From the IMG/VR virus record IMGVR_UViG_3300024520_000105, positions 1 to 51,052 of that record: DNA of 51,052 nt; one strand, 5' to 3'. The DNA is from a virus. Below, in pieces: positions 1-51,052 of the stretch. Within the stretch, counting starts at the first letter, position 1; each line of letters begins with the position of its first letter. The position numbers were made by a program, and so were the translations under genes. The notes beneath the pieces were generated by a model, which saw only the letters and a program-made list of their open reading frames with translations, searched no databases and was not told where the DNA came from.

Positions 1-218
1 ACGGGTAGCCGTCATAGCCAGTAGGTCTATTGCTATAGGCGTTAATGGTTAGGGACGCAGGGTCGCTTAGAAACCATATGCTTGCCTCTGAGGGTATGTG
101 GGTGGCGATTTGGCCTGCCCATGCCTGTCCACGCTCTCTGTCGCCCTCTACGGTGAAACTGAAGGGGGCTGTTCGTTCAACTCGGCCCTTAACCTCGTAT
201 GGGCGTAAGGATGCCCCA
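1..218. repeat. Terminal redundancy, left copy (closes the circle)
   Basis: This stretch equals 50835-51052 except at four positions (2, 70, 71 and 92 in left-copy coordinates). All four are transitions and all are synonymous in the minus-strand gene that spans the join. Joining the copies restores one intact 374-codon frame, so the molecule was assembled as a circle. Whether virion DNA has physical terminal repeats, cohesive ends or circular permutation cannot be told from this. Confidence 0.9.
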
Positions 219-919
219 AAGATATTGGTAGTCCATGCCGTATTGTCCCATGCACTAACTTGGGCTACCCGTCCACTTGCCTCATTGTCTTGGCCTAGCA
301 CGAATCCCGTAACAGTCACTAGCGTATCCTTGAAACTTGTGTTGGTGGCGAATACATCATATGGCGAACTCTGACCCAAACCACGCTCCTGAAAGGTAAC
401 GTCCAACTCGCTATACATCTTCTGTAGGTCCTCAAACACCCATGGGCCTATAATATCGCCTGCCTCTATGGTCCCTGTGCCCCCACCATTCACAGCCCAA
501 TACATAGAGTCATTGTAGTTGGTCCATACATCCCCACCGTCAGGGTCCCATTGTGTGGCCCTTCTCATAAAGTCTACGCCAGCCCTAGCCTGTAGCCCTG
601 TCCATGTAAAGGTCATATTGGGCAAGTCAGCGTTAGTCCCGCCCGTATCTACAGCAGCCCAATCTAGGAAGCTAGTACAGTTGCGTGACAGGAACTGCTG
701 TATGGGTTTCCAGAAGTTAGTGCCCTGTATGTCATCGCCAGCGAGTATGGTGGCTATGCCGTTAGAGCCTATAGCCGTAGCATGCTCATTGTACGTAATC
801 GTGAACTCATTGACTACGTTAGACGCCTGCCACTCTACGCCATTGGTTATGGACGTATAGCTTGCAGCACTTGATGTCATTGCTGTTGCCATGACTATAC
901 TGATAATCCTCTTAAGCAT
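1..919 (-). CDS. Exported virion-type protein, N-terminal part (runs off window start)
   Basis: The frame starts at an ATG at 919 and stays open to position 1. It continues without a break in the copy at the other end of the window (stop at 50632-50634), giving a 373-aa protein once the 218-bp overlap is removed. The N-terminus MLKRIISIVMATAMTSSAA reads as a Sec signal peptide: basic start, hydrophobic core, Ala-x-Ala-like cleavage. The rest is rich in Thr, Asn, Trp and Gly and looks beta-structured, with no domain I recognise. It follows another exported protein by 7 bp in the late operon and precedes the 493-aa coiled-coil protein. A fibre, spike or surface component is an inference from position and composition. 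Confidence 0.8.
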   Translation of the reverse strand, partial: MLKRIISIVMATAMTSSAASYTSITNGVEWQASNVVNEFTITYNEHATAIGSNGIATILAGDDIQGTNFWKPIQQFLSRNCTSFLDWAAVDTGGTNADLPNMTFTWTGLQARAGVDFMRRATQWDPDGGDVWTNYNDSMYWAVNGGGTGTIEAGDIIGPWVFEDLQKMYSELDVTFQERGLGQSSPYDVFATNTSFKDTLVTVTGFVLGQDNEASGRVAQVSAWDNTAWTTNIFGASLRPYEVKGRVERTAPFSFTVEGDRERGQAWAGQIATHIPSEASIWFLSDPASLTINAYSNRPTGYDGYP

Positions 920-926
920 CTCATCT

Positions 927-1244
927 CTAATTGTGCGCACGAACGAAGTCGAAAAGTAGCACCCCATTCGTTCCTAGTTGCAAAACTGTGTATGTGACCG
1001 TGGCTGCGGGCAATCCGCCCCCCGTCTTAACGTACTCTACAATAACTGACGATTCCGGCCAACCTGACGACCAATCATCACTCTCGCCACCGTCTTCAGC
1101 GTCGTCAAGCTGCGTCTCAAGCTCGGTTATGCGTGTCTCTAGTGCCTTGGCGTGGGCAATCAATTCCGCAATAACCGCCTCCTCATCCTGCCCGAAGCAA
1201 ACGCTTGCACACACAATCAAAAGCAGTATTAGCCAAGCTCTCAT
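927..1244 (-). CDS. Small exported coiled-coil protein
   Basis: A 105-aa protein beginning MRAWLILLLIVCASVCFG, a clear signal peptide with likely cleavage before Gln-Asp-Glu-Glu. Residues about 25-50 form a short predicted coiled coil (regular Leu/Ile/Ala spacing among Glu and Lys), followed by an acidic Gly/Ser linker and a C-terminal beta-rich part. I chose the ATG at 1244 because it overlaps the stop of the 711-aa gene (ATGA); a GTG four codons upstream is also in frame. A trimeric coiled-coil surface protein would fit, but the function is unknown. Confidence 0.75.
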   Translation of the reverse strand: MRAWLILLLIVCASVCFGQDEEAVIAELIAHAKALETRITELETQLDDAEDGGESDDWSSGWPESSVIVEYVKTGGGLPAATVTYTVLQLGTNGVLLFDFVRAHN

Positions 1245-3376
1245 TCGTTTGCCCACGTTCCTAAATCAGACGACTCGACCCTTGTTGTGCGCCACTTCCT
1301 ATCACCAATCCTGTCAACCTTAGTGCCCTGCTCTGATACACCGCCCATAGCAGCTGAAGCCGAATCAGAGTCTGCATGGTACGACACAGACTTTAACCAA
1401 GTGAACACTCGCACTTGGTCTATGGCGTCATTGGTGGGGCTTTGCCTGTATTTCCTAGTATTGAAAAGGTTTGTCTGTGTGCCTGTATCGGGGGGCCATG
1501 CGGTGTTGCCGCTAGTCACGTCAGGTATGTACGTCTTTCGGACCACTACATAGGAGCCGTTGGCCTGCAGGTTCTGGTCTATGCTGAATAACTGGTGGTT
1601 AGTAGGCGAAGGAATGCTGGACTGGTACATATCTGTCTGGTTGGTGAAAGCGTCAGAATAAAGCACCTGCGAGTTGGTGGCCGTTAGATGATACCACTCT
1701 ATAGTCTCTGCCTCGTTGCGCTTGCCCCTGCCAGCCTCAAACCTACGCTTAACAAACAGATTAGTACCCCTAGCCAGCGTCTCTTGCGACCTCAGACTAG
1801 CACTACCGTCCTTGTTGTCGCTCACTCTCAGGCTATCCTGAAACCACCCATTAACAGGCTGCCACGCATCCCTGACGCTCTCTATGGCCCCTATAGGTAT
1901 CCCATCGGCCCCTACGATATGCTGCCTGTCCCTGCCATTTGTCCCGCCCCCTATGTCTACATTGATATGGGCGTAGGTATTGGTGGTCAGCAATGACGTA
2001 CCGCTAAGGTTGGCCCACGTATTCGTATGATAGGTGAATACAACTGTATACAGCCCATTAGCGTCTATATCGCTGCTCTTGTCTATGAGCTTATAGGTGC
2101 TAGGCACCGTATCGGTCAGGCTGGCCGCTGCCGTCTTGGTGTAGTTTCTATACACTGAGCGTTTGACCGCATTGGTGCCAAACTCCCACCCTAAAGGATT
2201 GAGGCCGCGCTCACCGTCCAGAGCATCCGTCCCAGTGGTTGCCGCTTCGACTACCCGTTTAAGGGTTGTTTGACGAAGTGCCACACTGCCATCTCCGTTA
2301 TCGGTTACGGCAGCCTCAATAACATTGTATTCGCTAGAATCAGTAAACCCGCTCACAGCGTTGATTGCCTGTGTAGAGTCTATTATCTGTATGCCTTCCC
2401 AAGTCTTGACCCTAGATTCCCCATCCCTTGTACGGTTCCTGTAGGTAATCTCATTGTACGTAGTATTGGTATTACCACTCCATACGTTCCATACATTGGA
2501 CCTAAAGGCCACAGCAAACGTAGCACTGTTGTCCTTCTGTATCTTCCAATGCCTGTCTGAGTATGTCCAGCCTGGTGCGTTGCTTGACACCAACTGGGCG
2601 TCAGTAATGGTGCGCATCACATTGGTCTGCGTCTGCACGTCAGGCGAGATATTGTCCCATATCAGCCCTAAGTTCCGCCCCTCACCCGTCTCAAACCCAA
2701 ATAGCTTAAGTATCTCATGGTCCTCTGTGAGCCTATGGGGCAGACTAGCCAAATCCCCAGCATTGGTCACTAAGGACACTTTACCCAATGTCCTAGAAAT
2801 CTCTATGGCAGCATCATCTAATCTCTTGCTGCTTATCTCGGCTACAACAAATGTGCCCGTATACGTCTGTGCATCAGCAACGGGGTTGGTTACAACAGTA
2901 GCGTCGTTTAGGGAGACGAGTAGGGTGTCTGCGGACTGGGGGTCTACATACGGCCAGAACTGCCTAAAACGGAAGCCTGACGTTTTTGGGTCGCCTACCG
3001 CCTCTCCTAAACGCGCTTCTGAGTCTGGTAAGGAGGTAGCCAAACCAAACTGCAAATGCTCAATAAGTTGCCCATCGCCTGTCTTCCCTCTCTGTATCTC
3101 TACAGAAGATATACGCCATAAACCAGCATATACCCTTTGGTCTGCTTTGGGGTTTGTCTCTGTACGCCTAGCCCTTACGTCTGCTGCCACGTCCTCTAGG
3201 AACCTGTTAGGCACAGCCTTCCAGAACCTAGTCAAGAACCTGTCGCTCTCTAGTGACTTAGCACTAGACGACTTTACCAGTATGGCATTACGCTCATTCA
3301 ACAGAACGCCAATGTTATACTCAGCCCCTAGAGCAGTCGTAGCCAACAACAGTAATACTAGAGCCAAACGCTTCAC
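1241..3376 (-). CDS. Large exported beta-rich protein (candidate spike or fibre)
   Basis: A 711-aa protein with the N-terminus MKRLALVLLLLATTALG followed by Ala-Glu-Tyr, a textbook Sec signal peptide. The mature part is rich in Thr, Asn, Ser and aromatic residues and contains recurring phrases of the type Asp-Asn-x-Asp-Gly-Ser-x-x-Leu-Arg (twice, around residues 355-365 and 525-535), which hints at internal repetition. The start is GTG and shares one base with the stop of the 120-aa connector-like gene, so the two are translationally coupled. The position next to connector genes suggests a virion or adsorption protein; the signal peptide makes the route to the virion unusual. No family recognised. 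Confidence 0.85.
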   Translation of the reverse strand: MKRLALVLLLLATTALGAEYNIGVLLNERNAILVKSSSAKSLESDRFLTRFWKAVPNRFLEDVAADVRARRTETNPKADQRVYAGLWRISSVEIQRGKTGDGQLIEHLQFGLATSLPDSEARLGEAVGDPKTSGFRFRQFWPYVDPQSADTLLVSLNDATVVTNPVADAQTYTGTFVVAEISSKRLDDAAIEISRTLGKVSLVTNAGDLASLPHRLTEDHEILKLFGFETGEGRNLGLIWDNISPDVQTQTNVMRTITDAQLVSSNAPGWTYSDRHWKIQKDNSATFAVAFRSNVWNVWSGNTNTTYNEITYRNRTRDGESRVKTWEGIQIIDSTQAINAVSGFTDSSEYNVIEAAVTDNGDGSVALRQTTLKRVVEAATTGTDALDGERGLNPLGWEFGTNAVKRSVYRNYTKTAAASLTDTVPSTYKLIDKSSDIDANGLYTVVFTYHTNTWANLSGTSLLTTNTYAHINVDIGGGTNGRDRQHIVGADGIPIGAIESVRDAWQPVNGWFQDSLRVSDNKDGSASLRSQETLARGTNLFVKRRFEAGRGKRNEAETIEWYHLTATNSQVLYSDAFTNQTDMYQSSIPSPTNHQLFSIDQNLQANGSYVVVRKTYIPDVTSGNTAWPPDTGTQTNLFNTRKYRQSPTNDAIDQVRVFTWLKSVSYHADSDSASAAMGGVSEQGTKVDRIGDRKWRTTRVESSDLGTWANE

Positions 3377-3738
3377 TATGACATATCCCCCCGTACACCT
3401 CTAGGAGTCTGGGACGCCCTATACTTGCGCCTAACCTGATTCAGCTTCCTATCGTACCTAGCCTCTATAGCAGGCAGGCTTTCTATGGTGTACTGTGCTT
3501 CGCCCTGAATGTAGAAATCCATGCCGATAGACAAGGTGTTCTCATACAGTTGGGCGTCCAAAGGTATCTCAGCTTCTACGCTGTCTATGCGTGTAGTGCC
3601 TACACCTATCCTGTTCTCAAAGTCGTCAAGGACTGAGTTGCCCGAATCTATGACAAGCTGTTGAAAGGTAGGAGACTCGGCTGACGCACCATACTTGCGG
3701 GCCTTCCTGTCTAGGAGGTCATGGAACTCGATACCCAT
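3376..3738 (-). CDS. Candidate head-tail connector protein
   Basis: A 120-aa soluble protein, mostly predicted helical, with no signal peptide, although genes with signal peptides flank it on both sides. It contains Phe-Gln-Gln-Leu-Val-Ile-Asp followed by Asn-Ser-Val-Leu-Asp-Asp-Phe, reminiscent of the small helical adaptor (gp6/gp16-type) proteins that sit below the portal. The assignment rests on size, helical character and location downstream of the capsid gene, so it is an inference. Its stop overlaps the GTG of the 711-aa gene. Confidence 0.6.
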   Translation of the reverse strand: MGIEFHDLLDRKARKYGASAESPTFQQLVIDSGNSVLDDFENRIGVGTTRIDSVEAEIPLDAQLYENTLSIGMDFYIQGEAQYTIESLPAIEARYDRKLNQVRRKYRASQTPRGVRGDMS

Positions 3739-3747
3739 TGTAGCCCC

Positions 3748-4176
3748 CTATTCTTTAGCAAATATGACTGTAGCCTTTACTGTGCTGTTGGTTGCTGTAG
3801 CCGCATAGGACTTCAGTATAACCTTCTCGTCATACATCACGTATCGCCCGCCAACACCATTGGTGATGAACGTGCTATTAGCAGTGATATTATCAGCAGA
3901 ATACAGCGTTCTCTCAGGCCAACCTATATCAACCACATTGGTCGTCACTATGTCCACGTCTACAGTGTTCACACCCGTAACCTGAATGTAAATCATCTCA
4001 ACGAAGCCACGCACCTTTGAGCTAGTGACAGCATCAACGGCTTGTGTGAACGAGCCAATGCTAACATCCGTTAGCTTCAATACGGGCGCAACTGAGGTCA
4101 AAGAACTCTTCGGCCCAGCCATGCTACATGTAACAGCCAGCAAGCTTATAATCAGAGTTTCTATTATTTTCTTCAT
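3748..4176 (-). CDS. Exported small beta-rich protein
   Basis: A 142-aa protein beginning MKKIIETLIISLLAVTCSMA and then Gly-Pro-Lys, a strong signal peptide. The mature part alternates hydrophobic and Thr/Val/Ser residues as in a beta sandwich. It sits between a membrane-anchored protein and the connector-like gene in the late operon, preceded by an AGAAGAT ribosome-binding sequence. Function unknown; part of the exported late-protein set. Confidence 0.75.
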   Translation of the reverse strand: MKKIIETLIISLLAVTCSMAGPKSSLTSVAPVLKLTDVSIGSFTQAVDAVTSSKVRGFVEMIYIQVTGVNTVDVDIVTTNVVDIGWPERTLYSADNITANSTFITNGVGGRYVMYDEKVILKSYAATATNSTVKATVIFAKE

Positions 4177-4184
4177 ATCTTCTC

Positions 4185-4226
4185 CAAGTAGCCTGGGGGC
4201 GGATTACACCCCCAAGCTATAGCTTG
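4185..4226 (-). other. Intergenic hairpin and 14-bp palindrome
   Basis: Just after the stop of the membrane-anchored gene, the minus strand carries a perfect palindrome CAAGCTATAGCTTG (4213-4226), then a G5/C5 hairpin around 4193-4212. There is no U-run, so it looks more like an RNA-processing or stabilising structure, or a weak pause site, than an intrinsic terminator. Confidence 0.4.
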
Positions 4227-4227
4227 T

Positions 4228-5100
4228 TTAGTTGTCACCTACATTCTTGCCATTGATAACAATAGTACCATTGACGAAGTTAGTTGTGACCTCTGTGAAT
4301 GCACTACCTGCAGCAGCATCTACCACGCAGTTAAGCGAGACAGTGATACCTGAAGCAGTGCCGTCGAGGACCAAGTTTCCTGTAGTCGAAACGGTGTCAT
4401 ACACGTTAGTGACCTGTATTGGCGTGTTGGTTGAGGCAAAGTTAATCTCTGTGCCACTCAACGCACCAAACCCAGACGCAGCAGAACTACCAACACCAAA
4501 CGTCCACTTGTTAGTGGCGTCCATGTAGATGTTGGTTGCGTTAAGCGTCAGGTCATTGACAACAGTACCGTCAAAATTCCATAAACCTTCTGGAAGATTG
4601 AGCAACACTACGCTGCCAATAGCATTAGTCGTATCGTCTGCCGCAGGCGTCATCACTATCGGAGTGAGTGCCAGCGTCATCGTTATTGTCTTGTTGCCGT
4701 TCTCGGCATAGGTCAGTGCAACCGTAGACTGAGCGTTGGTTCCGCTACCAGAGCCATCAGTGCCAACAGTCGTGCCACTAGCGAATACGCCAGCGTCTAC
4801 CGTCAGGGTGATGTCGCCAGTACGGGATGTCTGCTCAAACTTAGCAGTGCCTGTACCTTGACTAAGGTCAAACAGTTCTGCGCCATAAGCAATAACCGAC
4901 AAGCCAATAACGGCTATAACGGCCAATATGCCTATACGTGCTGAACCAACTTCGCCTTTCTTCTTGCCGTCACTAGGACGCCCAAGATGAGATTCGGCGA
5001 ACCGACCCCAGTTTTCCTGCATCCTGCGTACTACTGCACACAGGTTATCTACTTTCTTCTCAAGCTCTTCTACAGAGCTAACTTTTTCTTTCGCTGCCAT
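4228..5100 (-). CDS. Membrane-anchored protein: coiled coil, one TM segment, beta domain
   Basis: A 290-aa protein with three visible parts. Residues 1-40 are a charged coiled coil (Val-Glu-Glu-Leu-Glu-Lys-Lys-Val-Asp-Asn). A single hydrophobic segment (Ile-Gly-Ile-Leu-Ala-Val-Ile-Ala-Val-Ile-Gly-Leu) lies near 55-75. A long Thr/Gly/Asn-rich beta region with many Val-Thr-Leu strands follows. This is the arrangement of a type II membrane protein with its C-terminal domain outside. I chose the ATG at 5100 because GGAGG lies 8 nt upstream; an ATG two codons earlier is too close to it. It directly follows the capsid gene. Function unknown. Confidence 0.8.
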   Translation of the reverse strand: MAAKEKVSSVEELEKKVDNLCAVVRRMQENWGRFAESHLGRPSDGKKKGEVGSARIGILAVIAVIGLSVIAYGAELFDLSQGTGTAKFEQTSRTGDITLTVDAGVFASGTTVGTDGSGSGTNAQSTVALTYAENGNKTITMTLALTPIVMTPAADDTTNAIGSVVLLNLPEGLWNFDGTVVNDLTLNATNIYMDATNKWTFGVGSSAASGFGALSGTEINFASTNTPIQVTNVYDTVSTTGNLVLDGTASGITVSLNCVVDAAAGSAFTEVTTNFVNGTIVINGKNVGDN

Positions 5101-5129
5101 TATCATGGCCTCCTCTTAGTTAGAGGGTG

Positions 5130-5161
5130 AGGCGGGGCTAAGGTCAGCCCCAACCCCGCCT
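5130..5161 (-). other. Strong GC hairpin downstream of the capsid gene
   Basis: On the minus strand AGGC...GCCT and GGGGCT...AGCCCC form a two-part stem with a GACCTT loop just after the capsid stop codon. No U-run follows. It may protect the 3' end of an abundant capsid mRNA or partly attenuate transcription; this is inferred from structure only. Confidence 0.45.
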
Positions 5162-5171
5162 TTAATTACCC

Positions 5172-6125
5172 TTATGCACCCGCGTTGCCGCGAATTGAAT
5201 GCGGCCTGTCCGCACCCGTAACATATACCATCCTCATGCGGGTTGCCCACACATCAGGATTACCAGCCACGTCAAACGACTGGCTCTCAGGGCGTTTGCC
5301 CCAGTACCAGAACAGTTCGTACAGGCTGTCTTTCGGACCGCTACCGAAGTAAGCAGTCGTGCTTGTCAGATAATCCCAAACTCTGTAGCTCAGGTTGTAT
5401 TCCGTGAGGAAGTTCTTATCGTTCAAAGCAGAACCAGGCTTCTGTGCAGAACCCAGCTCAGTGATTGCCGTATCTTCCAAGTCAGGAGGAATGATTACCT
5501 GCTGCATATGGATAGGGCGCACACGTCCACGCTCATTCGTATTCTTTCTGAAGTTAAGGCGCATAGTACCAACAGAACTCTGAGTCAGGCTAGAAGCCGT
5601 TTCCTCGTTGCCCCAAGTACCAGCAGCAGTATCTTCGCGATTACGGTCCGAATCAACCAGATTCATGCCATCAGCACAAACCCAAGCTACGGTAGTAGCA
5701 AAAGCTGTGTTGAACGGCAAAGCCGCGTAAAGTTCAATGGTGTCGCGAGCAGACTGATTAAGGTCAGCCATGCGCTTGTCGATAACATTGAACATGTCAG
5801 TTTCTCTAAGGCGTCTTTCAACCTGTATAGCCAGTCGATAAACTTCTGGCGTATAGCTGTTGTCGAAACCTTGGATTTTGTTAGCAAGAGGCATTGAATC
5901 AACATCACGGTTCTTAGGTGCAATACCTGTGCTTGTGATGTATGAATGTCTCTCTGTGTCTTTGTCTGTGTCACGCTGCTGCCAGAAGTCCAATCCTTGG
6001 ATTGGTTCCTGCCATGTGCGTTCTTTCACAAACGCGAATCTCTCGTCCAGCACATCCCCGAAGTTTTCCTTCATTAGGGTGCCAGGAGCCGAGAAATAAT
6101 TGGTAAGTGCAGATGCAGTTGCCAT
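5172..6125 (-). CDS. Major capsid protein
   Basis: A 317-aa protein without signal peptide or membrane segment. It follows scaffold and decoration-like genes in the usual portal, scaffold, capsid order. Length and mixed alpha/beta composition fit an HK97-fold capsid subunit. Visible stretches include a long helical part near residues 95-130 (Val-Tyr-Arg-Leu-Ala-Ile-Gln-Val-Glu-Arg-Arg-Leu-Arg-Glu) and a C-terminal Met-Arg-Met-Val-Tyr-Val strand. No N-terminal delta-like extension is obvious; scaffolding is supplied by the separate gene upstream. The ribosome-binding site GGAGATAG precedes the ATG. The call relies mainly on gene order and size. Confidence 0.8.
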   Translation of the reverse strand: MATASALTNYFSAPGTLMKENFGDVLDERFAFVKERTWQEPIQGLDFWQQRDTDKDTERHSYITSTGIAPKNRDVDSMPLANKIQGFDNSYTPEVYRLAIQVERRLRETDMFNVIDKRMADLNQSARDTIELYAALPFNTAFATTVAWVCADGMNLVDSDRNREDTAAGTWGNEETASSLTQSSVGTMRLNFRKNTNERGRVRPIHMQQVIIPPDLEDTAITELGSAQKPGSALNDKNFLTEYNLSYRVWDYLTSTTAYFGSGPKDSLYELFWYWGKRPESQSFDVAGNPDVWATRMRMVYVTGADRPHSIRGNAGA

Positions 6126-6141
6126 TTTCTATCTCCTTAGC

Positions 6142-6636
6142 TTACGCTGGTGCGGCTTCAAGTGCCACTGTCAGAATCTTGCAGTGTACCTTAGCCTTCG
6201 TATCGCTGTTGTTATACTCTGCTGGCGAGAAATCCCCACCGAGAGCTACTATTTCGAGCGCGTCGTTGCCAGTATCACCGACATCAACAGTACACACGTT
6301 AGACGTAACGTCTAGCGCATAGAACTGACCGCGATTCGAAACAGTTACTGAGCCGTCAAGCTCGTTCATTTCAAAGATGGTGTCTCTAGTAATGAGTCCA
6401 ACTTCGATGTCCGTCGTGCTGTTCCCTGGGTCTGTCTGGTCCGCAAGAGCGAGAAACTTGATTCCGCCCGTACCAGAAGCTGCATCAGACGCACAAGCCT
6501 TCAAAAGACCATTAGTGTCCAAAAACAGAAACTGTCCAGCCTTCCAAGACTGACCGCTGAGAATAGCATATGTACCCGTAGGCATGGCGGTTCCTTTACC
6601 GACCACTTCTGGGTTTACTGCTACCAATGTTGCCAT
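6142..6636 (-). CDS. Candidate capsid decoration protein
   Basis: A 164-aa protein of small beta-rich composition (Gly, Thr, Val, Asp) placed directly upstream of the capsid gene. Phrases such as Ala-Gly-Gln-Phe-Leu-Phe-Leu-Asp-Thr-Asn-Gly-Leu and Ser-Asn-Arg-Gly-Gln-Phe-Tyr-Ala-Leu resemble the repeated strands of head-stabilising proteins. The assignment comes from position and composition; no catalytic motif is seen. Confidence 0.6.
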   Translation of the reverse strand: MATLVAVNPEVVGKGTAMPTGTYAILSGQSWKAGQFLFLDTNGLLKACASDAASGTGGIKFLALADQTDPGNSTTDIEVGLITRDTIFEMNELDGSVTVSNRGQFYALDVTSNVCTVDVGDTGNDALEIVALGGDFSPAEYNNSDTKAKVHCKILTVALEAAPA

Positions 6637-6640
6637 TGTA

Positions 6641-7048
6641 TTATTCCTGTATTAAGCCATCGTACTGGTCACCCTGTCCAGTTTCGGCATCGTCAAGCTG
6701 CATCTCTGCAAGCTTGGCTGGGGCATCTCGGAACATGTCCGAAACTTCCTTTGGCCTCATCCATAAGGGGTCACCACCATGGCTGTATTGTTCCCTAGAA
6801 CCGCCCTCTTCTTTGGCGGCCTTCATTGCTGGCACGTAGCCCAAACGCTTAGAAGTATCACCAGACTCTCTAGGGCTGCGATAACAGAATGCCATTCCTG
6901 CGGCATCTGAACCAAGGGCTTCCCTCGCCTCTTCGACTATCGCTGCTCTGTCGTCTTTGTATACTTCCTGAATTATGTCAACCTCTGGTGCCTTCTTTCT
7001 AGGTCTGCCAGGGCCGCGCTTCTCTTTTGCGTTGTTTACTCTAGGCAT
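6641..7048 (-). CDS. Conserved-position hypothetical protein with AT-hook-like N-terminus
   Basis: A 135-aa protein beginning with a basic stretch that contains Arg-Gly-Pro-Gly-Arg-Pro-Arg-Lys-Lys, an AT-hook-like minor-groove binding motif, followed by an acidic helical part. It lies between scaffold and decoration genes. A head-assembly or DNA-associated role is possible but not shown. The ribosome-binding site GGGAGGGA is good. Confidence 0.65.
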   Translation of the reverse strand: MPRVNNAKEKRGPGRPRKKAPEVDIIQEVYKDDRAAIVEEAREALGSDAAGMAFCYRSPRESGDTSKRLGYVPAMKAAKEEGGSREQYSHGGDPLWMRPKEVSDMFRDAPAKLAEMQLDDAETGQGDQYDGLIQE

Positions 7049-7051
7049 GAC

Positions 7052-7780
7052 TTATCCCTCCCCTACAGTTATGACATTGGAATTGGTCCTATCGGGCCAT
7101 AGATTACGCGCTATCTCTTGCGCGACTTCTTTACGCTTCAGTGCTGGGTCCTCGACTGGGGGCGTAGAACGCCTACCAGTACCTGCGGGACTCAACTCGT
7201 CAGGCTCCAATGATGGGCTGCTACTCATAGATTTGCTATAAGTACGAGCAGCCTCTAACTGCTTTGATGGGGGTAGTGCCAAGAACCATCCCTCACCCGC
7301 TAATTGGGCAATGACTGGTTCAAGCTGTCTGCGCTCAGGACTTGTCCGGCTGTCTACATAGCTCGCTATGATTTGGTCCTTCTCTTCCTGTAACGCAACT
7401 ACTTCATCACGCATTTTCTTCATTTCAGCCGCCATCATCTGCTGAGTTGCCGCCAACGGATTATCGTCATATAACTCCGTCCAGTTGACTTCAGGCTCAG
7501 GTGTTGTTGGCTGGGCTAATAGTGCCTCTTTTACCCCTTGAAGTTTGGCAATCTCTTCTCTCATGCGTGATGTTTCGGCATGAAACTCTGACTGCTTCTC
7601 TTTAAGGGCCGTCTGCGTATCTTCAATACGCTTGAGGTCCACTTGTGCTGCCTCTGATGGAGTCCCAGTGGCTGGGGCATCTTCAGTAGCGGGCACGTCT
7701 TCCGTTTGACTGGTGGGCCGAGAATCCTCATGCGTTGGCATCAGGGTCGTTCCAGAATCAGTCTCAGGTACGTCTGCCAT
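7052..7780 (-). CDS. Capsid scaffolding protein
   Basis: A 242-aa, highly charged protein with a disordered Pro/Thr/Glu-rich N-terminus, two coiled-coil segments (about 50-85 and 105-140, for example Lys-Lys-Met-Arg-Asp-Glu-Val-Val-Ala-Leu-Gln-Glu-Glu-Lys) and a basic C-terminus. This is the typical make-up of a phage scaffold, which binds capsid subunits through its C-terminus. It lies between portal and capsid. The ATG at 7780 is preceded by AGGAGAAGG; an upstream in-frame start at 7843 has no such site and adds a Cys-rich tail that looks spurious. Confidence 0.8.
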   Translation of the reverse strand: MADVPETDSGTTLMPTHEDSRPTSQTEDVPATEDAPATGTPSEAAQVDLKRIEDTQTALKEKQSEFHAETSRMREEIAKLQGVKEALLAQPTTPEPEVNWTELYDDNPLAATQQMMAAEMKKMRDEVVALQEEKDQIIASYVDSRTSPERRQLEPVIAQLAGEGWFLALPPSKQLEAARTYSKSMSSSPSLEPDELSPAGTGRRSTPPVEDPALKRKEVAQEIARNLWPDRTNSNVITVGEG

Positions 7781-7799
7781 TGACCTTCTCCTACTTGTC

Positions 7800-8036
7800 T
7801 TATCTCTGTCGCAGACGGCTACGCAACTCGCGCAACCTATCAATCTGCTTCAATTCGCCTCTACAAACTGCCGTGTCCCTCTCTGACAAGTCCTCTCGTT
7901 TTAGTCGTTGAACCACGTCTTGTTCGACTTCGTTGAGGTACGGCAAAAATGCTTCATCCCATTCAGGAAGGCTTGCCAGGTGCTTTACACCGTCACAAAC
8001 CTTCTGGTCTTTTATCCTGTCAAAAACTGTCGTCAT
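7800..8036 (-). CDS. Hypothetical helical protein downstream of portal
   Basis: A 78-aa, charged, probably all-helical protein whose ATG overlaps the portal stop (ATGA), so it is co-translated with the portal. The Arg/Glu/Leu-rich C-terminal half suggests a coiled coil. Function unknown. Confidence 0.7.
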   Translation of the reverse strand: MTTVFDRIKDQKVCDGVKHLASLPEWDEAFLPYLNEVEQDVVQRLKREDLSERDTAVCRGELKQIDRLRELRSRLRQR

Positions 8037-10237
8037 ACTTGGCCTCCACCAGCTACTGCGCCACGCTGGGCCGCTATCTCGTTACCCACTACTTCACCCG
8101 TAGTCTCGTTGCCACTAGGCTGGGCGGGGGTTCCCTGTGGCAGAATGGATGGGGCAGAGTCCTGCAGGAACTTAGTCTGCTGTATCGCCTTCTTGAGCCG
8201 TGGCAGCCATGGAACCTCACTCTCTACGCCATTGTATGAAATCAACTCGCCCGTAAGCTCATGCATCATAACGTCCAAGTCATCGTTGGCATTGACCTGC
8301 GGTATCTCTGCCTCATTGGCCTTCATGCCCTCAATCATACGCCTAGCCTTGACCTCTGTAGCCTCTGAGTTGTCTGGCTTGATAAGGTCGTCAGACTCCC
8401 AGTGCAGCACATCGTCAAAGACCCGTTTGGCCACGTTGCGAAGGTTCAACACTGGATTGAGTATTGGCAATAGGTTCTGGGCGGCAAACGTAAGGTTCTG
8501 CCTGTCCATGATGTTCTGCTCAAAGTCTTGGACCAGCGTAATCTCTATGTCAAAGTCCCCATATAATTCTGTGGGGTTAATTTGTGTTTGTACTTGCTGG
8601 TCCGAGATTCGTATAATCTGGTCTTCCTTGCCGTAGATATGCCACAAGCGGATTTCCTTCTTAACCTGCCACGATAGCCACTGGTCTAGGATGTAGCGGA
8701 ATATCATCAGGTGAGGGCGAGCAGCAGCGTTGTTCACGTTCTCAGCCTCAGACGCACTTGTACGTCCGCCAAGCGGTGCACCCAATACTGTCTGCGTAGT
8801 TCCGGCTGTCTCGTTGCTGTCGTTCTCAAGGAAGGCCAGTATGTTGGCATTGTCAGAAACAGGACTTAGCTCAAACTCGCTAATGTCCTTAGACGGGTCG
8901 TTGCACTCATAGATTACGTCAGGGCCAAAGGTAAAGTTCTCAGTCTCTACGCCAGCATTCGTCACCCAGACCTCACCCTTCTTAACCTTCAGCGGGCGGT
9001 TATTGTTCACGGTTCTACGGTCTAGCCCCTGCTGCTTGGTAGTGGTCTGCTCGTTGATGTTGCCCCTAAGTATCTGCGCTAGACATGGGCCATAGAGCTT
9101 ATCGTTGTCTATGGGGAAGTTTCGCACCATCTTGTATGGGTACTCATCGTCAGGGTCTTTGTTGCGCTGGATGCGGACTACTAGGCCATTAGTAGGCTCT
9201 TGGTCGCTGATGATAGTGACCCAATACTTCTTAAGCTCATTCTTCTCTTCATCCCAACGCTTGCCCTTGGATTTAGTCTCGTCTATGGGCAATAGGGCCA
9301 TAGCCTGAAACTCTAGGAACTTGCCCTTGCGTGTCTTATCGGTGTTAGAGTCATAGGTGCTATTGTCTTCCTCGCTCTCTGTGCGTACATCGTCACCACC
9401 ACGGTAGAGGAGCGTAGTGTTTAGCTCGTCTACGTTCATATACAGGCCACGCCTAGCTGCGTCTCTTAGCTCTGTGATTCCCGTCTCTGACTTGACTACG
9501 ATGCAGTTCTGCTCTTGGATGGTCGGTATGTTCTGGTCAGCATAGAAGTTCCAGTTGGATATGGTGCCCCAATCTGGGCGATTCTCTTTGAGGACGCGCC
9601 TACGCTCTAATACGGTCTTGCCAGACTTGCCTACGGGCCAACGGTCCAGTACCTCGGCTGTCTCTTTCTTCCAATGAGAATACATAGGGACGTTGCCATA
9701 GGTGAATATCTCATGGGCGAATGCTATGGACTTTGAACCAAAGGACGACTGCTGGCGGGTCCACCTAGCCAGAGCCTGATGCTGGTCGGCCATCTCGTCG
9801 GCCTGCTCGCCACTACCCCACACCGCAGGATTCCACCTAGACTTAATCTTGTATGGGTCTTTCTTAGAAGTGAGAACGTCAATGAACATACCAGCCAAAG
9901 CCCTGACCTGACGCCAAAGGATAGTAGACCCAACCTTCTGGGTCTTGGTCTTGGTCATGTTGTCGTCAGAGTTGCGGTCTGTACGCCCACGCTCTATCTC
10001 ATGCTGGGCCTCGTTCTGGTTGGCCTTGAGGGACGCATCAGCCATCTTCCAGATTTCTTCAAGCTCGCTGCTTCTATCGCTCTTGAACTTCTGGTACTGG
10101 GTATCGACGTAGGCTAGGCACTCTTTTACCAAGTCTTCGTCGTCGGCCAGGTTGGGGGGATTGTAAGCGTCTTCGGTGTTCTTTATGACTTTGGGTTCAG
10201 TATCTGCGATAAAGGTGTCTAGGTCTTGGTCGGCCAT
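8033..10237 (-). CDS. Portal protein
   Basis: A 734-aa protein, the size of podovirus-type portals, which form the dodecameric DNA gate at one capsid vertex. It has a helical N-terminal clip/stem region (long Lys/Glu/Trp helices near 30-75), a mixed central part with Arg-Ala-Leu-Ala-Gly-Met-Phe-Ile-Asp-Val, and a long C-terminal helical tail with a disordered end. It follows the terminase block and heads the portal, scaffold, capsid cluster directly after a terminator, so it may be driven by its own start. Identity rests on length, architecture and gene order. Confidence 0.85.
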   Translation of the reverse strand: MADQDLDTFIADTEPKVIKNTEDAYNPPNLADDEDLVKECLAYVDTQYQKFKSDRSSELEEIWKMADASLKANQNEAQHEIERGRTDRNSDDNMTKTKTQKVGSTILWRQVRALAGMFIDVLTSKKDPYKIKSRWNPAVWGSGEQADEMADQHQALARWTRQQSSFGSKSIAFAHEIFTYGNVPMYSHWKKETAEVLDRWPVGKSGKTVLERRRVLKENRPDWGTISNWNFYADQNIPTIQEQNCIVVKSETGITELRDAARRGLYMNVDELNTTLLYRGGDDVRTESEEDNSTYDSNTDKTRKGKFLEFQAMALLPIDETKSKGKRWDEEKNELKKYWVTIISDQEPTNGLVVRIQRNKDPDDEYPYKMVRNFPIDNDKLYGPCLAQILRGNINEQTTTKQQGLDRRTVNNNRPLKVKKGEVWVTNAGVETENFTFGPDVIYECNDPSKDISEFELSPVSDNANILAFLENDSNETAGTTQTVLGAPLGGRTSASEAENVNNAAARPHLMIFRYILDQWLSWQVKKEIRLWHIYGKEDQIIRISDQQVQTQINPTELYGDFDIEITLVQDFEQNIMDRQNLTFAAQNLLPILNPVLNLRNVAKRVFDDVLHWESDDLIKPDNSEATEVKARRMIEGMKANEAEIPQVNANDDLDVMMHELTGELISYNGVESEVPWLPRLKKAIQQTKFLQDSAPSILPQGTPAQPSGNETTGEVVGNEIAAQRGAVAGGGQV

Positions 10238-10249
10238 TCTTATTCTCGC

Positions 10250-10567
10250 TTAAAGTTTTACGCCACACAAACTAGCCACATGATTCTGAGCTTGCGCTAT
10301 CATGCGCTTTAATCTGCGCCTATACTTAATCTGGCTAGGTCCACTAATCAAAGAGAGCGTCATGCTGTCTGCATTGGGCGATGTTATCTTGGCCCTAAAA
10401 TGCTTTCCTTTGTGCCGCTCTAGGTCTTGCATCGCCTTATTGCCTATGGCCTCTATCTGTTCGACTATGGGCTTGGACGTGTCTATTTCGGCATACTGAG
10501 CGTAGTTGGCCCCCTCGGTGGCGTTGTTGATTTCTGCAATCTCAATAACAATGTTCTCGTCGGCCAT
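10250..10567 (-). CDS. Hypothetical protein preceding portal
   Basis: A 105-aa protein with an acidic N-terminal half and a basic, helical C-terminal half (Tyr-Arg-Arg-Arg-Leu-Lys-Arg-Met-Ile). It is the first gene after the intrinsic terminator at 10578-10613 and therefore opens the head-gene segment. No family recognised. Confidence 0.65.
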   Translation of the reverse strand: MADENIVIEIAEINNATEGANYAQYAEIDTSKPIVEQIEAIGNKAMQDLERHKGKHFRAKITSPNADSMTLSLISGPSQIKYRRRLKRMIAQAQNHVASLCGVKL

Positions 10568-10577
10568 GTTATCCCCA

Positions 10578-10613
10578 CAAAAAAAGAGCAGCCACCCGTT
10601 AAGGCAACTGCTC
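10578..10613 (-). terminator. Rho-independent terminator within the late block
   Basis: On the minus strand GAGCAG (plus wobble pairs) and CTGCTC form an 11-bp stem around a TTAACG loop and are followed by seven T residues. It lies downstream of the 50-aa gene and upstream of the 105-aa gene, so it separates terminase/chaperonin from portal/capsid expression, either fully or as a level-setting attenuator. Confidence 0.85.
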
Positions 10614-10638
10614 CCGTTATATATTCGGTCAGAGCGAG

Positions 10639-10791
10639 TTATTCGTATGTCTTAGATGAATGGGCTTTTCGTACCTTGCCCCCAGAAACGACTATCTTTA
10701 GCTCCCCTTTACCGTGAGACTCTAATTTCTGCAGTATCCTTAGCACATCTTCGTGCGTCAGACCACTACATTTTGTATCGTGATTAGACAT
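10639..10791 (-). CDS. Small hypothetical protein
   Basis: A 50-aa protein (start MSNHDTKCSG) with an AGGA ribosome-binding sequence 9 nt upstream and the terminator directly after it. It has a helical centre and a basic C-terminus. Function unknown. Confidence 0.6.
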   Translation of the reverse strand: MSNHDTKCSGLTHEDVLRILQKLESHGKGELKIVVSGGKVRKAHSSKTYE

Positions 10792-10827
10792 TACACTATA
10801 TCCTGTGGTGTAGTCAAACCTTTTTTC

Positions 10828-11490
10828 TCATTTTTTAGAATTTGGGTCTAGGTATCCTGCTATCTGCAGGTTTATACCGCTACCCTCCCACAACTCATTC
10901 TGCTGGCGGGCGTCCCATTCAGGCCCATAGTCATACCCATAGCGTATAGTCTCTCTGCCGCTATAGGCTGTTATGCCCTGTATGTCTATACCACGCTCTT
11001 TGGCGATGCCCCATAGGTATAGCATACCCATACGCTGTCTACGGTGCTTCAGGTCAAGCATATCGCAGCCTACTAGATGTATACTCTCATAACCCTCGTA
11101 TATGGCCTGAGCGAGCAAGTATGGGGGTGTACCACCCCAGAAGTCTAACCCTGTATAGGCTTCTATAGCCTTTGTGCCAAGCTCCTCTTCTATTTGGGCC
11201 AAAGGATAGGCCTCGCTGTTGGTTATTTGCTCTGATTGCTCCTGTAGGACGATTCTAACCCCCTGAGAGCCTAGCCAGCTTAGTTGGTCTAGGTGTTTTA
11301 CCCCGTCTATCTCGCTTACTAGGTCTTTGCGCTTGTCTAATTGGTGCATTTCATAGATTCGGGAGATTCGATTGGCCCATGGCAGGCTCCTGAACAGGTC
11401 CCAGCATGAGTTCATAGACCAGAACTCCCCCTCACCAGCGTATGGCAGCTTGAGAGAGGGGCCAAAAGACATGATTGTGACGGCTTTCAA
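10828..11490 (-). CDS. Rossmann-like phage protein, glycosyltransferase/DUF115-like
   Basis: A 220-aa protein with the pattern of a phage family that begins with a strand and Gly-Pro-Ser loop (Thr-Ile-Met-Ser-Phe-Gly-Pro-Ser), then Trp-Ser-Met-Asn and Ile-Tyr-Glu-Met-His. Later come His-Leu-Val-Gly-Cys-Asp-Met-Leu and Gly-Met-Leu-Tyr-Leu-Trp-Gly-Ile-Ala-Lys-Glu-Arg-Gly. This looks like a nucleotide-sugar or nucleotide-binding Rossmann fold, but no activity can be assigned. I chose the TTG at 11490 because it overlaps the stop of the co-chaperonin gene; an ATG at 11523 lacks a ribosome-binding site. Confidence 0.65.
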   Translation of the reverse strand: MKAVTIMSFGPSLKLPYAGEGEFWSMNSCWDLFRSLPWANRISRIYEMHQLDKRKDLVSEIDGVKHLDQLSWLGSQGVRIVLQEQSEQITNSEAYPLAQIEEELGTKAIEAYTGLDFWGGTPPYLLAQAIYEGYESIHLVGCDMLDLKHRRQRMGMLYLWGIAKERGIDIQGITAYSGRETIRYGYDYGPEWDARQQNELWEGSGINLQIAGYLDPNSKK

Positions 11491-12119
11491 GCCAGCACCC
11501 CCACAATGCTCTTCCTGCTGCATATCCCAAACAGCACACCAGCTATCCTGAACTTGAATATATCGTCCCTACGGTTAAACACCACATTATCGCCTATACC
11601 GCAGTCTCTTGGCTCCATAGGCCCTACAGCCACTATATTGCCCGTATTGATGTCAAACTCAGCATTCCAGTCCGTGAGCCTAACCCCCTCATCGAACTCC
11701 TGCCAGTCTAGCTTCAATACCACCATGTCATCTAAGGGCAATATCTTGCCGCCTCGCATTATGAAGGGCGGGCATATCCGCTCACGGCAGAACCAATACT
11801 CCATAGCCCTATCGCCTAATGGCTGTAGGTTCTGTAGGTCCTGCTCTGGCACCCATATAGTCTCACCATCTGCCCAATTACGTTGGCGGGCGCACATATC
11901 CTTGGTGAACTGCTTACACCCATCCCCTATGTCTATGAGTTCGCAGAAGTTGGTCTTTTCATGGTAATTGGCGGGCAATTCTAAGACTTTACCCCCACCA
12001 AGGTCTATTCCCCTAGTCCCATCGCCCAAATCGTCCGCCTGGCCACACTTCCTGACTATCATGCGGTCTTTTATCAGGTATATGCGGCTTATATAGTCTT
12101 CAGTCTCTTGCTGATTCAT
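11487..12119 (-). CDS. Tandem double GroES-like co-chaperonin
   Basis: A 210-aa protein that reads as two GroES folds in a row. Domain 1 (about 13-120) shows Asp-Arg-Met-Ile-Val-Arg-Lys, a Leu-Pro-Ala...Glu-Lys segment where the mobile loop lies, Glu-Leu-Ile-Asp-Ile-Gly-Asp-Gly, and a closing Glu-Tyr-Trp-Phe-Cys-Arg-Glu-Arg-Ile. Domain 2 (about 126-210) shows Leu-Pro-Leu-Asp-Asp-Met-Val-Val-Leu-Lys, Asn-Ile-Val-Ala-Val-Gly, Ile-Gly-Asp-Asn-Val-Val-Phe-Asn and a closing Arg-Lys-Ser-Ile-Val-Gly-Val-Leu. GroES and T4 gp31 are single-domain subunits of a heptameric cap, so a fused pair is unusual. Its place between terminase and portal suggests help with capsid folding by host GroEL. Confidence 0.7.
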   Translation of the reverse strand: MNQQETEDYISRIYLIKDRMIVRKCGQADDLGDGTRGIDLGGGKVLELPANYHEKTNFCELIDIGDGCKQFTKDMCARQRNWADGETIWVPEQDLQNLQPLGDRAMEYWFCRERICPPFIMRGGKILPLDDMVVLKLDWQEFDEGVRLTDWNAEFDINTGNIVAVGPMEPRDCGIGDNVVFNRRDDIFKFRIAGVLFGICSRKSIVGVLA

Positions 12120-12270
12120 CCTTAGCCCTTTCTTCTGGATACCGACCTATCCACTCTTTGAACGCCTCCCTGTGCAACTTCACAGAATCGTCCGTAATCA
12201 CCCCATCAACAAACTCTTTCTCATACTTGAGAATAAGCTGCCCTATGATTTTACTCGCAAACACACTCAT
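12100..12270 (-). CDS. Small hypothetical protein between terminase and co-chaperonin
   Basis: A 56-aa, charged, helical protein (start MSVFASKIIG). Its ATG shares a base with the terminase stop (TGATG), and its end overlaps the co-chaperonin start by 20 nt. Tight coupling argues that it is real. Function unknown. Confidence 0.65.
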   Translation of the reverse strand: MSVFASKIIGQLILKYEKEFVDGVITDDSVKLHREAFKEWIGRYPEERAKDESARD

Positions 12271-14135
12271 CAATAACTCCTATAGCCCATATTGGGGCTT
12301 TTCTTGCGCTTCTTAGGTATGTCTGTAGCCGCCCAATAGTCTTTGGGGTTGTGTCGCACCTCTCTACCTCCTCTTTTGCCCAGATTGCCCACCCATCTCA
12401 AAGGTATCATAGCCCCATACCCCCATCCCGTCATGGCATGATTATCCTTGTCTCTAGGCTTCTCTGTAGCGTTCTTGTTGTCTATACGTCCCTTTTGCTC
12501 CTCATACACCCACCCCTCTACCTCTCTATATATGGGGCGATTGCATGGTAAATCAAAGATATACGTGTGGGGCGCACCCATCTGGCCCGTTACAGGGTGC
12601 TTGTGGTTAGGGTCTATCAGCAACTGCTGGTTTATCAGGGGCACCCAATGGTCAGTGAAGTTGCCCTTAGCCTTGGTCAGCCTATCCAGCCCAGCCCACT
12701 TATACACCTGCCCCAATGGGACCTGGTTGGAATCAGTATTAGTGCTAAACGACCTACTGTCCATAGCCGTCTTCCACACATACTCCCGCTCGGTAACCTC
12801 CCTATACCTTGGCAGCATCATACCGCTACGCTCGTCATGGTAGTTATCCAGCAATTCACGCCTATTGCCGCTAAGCTTGATTATCTCAGCCACATTCTCA
12901 TTTACGGTGCGTCCTCTAGTATACATGCACCGATAGATGAATACGTTAAGGTCTGGGTCTACAGAGAACCATAGGCAGCATGTGGGGTTATTGGTTCCAT
13001 GGTCTATGGACCTGTATAGCGTGTGATTATCGGGCGGGAACTCCCATAGCGGTGTAATCCAATGGACTGCAGGGTTCCACTCGTCCAATACCAGCCCACT
13101 CGTTACATGCCATTCCCCATAGAGCCTAGCCCTGCCCTCGGCTATACGCTTCCTGTCGTCATTCTCTATAGGCTCAGTCTCCCACTTGACCACTTCCTTG
13201 GCCTTCTCGGTATCAGGGTATATCCAGTCAGGCACGTCAAAGATGTCACCGCTCGTATAGGCCCTGACCGTATGGCCCTTAGTCACTTTGCCCGTAAGGA
13301 ATGGGCGTAACCATCCACCACCGCCAGTATCTGGCCTGCCATCTACCTTATGGGGCGTAGCTGCGAAGATATGCTTGCCCTTAGTCGTTCTCGTACCACG
13401 GTCTGCCCCATCAAACTTAGCCTCTACCCCCTGCTCATCCCACAGCCACTTATGTAAAGCCCCACCCTCATAGTTGCCTTGGTCCATCTCATAGGTGTAA
13501 AAGCCCAACGTAGACTTGCTCTTAGCCATCGTAATCGTTCTATCATGGCCCCAACTAGGCATGGATTTACCCTTTTTGCCCTTATAGGTCCTACCATATA
13601 TGCCCAATTCCTCGTCAGGCGTCCACTTCTTAACCAAATCCAGCCAGATAGGGTCTTCTAGCTTGGCCTGGTTGTAAGTGCTCACACCACACGATATAGG
13701 CCCCCTAAACGGCCTGTACTCTATGCCATGCTCTGTATACACCTCCCACGTAGGGTCTGTGACTAGCATGGGCGGGTCATCCAAGAACATCTTGACCACG
13801 GCACTTGTGGTCTTGCCAATACGGTTGCTATCGACCTCTGCCACAGCAGTAGCCTCATCGTCATTGATAAAGTCCTCTTGCTCCTTTGAGTTAGGGGCAT
13901 AGAATCTCAATGGGTTCCTTAGCTGTATCTGCTCTAGGGCAATGACATCGGCTGCGGTTTGGGGGTTGTCCTTTAGGTACTGTTGCGAATAGGTCAATAC
14001 GGTGCGGCCCAGAATAAGCCGCATACGGGCGGGGTCATTGATTAGCTTGACTAAATCCTCATTGCGCCTGTATTCGTCGTTATCGACCTCAGACACCTTG
14101 CCATCAGCGATTATAGTGTACTTAAAGGGATTCAT
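12270..14135 (-). CDS. terL: Terminase large subunit
   Basis: A 621-aa ATP-driven DNA-packaging motor with a C-terminal nuclease. Walker A is visible as Asp-Ser-Asn-Arg-Ile-Gly-Lys-Thr-Thr (102-110) and Walker B as Trp-Leu-Trp-Asp-Glu-Gln (230-235). The RNase H-like nuclease carries Asp378 (Ser-Ile-Asp-His-Gly-Thr), Asp459 (Ala-Met-Asp-Ser-Arg) and Asp562/564 (Asp-Lys-Asp-Asn-His-Ala-Met). Length is normal for the family. The gene overlaps its neighbours on both sides by one to four bases. It is the most reliable taxonomic marker in the window. Confidence 0.95.
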   Translation of the reverse strand: MNPFKYTIIADGKVSEVDNDEYRRNEDLVKLINDPARMRLILGRTVLTYSQQYLKDNPQTAADVIALEQIQLRNPLRFYAPNSKEQEDFINDDEATAVAEVDSNRIGKTTSAVVKMFLDDPPMLVTDPTWEVYTEHGIEYRPFRGPISCGVSTYNQAKLEDPIWLDLVKKWTPDEELGIYGRTYKGKKGKSMPSWGHDRTITMAKSKSTLGFYTYEMDQGNYEGGALHKWLWDEQGVEAKFDGADRGTRTTKGKHIFAATPHKVDGRPDTGGGGWLRPFLTGKVTKGHTVRAYTSGDIFDVPDWIYPDTEKAKEVVKWETEPIENDDRKRIAEGRARLYGEWHVTSGLVLDEWNPAVHWITPLWEFPPDNHTLYRSIDHGTNNPTCCLWFSVDPDLNVFIYRCMYTRGRTVNENVAEIIKLSGNRRELLDNYHDERSGMMLPRYREVTEREYVWKTAMDSRSFSTNTDSNQVPLGQVYKWAGLDRLTKAKGNFTDHWVPLINQQLLIDPNHKHPVTGQMGAPHTYIFDLPCNRPIYREVEGWVYEEQKGRIDNKNATEKPRDKDNHAMTGWGYGAMIPLRWVGNLGKRGGREVRHNPKDYWAATDIPKKRKKSPNMGYRSY

Positions 14136-14335
14136 TCACCCGCCATATACTCTCGCTCAGCATCCTCATCCATGAGCGAATTACGCACCACTCGCCCCTT
14201 GATATGCTCTAATACCCCCACAACATCAATAACGGTCAAGTCAGCCTCTTTCTCCCACCGACAACACGTATTCATCACTGAGTTGTAGAACTGCTCCACA
14301 GGCTTCATGGTCGGTACATCCATCTCATCACTCAT
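14132..14335 (-). CDS. Hypothetical protein upstream of terminase
   Basis: A 67-aa acidic protein whose stop overlaps the terminase start (ATGA). No domain recognised. Position next to terminase suggests a packaging accessory, without further evidence. Confidence 0.6.
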   Translation of the reverse strand: MSDEMDVPTMKPVEQFYNSVMNTCCRWEKEADLTVIDVVGVLEHIKGRVVRNSLMDEDAEREYMAGE

Positions 14336-14426
14336 GCCAATCTCCCACTAATGCTACCCAAAACATCGCCCCAACCAGAATAACACTCACTATCGCCCCT
14401 ATCCACTTGAACGTCTCAATTATCAT
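14328..14426 (-). CDS. Single-pass membrane microprotein
   Basis: A 32-aa protein, MIIETFKWIGAIVSVILV followed by a short hydrophobic end and an acidic tail: one membrane segment. The ATG overlaps the previous stop. It is the last of three overlapping membrane microgenes and could belong to a holin-like set. Confidence 0.6.
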   Translation of the reverse strand: MIIETFKWIGAIVSVILVGAMFWVALVGDWHE

Positions 14427-14560
14427 AAATCCCCCGTAACCTTAGCATATACCCACATAACCCCAAATATCGCCCACACAACCACCTTCAATATCCCAGT
14501 CAATACAGCACATAAACAACTTATCACCAATAAGGCCACCCACCTCAATGCTCCCCTCAC
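14423..14560 (-). CDS. Membrane microprotein
   Basis: A 45-aa, almost entirely hydrophobic protein with a GTG start inside the previous stop (GTGA) and its own stop overlapping the next ATG. One or two membrane passes are possible (Val-Ala-Leu-Leu-Val-Ile-Ser and Val-Val-Val-Trp-Ala-Ile-Phe). Function unknown; holin or antiholin is conceivable. Confidence 0.55.
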   Translation of the reverse strand: MRGALRWVALLVISCLCAVLTGILKVVVWAIFGVMWVYAKVTGDL

Positions 14561-14691
14561 AGGGCCAGCCTATCCAAATAATGACACGTAGCCCATATAC
14601 CACCAATAACCACGGCAAGGCATATAGCCAGTATGAGCCATTGGATTAAGCCCCTGAATAAATGGCCTGTGTCTAGCGGGGGGCGGTTCAT
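14557..14691 (-). CDS. Membrane microprotein
   Basis: A 44-aa protein with a polar N-terminus and one long hydrophobic segment at about 15-36 (Gln-Trp-Leu-Ile-Leu-Ala-Ile-Cys-Leu-Ala-Val-Val). Its ATG overlaps the HNH stop by four bases. First of three coupled membrane microgenes before the terminase block. Confidence 0.6.
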   Translation of the reverse strand: MNRPPLDTGHLFRGLIQWLILAICLAVVIGGIWATCHYLDRLAL

Positions 14692-15149
14692 GCTACCACC
14701 TCTTTCTTGTGTACCTCAGAGTGGTGTTGCGGGCAGAGCCACCGCACCTCTAGGGGCTTAGAATAATCGTCGTGGTGGGCATGTGTAAACAACCATCCAC
14801 ACACCTCACAAGGCTGACGCCACAGCTTGCTGCTCTCTACTGCCCGTCTAACCGCAGCGTGCGCCTTGTGCCTTTCTGGGCATTCTTCCCTGCGCTTACG
14901 GTTATGCTCGTTTATCTCTGGCAGGTGTTCTTTCGTGTATTTGCGCTTTCTAGCAGCCTCATATTCGGCATTGTCTGCCCTGTACTGCTTAAACCGCTCA
15001 GACTCCCGCTCCTTGTTCTTGCTGCGCCAAGTCTTGAACCGCTTGCTGCAGCACTCTTTGCACTGACAGAACAGCCCGTCCTTGTATCGCTTACCCTTGC
15101 TGAACATCGACTCGTCTTTCTCTGCGCCACATTTACTGCACTTCTTCAT
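14688..15149 (-). CDS. HNH homing-type endonuclease
   Basis: A 153-aa protein with an N-terminal zinc ribbon (Cys-Ser-Lys-Cys...Cys-Gln-Cys-Lys-Glu-Cys), a very basic charged middle, and a C-terminal HNH core: Cys-Glu-Val-Cys-Gly, then His-Ala-His-His-Asp-Asp-Tyr, then Trp-Leu-Cys-Pro-Gln-His-His. This is the layout of free-standing phage HNH nucleases that nick DNA beside packaging genes and spread by homing. The AGGAGG ribosome-binding site is clear. Confidence 0.9.
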   Translation of the reverse strand: MKKCSKCGAEKDESMFSKGKRYKDGLFCQCKECCSKRFKTWRSKNKERESERFKQYRADNAEYEAARKRKYTKEHLPEINEHNRKRREECPERHKAHAAVRRAVESSKLWRQPCEVCGWLFTHAHHDDYSKPLEVRWLCPQHHSEVHKKEVVA

Positions 15150-15160
15150 GCCGCCTCCTA

Positions 15161-15409
15161 TTAGTGTTGTATCTTAGTAATAGAAACGGGCGGCGCAGGC
15201 GGTTTCTTAGATTCTGTCTTGGATTGAGGGGTACACGGACAGCAGCAGCAGCCCAACATAGTCTCAGCACTGCTTATGCTTCTAGGTGGCGGGGGCGGGG
15301 CTTCTCTGCCCTCTGGCGGGGCTACAAAGCCTTGCTCGTCTGAACCATCACCACTAGCCAATACAGTCCCCGCACATAGCGTGGCTGCTAGTATTCTAGC
15401 TATTTTCAT
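15161..15409 (-). CDS. Small exported Pro/Cys-rich protein
   Basis: An 82-aa protein with a signal peptide (MKIARILAATLCAGTVLA, then Ser-Gly-Asp-Gly) and a short mature part that has a run of prolines and a Cys cluster Cys-Cys-Cys-Cys-Pro-Cys. The Cys near residue 12 does not sit in a proper lipobox. Function unknown; an outer-membrane spanin-like peptide is possible in size, but the lipobox is missing. Confidence 0.6.
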   Translation of the reverse strand: MKIARILAATLCAGTVLASGDGSDEQGFVAPPEGREAPPPPPRSISSAETMLGCCCCPCTPQSKTESKKPPAPPVSITKIQH

Positions 15410-15441
15410 CCTCTATCTCCCTTTACACGCATAATGTATCC

Positions 15442-15714
15442 CTATGGGGCGGGGGTTACGCTAGAACACCCCACGTATTGCACCACAATCTCGCCATCCA
15501 CAACCTTCTCACGGTACTTGGACGAATCATACATATCGCCTATAGCCGTAAACATCGCCGGCGTCAACAGAACTCTCTCATCGCCCTCCATCACAGACGC
15601 ATACTCAACAATGCCCGTACTCTCGTCCCATTTCACGACAACCGTTGGCCCTTCAGTCGGGGGGCTTACAGAATCCCCCACCCCAGAAACAGGCTGATTT
15701 GTTATGGTTCGCAT
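15442..15714 (-). CDS. Hypothetical protein
   Basis: A 90-aa acidic protein (start MRTITNQPVSGVGDS). I chose the ATG at 15714, which shares a base with the preceding stop (TGATG). Composition is beta-like with many Val and Gly. No recognised family. Confidence 0.6.
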   Translation of the reverse strand: MRTITNQPVSGVGDSVSPPTEGPTVVVKWDESTGIVEYASVMEGDERVLLTPAMFTAIGDMYDSSKYREKVVDGEIVVQYVGCSSVTPAP

Positions 15715-15863
15715 CACTTCGCCCCCCTATCAACCTTCTTAACACACCCACACGCACTATACCTCATACACCCACAGTTATCACACTTTATACTAGGCTT
15801 GGCTGTCGTCCAGTTCTCATTACCAGCTCGTATAGCCTTTAAGCCTTTAGATTCATTTGGCAT
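15714..15863 (-). CDS. Small zinc-finger-like protein
   Basis: A 49-aa basic protein with Cys-Asp-Asn-Cys-Gly-Cys followed eight residues later by Cys-Gly-Cys, a likely single zinc site. It is coupled to both neighbours by overlapping start and stop codons. Function unknown. Confidence 0.6.
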   Translation of the reverse strand: MPNESKGLKAIRAGNENWTTAKPSIKCDNCGCMRYSACGCVKKVDRGAK

Positions 15864-16062
15864 TGTTATCCCTCGGATGCGTCAAGTAATCCGTGTAGTT
15901 GCTTCTGGGGTCGGGCAATCCGTTCTCGTCACAGAACCTAGCTGCCAAATCAGCTATTGGGGCACAGTCATTGTTTGCACCCATCTTTGTGACCTCATCT
16001 CTAGTAGTAAGCCACGCACAGAACCCATAAACCGCTTCAGAACCAGTCAATACGCTATCCAT
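15853..16062 (-). CDS. Hypothetical protein
   Basis: A 69-aa protein (start MDSVLTGSEAVYGF). Its ATG shares a base with the stop of the 47-aa gene, and its end overlaps the next start by 11 bases. The central segment resembles small phage early proteins with a single helical bundle; not identified. Confidence 0.6.
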   Translation of the reverse strand: MDSVLTGSEAVYGFCAWLTTRDEVTKMGANNDCAPIADLAARFCDENGLPDPRSNYTDYLTHPRDNNAK

Positions 16063-16205
16063 CACTTGCCCCCCTTCTTCACCTTCTTCACCCGCTTAGC
16101 ATCGCCCATATGCTTAGCATTTAACCTCACTAGCTCCATAGCCGCTATAGGGTCATAACTAGCCACATACGCCATATAGTCTATCTTGAAGTCAGACTTT
16201 GCCAT
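16062..16205 (-). CDS. Small basic hypothetical protein
   Basis: A 47-aa protein (start MAKSDFKIDYMAYVAS) with a strongly basic C-terminus (Arg-Val-Lys-Lys-Val-Lys-Lys-Gly-Gly-Lys). It overlaps both neighbours. It could bind nucleic acid. Confidence 0.55.
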   Translation of the reverse strand: MAKSDFKIDYMAYVASYDPIAAMELVRLNAKHMGDAKRVKKVKKGGK

Positions 16206-16548
16206 TAGATTTACCTTTCTTCACCCATCCACCCACATTAGCCTCTACCTTCCTGTACCCTGACTTCTTTAGGCAGGCAGGGTGGAAGTAGTAGTGAGGG
16301 TCTTCGCTCCTACGGGTGAAAACATTGTAGTCGTCTATGTCGTTAGACTCCCTGCGCTTCTTGAATAATTGCTCATATATCGACAAGGGCAACGACTCCA
16401 TATCAGGCTCATGGCCCCATTCTTTGCATATATCACACTTCTGGTGTGCCGGTTCTCGCTCCAATACCGTCACACGCTCAGCCAGCGCAATATCACTAGC
16501 CCTTAACACAGTCATGGTATTCTTTAGATTCGCCCACCAACATCTCAT
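16192..16548 (-). CDS. Hypothetical protein with Cys/His pairs
   Basis: A 118-aa protein that includes Cys-Asp-Ile-Cys and a distant His-Pro-Ala-Cys, together a possible zinc site, and a basic C-terminus. It is the first gene after the 140-bp gap that follows the HNH gene. Function unknown. Confidence 0.6.
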   Translation of the reverse strand: MRCWWANLKNTMTVLRASDIALAERVTVLEREPAHQKCDICKEWGHEPDMESLPLSIYEQLFKKRRESNDIDDYNVFTRRSEDPHYYFHPACLKKSGYRKVEANVGGWVKKGKSNGKV

Positions 16549-16688
16549 AATCTATACCCCCCAGTATATAACCTACAGTATCTTGTAGCTCACCAACCAC
16601 TATACACCATACCTTGGGGCCAAGTAAAGCCTTTTAGGGAAATCCCCCATATTTTTTGGGGTGTACCACAATATGGCACATTAAGAGT
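16549..16688. other. Gap with hairpins between the HNH gene and the next late gene
   Basis: This 140-bp gap holds a CCCC...GGGG hairpin around an A/T-rich loop (about 16646-16662), a CTTGG-CC-CCAAG hairpin near 16611-16626, and a CTACA...TGTAG inverted repeat near 16574-16589. No frame of note. It may hold a weak terminator for the HNH gene and a start signal for the next gene; neither matches consensus well. Confidence 0.35.
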
Positions 16689-17351
16689 CTAGCAGCCCTT
16701 GGATATGCAGAAACGCATGAACTGCTCTACGGTATTCCACCCATAGCCAAACGTCATGTGGAACTCGTCATGGTGGGTCTTGCACAATGGGGCCAGATTA
16801 GACGACTGGTATATCTTATCCTTGGCTATATTACGCCCGTCCATGTGGTGTAGGTCAATAGGCTTTGGCACATCGCATATAACACAGCCAGCATATCGCC
16901 TTTTTATATTAGCCTTACATGTGCGCTTTTTGCCTATGCCTGGGTATTGTTCCGCCTTAAGGCACCCACAGGACTTGGTGTCGCCATTTTTAAGCGATGT
17001 GGCCCTAGTTTCAATAGTATTTCCACAGTCACAAAGGCATATCCACCACGCCTTCCGCTCCTTCTTGCCTCTAGCAAGCACCTCAAGACGTGTGAATCTC
17101 TGGCCAATAAGGCTGACTATCTGTGTTTTAGGCGAGCAACCACAGTGGGCGGCCTCTCTATTTGTGGTCCACTTCTCTGTGCCACAATCGCATCGTATAA
17201 GAACCTTGCCTTGGCGGCAGTCTAAAACCACGACTTTGCCTCTCCTTGTGCCGACCAGCTTGGACTTGCATCTGCCACAAGTTCTTCGATGGCCAAGCCG
17301 CCTATTGGCAAACTCAACCACTTCTCCACAATCGCATCTGCATACCGCCAA
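16689..17351 (-). CDS. HNH endonuclease, C-terminal part (frameshifted from 17314-17799)
   Basis: A 220-aa frame from a TTG at 17351 containing several short zinc-ribbon repeats of the form Cys-Arg-Cys-Asp-Cys-Gly and Cys-Gly-Arg-Cys, then a repeat Cys-Leu-Cys-Asp-Cys-Gly, and a C-terminal HNH core (Cys-Val-Ile-Cys, His-His-Met-Asp, Asn-Leu-Ala-Pro-Leu-Cys-Lys-Thr-His-His). Its first residues continue the motif that ends abruptly in the overlapping 161-aa frame. The two together make an approximately 370-aa nuclease if one G is removed from the G7 run at 17355-17361. Confidence 0.8.
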   Translation of the reverse strand: MAVCRCDCGEVVEFANRRLGHRRTCGRCKSKLVGTRRGKVVVLDCRQGKVLIRCDCGTEKWTTNREAAHCGCSPKTQIVSLIGQRFTRLEVLARGKKERKAWWICLCDCGNTIETRATSLKNGDTKSCGCLKAEQYPGIGKKRTCKANIKRRYAGCVICDVPKPIDLHHMDGRNIAKDKIYQSSNLAPLCKTHHDEFHMTFGYGWNTVEQFMRFCISKGC

Positions 17352-17799
17352 AAGCCCCCCCTGAGTATTTATACCCCAGAATCTCCAACTTCCCCTGCCT
17401 GTGCCCTATAGGCTTTGGCTCTGAACGGGTGCAAGTACAGGCCGTAAAGGCTTTCAGCCGGATTGCCCTTAATAGCCGTGTTTGGACTATTACCCGCTCT
17501 CGCCCGCATATATCGCACCTACACAACCACCGCCTGTCGTATTTGTCCTTGGACTTTTCGGCAAGGACTAGGAGGTGGCTTATCTGTTGCCCCTTAAGGA
17601 ACACACGCCTTGTAGGCCCCGCCACGGCCACTAAGGGCACTTCTTTGCCCAGCTTCCCATAGTACCGCCTACGCTGACGCTCTCGCTCACAAGACTTACA
17701 CTTCTTGTAATACCCGTCGCGGCTTTGGCGCTTATCCCAACGGACCTTAAACTCTGATATTGCCTTGGTTTCCAGACATCCTGAACATGTTTTAAGCAT
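17314..17799 (-). CDS. Zinc-ribbon HNH endonuclease, N-terminal part (frameshifted)
   Basis: A 161-aa frame with an N-terminal zinc ribbon (Cys-Ser-Gly-Cys...Cys-Lys-Ser-Cys) and a second ribbon (Trp-Leu-Cys-Arg-Cys-Asp-Ile-Cys-Gly). It ends out of frame within a third repeat that begins Gly-Lys-Leu-Glu-Ile-Leu-Gly-Tyr. The continuation Leu-Leu-Ala-Val-Cys-Arg-Cys-Asp-Cys-Gly lies in the next frame. The promoter at 17806-17833 ends only six bases before this ATG, so the mRNA may be leaderless. It could be a real decay mutation or a homopolymer read error. Confidence 0.75.
   Translation of the reverse strand: MLKTCSGCLETKAISEFKVRWDKRQSRDGYYKKCKSCERERQRRRYYGKLGKEVPLVAVAGPTRRVFLKGQQISHLLVLAEKSKDKYDRRWLCRCDICGRERVIVQTRLLRAIRLKAFTACTCTRSEPKPIGHRQGKLEILGYKYSGGAFGGMQMRLWRSG
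17355..17361 (-). other. Homopolymer G7 at the HNH frameshift point
   Basis: Reading Ser-Gly-Gly through G7 leads to a stop after about 15 odd residues. Reading through G6 joins Tyr-Lys-Tyr-Ser-Gly-Gly to Leu-Leu-Ala-Val-Cys-Arg-Cys and restores the zinc-ribbon repeat. A normal -1 ribosomal slip would not restore it; a +1 slip or a one-base deletion would. Confidence 0.75.
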
Positions 17800-18171
17800 C
17801 TATTCATCATAGCAGCTATTACTAGTTTGTCAACCGAAAAGGCTCTTTTAGCAAAAATTATGTGAAAAGTAGTAACGTGGCACCAAGGGTAGACGGATGG
17901 GCAACGGGTAGTCCCCATAGACCTACACGCCATGCCCATAGCCTATACACTCCATGCACATTGCCTTGCCTGTGCCATATAGCCTAGTGTCGCATAATAT
18001 ACGTTCGGTCTACTCGTGATATTGCATAAGGTAGCATGGCTACTATGACTTATGACTATGGGGCAATGGGCTTGTACTTATTGAGATATGGGGCAATATG
18101 GGCGATAGTCATAAGCTACTATAACCAAGCTACTTTATGACATATAGGCTATAGGCTGTGGGGCATGTGCC
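17800..18171. other. Intergenic region between candidate small terminase and HNH gene
   Basis: A stretch of 370 bp without a convincing gene. It holds the HNH promoter and a perfect 11-bp inverted repeat, CTTATGACTAT at 18049-18059 and ATAGTCATAAG at 18105-18115. Inside it are two near-identical direct repeats containing TATGGGGCAAT. Many short ATG-rich, purine-rich words repeat here. Possible roles are a packaging site beside the terminase genes or a regulatory or replication element. Confidence 0.45.
17806..17833 (-). promoter_or_regulatory. Sigma70-type promoter for the HNH gene
   Basis: The minus strand shows TTGACA (17828-17833), a 16-bp spacer and TATGAT (17806-17811). Only six bases separate the -10 box from the ATG at 17799, so transcription would start at or beside the start codon. 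Confidence 0.75.
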
Positions 18172-18744
18172 CTATTCACTAGCCTTGAGCCTTAACAGTA
18201 TAGTCCCTGGCACGTCCTGCACCTGCTCCGACTGGCTGAGCATGGCCTGCTTGTCACGGGCTATGGCGGCCATTGTAGTGCTCTGGGCGGGCGATATGTC
18301 CCCTTGCTCGGCCCCTAGCTGGGCATTCACTAGGCTTGTGGCCTCCAATTTGGCCCATTGTGCGGCCCTGAAAGCTTTTATTTGCGCGGGGGTGAGCTTG
18401 AAAACCGATTTAGGGTCGTATCGCTTGCAATAGTCTCTTATGGTTTCCCATTCACACTTAAAGACCTTGGCTATCTTCTTATAGCCCAAACCCGCTGAGC
18501 GTCCCATGAGACACAGTAAAGCCGCCTCTGGGATGTCAAGCCACTCATCGCCTATACCGTTATCCCCTAAGTCAAGGACCTGTGGTAATGCTATAGAGCC
18601 GTCATCGGCAAGCTGTACGTCTTCAGGACTTATTATATCGTCTACGGTCTTATTGGGCCTTCTGCCGCTATTGTGGTTACCGCATGGCTTCTTTGGCTTG
18701 TCTGGTATGTCTTCTATGGGCGGGCGATTCGATGCTTCTTTCAT
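18172..18744 (-). CDS. Helix-turn-helix protein, candidate small terminase subunit
   Basis: A 190-aa protein with a disordered Pro/Lys N-terminus and a helix-turn-helix-like segment at about 75-105 (Leu-Gly-Tyr-Lys-Lys-Ile-Ala-Lys-Val-Phe-Lys-Cys...Thr-Ile-Arg-Asp-Tyr-Cys). A long helical, oligomerisation-prone C-terminal part follows. This matches the DNA-binding plus helical core layout of small terminases. It is the first gene of the leftward block, but the large terminase is 4 kb downstream, which is farther than usual. A late-gene regulator is the main alternative. Confidence 0.6.
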   Translation of the reverse strand: MKEASNRPPIEDIPDKPKKPCGNHNSGRRPNKTVDDIISPEDVQLADDGSIALPQVLDLGDNGIGDEWLDIPEAALLCLMGRSAGLGYKKIAKVFKCEWETIRDYCKRYDPKSVFKLTPAQIKAFRAAQWAKLEATSLVNAQLGAEQGDISPAQSTTMAAIARDKQAMLSQSEQVQDVPGTILLRLKASE

Positions 18745-18751
18745 GGCATGT

Positions 18752-18781
18752 ATTATGGTCTATTTGGGCGGGCGTTTGCAA
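18752..18781 (-). promoter_or_regulatory. Possible leftward promoter
   Basis: TTGCAA (18776-18781), an 18-bp spacer and CATAAT (18752-18757) on the minus strand, placing the start of transcription next to the ATG at 18744. TTGCAA is also the -35 box of the RNA promoter at 25433. Moderate match only. Confidence 0.45.
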
Positions 18782-19030
18782 GCTTTTTAATCACGCTCGG
18801 ACCCGTTACATTTGGACGGCAAAATGTAGGGCACAGACTGACATTAGGCCAACATCTTGCCCCACCGTAAACGAAAGGCCCTTGTTCTATTGGCCTATAC
18901 GCTACACTCGAAATATCTTCGCAGTTTCTACAATGGTCTTTCTCATTGTTGCAATGGTAATAGTATTTGGGCTTCTTCGGGCGGGCGATTCGATGAAAAA
19001 AGAGGGCTTCCCAGAAAGTTTGCCTTTTCT

Positions 19031-19105
19031 TTCGTGACACCGGAATTGTGATACGCGCTGATATTGTTGGCTGATATGCATGTTTTGCGGGCTTAGTGTC
19101 ACGAA
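19031..19105. repeat. 10-bp inverted repeat upstream of early genes
   Basis: TTCGTGACAC (19031-19040) and its exact complement GTGTCACGAA (19096-19105) are separated by 55 bp, directly upstream of the candidate early promoter. The arrangement suits paired operators or a looped regulatory complex. Confidence 0.5.
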
Positions 19106-19117
19106 TGGCTTTTCATC

Positions 19118-19134
19118 TTGGCACGGCAATCGCT
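19118..19134 (+). promoter_or_regulatory. Sigma54-like promoter before the early block
   Basis: TTGGCACGGCAATCGCT has the invariant GG-N10-GC spacing of -24/-12 promoters and a perfect -24 half; the -12 half has TCGC where TTGC is the consensus. Predicted start near 19145, about 35 nt ahead of the first early ATG. An alternative -10 box TAATAT (19135-19140) lacks a good -35. Confidence 0.4.
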
Positions 19135-19146
19135 TAATATACACCC

Positions 19147-19182
19147 ATGACACAGAACACAAACAAAGGAGCACAGGCAATG
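19147..19182 (+). repeat. Repeated early leader, copy a
   Basis: First of four related leaders (19147, 19489, 19662, 20159) of the form RTGACA-x-x-AA-x-x-CAACAAAGGAG-x-x-GCAATGA. Each includes the ribosome-binding sequence AAAGGA and an in-frame upstream start codon 30-33 nt before the gene's ATG, so it could also code a short N-terminal extension (Met-Thr-x-x-x-Asn-Lys-Gly). Confidence 0.7.
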
Positions 19183-19311
19183 AAGACAAACAATGCGCTA
19201 GACATGCTGGCCGAGCAATGCGAACTATGGACTTGCCCTGTATGCTATATGGAGTCTATGCAAGATAAAGACACAAACAATGAAGACCGCATATGCGAGG
19301 ATTGCCAATAA
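19180..19311 (+). CDS. Small zinc-ribbon early protein
   Basis: A 43-aa protein with Cys-Pro-Val-Cys and Cys-Glu-Asp-Cys, a four-cysteine zinc ribbon. It is the first gene of the rightward block and is preceded by leader copy a. Translation could also start 33 nt upstream in the leader. The stop overlaps the next ATG (TAATG). Confidence 0.65.
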   Translation: MKTNNALDMLAEQCELWTCPVCYMESMQDKDTNNEDRICEDCQ

Positions 19312-19481
19312 TGGCAAAAGCCAAATACGGTCATTGTGTCGAATGCGGCACAGCTCTTAGGCTTAGGAGGGTATATCGTAGTGCCGACCATGGTCTAATG
19401 GTTTGGACTCGTTGTAGAAATTGTGGGGCGAAACATGTATCCACAAAGTGGCTGACAACGCCAGTACTTAGCAGGGACTAG
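19311..19481 (+). CDS. Small zinc-ribbon early protein
   Basis: A 56-aa basic protein with Cys-Val-Glu-Cys-Gly and Cys-Arg-Asn-Cys-Gly about 25 residues apart, a classical zinc ribbon as in small phage transcription factors. Coupled to the previous gene by TAATG. Confidence 0.65.
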   Translation: MAKAKYGHCVECGTALRLRRVYRSADHGLMVWTRCRNCGAKHVSTKWLTTPVLSRD

Positions 19482-19518
19482 TATAACCATGACACAGAAC
19501 ACCAACAAAGGAAACGCA

Positions 19519-19659
19519 ATGAACATTCCCGACCTGCCAGAATACCGCATTATAGACAGTATCGCTGACTATTGCCTTATCAGCCATGACGATTCTGCCG
19601 ACTTCGCCTTCTGGGTATCGGATATAGAAGCAAGATGCATATACGGGCTTAAGGTATAA
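19519..19659 (+). CDS. Small hypothetical early protein
   Basis: A 46-aa acidic protein behind leader copy b (19489-19521). It contains Phe-Trp-Val-Ser-Asp-Ile-Glu-Ala-Arg-Cys-Ile-Tyr. Function unknown. Confidence 0.6.
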   Translation: MNIPDLPEYRIIDSIADYCLISHDDSADFAFWVSDIEARCIYGLKV

Positions 19660-19691
19660 CCGTGACAACAAAATGCAACAAAGGAGCAGCA

Positions 19692-20081
19692 ATGAGACGC
19701 ACAAATACAAACGAGTTCAAAGCAGCAATGAAAAGCACAAACACTAACGAGTTCAAGAGCAAGCTGCAGGCATACCTGGAGCCTATCATAGCGCAGAAGG
19801 CAGAAGACTACGGGCAGACGATAGAAGGCAATCCTTACCAGTGGGCTATTGATACAGCCAAGGCAGAGGTCGGCCATGAGTTTGACCGCAACGGTGACCA
19901 GGAAGGGCTTTCCTACTGGCTGAGCGGCCTAGCAATAGACATAGACTATAACTATTGCGACATTATACGGGTGGCGGAATCAATGCACGATTGCAAGCTT
20001 TCTGACAAAGAAGCTGATATGGTCTGTGAGCGTTGGTTTGACTTTGTAGCCTGTAAGATGCTCCAGTATGCGGCAGCTTAG
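19692..20081 (+). CDS. Hypothetical early protein with duplicated N-terminal motif
   Basis: A 129-aa protein behind leader copy c. The first 22 residues contain Thr-Asn-Thr-Asn-Glu-Phe-Lys twice, a recent 36-bp duplication around 19700-19755; an alternative start at 19728 would remove one copy. The rest is helical and charged (Tyr-Trp-Leu-Ser-Gly-Leu-Ala-Ile-Asp-Ile). The gene ends within the 38-bp 3' repeat. No known family. Confidence 0.65.
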   Translation: MRRTNTNEFKAAMKSTNTNEFKSKLQAYLEPIIAQKAEDYGQTIEGNPYQWAIDTAKAEVGHEFDRNGDQEGLSYWLSGLAIDIDYNYCDIIRVAESMHDCKLSDKEADMVCERWFDFVACKMLQYAAA

Positions 20082-20113
20082 CCCCCGCAATGACTCCCTG
20101 CTGCTATGGTAGC
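20076..20113 (+). repeat. 38-bp 3'-flank repeat, copy 1
   Basis: Identical over 38 bases to 20477-20514. It begins inside the last codons (GCT TAG) of the upstream gene and includes CCCTGCTGCTATGGTAGC. In this copy the hairpin arm is interrupted after TAGC. Confidence 0.85.
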
Positions 20114-20188
20114 CCGGAGGATTGCCGACCAGAACGCAACGCCAGCAATGAGTTAACCATGACAACAAAATGCAACAAAGGAGCAGCA

Positions 20189-20482
20189 ATGACACACTAT
20201 GAAGAACTAGCCAAACACCTGACCGAGCGCAGCGAAGAGATTTGCGCTGATAACGAATGCACAGAGGATGAACATAACTGCGACTCCTACGCCTACATGC
20301 AGGTAACGAGTCGGGGTTGCATTGACGGAAAGGAACGAATTGACGCAATGCTCTTGACGGTATGTTGCTCTGATTACTTTCAGGGAAGCGCCAAAGAGTA
20401 TATCGCTCTGCCGTTGCCTTTCACAGGTGATGCTAAGGCGTTGAAGGCAGCAGTTGAGGAGGAATGGCTTTCATTGGCTTAG
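20189..20482 (+). CDS. Hypothetical early protein
   Basis: A 97-aa acidic, Cys-containing protein behind leader copy d (20159-20191), which is nearly identical to copy c. Its 3' end carries the second 38-bp repeat. No family recognised. The shared flanks on both sides suggest that it and the 19692 gene arose or move as cassettes. Confidence 0.65.
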   Translation: MTHYEELAKHLTERSEEICADNECTEDEHNCDSYAYMQVTSRGCIDGKERIDAMLLTVCCSDYFQGSAKEYIALPLPFTGDAKALKAAVEEEWLSLA

Positions 20483-20518
20483 CCCCCGCAATGACTCCCT
20501 GCTGCTATGGTAGCAGGG
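20477..20518 (+). repeat. 38-bp 3'-flank repeat, copy 2, with hairpin
   Basis: Same 38 bases as 20076-20113. Here CCCTGCT (20497-20503) pairs with AGCAGGG (20512-20518) around an 8-nt loop, a perfect 7-bp stem at the end of the gene. No U-run follows, so a processing or recombination site is as likely as a terminator. Confidence 0.8.
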
Positions 20519-20563
20519 GGCTGTTCTGAGGACTAACATGATAACGATACGGGGGGCGGAACG

Positions 20564-20716
20564 ATGAAAACACGCTTTGAAATGATAAAAGACAGGGATA
20601 CGGGCGAATGGAAGGTGGGGGAATTGCAGCCTAGCGGTCTATATAAGGTCGTATCTCGACACAAAGCCCACGATGATGCAAGGGCATGGATGAAAAGCCA
20701 CAGGGCCAACAAATAA
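20564..20716 (+). CDS. Small basic hypothetical protein
   Basis: A 50-aa protein (start MKTRFEMIKDRDTGEW) that looks like a small beta hairpin plus helix, similar in style to phage DUF proteins that begin with Lys-x-Arg-Asp-x-Asp-Thr-Gly-Glu. It is preceded by a G-rich leader (GGGGGGCGGAACG) rather than a standard Shine-Dalgarno sequence. Confidence 0.55.
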   Translation: MKTRFEMIKDRDTGEWKVGELQPSGLYKVVSRHKAHDDARAWMKSHRANK

Positions 20717-20726
20717 AGGAGCACCG

Positions 20727-20999
20727 ATGCGAGATACCACTATTAAATGCGATGCTTGCGGCAAGGAGCATGACTATTTGGGACTGCTAGACTTGAAGTG
20801 TACGGCAAGGACGGCTGGCCCTTTGGGGTTTGAGGAGTTTGAAATAAAGGGGATTGACGTTTGTGGCCTTGACTGCTTGCTGGCCTACATAGAGAAGAGG
20901 CGCGACCCGATAATGGTGAAAGATTGCCAGCATCCAAGAGAACATATACCGCCATTCGGCCCGATACCTTATGTTGAACGCACAAGGGAGAAAGCATAA
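20727..20999 (+). CDS. Zinc-binding hypothetical protein
   Basis: A 90-aa protein with Cys-Asp-Ala-Cys-Gly and later Val-Cys-Gly-Leu-Asp-Cys, a likely zinc ribbon. The AAAGGAG ribosome-binding site is good. The stop overlaps the next start (TAATG). Confidence 0.65.
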   Translation: MRDTTIKCDACGKEHDYLGLLDLKCTARTAGPLGFEEFEIKGIDVCGLDCLLAYIEKRRDPIMVKDCQHPREHIPPFGPIPYVERTREKA

Positions 21000-21187
21000 T
21001 GCCAGAATACCTAACCAAAGGCAGCACAGTGACAAACGGCCATAGAGCCTATACGGTGGCAAGGGTGGCAAGGTCTAAAGAGTACCTTGGGGAGAAATTG
21101 TACCACTTCCACGGTATACAGGGCATAGTGTTCGGGCCATGGACGATAGAGGATATATATAACGCTGGCTATGAGCTGGCTGTTTAG
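20999..21187 (+). CDS. Hypothetical protein
   Basis: A 62-aa protein with the pattern of a small beta barrel (Lys-Gly-Ser-Thr-Val-Thr-Asn-Gly-His-Arg-Ala-Tyr-Thr-Val). Translationally coupled to the previous gene. Function unknown. Confidence 0.6.
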   Translation: MPEYLTKGSTVTNGHRAYTVARVARSKEYLGEKLYHFHGIQGIVFGPWTIEDIYNAGYELAV

Positions 21188-21198
21188 GGGGCGGGACT

Positions 21199-21408
21199 TT
21201 GAAAATAGACATACAGGCAATCAAAGAGATACGGGCTGAGACTAAATGCAGTCTGCGGGAAGCTCTGACGGCATGGACAATCTGTCGCGGGGAAGCAACT
21301 GTAGCGGGCATGGCGGCTGAGAAGGAAACAGCAATAGCACTAATAGAATCGGGCAAGCTGGAGGACGTTTTCAGCTTTGTGGACGATTGTGCCAAGGAGA
21401 GAAGCTAA
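21199..21408 (+). CDS. Small helical protein, UBA/L7-L12-like pattern
   Basis: A 69-aa protein with a TTG start behind GGGGGCGGGAC. Its N-terminal half (Ile-Lys-Glu-Ile-Arg-Ala-Glu-Thr-Lys-Cys-Ser-Leu-Arg-Glu-Ala-Leu) resembles the three-helix UBA-like pattern of EF-Ts. The resemblance is weak and the function unknown. Confidence 0.55.
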   Translation: MKIDIQAIKEIRAETKCSLREALTAWTICRGEATVAGMAAEKETAIALIESGKLEDVFSFVDDCAKERS

Positions 21409-21521
21409 TGCACAACCTGGTAATAAGAGCAACGCTGGTAATGTTGGGGCTATGCCTGTTTGGGGCTATGTCTGCCTTGTGGTGTTTGGGATACATGGCG
21501 GCTATGGGGTTAATTGATTAA
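21408..21521 (+). CDS. Membrane microprotein
   Basis: A 37-aa, mostly hydrophobic protein with one membrane segment (Val-Met-Leu-Gly-Leu-Cys-Leu-Phe-Gly-Ala-Met). TAATG overlap with the previous gene. Confidence 0.55.
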   Translation: MHNLVIRATLVMLGLCLFGAMSALWCLGYMAAMGLID

Positions 21522-21533
21522 GGGGGCGGGACT

Positions 21534-21644
21534 TTGAGAATGCACAAAAACCTAGCAAAGACGCTTAAACTAGCCCTACGCCTACGCCTTATGGAATTGG
21601 CTAAGCAGGGGGTGAAGGTGACGATTCGGGGGGCGATGCTTTGA
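21534..21644 (+). CDS. Small basic peptide
   Basis: A 36-aa basic, Leu-rich helical peptide. Start TTG at 21534, behind the same GGGGGCGGGACT leader as the 21199 gene; an ATG two codons later is also possible. The stop overlaps the next TTG. Short, so tentative. Confidence 0.45.
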   Translation: MRMHKNLAKTLKLALRLRLMELAKQGVKVTIRGAML

Positions 21645-21742
21645 AAATGGCGGGCGATACAACCACATGGACCCAAAAGCTACTAGCCTTTCTATTGGGC
21701 TTTATTGTTATGGCTATATGCTATTGGGTGGGGGGAATGTGA
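21641..21742 (+). CDS. Membrane microprotein
   Basis: A 33-aa protein with a TTG start (TTGA overlap), a polar N-terminus and one hydrophobic segment (Leu-Leu-Ala-Phe-Leu-Leu-Gly-Phe-Ile-Val-Met). Tentative because of its size. Confidence 0.45.
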   Translation: MKMAGDTTTWTQKLLAFLLGFIVMAICYWVGGM

Positions 21743-21759
21743 TTATGGAGGGCGATGGG

Positions 21760-21930
21760 ATGCAATATTATGTGCAAATACTAACCCTAGATGGGGATGT
21801 GCTAGAGGAAGAGATGGGGCCAATGTCGGAGCGCAAGGCCGATAGAGTTGAGGGCGGGGTAATGATTAACCTGAACCATGACGAATATTGGACGCGAGTA
21901 ATATCAACAGAAGAGAGGGAGACACAATGA
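21760..21930 (+). CDS. Hypothetical acidic protein
   Basis: A 56-aa protein (start MQYYVQILTLDGDVLEEE). I chose the ATG at 21760 because GGAGG lies about 8 nt upstream; an ATG five codons earlier is possible. Its end overlaps the next gene (ATGA). Looks like a small beta-alpha fold. Confidence 0.55.
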   Translation: MQYYVQILTLDGDVLEEEMGPMSERKADRVEGGVMINLNHDEYWTRVISTEERETQ

Positions 21931-22025
21931 CCTGGCTGCATGACCACTGGATAGAGCTGCTTATGTCTATTGCTGTGGGGGTGGAGGTTTGGGCTGTAGG
22001 ATGGCTAATGGGGGCGGCGGTTTAG
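21927..22025 (+). CDS. Membrane microprotein
   Basis: A 32-aa protein with one hydrophobic segment (Leu-Leu-Met-Ser-Ile-Ala-Val-Gly-Val-Glu-Val-Trp-Ala-Val). Coupled to the previous gene by ATGA. Function unknown. Confidence 0.5.
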   Translation: MTWLHDHWIELLMSIAVGVEVWAVGWLMGAAV

Positions 22026-22050
22026 ATTTAACAAACAAAGGAGAAACGCG

Positions 22051-22896
22051 ATGTGTAAACCAGCAAGTATGATAATCGTCCACAAGAATGTGGCAAAATG
22101 GAGCGAAACTACAGACTCACACCATGAGATAATTACGGAGTTCGGAATAAGGGAGGTTGATGCTAGGGGTGATATTAACATTGTCCCCGTTGAGATGTGT
22201 CCTGAAGGGGGCAATCTTAGTATCGCATTGAGTAAATGGAAGTATGGCGTGGATTATCAGGAGTTTGGCCGCGAATTGCCAGACTGGTACGATGCCGAGA
22301 AGTCAGAGGCTGCGGCAAGAGCTGCATTGCCCATGTGGGCAGAGAGTAGATTAAAAGGGTGGAAGCTCAAAGAGGCGTTCAAGCCTATAAACCCTCTAAA
22401 GCAGAAGCAGGACAAATCGCTTGATAAAGCGGCACTGCTGAAAGAGTGGGCTTCGGTCAGGGATTCGGTCATGGATTCGGTCTGGGCTTCGGTCTGGGCT
22501 TCGGTCAGGGATTCGGTCAGGGATTCGGTCGTGGATTCGGTCTGGGATTCGGTCGTGGATTCGGTCTGGGCTTCGGTCTGGGCTTCGGTCAGGGATTCGG
22601 TCTGGGCTTCGGTCAGGGATTCGGTCTGGGCTTCGGTCTGGGATTCGGTCGGGGATTCGGTCGGGGATTCGGTCTGGGATTCGGTCTGGGATTCGGTCTA
22701 TGGATATATAGGCTCCCTGTTTCACAACATAAAGAACTGGAAATACACAGACAGCAAGAACCCGTGGGCCTCTATCCGCAAACTCTGGCTGGGCGGCTAT
22801 GTCCCTAGCTTTGACGGCAAGACATGGCGGCTTCATGCGGGGCTTAAAGCTAAAGTCGTGTTTGAGATTACAGCAGAAGAACTCAGGGCCAGCTAA
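22051..22896 (+). CDS. Protein with 21 tetrapeptide repeats (Asp/Ala-Ser-Val-x)
   Basis: A 281-aa protein. Residues 1-133 form a conserved-looking N-terminal domain with Trp-Lys-Tyr-Gly-Val-Asp-Tyr-Gln-Glu-Phe. Residues 134-217 are 21 tandem copies of (Asp or Ala)-Ser-Val-(Trp, Arg, Val, Gly, Met, Tyr). Residues 218-281 form a C-terminal domain with Trp-Lys-Tyr, Gly-Gly-Tyr-Val-Pro-Ser-Phe and Trp-Arg-Leu-His-Ala-Gly. The repeat likely forms a long helix or solenoid spacer whose length can change by slippage. Such repeats occur in uncharacterised phage proteins; no activity is known to me. The AAAGGAG ribosome-binding site is good. Confidence 0.8.
   Translation: MCKPASMIIVHKNVAKWSETTDSHHEIITEFGIREVDARGDINIVPVEMCPEGGNLSIALSKWKYGVDYQEFGRELPDWYDAEKSEAAARAALPMWAESRLKGWKLKEAFKPINPLKQKQDKSLDKAALLKEWASVRDSVMDSVWASVWASVRDSVRDSVVDSVWDSVVDSVWASVWASVRDSVWASVRDSVWASVWDSVGDSVGDSVWDSVWDSVYGYIGSLFHNIKNWKYTDSKNPWASIRKLWLGGYVPSFDGKTWRLHAGLKAKVVFEITAEELRAS
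22450..22701 (+). repeat. 12-bp minisatellite, 21 units
   Basis: The unit is (GAT or GCT)-TCG-GTC-NNN, repeated 21 times (252 bp) in frame in the 281-aa gene. As 12 is a multiple of three, other frames on both strands also stay open and give spurious Gly-Phe-Gly-Leu and Asp-Arg-Ile-Pro repeats. Expansion or contraction would keep the true frame. Confidence 0.95.
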
Positions 22897-22926
22897 TGGG
22901 GGTAATGGTATGAAAATGGGGGTAAT

Positions 22927-23274
22927 ATGAATCTAGAAGAGGTAATGGAGAAGGTAAACGAAAAGAACTGTCCTGAGTGTGGGGCTGCGGCCATTGAGGG
23001 CAGCAACGGATTAAAGCCTAGTTGTACCTGCATGGAGGAAGGCTCGCTGGCTGAAGATGAGCTAGAGGTAAATGAGTGGTGGTGCTGTGCTGACAATGCG
23101 CTTATGGTCCACTGGCAGAGCGTGGGCCCTAAGCTGGTGGAGGCGTTGGCTTCGCTGGCAGCAGCGGCTAGAGAGGAAATAGTCCACCCCGACAATGACA
23201 CAGGCTATCTTGAAACCGAAACCATCAGGGCCTTGGACCTGCTGACAGCCGTCGAAGAGGTACAGGGCATATGA
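22927..23274 (+). CDS. Zinc-binding hypothetical protein
   Basis: A 115-aa protein with Cys-Pro-Glu-Cys-Gly and Cys-Thr-Cys near the N-terminus, then Trp-Trp-Cys-Cys-Ala-Asp-Asn, and a helical C-terminal half. The N-terminal half resembles the Lar/restriction-alleviation style of zinc ribbon (Cys-Pro-x-Cys-Gly ... Cys), but the match is partial. Confidence 0.6.
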   Translation: MNLEEVMEKVNEKNCPECGAAAIEGSNGLKPSCTCMEEGSLAEDELEVNEWWCCADNALMVHWQSVGPKLVEALASLAAAAREEIVHPDNDTGYLETETIRALDLLTAVEEVQGI

Positions 23275-23453
23275 CCATACTAGCCTATGCCTGTAGTAGC
23301 TTTCTTGAGGTGCAGAATGGCTCAGGAACGTATCTCTTCTCTGGGGTGGGCAATAGGGAGTATGCAAGGATACGGGCGATGCTTAGGCGGGGGGCAATCG
23401 GTTCGGCATGGCAGACATTGAAGAAGTATAAATGGGACAAAAAGGAGGTGTAA
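23271..23453 (+). CDS. Hypothetical protein
   Basis: A 60-aa basic protein, ATGA overlap with the previous gene. It has a beta N-terminus and a helical basic C-terminus. Function unknown. Confidence 0.55.
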   Translation: MTILAYACSSFLEVQNGSGTYLFSGVGNREYARIRAMLRRGAIGSAWQTLKKYKWDKKEV

Positions 23454-23454
23454 G

Positions 23455-23652
23455 GTGGCAAGTGACACACAATATCTGGTGCGGTTAAGTGAGGATGAGT
23501 TGTGCTGCATTAAGTGGGCATTATGGCTCGCAGCAGGAACGGCCATGTTTTCGGGCGGTGCTGACCCTGACGCATGCCTAGATGCCGAAAGGTCTGTCGA
23601 GAAGGCCATAGAAACAGCAAGCATGGGAATAGACTGTACGGAGGCAATCTAA
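23455..23652 (+). CDS. Hypothetical protein
   Basis: A 65-aa protein with a GTG start, AAAGGAGG upstream and TAATG overlap downstream. Cys-Cys-Ile-Lys-Trp-Ala-Leu-Trp-Leu-Ala-Ala-Gly is mildly hydrophobic but short for a membrane span. Unknown. Confidence 0.55.
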   Translation: MASDTQYLVRLSEDELCCIKWALWLAAGTAMFSGGADPDACLDAERSVEKAIETASMGIDCTEAI

Positions 23653-23765
23653 TGGACGAACCATACAAAGTGGCACTTGAGATGGACGCTAACGGGGATT
23701 ACTTAACTGATGCATTGCCAGAGATAGACGAGACTGAACTGGTAATGTGCTGGGAGGGAGAATGA
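23652..23765 (+). CDS. Small acidic protein
   Basis: A 37-aa, very acidic protein (start MDEPYKVALEMDANGD). It overlaps both neighbours. Small acidic early proteins often mimic DNA or bind host proteins, but nothing specific can be seen here. Confidence 0.5.
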   Translation: MDEPYKVALEMDANGDYLTDALPEIDETELVMCWEGE

Positions 23766-24355
23766 AAACTAAGCGCAAATACATAAAAGATACGGCAAAG
23801 TTCACAAGCAAGAATGGTGTCAACTTGGTGGGGCAATCCTACCGCCAGCGAGACTATGCGGGGCGCATGCGTACCACTTGGGAGATAAACAGGACCGACA
23901 CCAAGGGGCTGTACGACAGCAAATATGTTGACAGCATGAGCGATTCTATAGGCAAGATGTACTCTACGGTCTTTCCCGAAACACCAGAGTCGTTTGAGAC
24001 ATATATCGCGCTATGGAAGAAGCGTTATGTGCTGCCAGATATACGCAACGGGCATTTCCGCAAAGCATCGAGCTATATGCTGGACCTGCACCTTGAGTGC
24101 GACATGAACAGCGAATCGTTTGACCGCCTGGTACAAAACACTGGCATGTTGCTGGATGCGGGCGAAATCGTAGAATATAACGACGAGCATGGGGTAGGCT
24201 CTTTCCACAAAACCAGCAAGAAGGGCAAATACAAGGCTAGGCATTGCAGGTGGGGAACCTCTAGGGATGAAACGCTGGACCTAGATGGCGTTAGGGCCTT
24301 TCTGCGTAGCTTCTTTCGTGTGGGCTATTGCATAGAGCAGGCCGAGGTATGGTAA
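23762..24355 (+). CDS. Hypothetical basic protein
   Basis: A 197-aa basic, mixed alpha/beta protein (start MKTKRKYIKDTAKFTS) with a GGGAG ribosome-binding site. It has a helical middle (Phe-Glu-Thr-Tyr-Ile-Ala-Leu-Trp-Lys-Lys-Arg-Tyr) and a C-terminal segment with His-Cys-Arg-Trp-Gly. No family recognised. Confidence 0.6.
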   Translation: MKTKRKYIKDTAKFTSKNGVNLVGQSYRQRDYAGRMRTTWEINRTDTKGLYDSKYVDSMSDSIGKMYSTVFPETPESFETYIALWKKRYVLPDIRNGHFRKASSYMLDLHLECDMNSESFDRLVQNTGMLLDAGEIVEYNDEHGVGSFHKTSKKGKYKARHCRWGTSRDETLDLDGVRAFLRSFFRVGYCIEQAEVW

Positions 24356-24552
24356 TGAGCGACCTAGACCTAGAAAACAGGGTCCGTAAAATGCGCCTAA
24401 CCCTGACCAGCAACGATGCCAGGCTTAAGACCTATTATGTGCGCGGATGGGCCTGTCGCAAATTCGCTCCTAAGCGGGGGGCGAGTGGGCTGGCTCAGTT
24501 GGTAGCTTGGCTGGATTTCATGGACGAGGACGTAATAGAGGAGGAGATATGA
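24355..24552 (+). CDS. Hypothetical protein
   Basis: A 65-aa protein, TAATG-coupled to the previous gene and ATGA-coupled to the next. Basic N-terminus, acidic C-terminus, helical. Unknown. Confidence 0.55.
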   Translation: MSDLDLENRVRKMRLTLTSNDARLKTYYVRGWACRKFAPKRGASGLAQLVAWLDFMDEDVIEEEI

Positions 24553-24722
24553 GCGTTAAAGTGATTATTGGGGCGATGCTTATGGGCTTGCCGCTTGCGG
24601 GTCTGTTTGTGGCGCATGTGTGCATGCAGGGGTGGCAGGCGGCAACGGGTATCTGGGTGGGGTCGATTGCATTGACAGGGATTATCGTCTTGGGCGCATG
24701 CTTGGCAACAGGGCTAATCTAA
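24549..24722 (+). CDS. Two-pass membrane protein
   Basis: A 57-aa protein with two hydrophobic segments (about 4-24 and 34-55) joined by a short polar turn, a hairpin topology like that of small class II holins. Its early position argues against a simple holin. Function open. Confidence 0.55.
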   Translation: MSVKVIIGAMLMGLPLAGLFVAHVCMQGWQAATGIWVGSIALTGIIVLGACLATGLI

Positions 24723-24732
24723 AGGAGACAAA

Positions 24733-25053
24733 ATGAGCGAAATCATGGATAGTGACGAAGCATTAGCCGCCCGTATATGCGGTATAGACCTTGGCGATGA
24801 GCCACTACAGGCATGGGAGGGCAACGTATGGGGCATGATACAGCAGCACCTTGAGGTGGAGCGTAGCATAGCCAAGAAGGTGTTGGCTCACATGGTTGAG
24901 GTATCGGAGGAGCGTGACAAGCTCAAAGCCCTGATTGCCACCCTTATACACCATTCAGCAGCTCTTGCTTACCATGTCATTGAGTGTATGGGCGAGTGCG
25001 AGCAGGCAGATAGAGTATTGGAGTGTGTGGAAGAATTGGAGGGGGCGATATGA
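24733..25053 (+). CDS. Hypothetical helical protein
   Basis: A 106-aa acidic, all-helical protein with an AAAGGAG ribosome-binding site and ATGA overlap with the next gene. The centre (Val-Ser-Glu-Glu-Arg-Asp-Lys-Leu-Lys-Ala-Leu) looks like a coiled coil. Unknown. Confidence 0.6.
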   Translation: MSEIMDSDEALAARICGIDLGDEPLQAWEGNVWGMIQQHLEVERSIAKKVLAHMVEVSEERDKLKALIATLIHHSAALAYHVIECMGECEQADRVLECVEELEGAI

Positions 25054-25379
25054 ATAAAGACGAACTCGACGGGTACAGAAAGCACATGATTGAAGACTGC
25101 GAGAGAACCATTGAGAAAATACAATCCTGCGACGAATTGCAGCAATTTATCGCGGCAACAGCGCAAATGGCCCTCTTGGATAAGGACTCCCTGATTGGGC
25201 TGCTTAGCTTCTCTGAGGGGCGAGCGACAGAGATAGGGACATTCCTGTACCTGATGCTCTACAAGATATTGCCGAGAAACAAGTTCCTGGCCGTGGTTGA
25301 CCCAGAACAGGTGGAGAGGTTTATAAGCAACACCATAGAGAAGGGGCGGGAAATCCGAGATGGCGAGGCGGGCAAATAA
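25050..25379 (+). CDS. Hypothetical helical protein
   Basis: A 109-aa helical protein (start MNKDELDGYRKHMIED). I chose the ATG at 25050, which overlaps the previous stop. Last gene before the structured RNA region. Unknown. Confidence 0.6.
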   Translation: MNKDELDGYRKHMIEDCERTIEKIQSCDELQQFIAATAQMALLDKDSLIGLLSFSEGRATEIGTFLYLMLYKILPRNKFLAVVDPEQVERFISNTIEKGREIRDGEAGK

Positions 25380-25432
25380 CATGACCCTTGGCCTACTGCG
25401 GGCGGGGGGATGGAAATAGTTTGAGAAAAGTA

Positions 25433-25460
25433 TTGCAAATGAAATCAAACCTGCTAAAGT
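25433..25460 (+). promoter_or_regulatory. Promoter of the candidate structured RNA
   Basis: TTGCAA (25433-25438), a 16-bp spacer and TAAAGT (25455-25460). The predicted start (about 25467) falls directly at the first base-paired nucleotides of the RNA (GGTCAGA from 25469). Confidence 0.6.
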
Positions 25461-25467
25461 TAACTCA

Positions 25468-25945
25468 TGGTCAGATTAGCACAGCAGCGAGTCATTGGCA
25501 GTTTCCCCACCATGGGGCCGTCCTCACAGCTCGCTGTGTTGCTAGGTCTGACCACCGAAACGCCCCATGGTGGGCTTTTCTTACAAAGAGCAGATACCAG
25601 GATTCTAAGCCCAGCTCGCTCTGTCAAGACATAGGTTACCACGCTGCCGATATTAGAAATAGCGTGGGTGCGCCTCGCAAATGGTGCTGGAAATGTCTAT
25701 CAGAGGTTGACAACCAGCTAACCAAGGACTACCCGATAAGGGAGCAAGAAAATCCTTGGGAGGGAGGCAAGCAGGAAGCAAGGTTTCGGGCCAAGACTCC
25801 GCCAGCCCGTGAAAGCGACCCTGCAGGATTTATGAACCGTTCGGACTATACCGAAAAGGGACAGGATTTAGAAGCGCATGACCAGACTTCCTTATTTCTA
25901 AGGAAGAACCTCTGGTCTGCCCGAAAGGGACAGGCAACTAAAACA
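25468..25945 (+). ncRNA. Candidate large structured RNA, about 480 nt
   Basis: Between two genes lies a region with its own promoter and dense helix potential. The arms of a 5' irregular stem are GGTCAGA/TCTGACC (25469-25475, 25547-25553), TAGCA/TGCTA and AGCGAG/CTCGCT. Next are a 13-nt complementary pair (25506-25518 with 25562-25574), ACCACGCT/AGCGTGGGT (about 25638-25669), CGGGC/GCCCG (about 25787-25808) and TTCGG/CCGAA (about 25839-25854). A 14-bp hairpin GACCAGA-CTTCCTT / AAGGAAG-TCTGGTC (25880-25917) and a CCC-GAAA-GGG tetraloop hairpin come last. It precedes a T5orf172-like gene. One reading frame is open throughout, so coding is not excluded. Size and place recall large phage RNAs such as ROOL or GOLLD; identity is not shown. 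Confidence 0.6.
25562..25581 (+). terminator. Terminator-like hairpin inside the structured RNA
   Basis: GCCC-CATGGT-GGGC followed by TTTTCTT. The same bases can instead pair over 13 bp with 25506-25518, so termination and the long-range pairing exclude each other, as in an attenuator. Confidence 0.45.
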
Positions 25946-25966
25946 AGCTTAAGTAAAAGGTTAGTA

Positions 25967-26407
25967 ATGATAAGGCCGAGACTCTACACAATCTACATTC
26001 TGCAAGCTGGGGCAATGGATGCCTACAAGGTGGGATTCTGTTCTGACATAGCCAATTTACCAAGCAGGAGAGCTACCCTGCAAATAGGGTGTCCTGAGAC
26101 ATTGCATTTTGTGGGTGTTATATGCCCCGTCAAGGGGAATGGTGAGCAAGCAGCACATGAGGGCATGGCTGAGTGGCGAATACGAGGCGAATGGTATCGC
26201 CTTAACCCGCTAATGATAGACTTATTGGAACTAGACGTTAATTGGGCCAATGTGGTCAATGACCTATGTGTGCCCAAAAAGCCCTCTCGCAAGACCATGA
26301 ATAGTATGGCCGAGGGGGTATTGCGATACTGGAATGGGTCCTGTAACCGTCCGTGTGGGAATGAGCGCCGTGAGCCGTTTCCTTACCCCCCAAAGGAGGC
26401 TAAATGA
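25967..26407 (+). CDS. T5orf172/GIY-YIG-like nuclease-fold protein
   Basis: A 146-aa protein. Residues 5-85 show the family pattern: Leu-Tyr-Thr-Ile-Tyr-Ile-Leu, Tyr-Lys-Val-Gly-Phe, Pro-Ser-Arg-Arg-Ala-Thr-Leu-Gln, His-Phe-Val-Gly-Val, Glu-x-x-Ala-His-Glu and Gly-Glu-Trp-Tyr. This is the T5orf172 (GIY-YIG superfamily) DNA-binding or nuclease domain. I chose the ATG at 25967, with AAAAGG six bases upstream. The frame is open to 25388, but that extension covers the structured RNA and has an odd composition. The C-terminal 55 residues are basic and Cys-containing. Confidence 0.7.
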   Translation: MIRPRLYTIYILQAGAMDAYKVGFCSDIANLPSRRATLQIGCPETLHFVGVICPVKGNGEQAAHEGMAEWRIRGEWYRLNPLMIDLLELDVNWANVVNDLCVPKKPSRKTMNSMAEGVLRYWNGSCNRPCGNERREPFPYPPKEAK

Positions 26408-26622
26408 GCGCAGACAACTATGTGACGGTTCGCAGGTTCGGTGCGGGGGATTACAGGTGGGCCATGTTCTCCGCATCCTGTGACAGTCCCGACGTGACCG
26501 ACAAGGTGTTTGGTGAAGCATCGTTTGCATCGCCTGGATTGGCAGCAGAGAATGCCAACCAAGAATGTATGATTATAGAGTATGGGGTAAGGTTTGAGGC
26601 CAACTGTCTCAAGGGCGGCTAA
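26404..26622 (+). CDS. Hypothetical protein
   Basis: A 72-aa protein (start MSADNYVTVRRFGAGDYRW), ATGA overlap. It matches the look of small phage proteins beginning Ser-Ala-Asp-Asn-Tyr, of unknown function. Preceded by AAAGGAGG. Confidence 0.6.
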   Translation: MSADNYVTVRRFGAGDYRWAMFSASCDSPDVTDKVFGEASFASPGLAAENANQECMIIEYGVRFEANCLKGG

Positions 26623-26650
26623 CCCCACCCCAGCCAGAAAAGGGAGCAAA

Positions 26651-27220
26651 ATGAAACGCTATTGGACAGCCGACCCCCATTTAGGCCATAGCAATATCAT
26701 AGGCTATTGCGATAGACCTTATAGGGATTGCCACCACATGAACACCAGGCTCATAGATGAGGCTAATATGCGGGTTAAGCCTGACGATGTATGTGTATGT
26801 GTGGGCGATTTCTGTGTTAGGGGCGGCCAAAAGGCTAGAGACTGGTCTGCAAGGCTTAATGGCAACTGGGTATTCATTCGTGGCAACCATGACAAGAACA
26901 ACGGGGTTAAGACGCTATGTGACTGGATGTTTGTGAGGATTGGGCAATTCAAGGTGTTTGTTTCCCATATCCCATACTTCTATACGCAAGAGGAGCGTAC
27001 AGCTAAGTATCTATTGCCCCAATCATTGATAGACGTGGTAGAGTCAACGTGTGACTTTGCAGTATGTGGGCATGTGCATGAAAAGTGGGGTGTATGTATG
27101 GATGGGGCGATACCAACGATAAATGTGGGTGTGGACGCTAGGAGCTATAGACCAATGAGCGATGATGAGCTGTTGGGGGTATATGCAGCCCACCCCCGCC
27201 AAGCAAGGGAGATAGGATGA
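26651..27220 (+). CDS. Calcineurin-like metallophosphoesterase
   Basis: A 189-aa protein with the two-metal phosphoesterase motifs: Asp-Pro-His-Leu-Gly-His near residue 8, Gly-Asp-Phe near 52, Gly-Asn-His-Asp near 77, His-Ile near 107 and Gly-His-Val-His near 137. Members act on nucleotide or phosphoprotein phosphodiester and phosphomonoester bonds; here the substrate is unknown. GGGAG ribosome-binding site; overlaps the next gene by ATGA. Confidence 0.9.
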   Translation: MKRYWTADPHLGHSNIIGYCDRPYRDCHHMNTRLIDEANMRVKPDDVCVCVGDFCVRGGQKARDWSARLNGNWVFIRGNHDKNNGVKTLCDWMFVRIGQFKVFVSHIPYFYTQEERTAKYLLPQSLIDVVESTCDFAVCGHVHEKWGVCMDGAIPTINVGVDARSYRPMSDDELLGVYAAHPRQAREIG

Positions 27221-27399
27221 TATACTTAAAGATGTTTATTGCGTTATTGGCACTGGGGCTAGGTATTGGCCCTGTATTCTTGGAGTGGGAGTTTAGTTGG
27301 GTGGCAATACGCAGCGTGGTGCTTATTTGTGGGGCAGGGGCAATCGTGGCTGAGGCAACGCTTCCCCCACCCAGCGAGACAGGCAAGGTGGCTGAATGA
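27217..27399 (+). CDS. Two-pass membrane protein
   Basis: A 60-aa protein with two hydrophobic segments (about 3-22 and 28-48) and a Pro/Glu-rich tail. Coupled to its neighbours by overlapping codons. Unknown. Confidence 0.55.
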   Translation: MIYLKMFIALLALGLGIGPVFLEWEFSWVAIRSVVLICGAGAIVAEATLPPPSETGKVAE

Positions 27400-27602
27400 T
27401 AGCCCCCACCCCAGATAATTCATACAACACTAATGGTGTGCTAGACTACCTGTTTGAAGAGCATGCATTCAATAGGCTCAAAGATAGTGACGTAAAGGCC
27501 CTGTCAGAGCTTACAGGCATAGACTGTGAGGCATTGTGTAGGCAGCATGGTATAGTGTATTGGTTGGGCGAACCTAAGTGGGAGGGGCAAAATGACGAAT
27601 GA
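27396..27602 (+). CDS. Hypothetical protein
   Basis: A 68-aa acidic protein with a helical middle (Val-Lys-Ala-Leu-Ser-Glu-Leu-Thr-Gly-Ile-Asp). ATGA overlap upstream, 11-bp overlap downstream. Unknown. Confidence 0.55.
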   Translation: MIAPTPDNSYNTNGVLDYLFEEHAFNRLKDSDVKALSELTGIDCEALCRQHGIVYWLGEPKWEGQNDE

Positions 27603-27903
27603 CGATAAGGTTAGGCTGATAGCGGAGGAGGGCGTGATGAATTGGAGATGTAGCGACTGCATCAACTTGGATAATCCCACAGGGATGTCTGTCAGTCCTT
27701 GCTACCAATGCAAGTGGATGGATGATAGGCCCGACAACTATCATGCAAAGCCGAAGCCACGCAAGCGATGTGAAACGTGCAAGTATTCTGCAATAGACCC
27801 CCTCGACGCCAGTTCGATATGTATGAGCAAATCTGACAAGGTATGCAAAGTCGGGCATCGGGCGGCCTGGTGCAAGCAATCGCCCCCCAAGAAAGGAGCC
27901 TAA
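27592..27903 (+). CDS. Cys-rich zinc-binding protein
   Basis: A 103-aa protein with Cys-Ser-Asp-Cys, Cys-Tyr-Gln-Cys and Cys-Glu-Thr-Cys pairs, at least two zinc sites. Its 3' end carries the first copy of a 25-bp repeat that includes the ribosome-binding site of the following gene. Confidence 0.6.
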   Translation: MTNDDKVRLIAEEGVMNWRCSDCINLDNPTGMSVSPCYQCKWMDDRPDNYHAKPKPRKRCETCKYSAIDPLDASSICMSKSDKVCKVGHRAAWCKQSPPKKGA

Positions 27904-27912
27904 ATGATAACA
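27888..27912 (+). repeat. 25-bp direct repeat, copy 1
   Basis: Identical to 28020-28044 (132 bp apart). It contains AAAGGAGCC, a TAA and the first codons ATG ATA ACA of a gene, so the upstream junction of two genes has been duplicated or the segment between was inserted. Confidence 0.85.
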
Positions 27913-27990
27913 TTCATCTTAATGCCTAAACAGTCTCTAAACGATAATAAGAAATGCCCGAACAACCTATATGTTCATTGGAGTGAATAA
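27904..27990 (+). CDS. Possible 28-aa peptide (duplicated start)
   Basis: Begins with the same ribosome-binding site and first three codons as the gene at 28036, then diverges. It may be the residue of a duplication rather than a true gene. It is followed by a TGCGGAGA/TCTCCGCA hairpin at about 27993-28021. Confidence 0.35.
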   Translation: MITFILMPKQSLNDNKKCPNNLYVHWSE

Positions 27991-28019
27991 GATGCGGAGA
28001 ATAATAGGGGTAATCTCCG

Positions 28020-28044
28020 CAAGAAAGGAGCCTAAATGATAACA
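28020..28044 (+). repeat. 25-bp direct repeat, copy 2
   Basis: Second copy of the 27888-27912 sequence, here serving the 63-aa gene at 28036. Confidence 0.85.
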
Positions 28045-28227
28045 GCATGTGAGCAAGAGGGTGTATGTGAGATGGTGCAGTCAAGGATACCGTTTGATGA
28101 GGACATAATGGCTATAAACATATTGAGGCTATGGGATAAGGGAAAGATAGAGAGGTTTGCGAGGTACTTGTTGGGCGATGTGATAGTTAGCAAAACGACA
28201 GATAAGAGTGCGAATAAGGAGGACTAA
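28036..28227 (+). CDS. Hypothetical protein
   Basis: A 63-aa protein (start MITACEQEGVCEMVQ) with AAAGGAG upstream. Helical, mixed charge. Unknown. Confidence 0.6.
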   Translation: MITACEQEGVCEMVQSRIPFDEDIMAINILRLWDKGKIERFARYLLGDVIVSKTTDKSANKED

Positions 28228-28229
28228 AA

Positions 28230-28466
28230 ATGGGATGCGACTACTGCGAACCAGATGATTGTTCCTGCTACCCGATATGCGACAGGTACAACAAAGCAGA
28301 ACAGAAACAGGTCGAACTGAAAGAACACAGCAACTACCCGAACTGCCTTGATTGCCAGTTCTACAAGTACGAGTTTGAGGAGCAGAAGTGGGATGGCTGT
28401 TCAAGACATCCAGATTTCAAGTGTTCCGAGGTCACGCACTGCGAACACTACCAAGATGCAGTTTGA
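28230..28466 (+). CDS. Cys-rich zinc-binding protein
   Basis: A 78-aa protein with ten cysteines in pairs (Cys-Asp-Tyr-Cys, Cys-Ser-Cys, Cys-Leu-Asp-Cys) and a closing Cys-Glu-His. Likely two zinc sites. One of many such small proteins here. Confidence 0.6.
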   Translation: MGCDYCEPDDCSCYPICDRYNKAEQKQVELKEHSNYPNCLDCQFYKYEFEEQKWDGCSRHPDFKCSEVTHCEHYQDAV

Positions 28467-28495
28467 CCTCTTAACGACAGAAGGGAGAGGATAGC

Positions 28496-28687
28496 ATGAG
28501 CGAACCAGAAGAAGTGGTAAGGATACAGGTATATCAAGACAGCCCTGCGTCAAGTGCTGGCCTGAATGTGACGTTCAAGGACGGCAATGTGACCAAGCGG
28601 GTTGAGCGTAGGCTGGCAAACATCAAAGATAGATACGACTTGGCTGGGTGGTTTAGGAAGATGGCAGACGACATATCGAGAGCATAA
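28496..28687 (+). CDS. Hypothetical protein
   Basis: A 63-aa protein with a beta N-terminal half and a helical C-terminal half (Leu-Ala-Gly-Trp-Phe-Arg-Lys-Met). GGGAGAGG upstream. Unknown. Confidence 0.6.
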   Translation: MSEPEEVVRIQVYQDSPASSAGLNVTFKDGNVTKRVERRLANIKDRYDLAGWFRKMADDISRA

Positions 28688-28718
28688 CCCCCGCCCAAAA
28701 TAACCCAAAGGAGACACA

Positions 28719-29276
28719 ATGAAACACACACTACTCATAGCACTAATACTGGCAACTGGCTGTGGCTCGGTAAACTACGACAAGCTACAGGCTAAAGCCG
28801 AAAAGAAGCTAGGCCAAGAGATAGACGAAATCTTTAACCCCGCCCCCACCAGGGATACAGGGCCACAGGACGCCATAGACATGGATAAGGTCAAGTGGTG
28901 CTATGGCATGGCCCCAAAGAACCTACCTATCCAATACGCCATAGAGAATGCAAGGTATGGTGGTATAGGCTTAGAGTGGGATGGCAATGTCCCGCCCCAC
29001 TACAAGGGCATATCTAAGGGCTGTAACGCAGCTCTAGGCTTTGTAGTAAAGATAGACGAGAGTTACTATGGGGCATGGGGTGAGCAGGTTAGGGTTAAGC
29101 TCAATAATCAGACATTGGCGTTATTCCATAGCAGGGATGGGCTGACGTTTAAGGAGCCATTAGAGGAGTATAGCCATAAGCGCGGGGCAGAGTATTGGAT
29201 AGGTACGGCTTGTGGTGTATGTGCATTTGAGGGGCGGGCGAATCATGGCAGAAGCAACTTTATTAGGCTTAAGTAA
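28719..29276 (+). CDS. Candidate lipoprotein
   Basis: A 185-aa protein beginning MKHTLLIALILATGCGS: signal peptide ending Leu-Ala-Thr-Gly-Cys, a plausible lipobox with Cys15 as the lipidated residue. The mature part is soluble with two Cys-x-Gly-x-Cys-like elements. Early membrane-anchored lipoproteins of phages often block superinfection; that role is an inference. AAAGGAG ribosome-binding site. Confidence 0.7.
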   Translation: MKHTLLIALILATGCGSVNYDKLQAKAEKKLGQEIDEIFNPAPTRDTGPQDAIDMDKVKWCYGMAPKNLPIQYAIENARYGGIGLEWDGNVPPHYKGISKGCNAALGFVVKIDESYYGAWGEQVRVKLNNQTLALFHSRDGLTFKEPLEEYSHKRGAEYWIGTACGVCAFEGRANHGRSNFIRLK

Positions 29277-29365
29277 TGCACACGCTTGAGATCGGGTTCG
29301 CATTAGGCTTTCTGTGTGCTTGCTGGATTTGGTGGATGGTCGTTAAGGCTAAGGAGGAGAAGTGA
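29276..29365 (+). CDS. Membrane microprotein
   Basis: A 29-aa, single-pass peptide (Leu-Gly-Phe-Leu-Cys-Ala-Cys-Trp-Ile-Trp-Trp) with a charged C-terminus. TAATG coupling upstream, GTGA coupling to the methyltransferase. It contains one of the few GATC sites in the genome (29290). Confidence 0.5.
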   Translation: MHTLEIGFALGFLCACWIWWMVVKAKEEK

Positions 29366-30024
29366 AAGCATATTATCAGGATAGCTATTGTACGATATAT
29401 CACGGGGATTGTAGGGAAGTGTTGCCAGAGGTGGGTGACGTGGATTTAGTGTTGACCGACCCACCTTATGGGGTGGGCAAGCTTGTGGGCGGGATTTCCA
29501 AGGCTCGCAACAAGAACCATTATGCGTCACACGACGATACAGAAGAGTTTGTTGAAACCGTGGTGGTGCCCGTTATTATCACATGCATTGAAAAGGTGCA
29601 GAGGGTTGTTTTGACGCCAGGTTCACGGTGCATGTGGCTATACCCCCGCCCCTACTGCACAGGCGTATTCTATTATCCTGCCGGAGCGGGCATGTCGCGG
29701 TGGGGTTTTAACTGCTGGCAGCCAATCCTTTTCTATGGCAAAGACCCCTATGGTGGCACCTTGGGAAAACACAACGCTAGACGCAGCACTGAGGCGTCGG
29801 ACAAATCTATTGACCACCCGTGCCCCAAGCCCATTGGCGACTGGAAGTGGTTGCTGGACAGGGCCAGCAAGGAAGGCGAAACCATACTGGACCCGTTCAT
29901 GGGCAGCGGAACCACCCTCAGAGCCGCCAAGGACCTACAACGCCACGCTATAGGCATAGAGCTAGAGGAGAAGTACTGCGAAATAGCTGCCAAGCGTCTA
30001 GCGCAGGAGGTGTTGGCCCTATGA
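29362..30024 (+). CDS. DNA methyltransferase (N4-cytosine or N6-adenine), copy 1
   Basis: A 220-aa protein with a GTG start. The catalytic motif Thr-Asp-Pro-Pro-Tyr-Gly (32-37) precedes the S-adenosylmethionine-binding motif Asp-Pro-Phe-Met-Gly-Ser-Gly-Thr-Thr (177-185), the beta-class order. The C-terminus (Ile-Gly-Ile-Glu-Leu-Glu-Glu-Lys-Tyr-Cys-Glu-Ile-Ala) is standard. It is paralogous to 33742-34395: both ends are nearly the same, but the middle target-recognition part differs. No partner endonuclease adjoins it. It likely protects phage DNA from host restriction; the target is unknown. Confidence 0.92.
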   Translation: MKAYYQDSYCTIYHGDCREVLPEVGDVDLVLTDPPYGVGKLVGGISKARNKNHYASHDDTEEFVETVVVPVIITCIEKVQRVVLTPGSRCMWLYPRPYCTGVFYYPAGAGMSRWGFNCWQPILFYGKDPYGGTLGKHNARRSTEASDKSIDHPCPKPIGDWKWLLDRASKEGETILDPFMGSGTTLRAAKDLQRHAIGIELEEKYCEIAAKRLAQEVLAL

Positions 30025-30104
30025 TTCTCTCGCACTTTCTAAAACCGCCTTCTCAAATTCTCAAGCATGATAGGGTCTATGAGCCGCTTTGCAACCACTT
30101 ATGA
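30021..30104 (+). CDS. Possible 27-aa peptide
   Basis: Starts within the methyltransferase stop (ATGA) and ends 46 bp before the next gene. Mixed composition, no motif. Weakly supported. Confidence 0.35.
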   Translation: MILSHFLKPPSQILKHDRVYEPLCNHL

Positions 30105-30117
30105 CTATTAGGCCACT

Positions 30118-30134
30118 TGGCACAGACATTGCAT
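30118..30134 (+). promoter_or_regulatory. Sigma54-type promoter motif
   Basis: TTGGCACAGACATTGCA matches the -24/-12 consensus (TTGGCAC, four bases, TTGCA) with exact GG-N10-GC spacing. The predicted start (about 30144) lies inside the ribosome-binding sequence of the next gene, which would cripple its leader, so chance is possible. Confidence 0.4.
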
Positions 30135-30149
30135 TAACTAGGAGACACG

Positions 30150-30332
30150 ATGAAAGACAAAGACCACTTAGGCGAATACGTAACGCCTGCAATGATAGCA
30201 GCAGCCAAGCTGGCTCAGTCCCGCAAACGCCCGCCCAAAAAGAAATGGTATCTACGCTTCCTATACTGGGCAGGCAAGACATACGCAAAGGCTGTGGTAA
30301 CTAAGGCGATTAAGGAGCAGGTGGATGATTGA
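30150..30332 (+). CDS. Small basic hypothetical protein
   Basis: A 60-aa, Lys/Arg-rich protein with an amphipathic C-terminal helix (Trp-Tyr-Leu-Arg-Phe-Leu-Tyr-Trp-Ala-Gly-Lys). AGGAGAC upstream. Unknown. Confidence 0.55.
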   Translation: MKDKDHLGEYVTPAMIAAAKLAQSRKRPPKKKWYLRFLYWAGKTYAKAVVTKAIKEQVDD

Positions 30333-30717
30333 TTTGAAGTTTAGGATGTGGGTAGGAGGCAGGATGCACTATTGGGGGTTCATCGACAATGCGTTTGTCG
30401 GCCCTGTTGGCGGCAACGGGGAAGCGCTAGACCAAGACGAGAAGCGTGAGCGCACCATGCAGTACACGGGCCTAAAGGACTCACAGGGTGTCGAGATATA
30501 TGAGGGGGATATAATAGCTTTCGGCGACAGGGTTGGCGATACAGACATAGAAGGAGGCGTTGGCCCTGTGGTGTGGGGTTCGTGCGGGTGGTACGTTAAA
30601 GGGTTCTATTACGGATGCCAAGATGACCCGTGTTGTGCATTCTCGGAGAAGGCAACCCTTGAGGTGATTGGCCACATATACGAATCGCCCACCCCAACAG
30701 AAAGCCCCGCCCAATGA
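30325..30717 (+). CDS. YopX family protein
   Basis: A 130-aa protein with the family signature Met-Gln-Tyr-Thr-Gly-Leu-Lys-Asp near residue 46, then Gly-Val-Glu-Ile-Tyr-Glu-Gly-Asp-Ile-Ile, and the C-terminal Val-Ile-Gly-His-Ile-Tyr-Glu. YopX proteins are common in phages; their biochemical role is not established. Confidence 0.88.
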   Translation: MIDLKFRMWVGGRMHYWGFIDNAFVGPVGGNGEALDQDEKRERTMQYTGLKDSQGVEIYEGDIIAFGDRVGDTDIEGGVGPVVWGSCGWYVKGFYYGCQDDPCCAFSEKATLEVIGHIYESPTPTESPAQ

Positions 30718-30878
30718 AAACCATACCAGGCCCCAACTCAAAGTCATGGCCCCCACCCGAAATAGCCACCTGTAAGTCTATGGACCATACCCCTAAAACA
30801 AGGGAGCTATGGAGCATTCATGTCCACGAAACCAGTTGCAAGGTGTGCGGTTGGCGTTATATAAGGGATTCGAGCTAA
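30714..30878 (+). CDS. Small hypothetical protein
   Basis: A 54-aa protein (start MKTIPGPNSKSWPPPE) with Cys-Lys-Val-Cys-Gly-Trp-Arg-Tyr near the end and a His-x-His, possibly one zinc site. ATGA overlap with YopX; directly abuts the nuclease gene. Confidence 0.55.
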   Translation: MKTIPGPNSKSWPPPEIATCKSMDHTPKTRELWSIHVHETSCKVCGWRYIRDSS

Positions 30879-31691
30879 ATGGCTGATAAACTACTCATAG
30901 CCCCTGAAGCTGGCCGATTCTATGACCGTGAGGGCAATCACGTCTACGAGGTCAAGAAGGCGGACGGTAAGGGAACGACTACGCCCAACATCATCCACGC
31001 CCGCAAGTTTGGGTTAGTGCCTAGCGTTACGACTGTGTTGGGCCGCATAGCTAAGCCTGGCTTGGATAGGTGGAAGGCTGCTAACTACATCAGAACCGCA
31101 ATGGCCACCCCAAGGAAAGCCCTAGAGTCTGAAGATGACTACATTATCAGGGTAGCCAGAGAAGCTAACAGCGTGGCAGGTAAGGCCGCTGAGCGGGGCA
31201 CAGACATACACTTTGGCCTTTACGAGCATATGTTCGACGGGACCATATCAGACGATAGAGCCATCAGGAACGCTTGTGAGCAGGTTAAGGCGTGGCTGAA
31301 AGAGCAGAATGCTGAAGTGGTACACTTAGAGAAGGCCATGATTGACGTTGATATTGGTGTAGCTGGGACGGCAGATTTGGTGGCCGAATCCCCCACCCAT
31401 ATCCTATACGGAGACTACAAATCGGTAGACCTATCCAAATACAAGAAGCCATACTACGAACAGGGGCTACAGCTAAGTGCATACAAGCTCATGGATAAGG
31501 CTGAGAAGCCCTGTAAGCTGTGGCAGATACCATTGGATAGAGAGAGCGGTGAGTGCCAGTTCTTTGACTGGGACGATATGGCGTGGCCTATAGAGGCGTT
31601 AGAGATTGGCTTCAAGTCGGTAGTGAAGGAGTGGCAGGTATGTAATAAGTATGTACCTAAGAACTGGAAAGAAAAAGGAGGTAGTAAGTGA
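30879..31691 (+). CDS. PD-(D/E)XK (Cas4/RecB-like) exonuclease
   Basis: A 270-aa protein with an early Arg-Gly-Thr-Asp-Ile-His (helix with catalytic His), later Gly-Val-Ala-Gly-Thr-Ala-Asp-Leu-Val and Tyr-Gly-Asp-Tyr-Lys-Ser, the D...D-x-K core of this nuclease superfamily, followed by Tyr-Glu-Gln-Gly-Leu-Gln-Leu-Ser-Ala-Tyr. It lies directly before the SSB-like gene, so it probably works in recombination or end processing of phage DNA. Confidence 0.85.
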   Translation: MADKLLIAPEAGRFYDREGNHVYEVKKADGKGTTTPNIIHARKFGLVPSVTTVLGRIAKPGLDRWKAANYIRTAMATPRKALESEDDYIIRVAREANSVAGKAAERGTDIHFGLYEHMFDGTISDDRAIRNACEQVKAWLKEQNAEVVHLEKAMIDVDIGVAGTADLVAESPTHILYGDYKSVDLSKYKKPYYEQGLQLSAYKLMDKAEKPCKLWQIPLDRESGECQFFDWDDMAWPIEALEIGFKSVVKEWQVCNKYVPKNWKEKGGSK

Positions 31692-32371
31692 GTCTGACAG
31701 CAAGCAATGAAGGTACTGGCAAGGATTATGACCCTGTTCCCGCAGGAGTTCATGCAGCAACGTGTGTGCGGTTGTTCGATTTGGGCACCCACCACAATAC
31801 GGTGTACGACAAGTATCAGCCCAAGCTGATGATATGTTGGGAATTGCCCGATGAGACAATGGAGATTGAAGTTGATGGGGTGACAGAGACAAAGCCTCGT
31901 TGGGTCAGTCAGGAATACACCAACAATCTGGGCGATAAGGCCAACCTGAGACACATGCTGGAGTCCTGGCGTGGCGTCCCATTCACACCAGAAGAGCTAC
32001 AGGGCTTTGACCTGAGCAAGCTGTTGGGTGCGCCTTGTCAGATACAGGTGACGCATAAGCCTACTAAGAAGGGCAAGATATGGGCTAACGTGCAGAATGT
32101 GATGGCGTGTCCTAAAGGGATGGCGGTGACCAAGCCAGCAGATGAGCCTACGCTGTTTGAGATGCCTGAGAATGGCGACATAGAAGTGCCAGCAGATGTG
32201 CCAGCATGGATAGGTCGCAAGATACAGGACAGCGAGGAGTTCAAGGAGCGTGGTGTTGGGGCAGTCCCGCAGGACCAGTCAGCAGAGAACAGGGTAGAGC
32301 AGTCAGACCTTGATGCTGCTAATGACCAGTTCAACAATGACGCTGATGAAGACTCAGAATTGCCTTTTTAG
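31688..32371 (+). CDS. SSB-like phage replication protein
   Basis: A 227-aa protein with a GTG start overlapping the nuclease stop. The N-terminal 150 residues match a conserved phage family: Val-Pro-Ala-Gly-Val-His-Ala-Ala, Leu-Phe-Asp-Leu-Gly-Thr, Trp-Glu-Leu-Pro-Asp-Glu, Leu-Glu-Ser-Trp-Arg-Gly and Phe-Asp-Leu-Ser-Lys-Leu-Leu-Gly-Ala. The acidic tail ending Asp-Ser-Glu-Leu-Pro-Phe resembles the protein-docking tip of single-stranded DNA binding proteins. Neighbours (nuclease, HNH, helicase) fit a replication or recombination role. Confidence 0.75.
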   Translation: MSLTASNEGTGKDYDPVPAGVHAATCVRLFDLGTHHNTVYDKYQPKLMICWELPDETMEIEVDGVTETKPRWVSQEYTNNLGDKANLRHMLESWRGVPFTPEELQGFDLSKLLGAPCQIQVTHKPTKKGKIWANVQNVMACPKGMAVTKPADEPTLFEMPENGDIEVPADVPAWIGRKIQDSEEFKERGVGAVPQDQSAENRVEQSDLDAANDQFNNDADEDSELPF

Positions 32372-32378
32372 GTGACCC

Positions 32379-32810
32379 ATGCCTAGACGCAGAAAGAAAG
32401 ACAAACGCCCCTTAGCCGAAAGAAAGGCTGACCCGACCAGCAATTACTGGGACGACAGAGCGATGACGCTTTGGGGCGAGATAGTGCGAACTAAAGGCAC
32501 ATGCGAGAAATGTGGGCGAGTTGGCAGAGTTGAGGCACACCACCTGATAACACGGGCAGTCAAGTCTCTATGTCACAAGATAGAAAATTCTATCGCACTC
32601 TGCTTTCACTGCCATAGGGTTGAGCCAGGCTCGGCCCACGAAGACCCCGTGGTGTTCACTCAATGGCTAAACAACGTCAAGCCAGACCAATACCAGTGGG
32701 TTATGGAGAACAAACACAAGATTCGTAAGCCCGATTTCAAGCAGGCTTATGAGGACTTAGTAGAAATCAAACGACTTTCTGAGCAAGCCGCACCTAATCA
32801 GGGCAGCTAG
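32379..32810 (+). CDS. HNH/NinG-like nuclease
   Basis: A 143-aa basic protein with Cys-Glu-Lys-Cys-Gly, Glu-Ala-His-His-Leu-Ile-Thr-Arg, and Asn-Ser-Ile-Ala-Leu-Cys-Phe-His-Cys-His-Arg, an HNH core with a structural zinc. Placement after the SSB-like gene suggests a recombination nuclease (NinG/Rap type) rather than a homing enzyme. Confidence 0.82.
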   Translation: MPRRRKKDKRPLAERKADPTSNYWDDRAMTLWGEIVRTKGTCEKCGRVGRVEAHHLITRAVKSLCHKIENSIALCFHCHRVEPGSAHEDPVVFTQWLNNVKPDQYQWVMENKHKIRKPDFKQAYEDLVEIKRLSEQAAPNQGS

Positions 32811-32985
32811 ACTTAGAATACGGGCCTAGCATGATGGCGGAAGCCTACTGCTGGGAATTTACGGGGGTTAGCAGCAATGAGTAATAAAAGCTATTCTAGC
32901 ATGGCGATGCATCATACAAGACCTGCTAGTTTCTCTGGGTGGTCGCTCCACCCCTGCGCCCCCAAGGGATTTAGAGGAGAGCATA
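32811..32985. other. Gap with small hairpins, possible regulatory RNA
   Basis: A stretch of 175 bp without a firm gene. CTAGCATG occurs twice (about 32827 and 32895). CTGCT...AGCAG arms lie near 32849-32875, and GGGTGG-TCGCT-CCACCC forms a hairpin at 32937-32953 ahead of the next ribosome-binding site. Two micro-frames (17 and 38 codons) are present but unconvincing. Confidence 0.35.
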
Positions 32986-33189
32986 GTGTCTAAAACCAAG
33001 GGAATCCATCGCACCCTAAAGGTGCCAGAGCCTGTGGATGACATCATCGTGGGCATACAGGCTACGAACAAGTGGACATGGAGCAAGTCTGCCATATTCG
33101 CTATATGCTTGGGGCTAAGGATGACCGAGAAAGAGATAGAGACTAAGTATGGCGATTTCTTTAGAAGCCATTGCAAGGAGGAGAAATGA
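32986..33189 (+). CDS. Ribbon-helix-helix-like small DNA-binding protein
   Basis: A 67-aa protein with a GTG start. Pattern: a short N-terminal strand (His-Arg-Thr-Leu-Lys-Val), helix 1 (Val-Asp-Asp-Ile-Ile-Val-Gly-Ile), turn, helix 2 (Lys-Ser-Ala-Ile-Phe-Ala-Ile-Cys-Leu-Gly-Leu). This fits CopG/Arc-like dimeric regulators. It is placed before the replication genes. Moderate confidence. Confidence 0.55.
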   Translation: MSKTKGIHRTLKVPEPVDDIIVGIQATNKWTWSKSAIFAICLGLRMTEKEIETKYGDFFRSHCKEEK

Positions 33190-33362
33190 GCGGTATCTCA
33201 GACCACGCAACATGCCAGACTGAGGGCTGCGACGCCATTATCCCGCCCGATGCTGCCATGTGTGAGCGATGCGGCATGAAGGAGACTATTAGGCTCCAGG
33301 TGCTAAAGATAGAGGAGCTAGAGGCAGAGGTAGTAATGTGGAAGGCTAGGGTGCTGGTATGA
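33186..33362 (+). CDS. Small zinc-ribbon protein
   Basis: A 58-aa protein with Cys-Gln-Thr-Glu-Gly-Cys and Cys-Glu-Arg-Cys-Gly, then a coiled-coil tail (Val-Leu-Lys-Ile-Glu-Glu-Leu-Glu-Ala-Glu-Val). ATGA coupled at both ends. Confidence 0.6.
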   Translation: MSGISDHATCQTEGCDAIIPPDAAMCERCGMKETIRLQVLKIEELEAEVVMWKARVLV

Positions 33363-33745
33363 CATGCCTAGAGTGTAAGTGGTTTGTGGTAGGTGCGACC
33401 TTTGGTGCTGGCCCTGTGAACTATTGTAACAGATACCCGCACTACTTCCATAGGCGAGACGAGGACCCTGCTTGTGGCGAGTTCAAGCCAGCCAAGGCCG
33501 CCCCAACCAAACGCTTCGTCCCGCCCACCACAATAGAGGTAAAGGAATACGCTGAGTCTATAGGCTATAGGCTAGACGCAGAGGCGTTCTGTAGCCACTA
33601 TGATAGCAATGGCTGGAAGGTGGGCAAGAATAAGATGAAGGATTGGCGGGCGGCTGTTAGGACATGGAAGCGCAATGCTACCCCTGACGAGCTAGTAGGC
33701 AATGATGGCTTTGATTTGAGGGAACTTAGGAAGGAGGGGGCGTGA
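33359..33745 (+). CDS. Replisome organiser / helicase-loader-like protein
   Basis: A 128-aa protein with an N-terminal Cys-rich part (Cys-Leu-Glu-Cys-Lys-Trp...Cys-Gly-Glu-Phe). Its C-terminal motif, shared by phage replication initiators and DnaT/DnaD-type loaders, reads Glu-Val-Lys-Glu-Tyr-Ala...Phe-Cys-Ser-His-Tyr-Asp-Ser-Asn-Gly-Trp-Lys-Val-Gly, Met-Lys-Asp-Trp-Arg-Ala-Ala-Val-Arg-Thr-Trp. It sits just upstream of a methyltransferase and the DnaB helicase. Probably assists helicase loading. Confidence 0.65.
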   Translation: MTCLECKWFVVGATFGAGPVNYCNRYPHYFHRRDEDPACGEFKPAKAAPTKRFVPPTTIEVKEYAESIGYRLDAEAFCSHYDSNGWKVGKNKMKDWRAAVRTWKRNATPDELVGNDGFDLRELRKEGA

Positions 33746-34395
33746 GCAAGCCATACTACCAAGACGATTACTGTACTATATATCACGGGGACTGTAGGGA
33801 GGTTCTGCCTACACTGGACAAGGTGGACCTAGTGTTGACGGACCCGCCTTATGGGATATTCAAAAACGTAGGCGGTTCTGGCGTTATGTTTGGGCAACCA
33901 ACCATATACTCAGACGACGATAGCGCGGCAGAATGGGATAAGAGGCCAAACAAAGCAACGCTACTTTTGGTTAGGGACAAGGGCGTTCAGTATGTCATCT
34001 GGGGCGGCAACTACATGGCCGACGCGCTGGGTGCGTGTAAGGGCATATTGATATGGGACAAAAAAACGGGGAACAATAGCTATGCAGACGGTGAGTGTGC
34101 TTGGTCTAATGTGGCAGGAACAATGCGTATTCTACATCATCAATGGTGTGGCGCGTTTAAAGACAGTGAGCGCGGACATAGGGCTGTTCACCCCACACAG
34201 AAACCAATAGCGGTTATGGCTTGGTGTATTACGCTAGCCGACAATCCCGACACCATCCTAGACCCCTTCATGGGTTCAGGCACGACCTTAAGGGCGGCAA
34301 AGGACCTACAGCGTAAAGCCATTGGCATAGAGTGCGAAGAGAAGTATTGTGAGATTGCGGCCAAGCGATTGGCCCAAGAAGTATTGCCCTTATGA
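33742..34395 (+). CDS. DNA methyltransferase (N4-cytosine or N6-adenine), copy 2
   Basis: A 217-aa protein with a GTG start inside the previous stop. Catalytic Thr-Asp-Pro-Pro-Tyr-Gly (33-38), His-Pro-Thr-Gln-Lys-Pro (150-155) and Asp-Pro-Phe-Met-Gly-Ser-Gly-Thr-Thr (174-182) are all intact. The first 35 and last 45 residues nearly match copy 1 at 29362, while the centre differs, as expected for a different target. The stop overlaps the helicase start, so it is expressed with replication genes. Confidence 0.92.
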   Translation: MSKPYYQDDYCTIYHGDCREVLPTLDKVDLVLTDPPYGIFKNVGGSGVMFGQPTIYSDDDSAAEWDKRPNKATLLLVRDKGVQYVIWGGNYMADALGACKGILIWDKKTGNNSYADGECAWSNVAGTMRILHHQWCGAFKDSERGHRAVHPTQKPIAVMAWCITLADNPDTILDPFMGSGTTLRAAKDLQRKAIGIECEEKYCEIAAKRLAQEVLPL

Positions 34396-35699
34396 ACCAA
34401 CTCCCTCACTCAAACGAGCTAGAGCAATCCCTGCTAGGGGTCATACTCCTAGATGGTGACAAGTGCTATGACCTAGCCATCAACCTAGACATAAGCATAG
34501 GCTCATTCTACCTATCGCCCCACCAAAGTATATTCAGGGCGATGCAATCCCTAAACGCTAAAGGCAAAGGTATAGACCTACGGACAGTAGCCAATGAGCT
34601 AGGGGTGCAGTTAGAGCATGTGGGGGGGGATAGCTATTTGGAGCTTTGTCTGGATACTGGGGTTACAGCGGCCCATACAGAGCATTACGCCTCTGAGGTA
34701 CGCAACTATGAGATTAGACGGCAGGCTATTGTGGTCGCTTACGATGTGATACAGCAGGCTGAGCGGGGGGGCGATGCTGAAACCATTAGGGCTGGGGCTG
34801 AGTTCAAGTTCTCAGAGATAAAGTCTATGCGCTCAGAGGAGCTAACCCCAGCAGAGATACTAGACGAGCAGATTGAGCTATGGAAGAAAGCCCAGACAAC
34901 CAAGTGCGTGGGCCTGTCTACTGGCTTTGACTTCCTAGACACCTACCTTGGCGGGCTGCTAGAGTGTTCCCATATCATTATCGCTGGTGAGCCTGGCATG
35001 GGCAAGACAACCTTGGCCCGCAACATAGCCGAGAACATAGCTGGTGACCAAGGCATACCTGTAGCCTTTGAGAGCTTAGAGCAGACTTATGCACAAATCT
35101 GGGGTGCTATAGCAGCGAGGAGGGCCAAGACCTCCCTATTCTGGTTCAATAGCGGGTCTAGCAAGGCTGACTTTGAGGCCATGGCTAGGGCTAAGGCCGA
35201 AGTGCAGGATTGGCCCATACACGTACAGGACCGCCCCCACACAATAGAGCAATGCCGTAGCTGGACAAAGAACATGGTAGAGCAACGCGGGTGTAAGGTC
35301 GTAATCATAGACTATATCCAACGCTTAGGAATGAAGGGCAAGATGTCTCAGGAAGAGCGTATAAGCCGTGTGTCCATGAATGTGACCAGCATGGCTAAAG
35401 ACTTTAGAGTGCCTGTAATCTCGTTGGCTAGTCTGTCTAGGGAGGGCAATCTTAGGGGCAGCGGGCAGCTGGATTTTGACGCCTGGGCGATACTCAAGCT
35501 CACCAAGGCAGAGTCGTGGACGCCAGAGAACCAGATAGTCAACGTGGCGTTCTTGAAGCAAAGGTTTGGCCCACAGTGTAGGCCGATAGAGCTTAAGCTT
35601 TTAGGGGGCGAGAGTCGCTTCGATGAATTTTGGCAACTAGACCAAACAAACAAGGGGGGCACATGCCAGCAGAAGATGCAATTAAAACCGAAGTCATAG
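34392..35699 (+). CDS. dnaB: DnaB-like replicative helicase
   Basis: A 435-aa protein with an N-terminal DnaB domain (Glu-Leu-Glu-Gln-Ser-Leu-Leu-Gly-Val-Ile-Leu-Leu, residues 9-20) and a RecA-type motor. Walker A is Gly-Glu-Pro-Gly-Met-Gly-Lys-Thr-Thr (199-207); Walker B is Val-Val-Ile-Ile-Asp-Tyr-Ile-Gln (303-310). Downstream come Ser-Leu-Ala-Ser-Leu-Ser-Arg-Glu-Gly and the arginine-finger region. Length is near the family norm. It is the only recognisable replication enzyme with motor function in the window and likely recruits host primase and polymerase. Confidence 0.93.
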   Translation: MNQLPHSNELEQSLLGVILLDGDKCYDLAINLDISIGSFYLSPHQSIFRAMQSLNAKGKGIDLRTVANELGVQLEHVGGDSYLELCLDTGVTAAHTEHYASEVRNYEIRRQAIVVAYDVIQQAERGGDAETIRAGAEFKFSEIKSMRSEELTPAEILDEQIELWKKAQTTKCVGLSTGFDFLDTYLGGLLECSHIIIAGEPGMGKTTLARNIAENIAGDQGIPVAFESLEQTYAQIWGAIAARRAKTSLFWFNSGSSKADFEAMARAKAEVQDWPIHVQDRPHTIEQCRSWTKNMVEQRGCKVVIIDYIQRLGMKGKMSQEERISRVSMNVTSMAKDFRVPVISLASLSREGNLRGSGQLDFDAWAILKLTKAESWTPENQIVNVAFLKQRFGPQCRPIELKLLGGESRFDEFWQLDQTNKGGTCQQKMQLKPKS

Positions 35700-36286
35700 C
35701 AGCACTCAACAAGGAGCGCATAACAGAGCTAGAGTCTAGGCATACATATGGTAGGGCAATCATGGCGTTACAGGCAATGAATGGTGATGTGAAGGCTCAG
35801 GATGGCCGACCCACCTTTGTCCCTGCTATTGAGCTGGTGGCCGGATGGGCCAAGGATGCCAACGTCACCATCAGCGGGTATACCTTGAAGCATTGCCTAT
35901 ACATTGCCCAGCGTCTAAGCAAGGGCCAGGTGGATACACTGGCTAAGAAGGGCATGACATTCTATCAGGTGTTTGGGATGGTATCGGAGTTTAAGGGTAA
36001 TGTTGAGAGAATCCGCAATTATGTGGGTGAGGTCAGGACTGGTAAGGCTACAGACTTCGCTAAGTTCTATAGGGGCAGAGGCAACTCTACGGTAATCAAG
36101 ACATTGCCCCGCTCAAAGAATGGTGACGAAACCACATCAAGCCGTATAGACGTAGACCTATATGACAAGCATGGCAACTTTGACACAGACAAGCTAGAGA
36201 TGCTGGTAGCGTGTTTATGGTCTACGCACCCAGCCCTCATGGAGCAGGCCAATAAGCAGGCAATGAAACGGTTAAGGGTAGCATGA
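35663..36286 (+). CDS. Hypothetical protein downstream of helicase
   Basis: A 207-aa basic helical protein (start MPAEDAIKTEVIAALNKE). I chose the ATG at 35663; the gene overlaps the helicase by 37 bp. Segments such as Thr-Leu-Lys-His-Cys-Leu-Tyr-Ile-Ala-Gln-Arg-Leu-Ser look DNA-binding. It may be a replication accessory; no family recognised. Confidence 0.6.
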   Translation: MPAEDAIKTEVIAALNKERITELESRHTYGRAIMALQAMNGDVKAQDGRPTFVPAIELVAGWAKDANVTISGYTLKHCLYIAQRLSKGQVDTLAKKGMTFYQVFGMVSEFKGNVERIRNYVGEVRTGKATDFAKFYRGRGNSTVIKTLPRSKNGDETTSSRIDVDLYDKHGNFDTDKLEMLVACLWSTHPALMEQANKQAMKRLRVA

Positions 36287-36444
36287 TAGACATAGACGCC
36301 ATGATAGCCGAGCAGGAAGCTGTGATAGACGACTTGTTCAAGGCATCGCCCATAGACATAATGGCATTGTGTGCTGCGTGTCATAGATTAGGGTGGTGGA
36401 AGGCTGTGGGCGATGGGCGGGACATTGTGATGGGGTTGAGGTAA
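36283..36444 (+). CDS. Small hypothetical protein
   Basis: A 53-aa protein (start MIDIDAMIAEQEAVID), ATGA overlap upstream and TAATG downstream. Cys-Ala-Ala-Cys-His is present, with no clear second site. Unknown. Confidence 0.55.
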   Translation: MIDIDAMIAEQEAVIDDLFKASPIDIMALCAACHRLGWWKAVGDGRDIVMGLR

Positions 36445-36596
36445 TGGAAGCTTATCTGCTATACACGGTAGCGGCCTTGCAGTGGGGGTATGCTGTATTC
36501 TCTTATTTGGCGGGCAATCCATTCAAGGGGATACTCATGTTTCTCTATGGCGTAACGAACATAATCATAGCAATAATGCCCGAAGGAGCAAAATGA
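36444..36596 (+). CDS. Two-pass membrane protein
   Basis: A 50-aa protein with two hydrophobic segments (about 2-22 and 27-46). Overlaps both neighbours. Unknown. Confidence 0.55.
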   Translation: MEAYLLYTVAALQWGYAVFSYLAGNPFKGILMFLYGVTNIIIAIMPEGAK

Positions 36597-37279
36597 AACC
36601 AGCCAAGCTAAAGTATCGAATCGCCCCAGAAGAAGTAAGCTCAGCCACATTCGACCTACAGGAATACAATGTCAGCGTAGTGTCTAGAGAGATATACCTG
36701 CATGGCTATAGGGACCTAGAGGTTGAGGAAGAACCTGGCATGGAGTATCGCATGGCCACCAAGTTCATAAAGAACCTGAACCTGCTAAACAACCAAGGCA
36801 GAGAGCCTATACTGGTCCACCAGCATACAGTAGGTGGCAACTGGAATGACGGTATGGCTATCTATGACGCTATCGTAGCATCCATATCGCCCGTAGTAAT
36901 ATTGGCCTATGCCCATGCAAGGTCTATGTCTAGCATTACGTTTCAGGGGGCGAGCTTAAGGGTAATGATGCCCAACGCAGACTTTATGGTGCATCAGGGT
37001 ACTGTATATGTAGAGGATACGGTGTTGGGCGCACAGACGCATATGGCCACCTGTAGAGAGAACGACGAGACTATGTTGGATATATACTCGTCTAAGTGTA
37101 AGGGCAGCCAGAAGTTCCACAACACCAGCAAGGGCGAGATTTGTAAGTACATTAGGCGTAAGATGGAGGAGAAACAGGAGTGGTATCTGACGGCCCAAGA
37201 GGCGGTGAAGTATGGCTTTGCCGATGGCGTATTGGGCGATAAGGGGTTGAAGAACATAGATGCATTGAGGAGAGCATAA
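36593..37279 (+). CDS. ClpP-like serine protease
   Basis: A 228-aa protein with the ClpP/crotonase-like layout: an early Arg-Glu-Ile-Tyr-Leu-His-Gly, a Gly-Gly-Asn-Trp-Asn-Asp-Gly-Met-Ala-Ile-Tyr-Asp-Ala-Ile segment, the nucleophile in Ala-Arg-Ser-Met-Ser-Ser-Ile (Ser111), the base in Phe-Met-Val-His-Gln-Gly (His134), and Tyr-Leu-Thr-Ala-Gln-Glu-Ala-Val-Lys-Tyr-Gly-Phe-Ala-Asp near 198. Where ClpP has the catalytic Asp just before the last motif, I read Glu196. In phages this fold often serves as prohead protease, but here it sits among replication genes. Confidence 0.82.
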   Translation: MKPAKLKYRIAPEEVSSATFDLQEYNVSVVSREIYLHGYRDLEVEEEPGMEYRMATKFIKNLNLLNNQGREPILVHQHTVGGNWNDGMAIYDAIVASISPVVILAYAHARSMSSITFQGASLRVMMPNADFMVHQGTVYVEDTVLGAQTHMATCRENDETMLDIYSSKCKGSQKFHNTSKGEICKYIRRKMEEKQEWYLTAQEAVKYGFADGVLGDKGLKNIDALRRA

Positions 37280-37280
37280 T

Positions 37281-37688
37281 ATGAGCATGGGTACAAAAGA
37301 ATACATGGAGTTCCACGAAGAGATATGCAACGCAGCTAGGGAACTCTCACGTAACAAGAACAACGATTATGCCGACCCAGAGTCTAGGGGCCAAGACCCT
37401 ATGCGTGTGTTTGGCAACTTCATGCAGGTACAGCACCTGAACGTATGCCAAGTAGAGACAGGGTTCTTGGTCAGATTGAGCGATAAGTTCTCTAGGCTAT
37501 GCAACCTGCTCAGGGAAGGCCATGAGCATACTGTCAAGGAAGAGACGGTAGAGGATACGATACAGGACATTATCAACTATGTGATTCTGTTGGCGGCATA
37601 TAGGAAGGCTGTGAGCGATGAGGCCGCCTTCCTTGAGGGTTGCTTGCCCCCCAAGCAGGATGCACTAGGAGAAATGGAGTACAGATGA
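37281..37688 (+). CDS. Nucleotide modification associated domain 1 (Nmad1/DUF1599-like), MazG-related
   Basis: A 135-aa all-helical protein with Asn-Lys-Asn-Asn-Asp-Tyr-Ala-Asp, Phe-Gly-Asn-Phe, Phe-Leu-Val-Arg-Leu-Ser-Asp-Lys-Phe-Ser-Arg-Leu, Glu-Asp-Thr-Ile-Gln-Asp-Ile-Ile-Asn-Tyr-Val-Ile-Leu. This is the metal-binding all-alpha NTP pyrophosphohydrolase-like pattern. The family is found beside DNA-modification genes in phages; substrate unknown. It is followed by a HAD-like phosphatase, which supports nucleotide metabolism. Confidence 0.78.
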   Translation: MSMGTKEYMEFHEEICNAARELSRNKNNDYADPESRGQDPMRVFGNFMQVQHLNVCQVETGFLVRLSDKFSRLCNLLREGHEHTVKEETVEDTIQDIINYVILLAAYRKAVSDEAAFLEGCLPPKQDALGEMEYR

Positions 37689-38047
37689 AAAAGATAGTTC
37701 TTGATTTCGATGGCCCCATAAACAACTACAAGGGCTGGCGCAATGAGGGCTTCGACACAATCCTTGATGAGCCTGTTGGCTGTGTATGGAAGGCCATTGA
37801 GGTCTTACGAGCCAGAGGCTATGAGGTCTGCATTCATTCTACAAGGTGTGCATATCCTGGCGGTATGACTGCTATATACCAATACCTCAAGAAGTATGAG
37901 ATTCCAATAGACGTGGTGTCGCTCAATAAGCCCCCTGCTGACGCCTATATAGACGATAAGGGCGTATGGTACGATGGGGATTGGGGTGCTACGCTAGAGA
38001 GGCTAGAGGTAATGATGAAGGCAGATACAACAGAGAGGGCGATATGA
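37685..38047 (+). CDS. HAD-like phosphatase
   Basis: A 120-aa protein with the N-terminal motif Ile-Val-Leu-Asp-Phe-Asp-Gly-Pro-Ile (nucleophile in Asp-Phe-Asp), a mid-protein His-Ser-Thr-Arg (motif II Ser/Thr), and Ala-Asp-Ala-Tyr-Ile-Asp-Asp-Lys-Gly (motif III/IV region). This is the minimal HAD fold used by small phage nucleotidases. ATGA overlap at both ends. Confidence 0.78.
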   Translation: MKKIVLDFDGPINNYKGWRNEGFDTILDEPVGCVWKAIEVLRARGYEVCIHSTRCAYPGGMTAIYQYLKKYEIPIDVVSLNKPPADAYIDDKGVWYDGDWGATLERLEVMMKADTTERAI

Positions 38048-38217
38048 TTCTCAACACACAAGACCTATACGATAAAGGCATTATCAAGGACAATCCTAGC
38101 TGGTTGCCCAAGATGTTTGAATGCGTAACCTGCAACCCCAAGCAAATGTACTATGTCACAGACGAGAGACAGCTTGAGACAGAGCAATGTCTGGGCTGCA
38201 TGAAGGAGGGTCACTGA
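38044..38217 (+). CDS. Small Cys-rich hypothetical protein
   Basis: A 57-aa protein with Cys-Val-Thr-Cys and Cys-Leu-Gly-Cys about 27 residues apart, a likely zinc ribbon. Coupled to both neighbours. Confidence 0.6.
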   Translation: MILNTQDLYDKGIIKDNPSWLPKMFECVTCNPKQMYYVTDERQLETEQCLGCMKEGH

Positions 38218-38477
38218 TGGCATTTGAGAAGGGACATAAAGCCTACACAAACAAGGCGTCTGCCAAAACACGACCTGAGCATACTATTAGAGCCAAAGAC
38301 GGCACACTTTTAGTGTGTAAATTGACCCGAAAAAGCGCGATACTGGCGTTCTGTGCCGAGTGCCTTGGGTGGGAAGACCATCCTAGCACCTGTACGGCAC
38401 CTCTATGCCCCCTTTACCCGTTCAGGGGCAAGACGTTACGCACACAGAAGGGGAACACAAACAAGGAGTATACATGA
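38217..38477 (+). CDS. Conserved phage Cys-rich protein
   Basis: An 86-aa protein whose C-terminal half (Ala-Phe-Cys-Ala-Glu-Cys-Leu-Gly...Thr-Cys-Thr-Ala-Pro-Leu-Cys-Pro-Leu-Tyr-Pro-Phe-Arg) matches a small phage family with four cysteines ending in Leu-Tyr-Pro-Phe-Arg. Its function is unknown to me. AAGGAG of the next gene lies in its end. Confidence 0.65.
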   Translation: MAFEKGHKAYTNKASAKTRPEHTIRAKDGTLLVCKLTRKSAILAFCAECLGWEDHPSTCTAPLCPLYPFRGKTLRTQKGNTNKEYT

Positions 38478-39280
38478 AACAACGAGGCATAATACTATCA
38501 GACCTACATTGTGGGCACCTTGTTGGGCTTACACCCCCAGCATGGCAAATCAAAGAACCCAAGCATTCTCGCACCAAAAGGGCCAAGTGGGCTGTCCTAG
38601 AGAAAGCACTATGGGGCGAATACAAGAAAATCCTAAAGAAGTTTGAGCCATACGACTTCTGCCTGACCATGGGTGACTTGGTAGATGGGGCTGGTTGGCG
38701 GTCTGGTGGTTCTGAACTGATAACCACATCCCAAGAGGAGCAGTGCGATATGGCTGTAGCCTGCTTGGACCAGGTGCGCTTACACGCCAATAAGGGCTTC
38801 AGGATGCGTGGCGTATACGGGACAGGCTACCATACAGGCACAGATGACGACTGGGAGAACAGTGTAGCAGATAAGGCTGGCTTTAAGTCTATAGGCTCAC
38901 ACGACCAGTTTGACATCAATGGCTGCGTTATAGACATTAAGCATGACTGTGGCGCATCGTCTATACCCCATGGCAGACATACTGCAGGGGCTAAAGAACA
39001 TTACTGGAATGTCATGTATGCTGACGAGCAACTAGCCGCTAGGGCTGACCTTATCATTAGGGGCCATGTCCATTATTATGCGTTTGAGGGTGGGCCAGAC
39101 TGGGCTGCCATGACAATGCCAGCGTTACAGGGTATGGGTACTAAGTTTGGTGCTCGTAAGTGTAGCGGGGTTGTTCATTGGGGGGCGGTTATCCTTGATG
39201 TAGACAGTAAGGGCGGCTTTGACTGGCATGCTGAGATAGTCAAAATCCCCCAACAGAAAATGTCACTATCAAAACTATAG
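38474..39280 (+). CDS. Calcineurin-like metallophosphoesterase
   Basis: A 268-aa protein with Leu-Ser-Asp-Leu-His-Cys-Gly-His (residues 8-15), Thr-Met-Gly-Asp-Leu-Val-Asp-Gly (about 70), Gly-Thr-Gly-Tyr-His (about 115), and Arg-Gly-His-Val-His-Tyr-Tyr (about 198), the two-metal core. It differs clearly from the 189-aa enzyme at 26651. Start ATG at 38474 with AAGGAG upstream. Possible role in phage DNA or nucleotide processing; substrate unknown. Confidence 0.88.
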   Translation: MKQRGIILSDLHCGHLVGLTPPAWQIKEPKHSRTKRAKWAVLEKALWGEYKKILKKFEPYDFCLTMGDLVDGAGWRSGGSELITTSQEEQCDMAVACLDQVRLHANKGFRMRGVYGTGYHTGTDDDWENSVADKAGFKSIGSHDQFDINGCVIDIKHDCGASSIPHGRHTAGAKEHYWNVMYADEQLAARADLIIRGHVHYYAFEGGPDWAAMTMPALQGMGTKFGARKCSGVVHWGAVILDVDSKGGFDWHAEIVKIPQQKMSLSKL

Positions 39281-39288
39281 GAGGTATT

Positions 39289-39513
39289 ATGCCAACAACA
39301 AGCACAAAGACACTGCCCAAAGCCATGCAAAACCTGATAAACGAGCTGCCCCAGTCACGCCAAGACAAGTGGGTAGGTGAGCCTGCCGAGTTCCTGCGTG
39401 AATGTGGTAAGCAAAAGAAGTCTGCTACGAGTGTCCACAAGATATTCGTTAAGCACTACTTCCCTGCCAACGCATCAACCATAGCAAGGAAGATGAAGGA
39501 GCTATCGGCCTAA
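39289..39513 (+). CDS. Small hypothetical protein, last rightward gene
   Basis: A 74-aa basic protein (start MPTTSTKTLPKAMQNLIN) with a helical C-terminal half, a possible DNA binder. Its TAA overlaps the stop of the convergent leftward gene at 39510-39513; no terminator lies between them. Confidence 0.6.
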   Translation: MPTTSTKTLPKAMQNLINELPQSRQDKWVGEPAEFLRECGKQKKSATSVHKIFVKHYFPANASTIARKMKELSA

Positions 39514-39983
39514 ACCACCACATCTGGGGCGTGTCCAGCCTTCCATGGTCCGCCCCCACATAGACGCACTAGCCTATATATCAGACCAACCTTAATCCGC
39601 CCACCACCCTCAACCTTAATCATCCTACGCAGACATAGCTTATCTACGTCCTTCCTACTCATATCATGGAACACATAGGTATGCCCATGTGGCCCCTTCT
39701 TATACAGCCCATGGTGATGATAGCCACTATCATGGAAGATATAGCTTAGCAGGAACTCGTCTTTAGGCAGGAACAGTTGCAGACTAGCAGGTGTAGAACC
39801 CATGTCTGTTTCGGCTAAGTGTTGGTCTGGGCGATACCTTGTCCCATCAGGCATCTCAAAGGTCAATGGCGCATTCTTCTTTAGGCGGAACTCATATATG
39901 GCTTTAGGGAAGATACCTAGACGCTTGACGTTCTTCACCTTGTCCAAGGCGTACCCCCTAGGATTGATGAATGCGCCCAACAT
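39510..39983 (-). CDS. DUF1353-like protein
   Basis: A 157-aa protein with the DUF1353 pattern: Glu-Thr-Asp-Met-Gly-Ser-Thr-Pro-Ala-Ser near residue 58, then Ser-Tyr-Ile-Phe-His-Asp-Ser-Gly-Tyr-His-His-His near 80, and Arg-Lys-Asp-Val-Asp-Lys-Leu near 113. Function of the family is not established; it is frequent near phage lysis and tail-end genes. It closes the late operon. Start ATG shares a base with the previous stop. Confidence 0.7.
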   Translation of the reverse strand: MLGAFINPRGYALDKVKNVKRLGIFPKAIYEFRLKKNAPLTFEMPDGTRYRPDQHLAETDMGSTPASLQLFLPKDEFLLSYIFHDSGYHHHGLYKKGPHGHTYVFHDMSRKDVDKLCLRRMIKVEGGGRIKVGLIYRLVRLCGGGPWKAGHAPDVVV

Positions 39984-40381
39984 CACTCTTCCACCTCTGC
40001 CACATCCATTGTATGGCTTACACCGACAGTCCTAAGCTTGGCCATCTCATATCTAAGGAACACAAAGCCCCCCACCACGCCTAAAAGGATAAGGGCTAAT
40101 ACCACTATCTTTACAGCGTCCATACCTCTAGCACTGATTACGGGCTTACCTGTTATGGGGTTGTTGATGACTAGGCCATTGACTGTGGGTTGTGGGGCGG
40201 GGGTTTCCAGTACATCTAGGCGTTGCTCAACCTCTGTCCTGACAGCACAGCCGTTAGCCTTTAGCTCGTTTAGGTCCACGCTCAGCCCATCGACCTTGGC
40301 GTGAATCACCTGACGCTCATCCTTGGCACTCTCGGCATATGCCAATAGCTTGCCTATATCCTTGTCTGTCCCGTTGGTCAT
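39983..40381 (-). CDS. Membrane protein with coiled coil, candidate lysis or spanin-like
   Basis: A 132-aa protein with a cytoplasmic coiled coil (about 15-55), a Pro/Asn-rich linker, one strong membrane segment (Val-Lys-Ile-Val-Val-Leu-Ala-Leu-Ile-Leu-Leu-Gly-Val-Val, about 89-108) and a short outside tail. It could be a holin partner or assembly factor. It follows the 23-aa membrane peptide in the late block. Confidence 0.6.
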   Translation of the reverse strand: MTNGTDKDIGKLLAYAESAKDERQVIHAKVDGLSVDLNELKANGCAVRTEVEQRLDVLETPAPQPTVNGLVINNPITGKPVISARGMDAVKIVVLALILLGVVGGFVFLRYEMAKLRTVGVSHTMDVAEVEE

Positions 40382-40405
40382 CCCTTTACTCCCTTACCTT
40401 CCCCT

Positions 40406-40477
40406 TTACCACATAAACCATAACAATAGGGCTGTAGCCAATGCCATCATTAACCCTACGATTATAGACCATTTCAT
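40406..40477 (-). CDS. 23-aa membrane peptide
   Basis: ATG shares a base with the preceding stop (TAATG). The peptide is Met-Lys-Trp followed by an almost unbroken hydrophobic stretch of about 18 residues ending Trp-Phe-Met-Trp. Very short, but the coupling and the composition favour a real membrane peptide at the end of the late operon. Confidence 0.45.
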   Translation of the reverse strand: MKWSIIVGLMMALATALLLWFMW

Positions 40478-40893
40478 TATTCATCCGATGGGTTCAAGTT
40501 CTTTGTATATGCCCAACCCTTGCTCGCCAGCGTATTAGTCACATCAAAAGTGCCCGCAAACATTACGCCAGGGTTATCGTCTGTCCATGCCTTGAACTTA
40601 GCTATCTCTGCTGCGTCTAGGCTGCTCTTGGCCTGCTGGAAGGATACGACATATATACGACCTGTAACATTGGTATCGCTTATCTTATGGGTGGGCATCC
40701 AGCCTTGGTCTACCTTGTTACGGTTGGGGCGAGTGTCGTCTTTATCCCAGATAGCCAGTTGGATCTTTTGAAGCTTGTTGCTGTTGGCCGCATAGAAGGA
40801 GTCTCTGCAACCCAGAACGAACAGCTTGATACTGTGGTCGCCAGCCATGCAGGGCAGCGCAATCAAAGCGAAGAGTAATAGTATCTTCTTCAT
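40477..40893 (-). CDS. Small exported protein
   Basis: A 138-aa protein starting MKKILLLFALIALPCMA then Gly-Asp-His, a strong signal peptide. The mature part is alpha/beta (Lys-Leu-Phe-Val-Leu-Gly, Ile-Gln-Leu-Ala-Ile-Trp). I chose the ATG at 40893; six codons upstream are in frame but would spoil the signal. It lies next to the lectin gene. It carries one GATC (40762). Confidence 0.75.
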   Translation of the reverse strand: MKKILLLFALIALPCMAGDHSIKLFVLGCRDSFYAANSNKLQKIQLAIWDKDDTRPNRNKVDQGWMPTHKISDTNVTGRIYVVSFQQAKSSLDAAEIAKFKAWTDDNPGVMFAGTFDVTNTLASKGWAYTKNLNPSDE

Positions 40894-41684
40894 TTCCGCC
40901 CCATCTGCCACAACTGAAATATTTGGTTAGAGGTGTATGCCGTATCGCAGTCCACGATGATGTCGTCCATATTGCCGCTGAAGTGTGCGCCGGGAGAGTC
41001 CTGATTATATGCTCCGATCATAATGTCAGAGCTGCTATTGAAGAGAGGGTTCTGTACCCCATCGTCCCTGTCAAGCCCCTGCTGTATGCCATTACGGTAT
41101 ATCTTAATCACCTGTGCGGACGATGCGTCCCACGTGATGCCTATGTGTTGCCATCCTGTAGCAATAACCCCTTGAGCAGTCCATGAGTTGCTGTTCGCGC
41201 TCCCGCTATTGGAGAAGTTGAACCTCATCCTGCCGCTGTCCCATTGGTAACAGGTCCACGAGTTCTGACTGCCACCGCCGCCGCGCTTATTGATATACGC
41301 TTCCTCCGTGTTGGCATTGTCAGGGTCCACCCACAGCGCAACCGTGAGCTTGTTGCCAGCGTCGAGGCCGCTGTTGTCAGAAATGAATCCAGTATCGCCT
41401 CCATCAAGGCTGATATACTTATTCGTCCCTTCGTCAACAGTCGTCCACGCCCCGGCCCCGTCTGATTTGTTGACGTTGTTCGTATCGCTGCCACTGTCAA
41501 CCTCTGCGTCGTTGAGCGTCTGATTAAAACTGAGCATTACAACGGTCCCTGTGTACGCATTGGAAGGCACCTTCAAATAGTCAAAGGTGTTTGTGAATCC
41601 CGGCACCCTCCCGAACTTCCAATCACCACCGCAGGCTGTCGAGGCCACAAGCAGCAATAGAACTATGAGTTTATTTGAAGTCAA
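40890..41684 (-). CDS. Exported LamG-type lectin-like protein
   Basis: A 264-aa protein beginning with a signal sequence (Leu-Ile-Val-Leu-Leu-Leu-Leu-Val-Ala-Ser-Thr-Ala). A Cys follows but the lipobox is imperfect. Residues about 100-260 form a concanavalin-like jelly-roll: Leu-Thr-Val-Ala-Leu-Trp-Val, Ile-Asn-Lys-Arg, Trp-Gln-His-Ile-Gly-Ile-Thr-Trp, Ile-Lys-Ile-Tyr-Arg-Asn-Gly and Met-Asp-Asp-Ile-Ile-Val. Such domains bind glycans. It directly follows the fibre gene, starts with TTG inside it, and probably helps receptor binding. Confidence 0.8.
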   Translation of the reverse strand: MTSNKLIVLLLLVASTACGGDWKFGRVPGFTNTFDYLKVPSNAYTGTVVMLSFNQTLNDAEVDSGSDTNNVNKSDGAGAWTTVDEGTNKYISLDGGDTGFISDNSGLDAGNKLTVALWVDPDNANTEEAYINKRGGGGSQNSWTCYQWDSGRMRFNFSNSGSANSNSWTAQGVIATGWQHIGITWDASSAQVIKIYRNGIQQGLDRDDGVQNPLFNSSSDIMIGAYNQDSPGAHFSGNMDDIIVDCDTAYTSNQIFQLWQMGRK

Positions 41685-44553
41685 AGGTGTTCGTCCTTAT
41701 TGTTGGGGCAGAGTTGGTGTGGTAGTATACGACCCATGCCCCACCAGAGAAGTCCTGCTCTGCCCAGTCACTAGGACCGTTGGAGTAGAAGATGGAGCCT
41801 GAACCAACGTCAAATGCATCGGCCTTGACTGTGCCTGCCACGTCAACCACTTGAGTAGGAGAGGTTACACTAAAGCCGACATTCCCATTCTCTAACAGAC
41901 GTACTGACTCAGCGTTCCCGGGCCTTAACACTATGGGCTCGGTAGAACTTATCTGACACTCAGTCGAAGATAAGCCGTAGTCTACCGTCTGTCCGCCACC
42001 GGGACGAGAAAGCCTTATCTTATCGTTGACCCCGTCTGACGCGACATGGAGAGGCTGAGTACTGGCATCTATTCCGATTCCCACGTTGCCCGTCAATGTC
42101 GTTGTCAATTTATTCGTAGCAGGTAGGTCCACAACCAATCCGCCGTCCACGTTAAGGTCGTTGTCTATATCCACATTTCCCGTATCGGCTATAGTCACCT
42201 TCTGTGTGCCGCCAAGATAGAACTCTATATCTCCGCCATTCCTGCCCGCCTCAAGCCAGAGGTCGCCATTCGAACTATTGGTGCCATAGGCCAATACACT
42301 AGCACTAGGGCCATTCTCTGCCCCACCCCATATAGCCACAACCCCATCCTCATCATTGCGGTGTATAGCCGATGAAGCACCTAGAGTAAGGTCAGCGTTT
42401 ATAGCCTGTTCAGCGGTCCATACGTTGACCTCATTCGTGTTGGGGATTTGCAGCATGACGTTAGTGCCGTTGACGGTCAGCACACCATTCACGGTTTGAT
42501 TAGCGTTCCACACTAAAGCTTGGTTGGTGGTAACGAATGTCCCGTCTTGGTTGGGCACAGTCCATGTCCTCGTAGTGGCCGTACTCACCTCGCTAACCTC
42601 AAGAGCCAACAGCTTGGTAGAGTCGCCATCGTCAAACACCCTGAAAGAGCTATCGCTGAATACGCTTGCTGCAGCACTAGCCGAGCTACCCCCACCCGAA
42701 GTGAATAGAGGGAACCCACGCCTATCGGTAATAATGGTAGTCCATGTCCCGCTACCCGCAGTCTGCCTTCTCAGGGTAAGCGTAGCCAGCCATACAGCCG
42801 TACTCTCTAAGTCCTTATCTACGCTGAGTACGCTAAAGGCACTAGAGTCAGCCAATGCCGCAGCTTCGGTGCTGTACTGGTCGGTAGACAGGTTAAGCCC
42901 TATCTTCATGCCTATATTGTTGGTAGAGCCTGAAGGGGCGAATCCTATGACCTGTACGTTGAACCTAGCGTTGTTTGAGTCCAACACAGCGACACCATTA
43001 GCATCAACGCTTATCTGGTTTAGGTTCGTGATGGCCTTGATGCCGCTGGGATCGTTAAGGATATGATACTCAGCAGAAGCGTCCACATTCGTGACAGCAG
43101 TCACGTTCTGTAAGTGAAGCTGGTACGCGGTCCCTGCATCCATTGTCACAAAAACGTCATCCTCGGCAGCCCCGTTCACATTCGTCCTGACATTAGCGGC
43201 CATACCCGTCTGCCACTTGGCACCCAGAGTCCTAATCCTCTCGCCTATATGACTGAGCATGCCCCTACCGTTAGGGCCGCCCACCATCTCGGTCCATCTC
43301 TGAAGCAGCGTTGGCCCTTCATCATCCTGCACATCGGCAGCATCCAATAGCCCCACCTTAAACAGTATGGCCACCTCACCCGTAGGCTTATCACCATCTG
43401 CTACGAGTATGGCGTTAGATGTAGCATAGACCCAACTAATCTGAAGATTATTGGTAGCCCCAGCAGTCATCAATAGGTTCGATGGCATGGCATAGCTCAC
43501 TGGACGCCCGCCCCAGAAATACACCAATGGCGCACCATCAGTAGAATTAACCGCACCCGTAATAGCATTGCCATCTGTACTGAAGTTTATCGTTTGCCTA
43601 TTGGACGATAGCCCATCGGCTATGCAATGGGTGAATGCGCCAGCGGTTAGGTTGGATATGGATATAACATCAGCTTGATTTGACACTATCGCCAGATCCC
43701 ACTGATTGCTTCTATCGGTCAGCGTGCTGCCCGTAATGTTCCATGTATTGCTTCTGTCAACTATCGTAGAACTTGCCACATCCCATGCACTCGACCTAGC
43801 AACGATAGTGTCGCTGGCCACATTCCATGACTGCGTATCACTTGCCGCTAAGTCCAATGAAATAGTGTTCACACCCGCAACCGCCCCACCATCTCTGCCA
43901 AGCAGCCCAGACACAAATATGCTATTGGTGAATAGGCTCGCCCCACTAAGAGACGCAGCATAGTTCGTCGCAAACGTCACGGTCATTAGCCCCGAAGACA
44001 GTTTGACATTATTGCTCGTACTCTCATCAAAGGCTACGCTACTGGTGAACGGCCAGTTACTCATGCTAGTCAATGTATGCAGGGGTGGCCCTATAAGAGC
44101 ATTAGCCAATGGGTTAGTCCATGCGCTTTGATCCTGATTCTCAAACAATGAATGGTGTATCTGCACTTTGCCCTTAGCGATACTACGACCTGGTACATTG
44201 GTGTACTGGCTCTCATAGCCCAGCAGTTCAGCGAAGTATACGTTATTAGGGGGCAAGCTTGTCCTGACTATAGTAGCCAAGTAATTGGTCTGCCCACTAA
44301 CTACACCATTGGTCACATCCAAGAACACTGGGCCAGTCTGCTTTCTAGTAAGCCTGAATATCATGCCCGTATAGGCATAGTCACTGTTCAGGTTTAGCAC
44401 TTGGTCGTCGTAACCAGACCAATTCCATGTGAAGTTGGTATAGTCAAAGCTTAGGTTGGCATTGACAAAGTTCTCGGTATTGGTGTTGCGTGGGAATGCC
44501 ATGGCCACTGACGGTATGAGCAGGGCTAGGGCTATTAGTTTTAGGTGTTTCAT
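41671..44553 (-). CDS. Exported fibre protein
   Basis: A 960-aa protein. I chose the ATG at 44553, which shares a base with the preceding stop (TAATG) and gives the signal peptide MKHLKLIALALLIPSVAMA. The body is Thr/Asn/Ser-rich and beta-structured, with Ser-Xaa-Trp-(Asp/Asn)-Val/Ile-(Ala/Thr)-Ser repeats around residues 265-310 (Asp-Arg-Ser-Asn-Thr-Trp-like). The C-terminal third has tail-fibre phrases: Leu-Thr-Gly-Asn-Val-Gly-Ile-Gly-Ile-Asp, Glu-Asn-Gly-Asn-Val-Gly-Phe, and Val-Asp-Val-Ala-Gly-Thr-Val-Lys-Ala-Asp-Ala-Phe. Likely host-binding. Three of the six GATC sites of the genome lie here. Confidence 0.85.
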   Translation of the reverse strand: MKHLKLIALALLIPSVAMAFPRNTNTENFVNANLSFDYTNFTWNWSGYDDQVLNLNSDYAYTGMIFRLTRKQTGPVFLDVTNGVVSGQTNYLATIVRTSLPPNNVYFAELLGYESQYTNVPGRSIAKGKVQIHHSLFENQDQSAWTNPLANALIGPPLHTLTSMSNWPFTSSVAFDESTSNNVKLSSGLMTVTFATNYAASLSGASLFTNSIFVSGLLGRDGGAVAGVNTISLDLAASDTQSWNVASDTIVARSSAWDVASSTIVDRSNTWNITGSTLTDRSNQWDLAIVSNQADVISISNLTAGAFTHCIADGLSSNRQTINFSTDGNAITGAVNSTDGAPLVYFWGGRPVSYAMPSNLLMTAGATNNLQISWVYATSNAILVADGDKPTGEVAILFKVGLLDAADVQDDEGPTLLQRWTEMVGGPNGRGMLSHIGERIRTLGAKWQTGMAANVRTNVNGAAEDDVFVTMDAGTAYQLHLQNVTAVTNVDASAEYHILNDPSGIKAITNLNQISVDANGVAVLDSNNARFNVQVIGFAPSGSTNNIGMKIGLNLSTDQYSTEAAALADSSAFSVLSVDKDLESTAVWLATLTLRRQTAGSGTWTTIITDRRGFPLFTSGGGSSASAAASVFSDSSFRVFDDGDSTKLLALEVSEVSTATTRTWTVPNQDGTFVTTNQALVWNANQTVNGVLTVNGTNVMLQIPNTNEVNVWTAEQAINADLTLGASSAIHRNDEDGVVAIWGGAENGPSASVLAYGTNSSNGDLWLEAGRNGGDIEFYLGGTQKVTIADTGNVDIDNDLNVDGGLVVDLPATNKLTTTLTGNVGIGIDASTQPLHVASDGVNDKIRLSRPGGGQTVDYGLSSTECQISSTEPIVLRPGNAESVRLLENGNVGFSVTSPTQVVDVAGTVKADAFDVGSGSIFYSNGPSDWAEQDFSGGAWVVYYHTNSAPTIRTNTFDFK

Positions 44554-47500
44554 TATCGTCTCCGTGTACGTCTTCTGCTTTTCTTGCGGGGTGTATGTTC
44601 TGAAATTGATAGGCCAAAGAATGCCCCCGCTCCAGCAGCAGTTGTCTTTACTGGGTCGTGAGTCCCTACCCATAAGTCGTGAACCTCCTGCCAGACCAAA
44701 GGGGCAAACGCCCTGATAAGCGTTTCAACTTTACCCTGCTCTTGGCCTATTGCGTTTTTGCCCTCTACCAAAGCCACAAGCCCAGTCACCGTTGGGTTCA
44801 GTTTGTAAAAGACGAATCTTGACATTAAATCTCTAAGGTTGGTGTTGACTTCTCTTCCGCCGAATGCTTGCTTTCCCTTTAGAGCCGCAACAGCCAAAAT
44901 GCGGGCAGGCTGCTGAAGGCCAGCGAACAGGTCTATTCTGGTATTGCCGACTATGATTTTTCCCCAGTCGCTACTCTCTGGGTCTGTCCCTACATCTGCA
45001 CCTGCAAGTTGAGCAAGACCAATCGCGGACGCCGTAACAGTGGAAAACGCGAAGAAGTCTTTGGCAATCTCGTTTCTAACTCTAGGGTTCTTCCAATTCT
45101 TAAAAAAGGCAAGTGGAGTCTGCACCCTAGAAGCAGTGAAACGCGGAGCAAAGAATGCAGTGGCCAAGTCCTCTGCCGCCCTATTAAAACTGCCCAAATC
45201 GCCCCTGCCACTGGCCTTGTTTACATAATCAGCCCACGCCCTAAGTTCAACGTCTGTAGCGTTGGGATAGGTTTTTGCGAACTGGTCAAACGATGCCGCC
45301 CTCATCATGTTCAGCATAGTAGTCATATTGCGGTTTGACCCCTTAACAAGTTTACCAAACCCTAGTATCTTCTCTGCCAAGCGCGACGCAAACTGTTCCT
45401 CTCCAGCCCGTATAGGTCCGTCTAGCGTAGCCAAGAACAGGCCAGATTTGTCACGCTTCACTTGGTTGGGGTGGTTGCGAAGGTTGAAGTCTATGGCGTC
45501 AGCCTTGTGCTGCGAGAAGAACGCACCAAAAGCCTTGCCGAACGACTTGGCGAATGTTCCTGGCCGTCTTGCTCCCAATATCGCAGCCTGTCTCAAGGCT
45601 CCAGACATATCTGCCGTTGCAAGAGTTGCCCTTGAGAGCGAACCGACCTCTCTGGCTATTTGAGTCCTTGTCAGCGGTTTCTTGCTGTCTATCAATGCCT
45701 TTACATCACGCTTCTTGGCCGCCAACTTAACAGCAGCATTCTCAAGTTCTTCTAGGCGTACCCGCTTATCTCTCTGCGGGGTAGCGGCAAAATCATCCTC
45801 TGCAATCTGGCGGTCCAGGTCTGCTATCTTGTCATTGGTACGCATCAAAGCCCTCAAGTCTGCCAAATCCTGCTTAGCCTTGGTTATGTCAGCCCTGTCT
45901 TCTGGTCGGGCCTTCTTGACATCCCTTTGTCCTGTAGCAAGTTGGTCCTGAACTTGCTGTATTTTCAACTGAACCTCTTTAAGCTTCATATCGTCATTGA
46001 TGGTGCGAAACGCACTCGTCTTTAGCTTCTTCAAGAGCTTTCGTAATTCTTTCACCCTAGCAGAATCAGACGCCTTTAGGGCTGGTTGGTCAAATATGCC
46101 CTTCTGTGCATCGTCTATCTTGGCCTCTAGCCTAGCCTGAATCTTCAAGTCCGACTCAACACTCCTAGCCTCTTTGCGCTGCCGAGACTTCTCTGTGCGC
46201 CTTTTGCCAGCCAATGAATCCCATACCTGCCTGTCCGTTAAGTCCGGCACATCTAGCCTCACACGCTCGGCCACAGCCTCTAACGTGGTAGCACCCTGCT
46301 TGATATGGTTTATCGCCAGCTTCCCGATAATCCTAGCGGCTTCAGGGGCCAGCCCTGTAACGTCATTGACCCTATGGCCCATGGTAGCAAGTTGCTTCTT
46401 AAGGTCAGCCTGCTCTTCCGCTAGACCAGCCTGCTTTCTCCTGCGCCTTGTCTGGCCAACTTCCTCTTTGAGTACACGGCCCGCATTCTTCTTTGACCTA
46501 CCAGCATCCATCTTGTCAGCAGCTGCCGTCAATTTAGCAACTTGGTCTTCTAGCGTCCGTATCTGGTCTGTCAGATTCTTGGCCTCTACGTTCTCTTTGA
46601 CGGTCAGCTTATCACCCTTAGCAACTTTGAGTGCCTGTTTTAATCCAGCCAGAGTGTATACCTCTCTGTTGATTCTTAGCCTTTGGAGGTTGAGTGCACC
46701 ACCAGCCTTTGACCCACGGAACCTTGCAGCCTCAGTGATAACGTCAAGAATCTCGTCTTTAACGTCTAGTTGGGTCTGCAATTTTGCGGCCTCTGCTGGT
46801 TTGCCAGCATCTATCAAATCGGCAGCTTTTTTCACTATTGCCGCCCGCTCGTCTTCCAGTTGAGCTGTCCTGAGAATCATAGCCACGAACTCATCGTCTG
46901 TTATGTTGCCCTTGTTCTTTATCGCGCCTCTAGCAACCTCCTCCGCCTGCTGGTCTAGCCCCTTTGCCTTGACTCTGTTCAATCTGTCAGCAAACGTGCG
47001 CTGGGCTTCAGGCTCTATCTGGTCTAGCTCGGACGCATCCCTGATTCTGGCAATCTCTTCCTTCGTCAGTGCAGTTGTGTTGTCTGGCCTAGTTGCCGCA
47101 GACTCTTGCTGCTGCTTAACGGTCACATCATCATCTATGTTGCTTGCAGTCTTAAGGGCCGCCTCTTGGGCCGCTATGCGCTCTGCTGATGCTGGTATCG
47201 GGCGGGGGGCTTCAGGGGCGGCTGATGGTGAAGGCGACGGTTGCTTGAAACTGTCTATTGTCTCTAAAAACTCTTTGGCCCACGGAGCGGGAAGCTTAGA
47301 CTCTACAAACGCTCTTGACGCTTGGGCGGCCTCAACCTCAGCAGGTTGTTCAAAATAGGGGATGCGCCTTGATTCCCTTGTTTGTCCACGCCCTTCTAAT
47401 ATCTGCACAACGTGCTGAAGCTCATGGGCTATGCCCGCAGATGCCTCGTCAATATTCCTAGCCGTGAACCTTATTGTGTGCTGGCCTATGGATGATTTGT

Positions 47501-49154
47501 CGGTTGCATCTACCACCGTACTAACCTGCCCATGAACGGGGTCATAAACACCGTCTGGGTCTATGCGTACATCCACCCTCACATTCTCAGCCTCTGGAAA
47601 GTCTGCAAACAGCTTCTCGTCACCTACAACATTGGAGAGCTTTGTATCTATGTTTGTATGCGTAACATCTTTCCCGCTTGGAACCCTAAGCGTTCTCTCA
47701 AGATGTGCTGGAATATCTATACGGGAGGCATATGTAGGAACACCGCGATTTGTTTCACCACTTTGAAGTGCAAAAACAGGCTCCCCCTTTGATATGGAAG
47801 ACCTGTCGGCAACAGAGATGACGCTGGGGGCTTCCCTTGGCGTTGGCCTTATGGGTGTCTCCCTCTGCTCAGGGGCCGCCACAGGTTCTTCGACCACTGG
47901 CCTAGATTCACCTGTCTCGTCTATCTCTATGCGCTGTGGGGCTTCTGGTACAGGTGCAGGAGCTTCCTCTGTCTTGAACCCCGTCTTCTCGCCCTCGGCC
48001 AAGTCCTTCTTGAACTTAGACAGAACGGCTTTCTTGGTCTTGCGGGCAAACATATCAAATTCGCCCTGACTGCGCTGTAGCTTCAGTCTACCACTCTTGG
48101 TAGCGTTGTCCTCTAGACCAAATACTATGCTCATAGCCAACTGCGGCATCTCTTCTTTGATGAACCAATCCATGAATGACTGGTCCTGTAGCCTATCCCT
48201 AAGCCCTAAATCGGTAATCATGTCAAAGGCCAAGTCTGTACCCACCTGAGCCAAGAAGTTGCTTACACCTGGCCCAACGGTCTGCTCTGGGAATATGCCT
48301 ATAAGCGATGCTGCTACAGACTGCCCAAAGTTGGCTGCTGCAGTCTTAGGGTCTACGCCAGCGTCTAAAGAAGCTAGACTCCTAACGCCAGAGGTTATGC
48401 CCGCTGTGCCAAGCCTTGTGGCGAACAACTGACCTAAGCTGGAAAGCTCCTGCACCTTCTTAAGCCCACCAAAAGCACCCGCAACAGCCCTACCCGAAAG
48501 GACTGCGCCAATAAGGTTCAATGTGGAGTTGGCAATCTGCTCACCTGTGGACTGGGCGTTGAGTTCGGCACCTGCAGCCTTGCCAAGCCTATCAAGCACC
48601 AAGTCACTCAATCCTAGCGTAAGCCCAGACTCTAGGGACTTTAGCCCCCTGAACACAGGTTCTGCTGCACCAAGGAACTGTTCTGCCCCTGCACCCTCGC
48701 CCTCTATGCTGGCAGCAGACTCTAAGCCTGCCAACCTCTGAAACTCGTTAAATCTTTTGTTGGCCGTCTGCTGGGCGGCAACATCACCAGACGCCTGTGC
48801 TGCCCTTAGCTCCTCCTTAGACCGCTCCAGCCCTGCGACAATGGCATCATCTGTAGTCTTGGACTCCTGTATGAGTTCGCTGGCAGGGCCTTGGGCTGGC
48901 GTAGCATCGGCTACACTCTGGCGCAGCATGGTGTCACCCTCTGGCTGGCCGTCTGGGGCGGTTAGTGCGGTTCTCGTCTGGATTGGCTGAGACAGGAAGT
49001 CCAAGGACTCGTCCTGTGCTGCCACGGGCGGGGCTTTCGCTGGACCGTCTAGCAAGAAATCAAGAGACTCGTCTTGTATGGAAGGAGTGCTGGCAGGTTC
49101 TGCCTGTCCTACATCATCTAACAAGAAGTCGAGACTATTGTTATTGCTTGCCAC
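44553..49154 (-). CDS. Giant internal virion/ejection protein with metallopeptidase motif
   Basis: A 1533-aa protein with a GTG start and AAGGAG upstream. Residues 1-55 hold three Ser-Leu-Asp-Phe-Leu repeats (about 7, 30 and 50). A predicted membrane-active helical part lies near 150-345. A peptidase-like segment with the zinc motif His-Glu-Leu-Gln-His (577-581) lies in a domain like LPD23 of large polyvalent proteins. A long coiled coil (about 650-1150) follows, and the C-terminal 300 residues resemble the phage polyvalent-protein tail (Asn-Lys-Ala-Ser-Gly-Arg-Gly-Asp, Phe-Phe-Ala-Pro-Arg-Phe-Thr-Ala-Ser-Arg-Val). The very basic end is Arg-Arg-Arg-Thr-Arg-Arg-Arg. Podovirus-type ejection protein is the best reading. 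Confidence 0.82.
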   Translation of the reverse strand: MASNNNSLDFLLDDVGQAEPASTPSIQDESLDFLLDGPAKAPPVAAQDESLDFLSQPIQTRTALTAPDGQPEGDTMLRQSVADATPAQGPASELIQESKTTDDAIVAGLERSKEELRAAQASGDVAAQQTANKRFNEFQRLAGLESAASIEGEGAGAEQFLGAAEPVFRGLKSLESGLTLGLSDLVLDRLGKAAGAELNAQSTGEQIANSTLNLIGAVLSGRAVAGAFGGLKKVQELSSLGQLFATRLGTAGITSGVRSLASLDAGVDPKTAAANFGQSVAASLIGIFPEQTVGPGVSNFLAQVGTDLAFDMITDLGLRDRLQDQSFMDWFIKEEMPQLAMSIVFGLEDNATKSGRLKLQRSQGEFDMFARKTKKAVLSKFKKDLAEGEKTGFKTEEAPAPVPEAPQRIEIDETGESRPVVEEPVAAPEQRETPIRPTPREAPSVISVADRSSISKGEPVFALQSGETNRGVPTYASRIDIPAHLERTLRVPSGKDVTHTNIDTKLSNVVGDEKLFADFPEAENVRVDVRIDPDGVYDPVHGQVSTVVDATDKSSIGQHTIRFTARNIDEASAGIAHELQHVVQILEGRGQTRESRRIPYFEQPAEVEAAQASRAFVESKLPAPWAKEFLETIDSFKQPSPSPSAAPEAPRPIPASAERIAAQEAALKTASNIDDDVTVKQQQESAATRPDNTTALTKEEIARIRDASELDQIEPEAQRTFADRLNRVKAKGLDQQAEEVARGAIKNKGNITDDEFVAMILRTAQLEDERAAIVKKAADLIDAGKPAEAAKLQTQLDVKDEILDVITEAARFRGSKAGGALNLQRLRINREVYTLAGLKQALKVAKGDKLTVKENVEAKNLTDQIRTLEDQVAKLTAAADKMDAGRSKKNAGRVLKEEVGQTRRRRKQAGLAEEQADLKKQLATMGHRVNDVTGLAPEAARIIGKLAINHIKQGATTLEAVAERVRLDVPDLTDRQVWDSLAGKRRTEKSRQRKEARSVESDLKIQARLEAKIDDAQKGIFDQPALKASDSARVKELRKLLKKLKTSAFRTINDDMKLKEVQLKIQQVQDQLATGQRDVKKARPEDRADITKAKQDLADLRALMRTNDKIADLDRQIAEDDFAATPQRDKRVRLEELENAAVKLAAKKRDVKALIDSKKPLTRTQIAREVGSLSRATLATADMSGALRQAAILGARRPGTFAKSFGKAFGAFFSQHKADAIDFNLRNHPNQVKRDKSGLFLATLDGPIRAGEEQFASRLAEKILGFGKLVKGSNRNMTTMLNMMRAASFDQFAKTYPNATDVELRAWADYVNKASGRGDLGSFNRAAEDLATAFFAPRFTASRVQTPLAFFKNWKNPRVRNEIAKDFFAFSTVTASAIGLAQLAGADVGTDPESSDWGKIIVGNTRIDLFAGLQQPARILAVAALKGKQAFGGREVNTNLRDLMSRFVFYKLNPTVTGLVALVEGKNAIGQEQGKVETLIRAFAPLVWQEVHDLWVGTHDPVKTTAAGAGAFFGLSISEHTPRKKSRRRTRRR

Positions 49155-50622
49155 GATTGTTCTCCTTCACCAGTAGCTTGGCCGCCTTATAATTGTCCAC
49201 CGCGAGCTTTGCTGCAGCACTTCCCTTTTGCTCGTTCACCGTCTTGAATATCTTGATTACGATTTCCTCATCATTCAAGCCTTCAAAGAGAGGGCTGTTT
49301 TTCACCCTGTCAACCCTGTCAACCGCCTTTGCAAACGCAACGTCATCTGAGTCTATGCGGCCATCTCCGTTGGCATCCCCCACGCTCTCTGGGGATGTAG
49401 TTGGGCGTTGAGCGTCTGGCACAGGAACAGTCTCAAGTTCTGGCACCTCTGGCGTACCAGTAGGTCTTGTAATGTCTGTGCGGCCCACAACAACCTTGCC
49501 TTCCTCATCGAATATATCTTCAGAGATTGTCTTCTTGCCCACCTTGGTCTTTTCAAACTCAACCAGAGCATTGAACCTAGCCATATTCTCGTCACGCAGG
49601 GCTTCTCTCTTCTCCTTCTCCAACTGTGCCTGTAATCTAGCAGGGTCACGCGCAAACTCGCCAGCAGCCACTTGTTCTGCTACACGCTTTTGTTCAAGCT
49701 GTACCTTGGCGGCATCAAGCCCAAACTTCAGTTTATCTGCTGCACTAAGAGTGCCAAACTGAAACGCTTTCTGGATTCTATTTGCCCTATCTATTCGCTC
49801 CCTAGACTCTGCGGCAACCCTAGCTGACTCGCCTTCAAGCCGAAGCTCTGACTCAAGGTCGGTAGCAGTCTTCTTCTCGGCAATAATAGCGTTCCTATTA
49901 GCAGCCAACCTATCCTCTAACTGCTTAATCTCGCCACCAATCTGCGCCTTAGCACTCTCTTTGGCCTCTAGCGTCTTAGCACCAGAGAACCTGCGATTGA
50001 ACGCAAGGGTTGAGCCAAGCTGCTCTCTAAGTTCTGCAAGCTGCGCCTCTAACGGCCCCTGCTCTTGGCGTTGCTTCTGCTCTGCTGGGGTCAACGCCTT
50101 GCGCTGGCCAGCACTCTCAGCCCGCTGTACGGTGCCAGTAGCTTCGTCAAATATCTCGCCTTCAGCCACACGTCTATCTTCTATCGGTACAGACGCACCC
50201 AACTCTAGTGGGCCGCCAGCAAACTTGCTGCGTTCTGTAGCTAGGGCCTGCTCTAGCGGGTTCTTCTGTATCTGTGAAGGCAATACGAAGTCCACGCCAG
50301 CCTCATCGGCCAAGCGTGCAGCATCCGAAGTCTCGCCAACTACGGGGCCAGTAATGCGGCCCGGCAGCGTTGCTCGCCTAATCTCTTCGTCCTGCTGTGC
50401 GGCTAATTCGGGGAACTCTTCCTTGTTGATTGGCTCACTCTCTATCTCCAGCCTGTCTGCATCCGTAATGCCTCTTGTTGCAAACGCTGCCCCTACCTGC
50501 CTGCCTTGTGCTTCGGCTAGTGCCACCTTCTGTGCTGCTGAAACGCCAGGAAGCGTGGTTATCGCCCCGCCCCCTAAGTCGAACAGCTCTTTCCTTGTTT
50601 TTCTTCTTCTTCCGTTAGCCAT
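49141..50622 (-). CDS. Coiled-coil virion protein with dockerin-like calcium motif
   Basis: A 493-aa protein. Residues 185-360 are long coiled coils (Leu-Glu-Ala-Gln-Leu-Ala-Glu-Leu-Arg-Glu-Gln-Leu). Residues 415-427 (Gly-Asp-Ala-Asn-Gly-Asp-Gly-Arg-Ile-Asp-Ser-Asp-Asp) form a single dockerin/EF-hand-like calcium loop. The C-terminus is helical and basic. It overlaps the 1533-aa gene by 14 bp and, by position, may be a partner in an ejection complex. ATG preceded by AGGAGAT. Confidence 0.78.
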   Translation of the reverse strand: MANGRRRKTRKELFDLGGGAITTLPGVSAAQKVALAEAQGRQVGAAFATRGITDADRLEIESEPINKEEFPELAAQQDEEIRRATLPGRITGPVVGETSDAARLADEAGVDFVLPSQIQKNPLEQALATERSKFAGGPLELGASVPIEDRRVAEGEIFDEATGTVQRAESAGQRKALTPAEQKQRQEQGPLEAQLAELREQLGSTLAFNRRFSGAKTLEAKESAKAQIGGEIKQLEDRLAANRNAIIAEKKTATDLESELRLEGESARVAAESRERIDRANRIQKAFQFGTLSAADKLKFGLDAAKVQLEQKRVAEQVAAGEFARDPARLQAQLEKEKREALRDENMARFNALVEFEKTKVGKKTISEDIFDEEGKVVVGRTDITRPTGTPEVPELETVPVPDAQRPTTSPESVGDANGDGRIDSDDVAFAKAVDRVDRVKNSPLFEGLNDEEIVIKIFKTVNEQKGSAAAKLAVDNYKAAKLLVKENNRGKQ

Positions 50623-50631
50623 GACTATCTC

Positions 50632-51052
50632 CTATGGAGTTGTGTTATCAAATGAGAACTCCCAATCATACGTCCAGACTGTCTCGTTTATCTCTATTCG
50701 TTTCGTCTCATTGGACGCTATCGGGAATTGTGGAACAGGGTTGTTTGTGCGGCCATACTCTACTGAGCCAAACCGCTGTGGGGTGTTGGTCACGGCCAAT
50801 GTTTCAACACGATACCAGTTAGTGGGTATAGTCCATGGGTAGCCGTCATAGCCAGTAGGTCTATTGCTATAGGCGTTAATGGTTAGGGACGCAGGGTCGC
50901 TTAAGAACCATATGCTTGCCTCTGAAGGTATGTGGGTGGCGATTTGGCCTGCCCATGCCTGTCCACGCTCTCTGTCGCCCTCTACGGTGAAACTGAAGGG
51001 GGCTGTTCGTTCAACTCGGCCCTTAACCTCGTATGGGCGTAAGGATGCCCCA
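50632..51052 (-). CDS. Exported virion-type protein, C-terminal part (runs off window end)
   Basis: The frame is open from 51052 to the stop at 50632-50634. It is the C-terminal part of the 373-aa protein whose start is at 919; the last 218 bp repeat the beginning of the window. The visible part is beta-like, with Thr-Asn-Trp-Tyr and several aromatic residues, and ends before the 493-aa gene with a 9-bp gap. Confidence 0.8.
   Translation of the reverse strand, partial: GASLRPYEVKGRVERTAPFSFTVEGDRERGQAWAGQIATHIPSEASIWFLSDPASLTINAYSNRPTGYDGYPWTIPTNWYRVETLAVTNTPQRFGSVEYGRTNNPVPQFPIASNETKRIEINETVWTYDWEFSFDNTTP
50835..51052. repeat. Terminal redundancy, right copy
   Basis: Same sequence as 1-218 except for four synonymous transitions. 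See the left copy. Confidence 0.9.

Follow-up and report, generated by a model that had tools for sequence, protein, structure and literature searches.

The window analysed here, which is the whole stretch of 51,052 nucleotides of the virus record IMGVR_UViG_3300024520_000105, is the genome of a tailed phage whose outer-type late proteins carry Sec export signals, whereas its core morphogenetic proteins carry none. The signals are conserved among related phages, and they stand on proteins that include a cement-like fold and a virion-docking fold, both recognised in predicted models. Assembly of tailed phages is regarded as an entirely cytoplasmic process. A tailed phage family that exports head-cement and fibre proteins would be a novel variant, and its particles may be built in a way that is new for tailed phages.

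Since the ends of the window overlap over 216 bp, with 98.6% identity and three mismatches (positions 1-218 versus 50837-51052), the genome is read as a complete circle of about 50.8 kb, the two copies of the overlap being slightly different. The late genes occupy the minus strand; they start at 18 kb, run down to position 1 and continue past the join from 51 to 39.5 kb. No tRNA genes were found in the window. The core set is composed of TerL, the portal, a scaffold-like gene, the major capsid protein (MCP), a 120-aa adaptor-like gene and two large internal-type proteins. The members of this set listed below are all devoid of export signals:

12270-14135, minus strand: TerL, the terminase large subunit (PHROG matches and tblastn; alignment of 11)
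8033-10237, minus strand: portal-like protein of 734 aa, assigned by position and size and kept in relatives
5172-6125, minus strand: MCP (PHROG and tblastn)
3376-3738, minus strand: head-tail adaptor-like protein of 120 aa, between the capsid block and the gene for a 711-aa protein (8 phages aligned)
44553-49154, minus strand: internal or ejection-type protein of 1533 aa, whose slot holds 2230 aa in the relative G003 and 2531 aa in the relative G012
49141-50622, minus strand: internal-type protein of 493 aa

A 210-aa protein encoded between TerL and the portal resembles GroES, and a GroES gene is also present in this block in annotated distant relatives. The terminase, the portal (assigned by position and conservation only) and the HK97-type capsid gene, grouped in a morphogenetic block, place the phage among the Caudoviricetes.

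Signal peptides were called with a purpose-written rule-based scorer, not with SignalP, that evaluates the n-region, the h-region and an AxA-type c-region. This scorer recognised 12 of 14 known signal peptides of E. coli. When applied to T7, lambda, P22, DSL-LC04 and QDWS535, it matched spanins, Lom, Bor and further ORFs that are small or early, whereas no annotated head or tail gene of these phages passed. The initial annotation had listed eight late proteins with Sec signal peptides (960, 264, 138, 373, 105, 711, 142 and 82 aa), and all of them were recovered, each with its n-, h- and AxA-type c-region; the scorer passes none of the window's 18 other late proteins. After shuffling of residues 2-40 the tagged proteins still pass in only 1-19% of cases. 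The tagged proteins of the window and of its relatives show the features of Sec type I signals, namely a positive n-region, a hydrophobic h-region and small residues at -3/-1. On the other hand, TerL, the portal, the MCP, the adaptor and the large internal proteins are untagged everywhere they were seen, in the window and in its relatives, and the scaffold of the window is also devoid of a signal. A need for disulfide bonds was considered as the reason for export and rejected: cysteine amounts to 0.3% in both the exported and the core proteins of the window.

Relatives were gathered by scans with the MCP, portal and TerL sequences, and they range from close (MCP identity of 68%) to very distant. 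The late gene order of the window recurs in G003, whose sequence is a complete circle, and in the long contigs G012 and G009. In a tree of 23 MCPs, 16 phages, the window included, are split off by a branch with 100/100 support, the MCP identity going down to about 31%. An export signal, either a signal peptide or a membrane anchor, is present on the gene or genes directly following the capsid gene in 16/16 phages of this clade, so that the pattern sought in related phages recurs in 15 others. Wherever a relative is complete from MCP to adaptor, this stretch encodes one or two proteins that are either membrane-anchored or equipped with a signal peptide. On the other side of the same branch, five untagged phages group with L078, which possesses signal peptides of its own. 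Because L078 lies outside the clade, the export trait seems to have had two or more origins. The L078 proteins concerned, apparently an independent case, are the post-capsid protein of 331 aa (L078:8879-9874) and a late protein of 916 aa (L078:11639-14389). In another relative, a 105-aa frame (L002:178-495) contains a Tat-like motif, NRRKFLKMLGIGAGATAV.

The genes that follow the capsid gene in the window are these:

4228-5106, minus strand: membrane-anchored protein of 292 aa that adjoins the capsid gene, with about 55 residues and then one transmembrane segment, placed at about residue 53
3748-4176, minus strand: protein of 142 aa with a signal peptide and a predicted cement-like beta domain (AlphaFold, VIA-align; signal peptide in all 8 homologues)

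The anchor previously noted on the capsid neighbour is thus present, on a protein of 292 rather than 290 aa. The homologues of this protein are anchored in L002, L004, L016 and L077 and carry a signal peptide in the others. In the window and in these four relatives, the N-terminal domain of the first post-capsid protein is helical and charged and precedes a single transmembrane segment; such an anchored protein may tether capsids to the membrane. This architecture would suit an assembly sited at the membrane, in which the anchored protein holds the capsids at the inner membrane, the signals bring the surface proteins to the same place and the particles may exit together with the envelope or across it. 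However, in most of the distant relatives the first post-capsid protein has an ordinary signal peptide and lacks a cytoplasmic domain at its N-terminus, and the topology would keep the exported cement across the membrane from the capsids until that membrane opens. Membrane-sited assembly is therefore considered distinctly unlikely.

The 142-aa protein was modelled with AlphaFold from eight aligned homologues. The signal peptide appears as a helix and is followed by an all-beta domain (pLDDT 73.5). When the mature part of the model was compared with the PDB by VIA-align, the cement proteins of KHP40 (Z 9.9) and KHP30 (Z 9.0) ranked first and second, and the capsid cement chain of Pam1 (Z 8.5) ranked fourth; these matches cover only the mature part of the protein and hold at fold level only. 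Foldseek alone returned generic beta-sandwich matches from the PDB, the cement match emerging upon realignment. A sequence-profile search of the PDB with the cement-slot and 711-aa families found nothing, and a profile comparison of the post-capsid families with the untagged cement-slot proteins of DSL-LC04, 023Pt and HTVC023P gave no link. With respect to its location, the 142-aa gene lies directly after the capsid block, where DSL-LC04 has its annotated cement gene, and this place is kept in relatives. Judging from the predicted model, the 142-aa protein looks like a candidate capsid cement or decoration protein.

The same fold also matches YomS (Z 8.1), a prophage lytic-cassette protein (PMC6834076), and the small tagged proteins could be regarded as a lysis or host-killing cassette instead of virion components. 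This we consider most improbable, since cement proteins outrank YomS for the 142-aa fold, the genes concerned are located between capsid and adaptor, far from the holin-type gene at 39983-40381, and the tagged fibre would be left unexplained.

The fibre and its tagged neighbours are encoded at the other end of the late block:

41671-44553, minus strand: tail fibre of 960 aa, with a signal peptide at residues 1-19 (MKHLKLIALALLIPSVAMA, followed at the predicted cleavage site by FPRN) and then a predicted BppU-like docking domain
40890-41684, minus strand: LamG/concanavalin-like protein of 264 aa with a TTG start, beside the fibre, with a signal peptide (Pfam PF13385, E 4e-17)
40477-40893, minus strand: protein of 138 aa with a signal peptide; the same slot is tagged in G003

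The 960-aa start of the fibre is favoured over a longer frame of 1000 aa because a Shine-Dalgarno sequence, GGAG, precedes the former and is missing from the latter. The signal peptide is kept in 4/4 fibres found (window, G003, G009 and G012), other parts of these proteins going down to 16-26% identity; as many of the contigs are incomplete, only four phages yielded a fibre. A model of the mature fibre N-terminus built on these four sequences reached a pLDDT of only 56. For this low-confidence model, the top six PDB entries are phage baseplate/docking, neck or connector proteins (Z 8.9-10.7), the ranking being led by TP901-1 BppU, with 80alpha among the best, and the next unrelated fold reaches Z 7.3. 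The mature fibre N-terminus hence looks, in this prediction, like a BppU-like virion-docking domain. The earlier proposal that the fibre itself is exported finds agreement in the signal peptide and in the docking-type fold, the export step being deduced from them. A double start yielding a cytosolic fibre was rejected as a general idea, since the ATG that precedes the mature N-terminus in the window is absent there in G003 and G009.

The homologue of the 264-aa LamG protein in G003 is also tagged and also has a LamG domain. In G012 a tagged protein, likewise of 264 aa, contains a domain that occurs, untagged, right after the fibre gene in the rhizobial T7-like phages Lo5R7ANS and RHEph03 of the Autographiviridae (E 2e-15, 35%). 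Beyond these LamG domains and this fibre-adjacent domain of G012, searches of Pfam and PHROGs with the exported proteins gave little. Taken together, the cement-like fold, the docking domain and the G012 domain indicate that the signals stand on apparently ordinary virion-surface modules. In G009, a collagen-like protein with a tail-collar-like end (L022:9656-10426) has no signal peptide; tagging in this phage therefore does not extend to all outer-type parts. At the end of its tagged cluster lies a lipoprotein-like protein of 140 aa (L027:13891-14313; LLAC).

The exported proteins might never join the virion and instead coat or modify the envelope of the infected cell, reusing virion-type folds for receptor block, superinfection stop or decoys. 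Phage-encoded exported proteins are indeed known, for instance Lom and Bor of lambda, both matched by the scorer; moreover, one of the exported proteins has a LamG lectin-like domain, and beta-sandwich folds are also present in secreted lectins and CBMs. However, a cement fold in the position of a cement gene and a fibre with a virion-docking domain point to virion parts, and no second fibre gene was recognised in the window. An envelope-modifying role is accordingly judged unlikely.

The remaining tagged genes are these:

1241-3376, minus strand: protein of 711 aa with a GTG start and a signal peptide found in the window only
927-1256, minus strand: GTG frame of 109 aa (105 aa from Met5, 927-1244) with a signal peptide; the slot is untagged in relatives
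1-919, minus strand: N-terminal part of a 373-aa protein with a signal peptide, whose gene crosses the circular join
50632-51052, minus strand: C-terminal part of the 373-aa protein; the last 216 bases repeat the start of the window
15161-15409, minus strand: Cys-run protein of 82 aa with a signal peptide, for which no homologue was identified

The slot of the 373-aa gene is tagged in L003, L020, G012 and G013, and no tagged gene was seen there in G003 and G009. None of the counterparts of the 711-aa protein, comprising six aligned homologues and four genes at the same position, carries a signal, and its closest relatives begin exactly at the predicted mature N-terminus of the window protein (GAEYNIGVLLNER versus MAAEYKIDILCAEE and MADYQIDTLLAER). 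On this alignment, the 711-aa signal is best read as a recent addition in one phage. This speaks for a reading in which the N-terminal hydrophobic stretches are assembly arms or neutral additions and not working signals. Such a reading is nevertheless very unlikely, because the letters change across a deep clade but the charge, the hydrophobic core and the AxA-type end persist, and because the start of the 711-aa relatives coincides with the predicted cleavage site.

The preferred reading is an assembly in two compartments, to which we assign about an even chance of being correct. TerL, portal, scaffold, capsid, adaptor and ejection-type proteins would assemble and fill the particle in the cytoplasm, and the head cement, the tail fibre, the fibre-side lectin and other proteins would be made as Sec precursors and exported. 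Signal peptidase would trim these precursors, which would fold in the periplasm, and the meeting point may be marked by the membrane-anchored protein encoded next to the capsid gene. At lysis, the opening of the inner membrane by the holin would bring the filled particles into contact with the stored surface proteins, and cement and fibres would then bind to the particle, completing the virion. We infer translocation, cleavage, joining at lysis and a diderm host from the signals and folds described above. The interpretation given in the initial annotation is supported in part. Among the three options that it offered (assembly of adsorption structures in or on the envelope, attachment during lysis, or a secreted layer acting after release), attachment during lysis fits best, since the tagged proteins are the outer ones and the core is untagged; the virion would then be completed outside the cytoplasm. 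Joining at lysis is also favoured because the tagged proteins resemble components whose addition can wait until the end of assembly. From a chemical standpoint such late joining is reasonable, given that decoration proteins attach to finished capsids in vitro (PMC7602432) and that steps of T4 tail assembly proceed in mixed extracts (PMC3004832, PMC9576892). Against the two-compartment model, particles might have to find surface proteins that are diluted after lysis, and some outer-type parts are untagged in relatives, namely the 711-aa homologues and the collar-like protein of G009.

A broader proposal, somewhat short of an even chance and hence tentative, is that this lineage has moved the whole completion of the outer surface (cement, fibres and lectins) beyond the inner membrane, to be finished at lysis with Sec-exported proteins. 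If this is true, virion assembly, lysis timing and host range would be tied to host secretion, and soluble periplasmic fibres and cement would be shared goods and possible receptor blockers. Virion maturation outside the cytoplasm could then be tested directly in this lineage, and an export signal on the gene after the capsid would serve as a marker for finding further phages of this kind.

Several known phages share part of this organization. The short-tailed DSL-LC04, Pam1 and KHP30/KHP40 have, as here, a GroES-like gene, the same order of portal and MCP, and, right after the MCP, a cement-type protein, for which the 142-aa protein is the candidate in the window. However, the cement-slot proteins of DSL-LC04, 023Pt, QDWS535 and HTVC023P are devoid of signal peptides, unlike those of the window clade. 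The baseplate upper proteins of TP901-1 (BppU) and 80alpha resemble in fold the predicted, low-confidence model of the mature fibre N-terminus, but in the window the docking domain is directly preceded by a signal peptide of the cleavable type, and the sequence of the long fibre behind it is unrelated to database families. In Lo5R7ANS and RHEph03, the fibre-adjacent protein that shares a domain with the tagged G012 protein has no signal peptide. The cultured Pelagibacter phage HTVC023P, a distant MCP relative, has two late proteins that begin with signal peptides, gp45 and gp46 (L031:12394-13050 and 13084-14469). Unlike in the window clade, signals are absent from its two post-capsid proteins, and no relationship at family level with the window proteins was found. 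Filamentous phages (inoviruses) export their coat proteins by Sec/YidC, so that virion proteins cross the inner membrane before the virion is completed, as proposed here. However, inoviruses are ssDNA filaments that lack a terminase, a portal and an icosahedral capsid, whereas the window is a dsDNA tailed phage with a terminase, a portal and an HK97-type capsid gene. No description of such a lineage was found in the open-access literature, subscription journals being outside the scope of the search.

With respect to the host, an MCP scan of genome contigs gave no match. The TerL scan found one 11-kb contig with the same tagged pair in a Hydrogenedentota MAG, where it has low coverage and is perhaps mis-binned; a phylum-wide search of the Hydrogenedentota added only an unrelated terminase. 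In that contig the MCP frame is broken (L055:6466-7421), probably by a sequencing error, and the two tagged genes follow.

The early region of the window presents some features of its own. A 185-aa early protein (28719-29276, plus strand) has a signal peptide followed by a cysteine (MKHTLLIALILATG, then CGS) and is lipoprotein-like. Imperfect tandem repeats are present within an early plus-strand gene (22447-22699), and two early genes (29351-30024 and 33731-34395), which show about 74% DNA identity over parts of their length, are likely duplicates.
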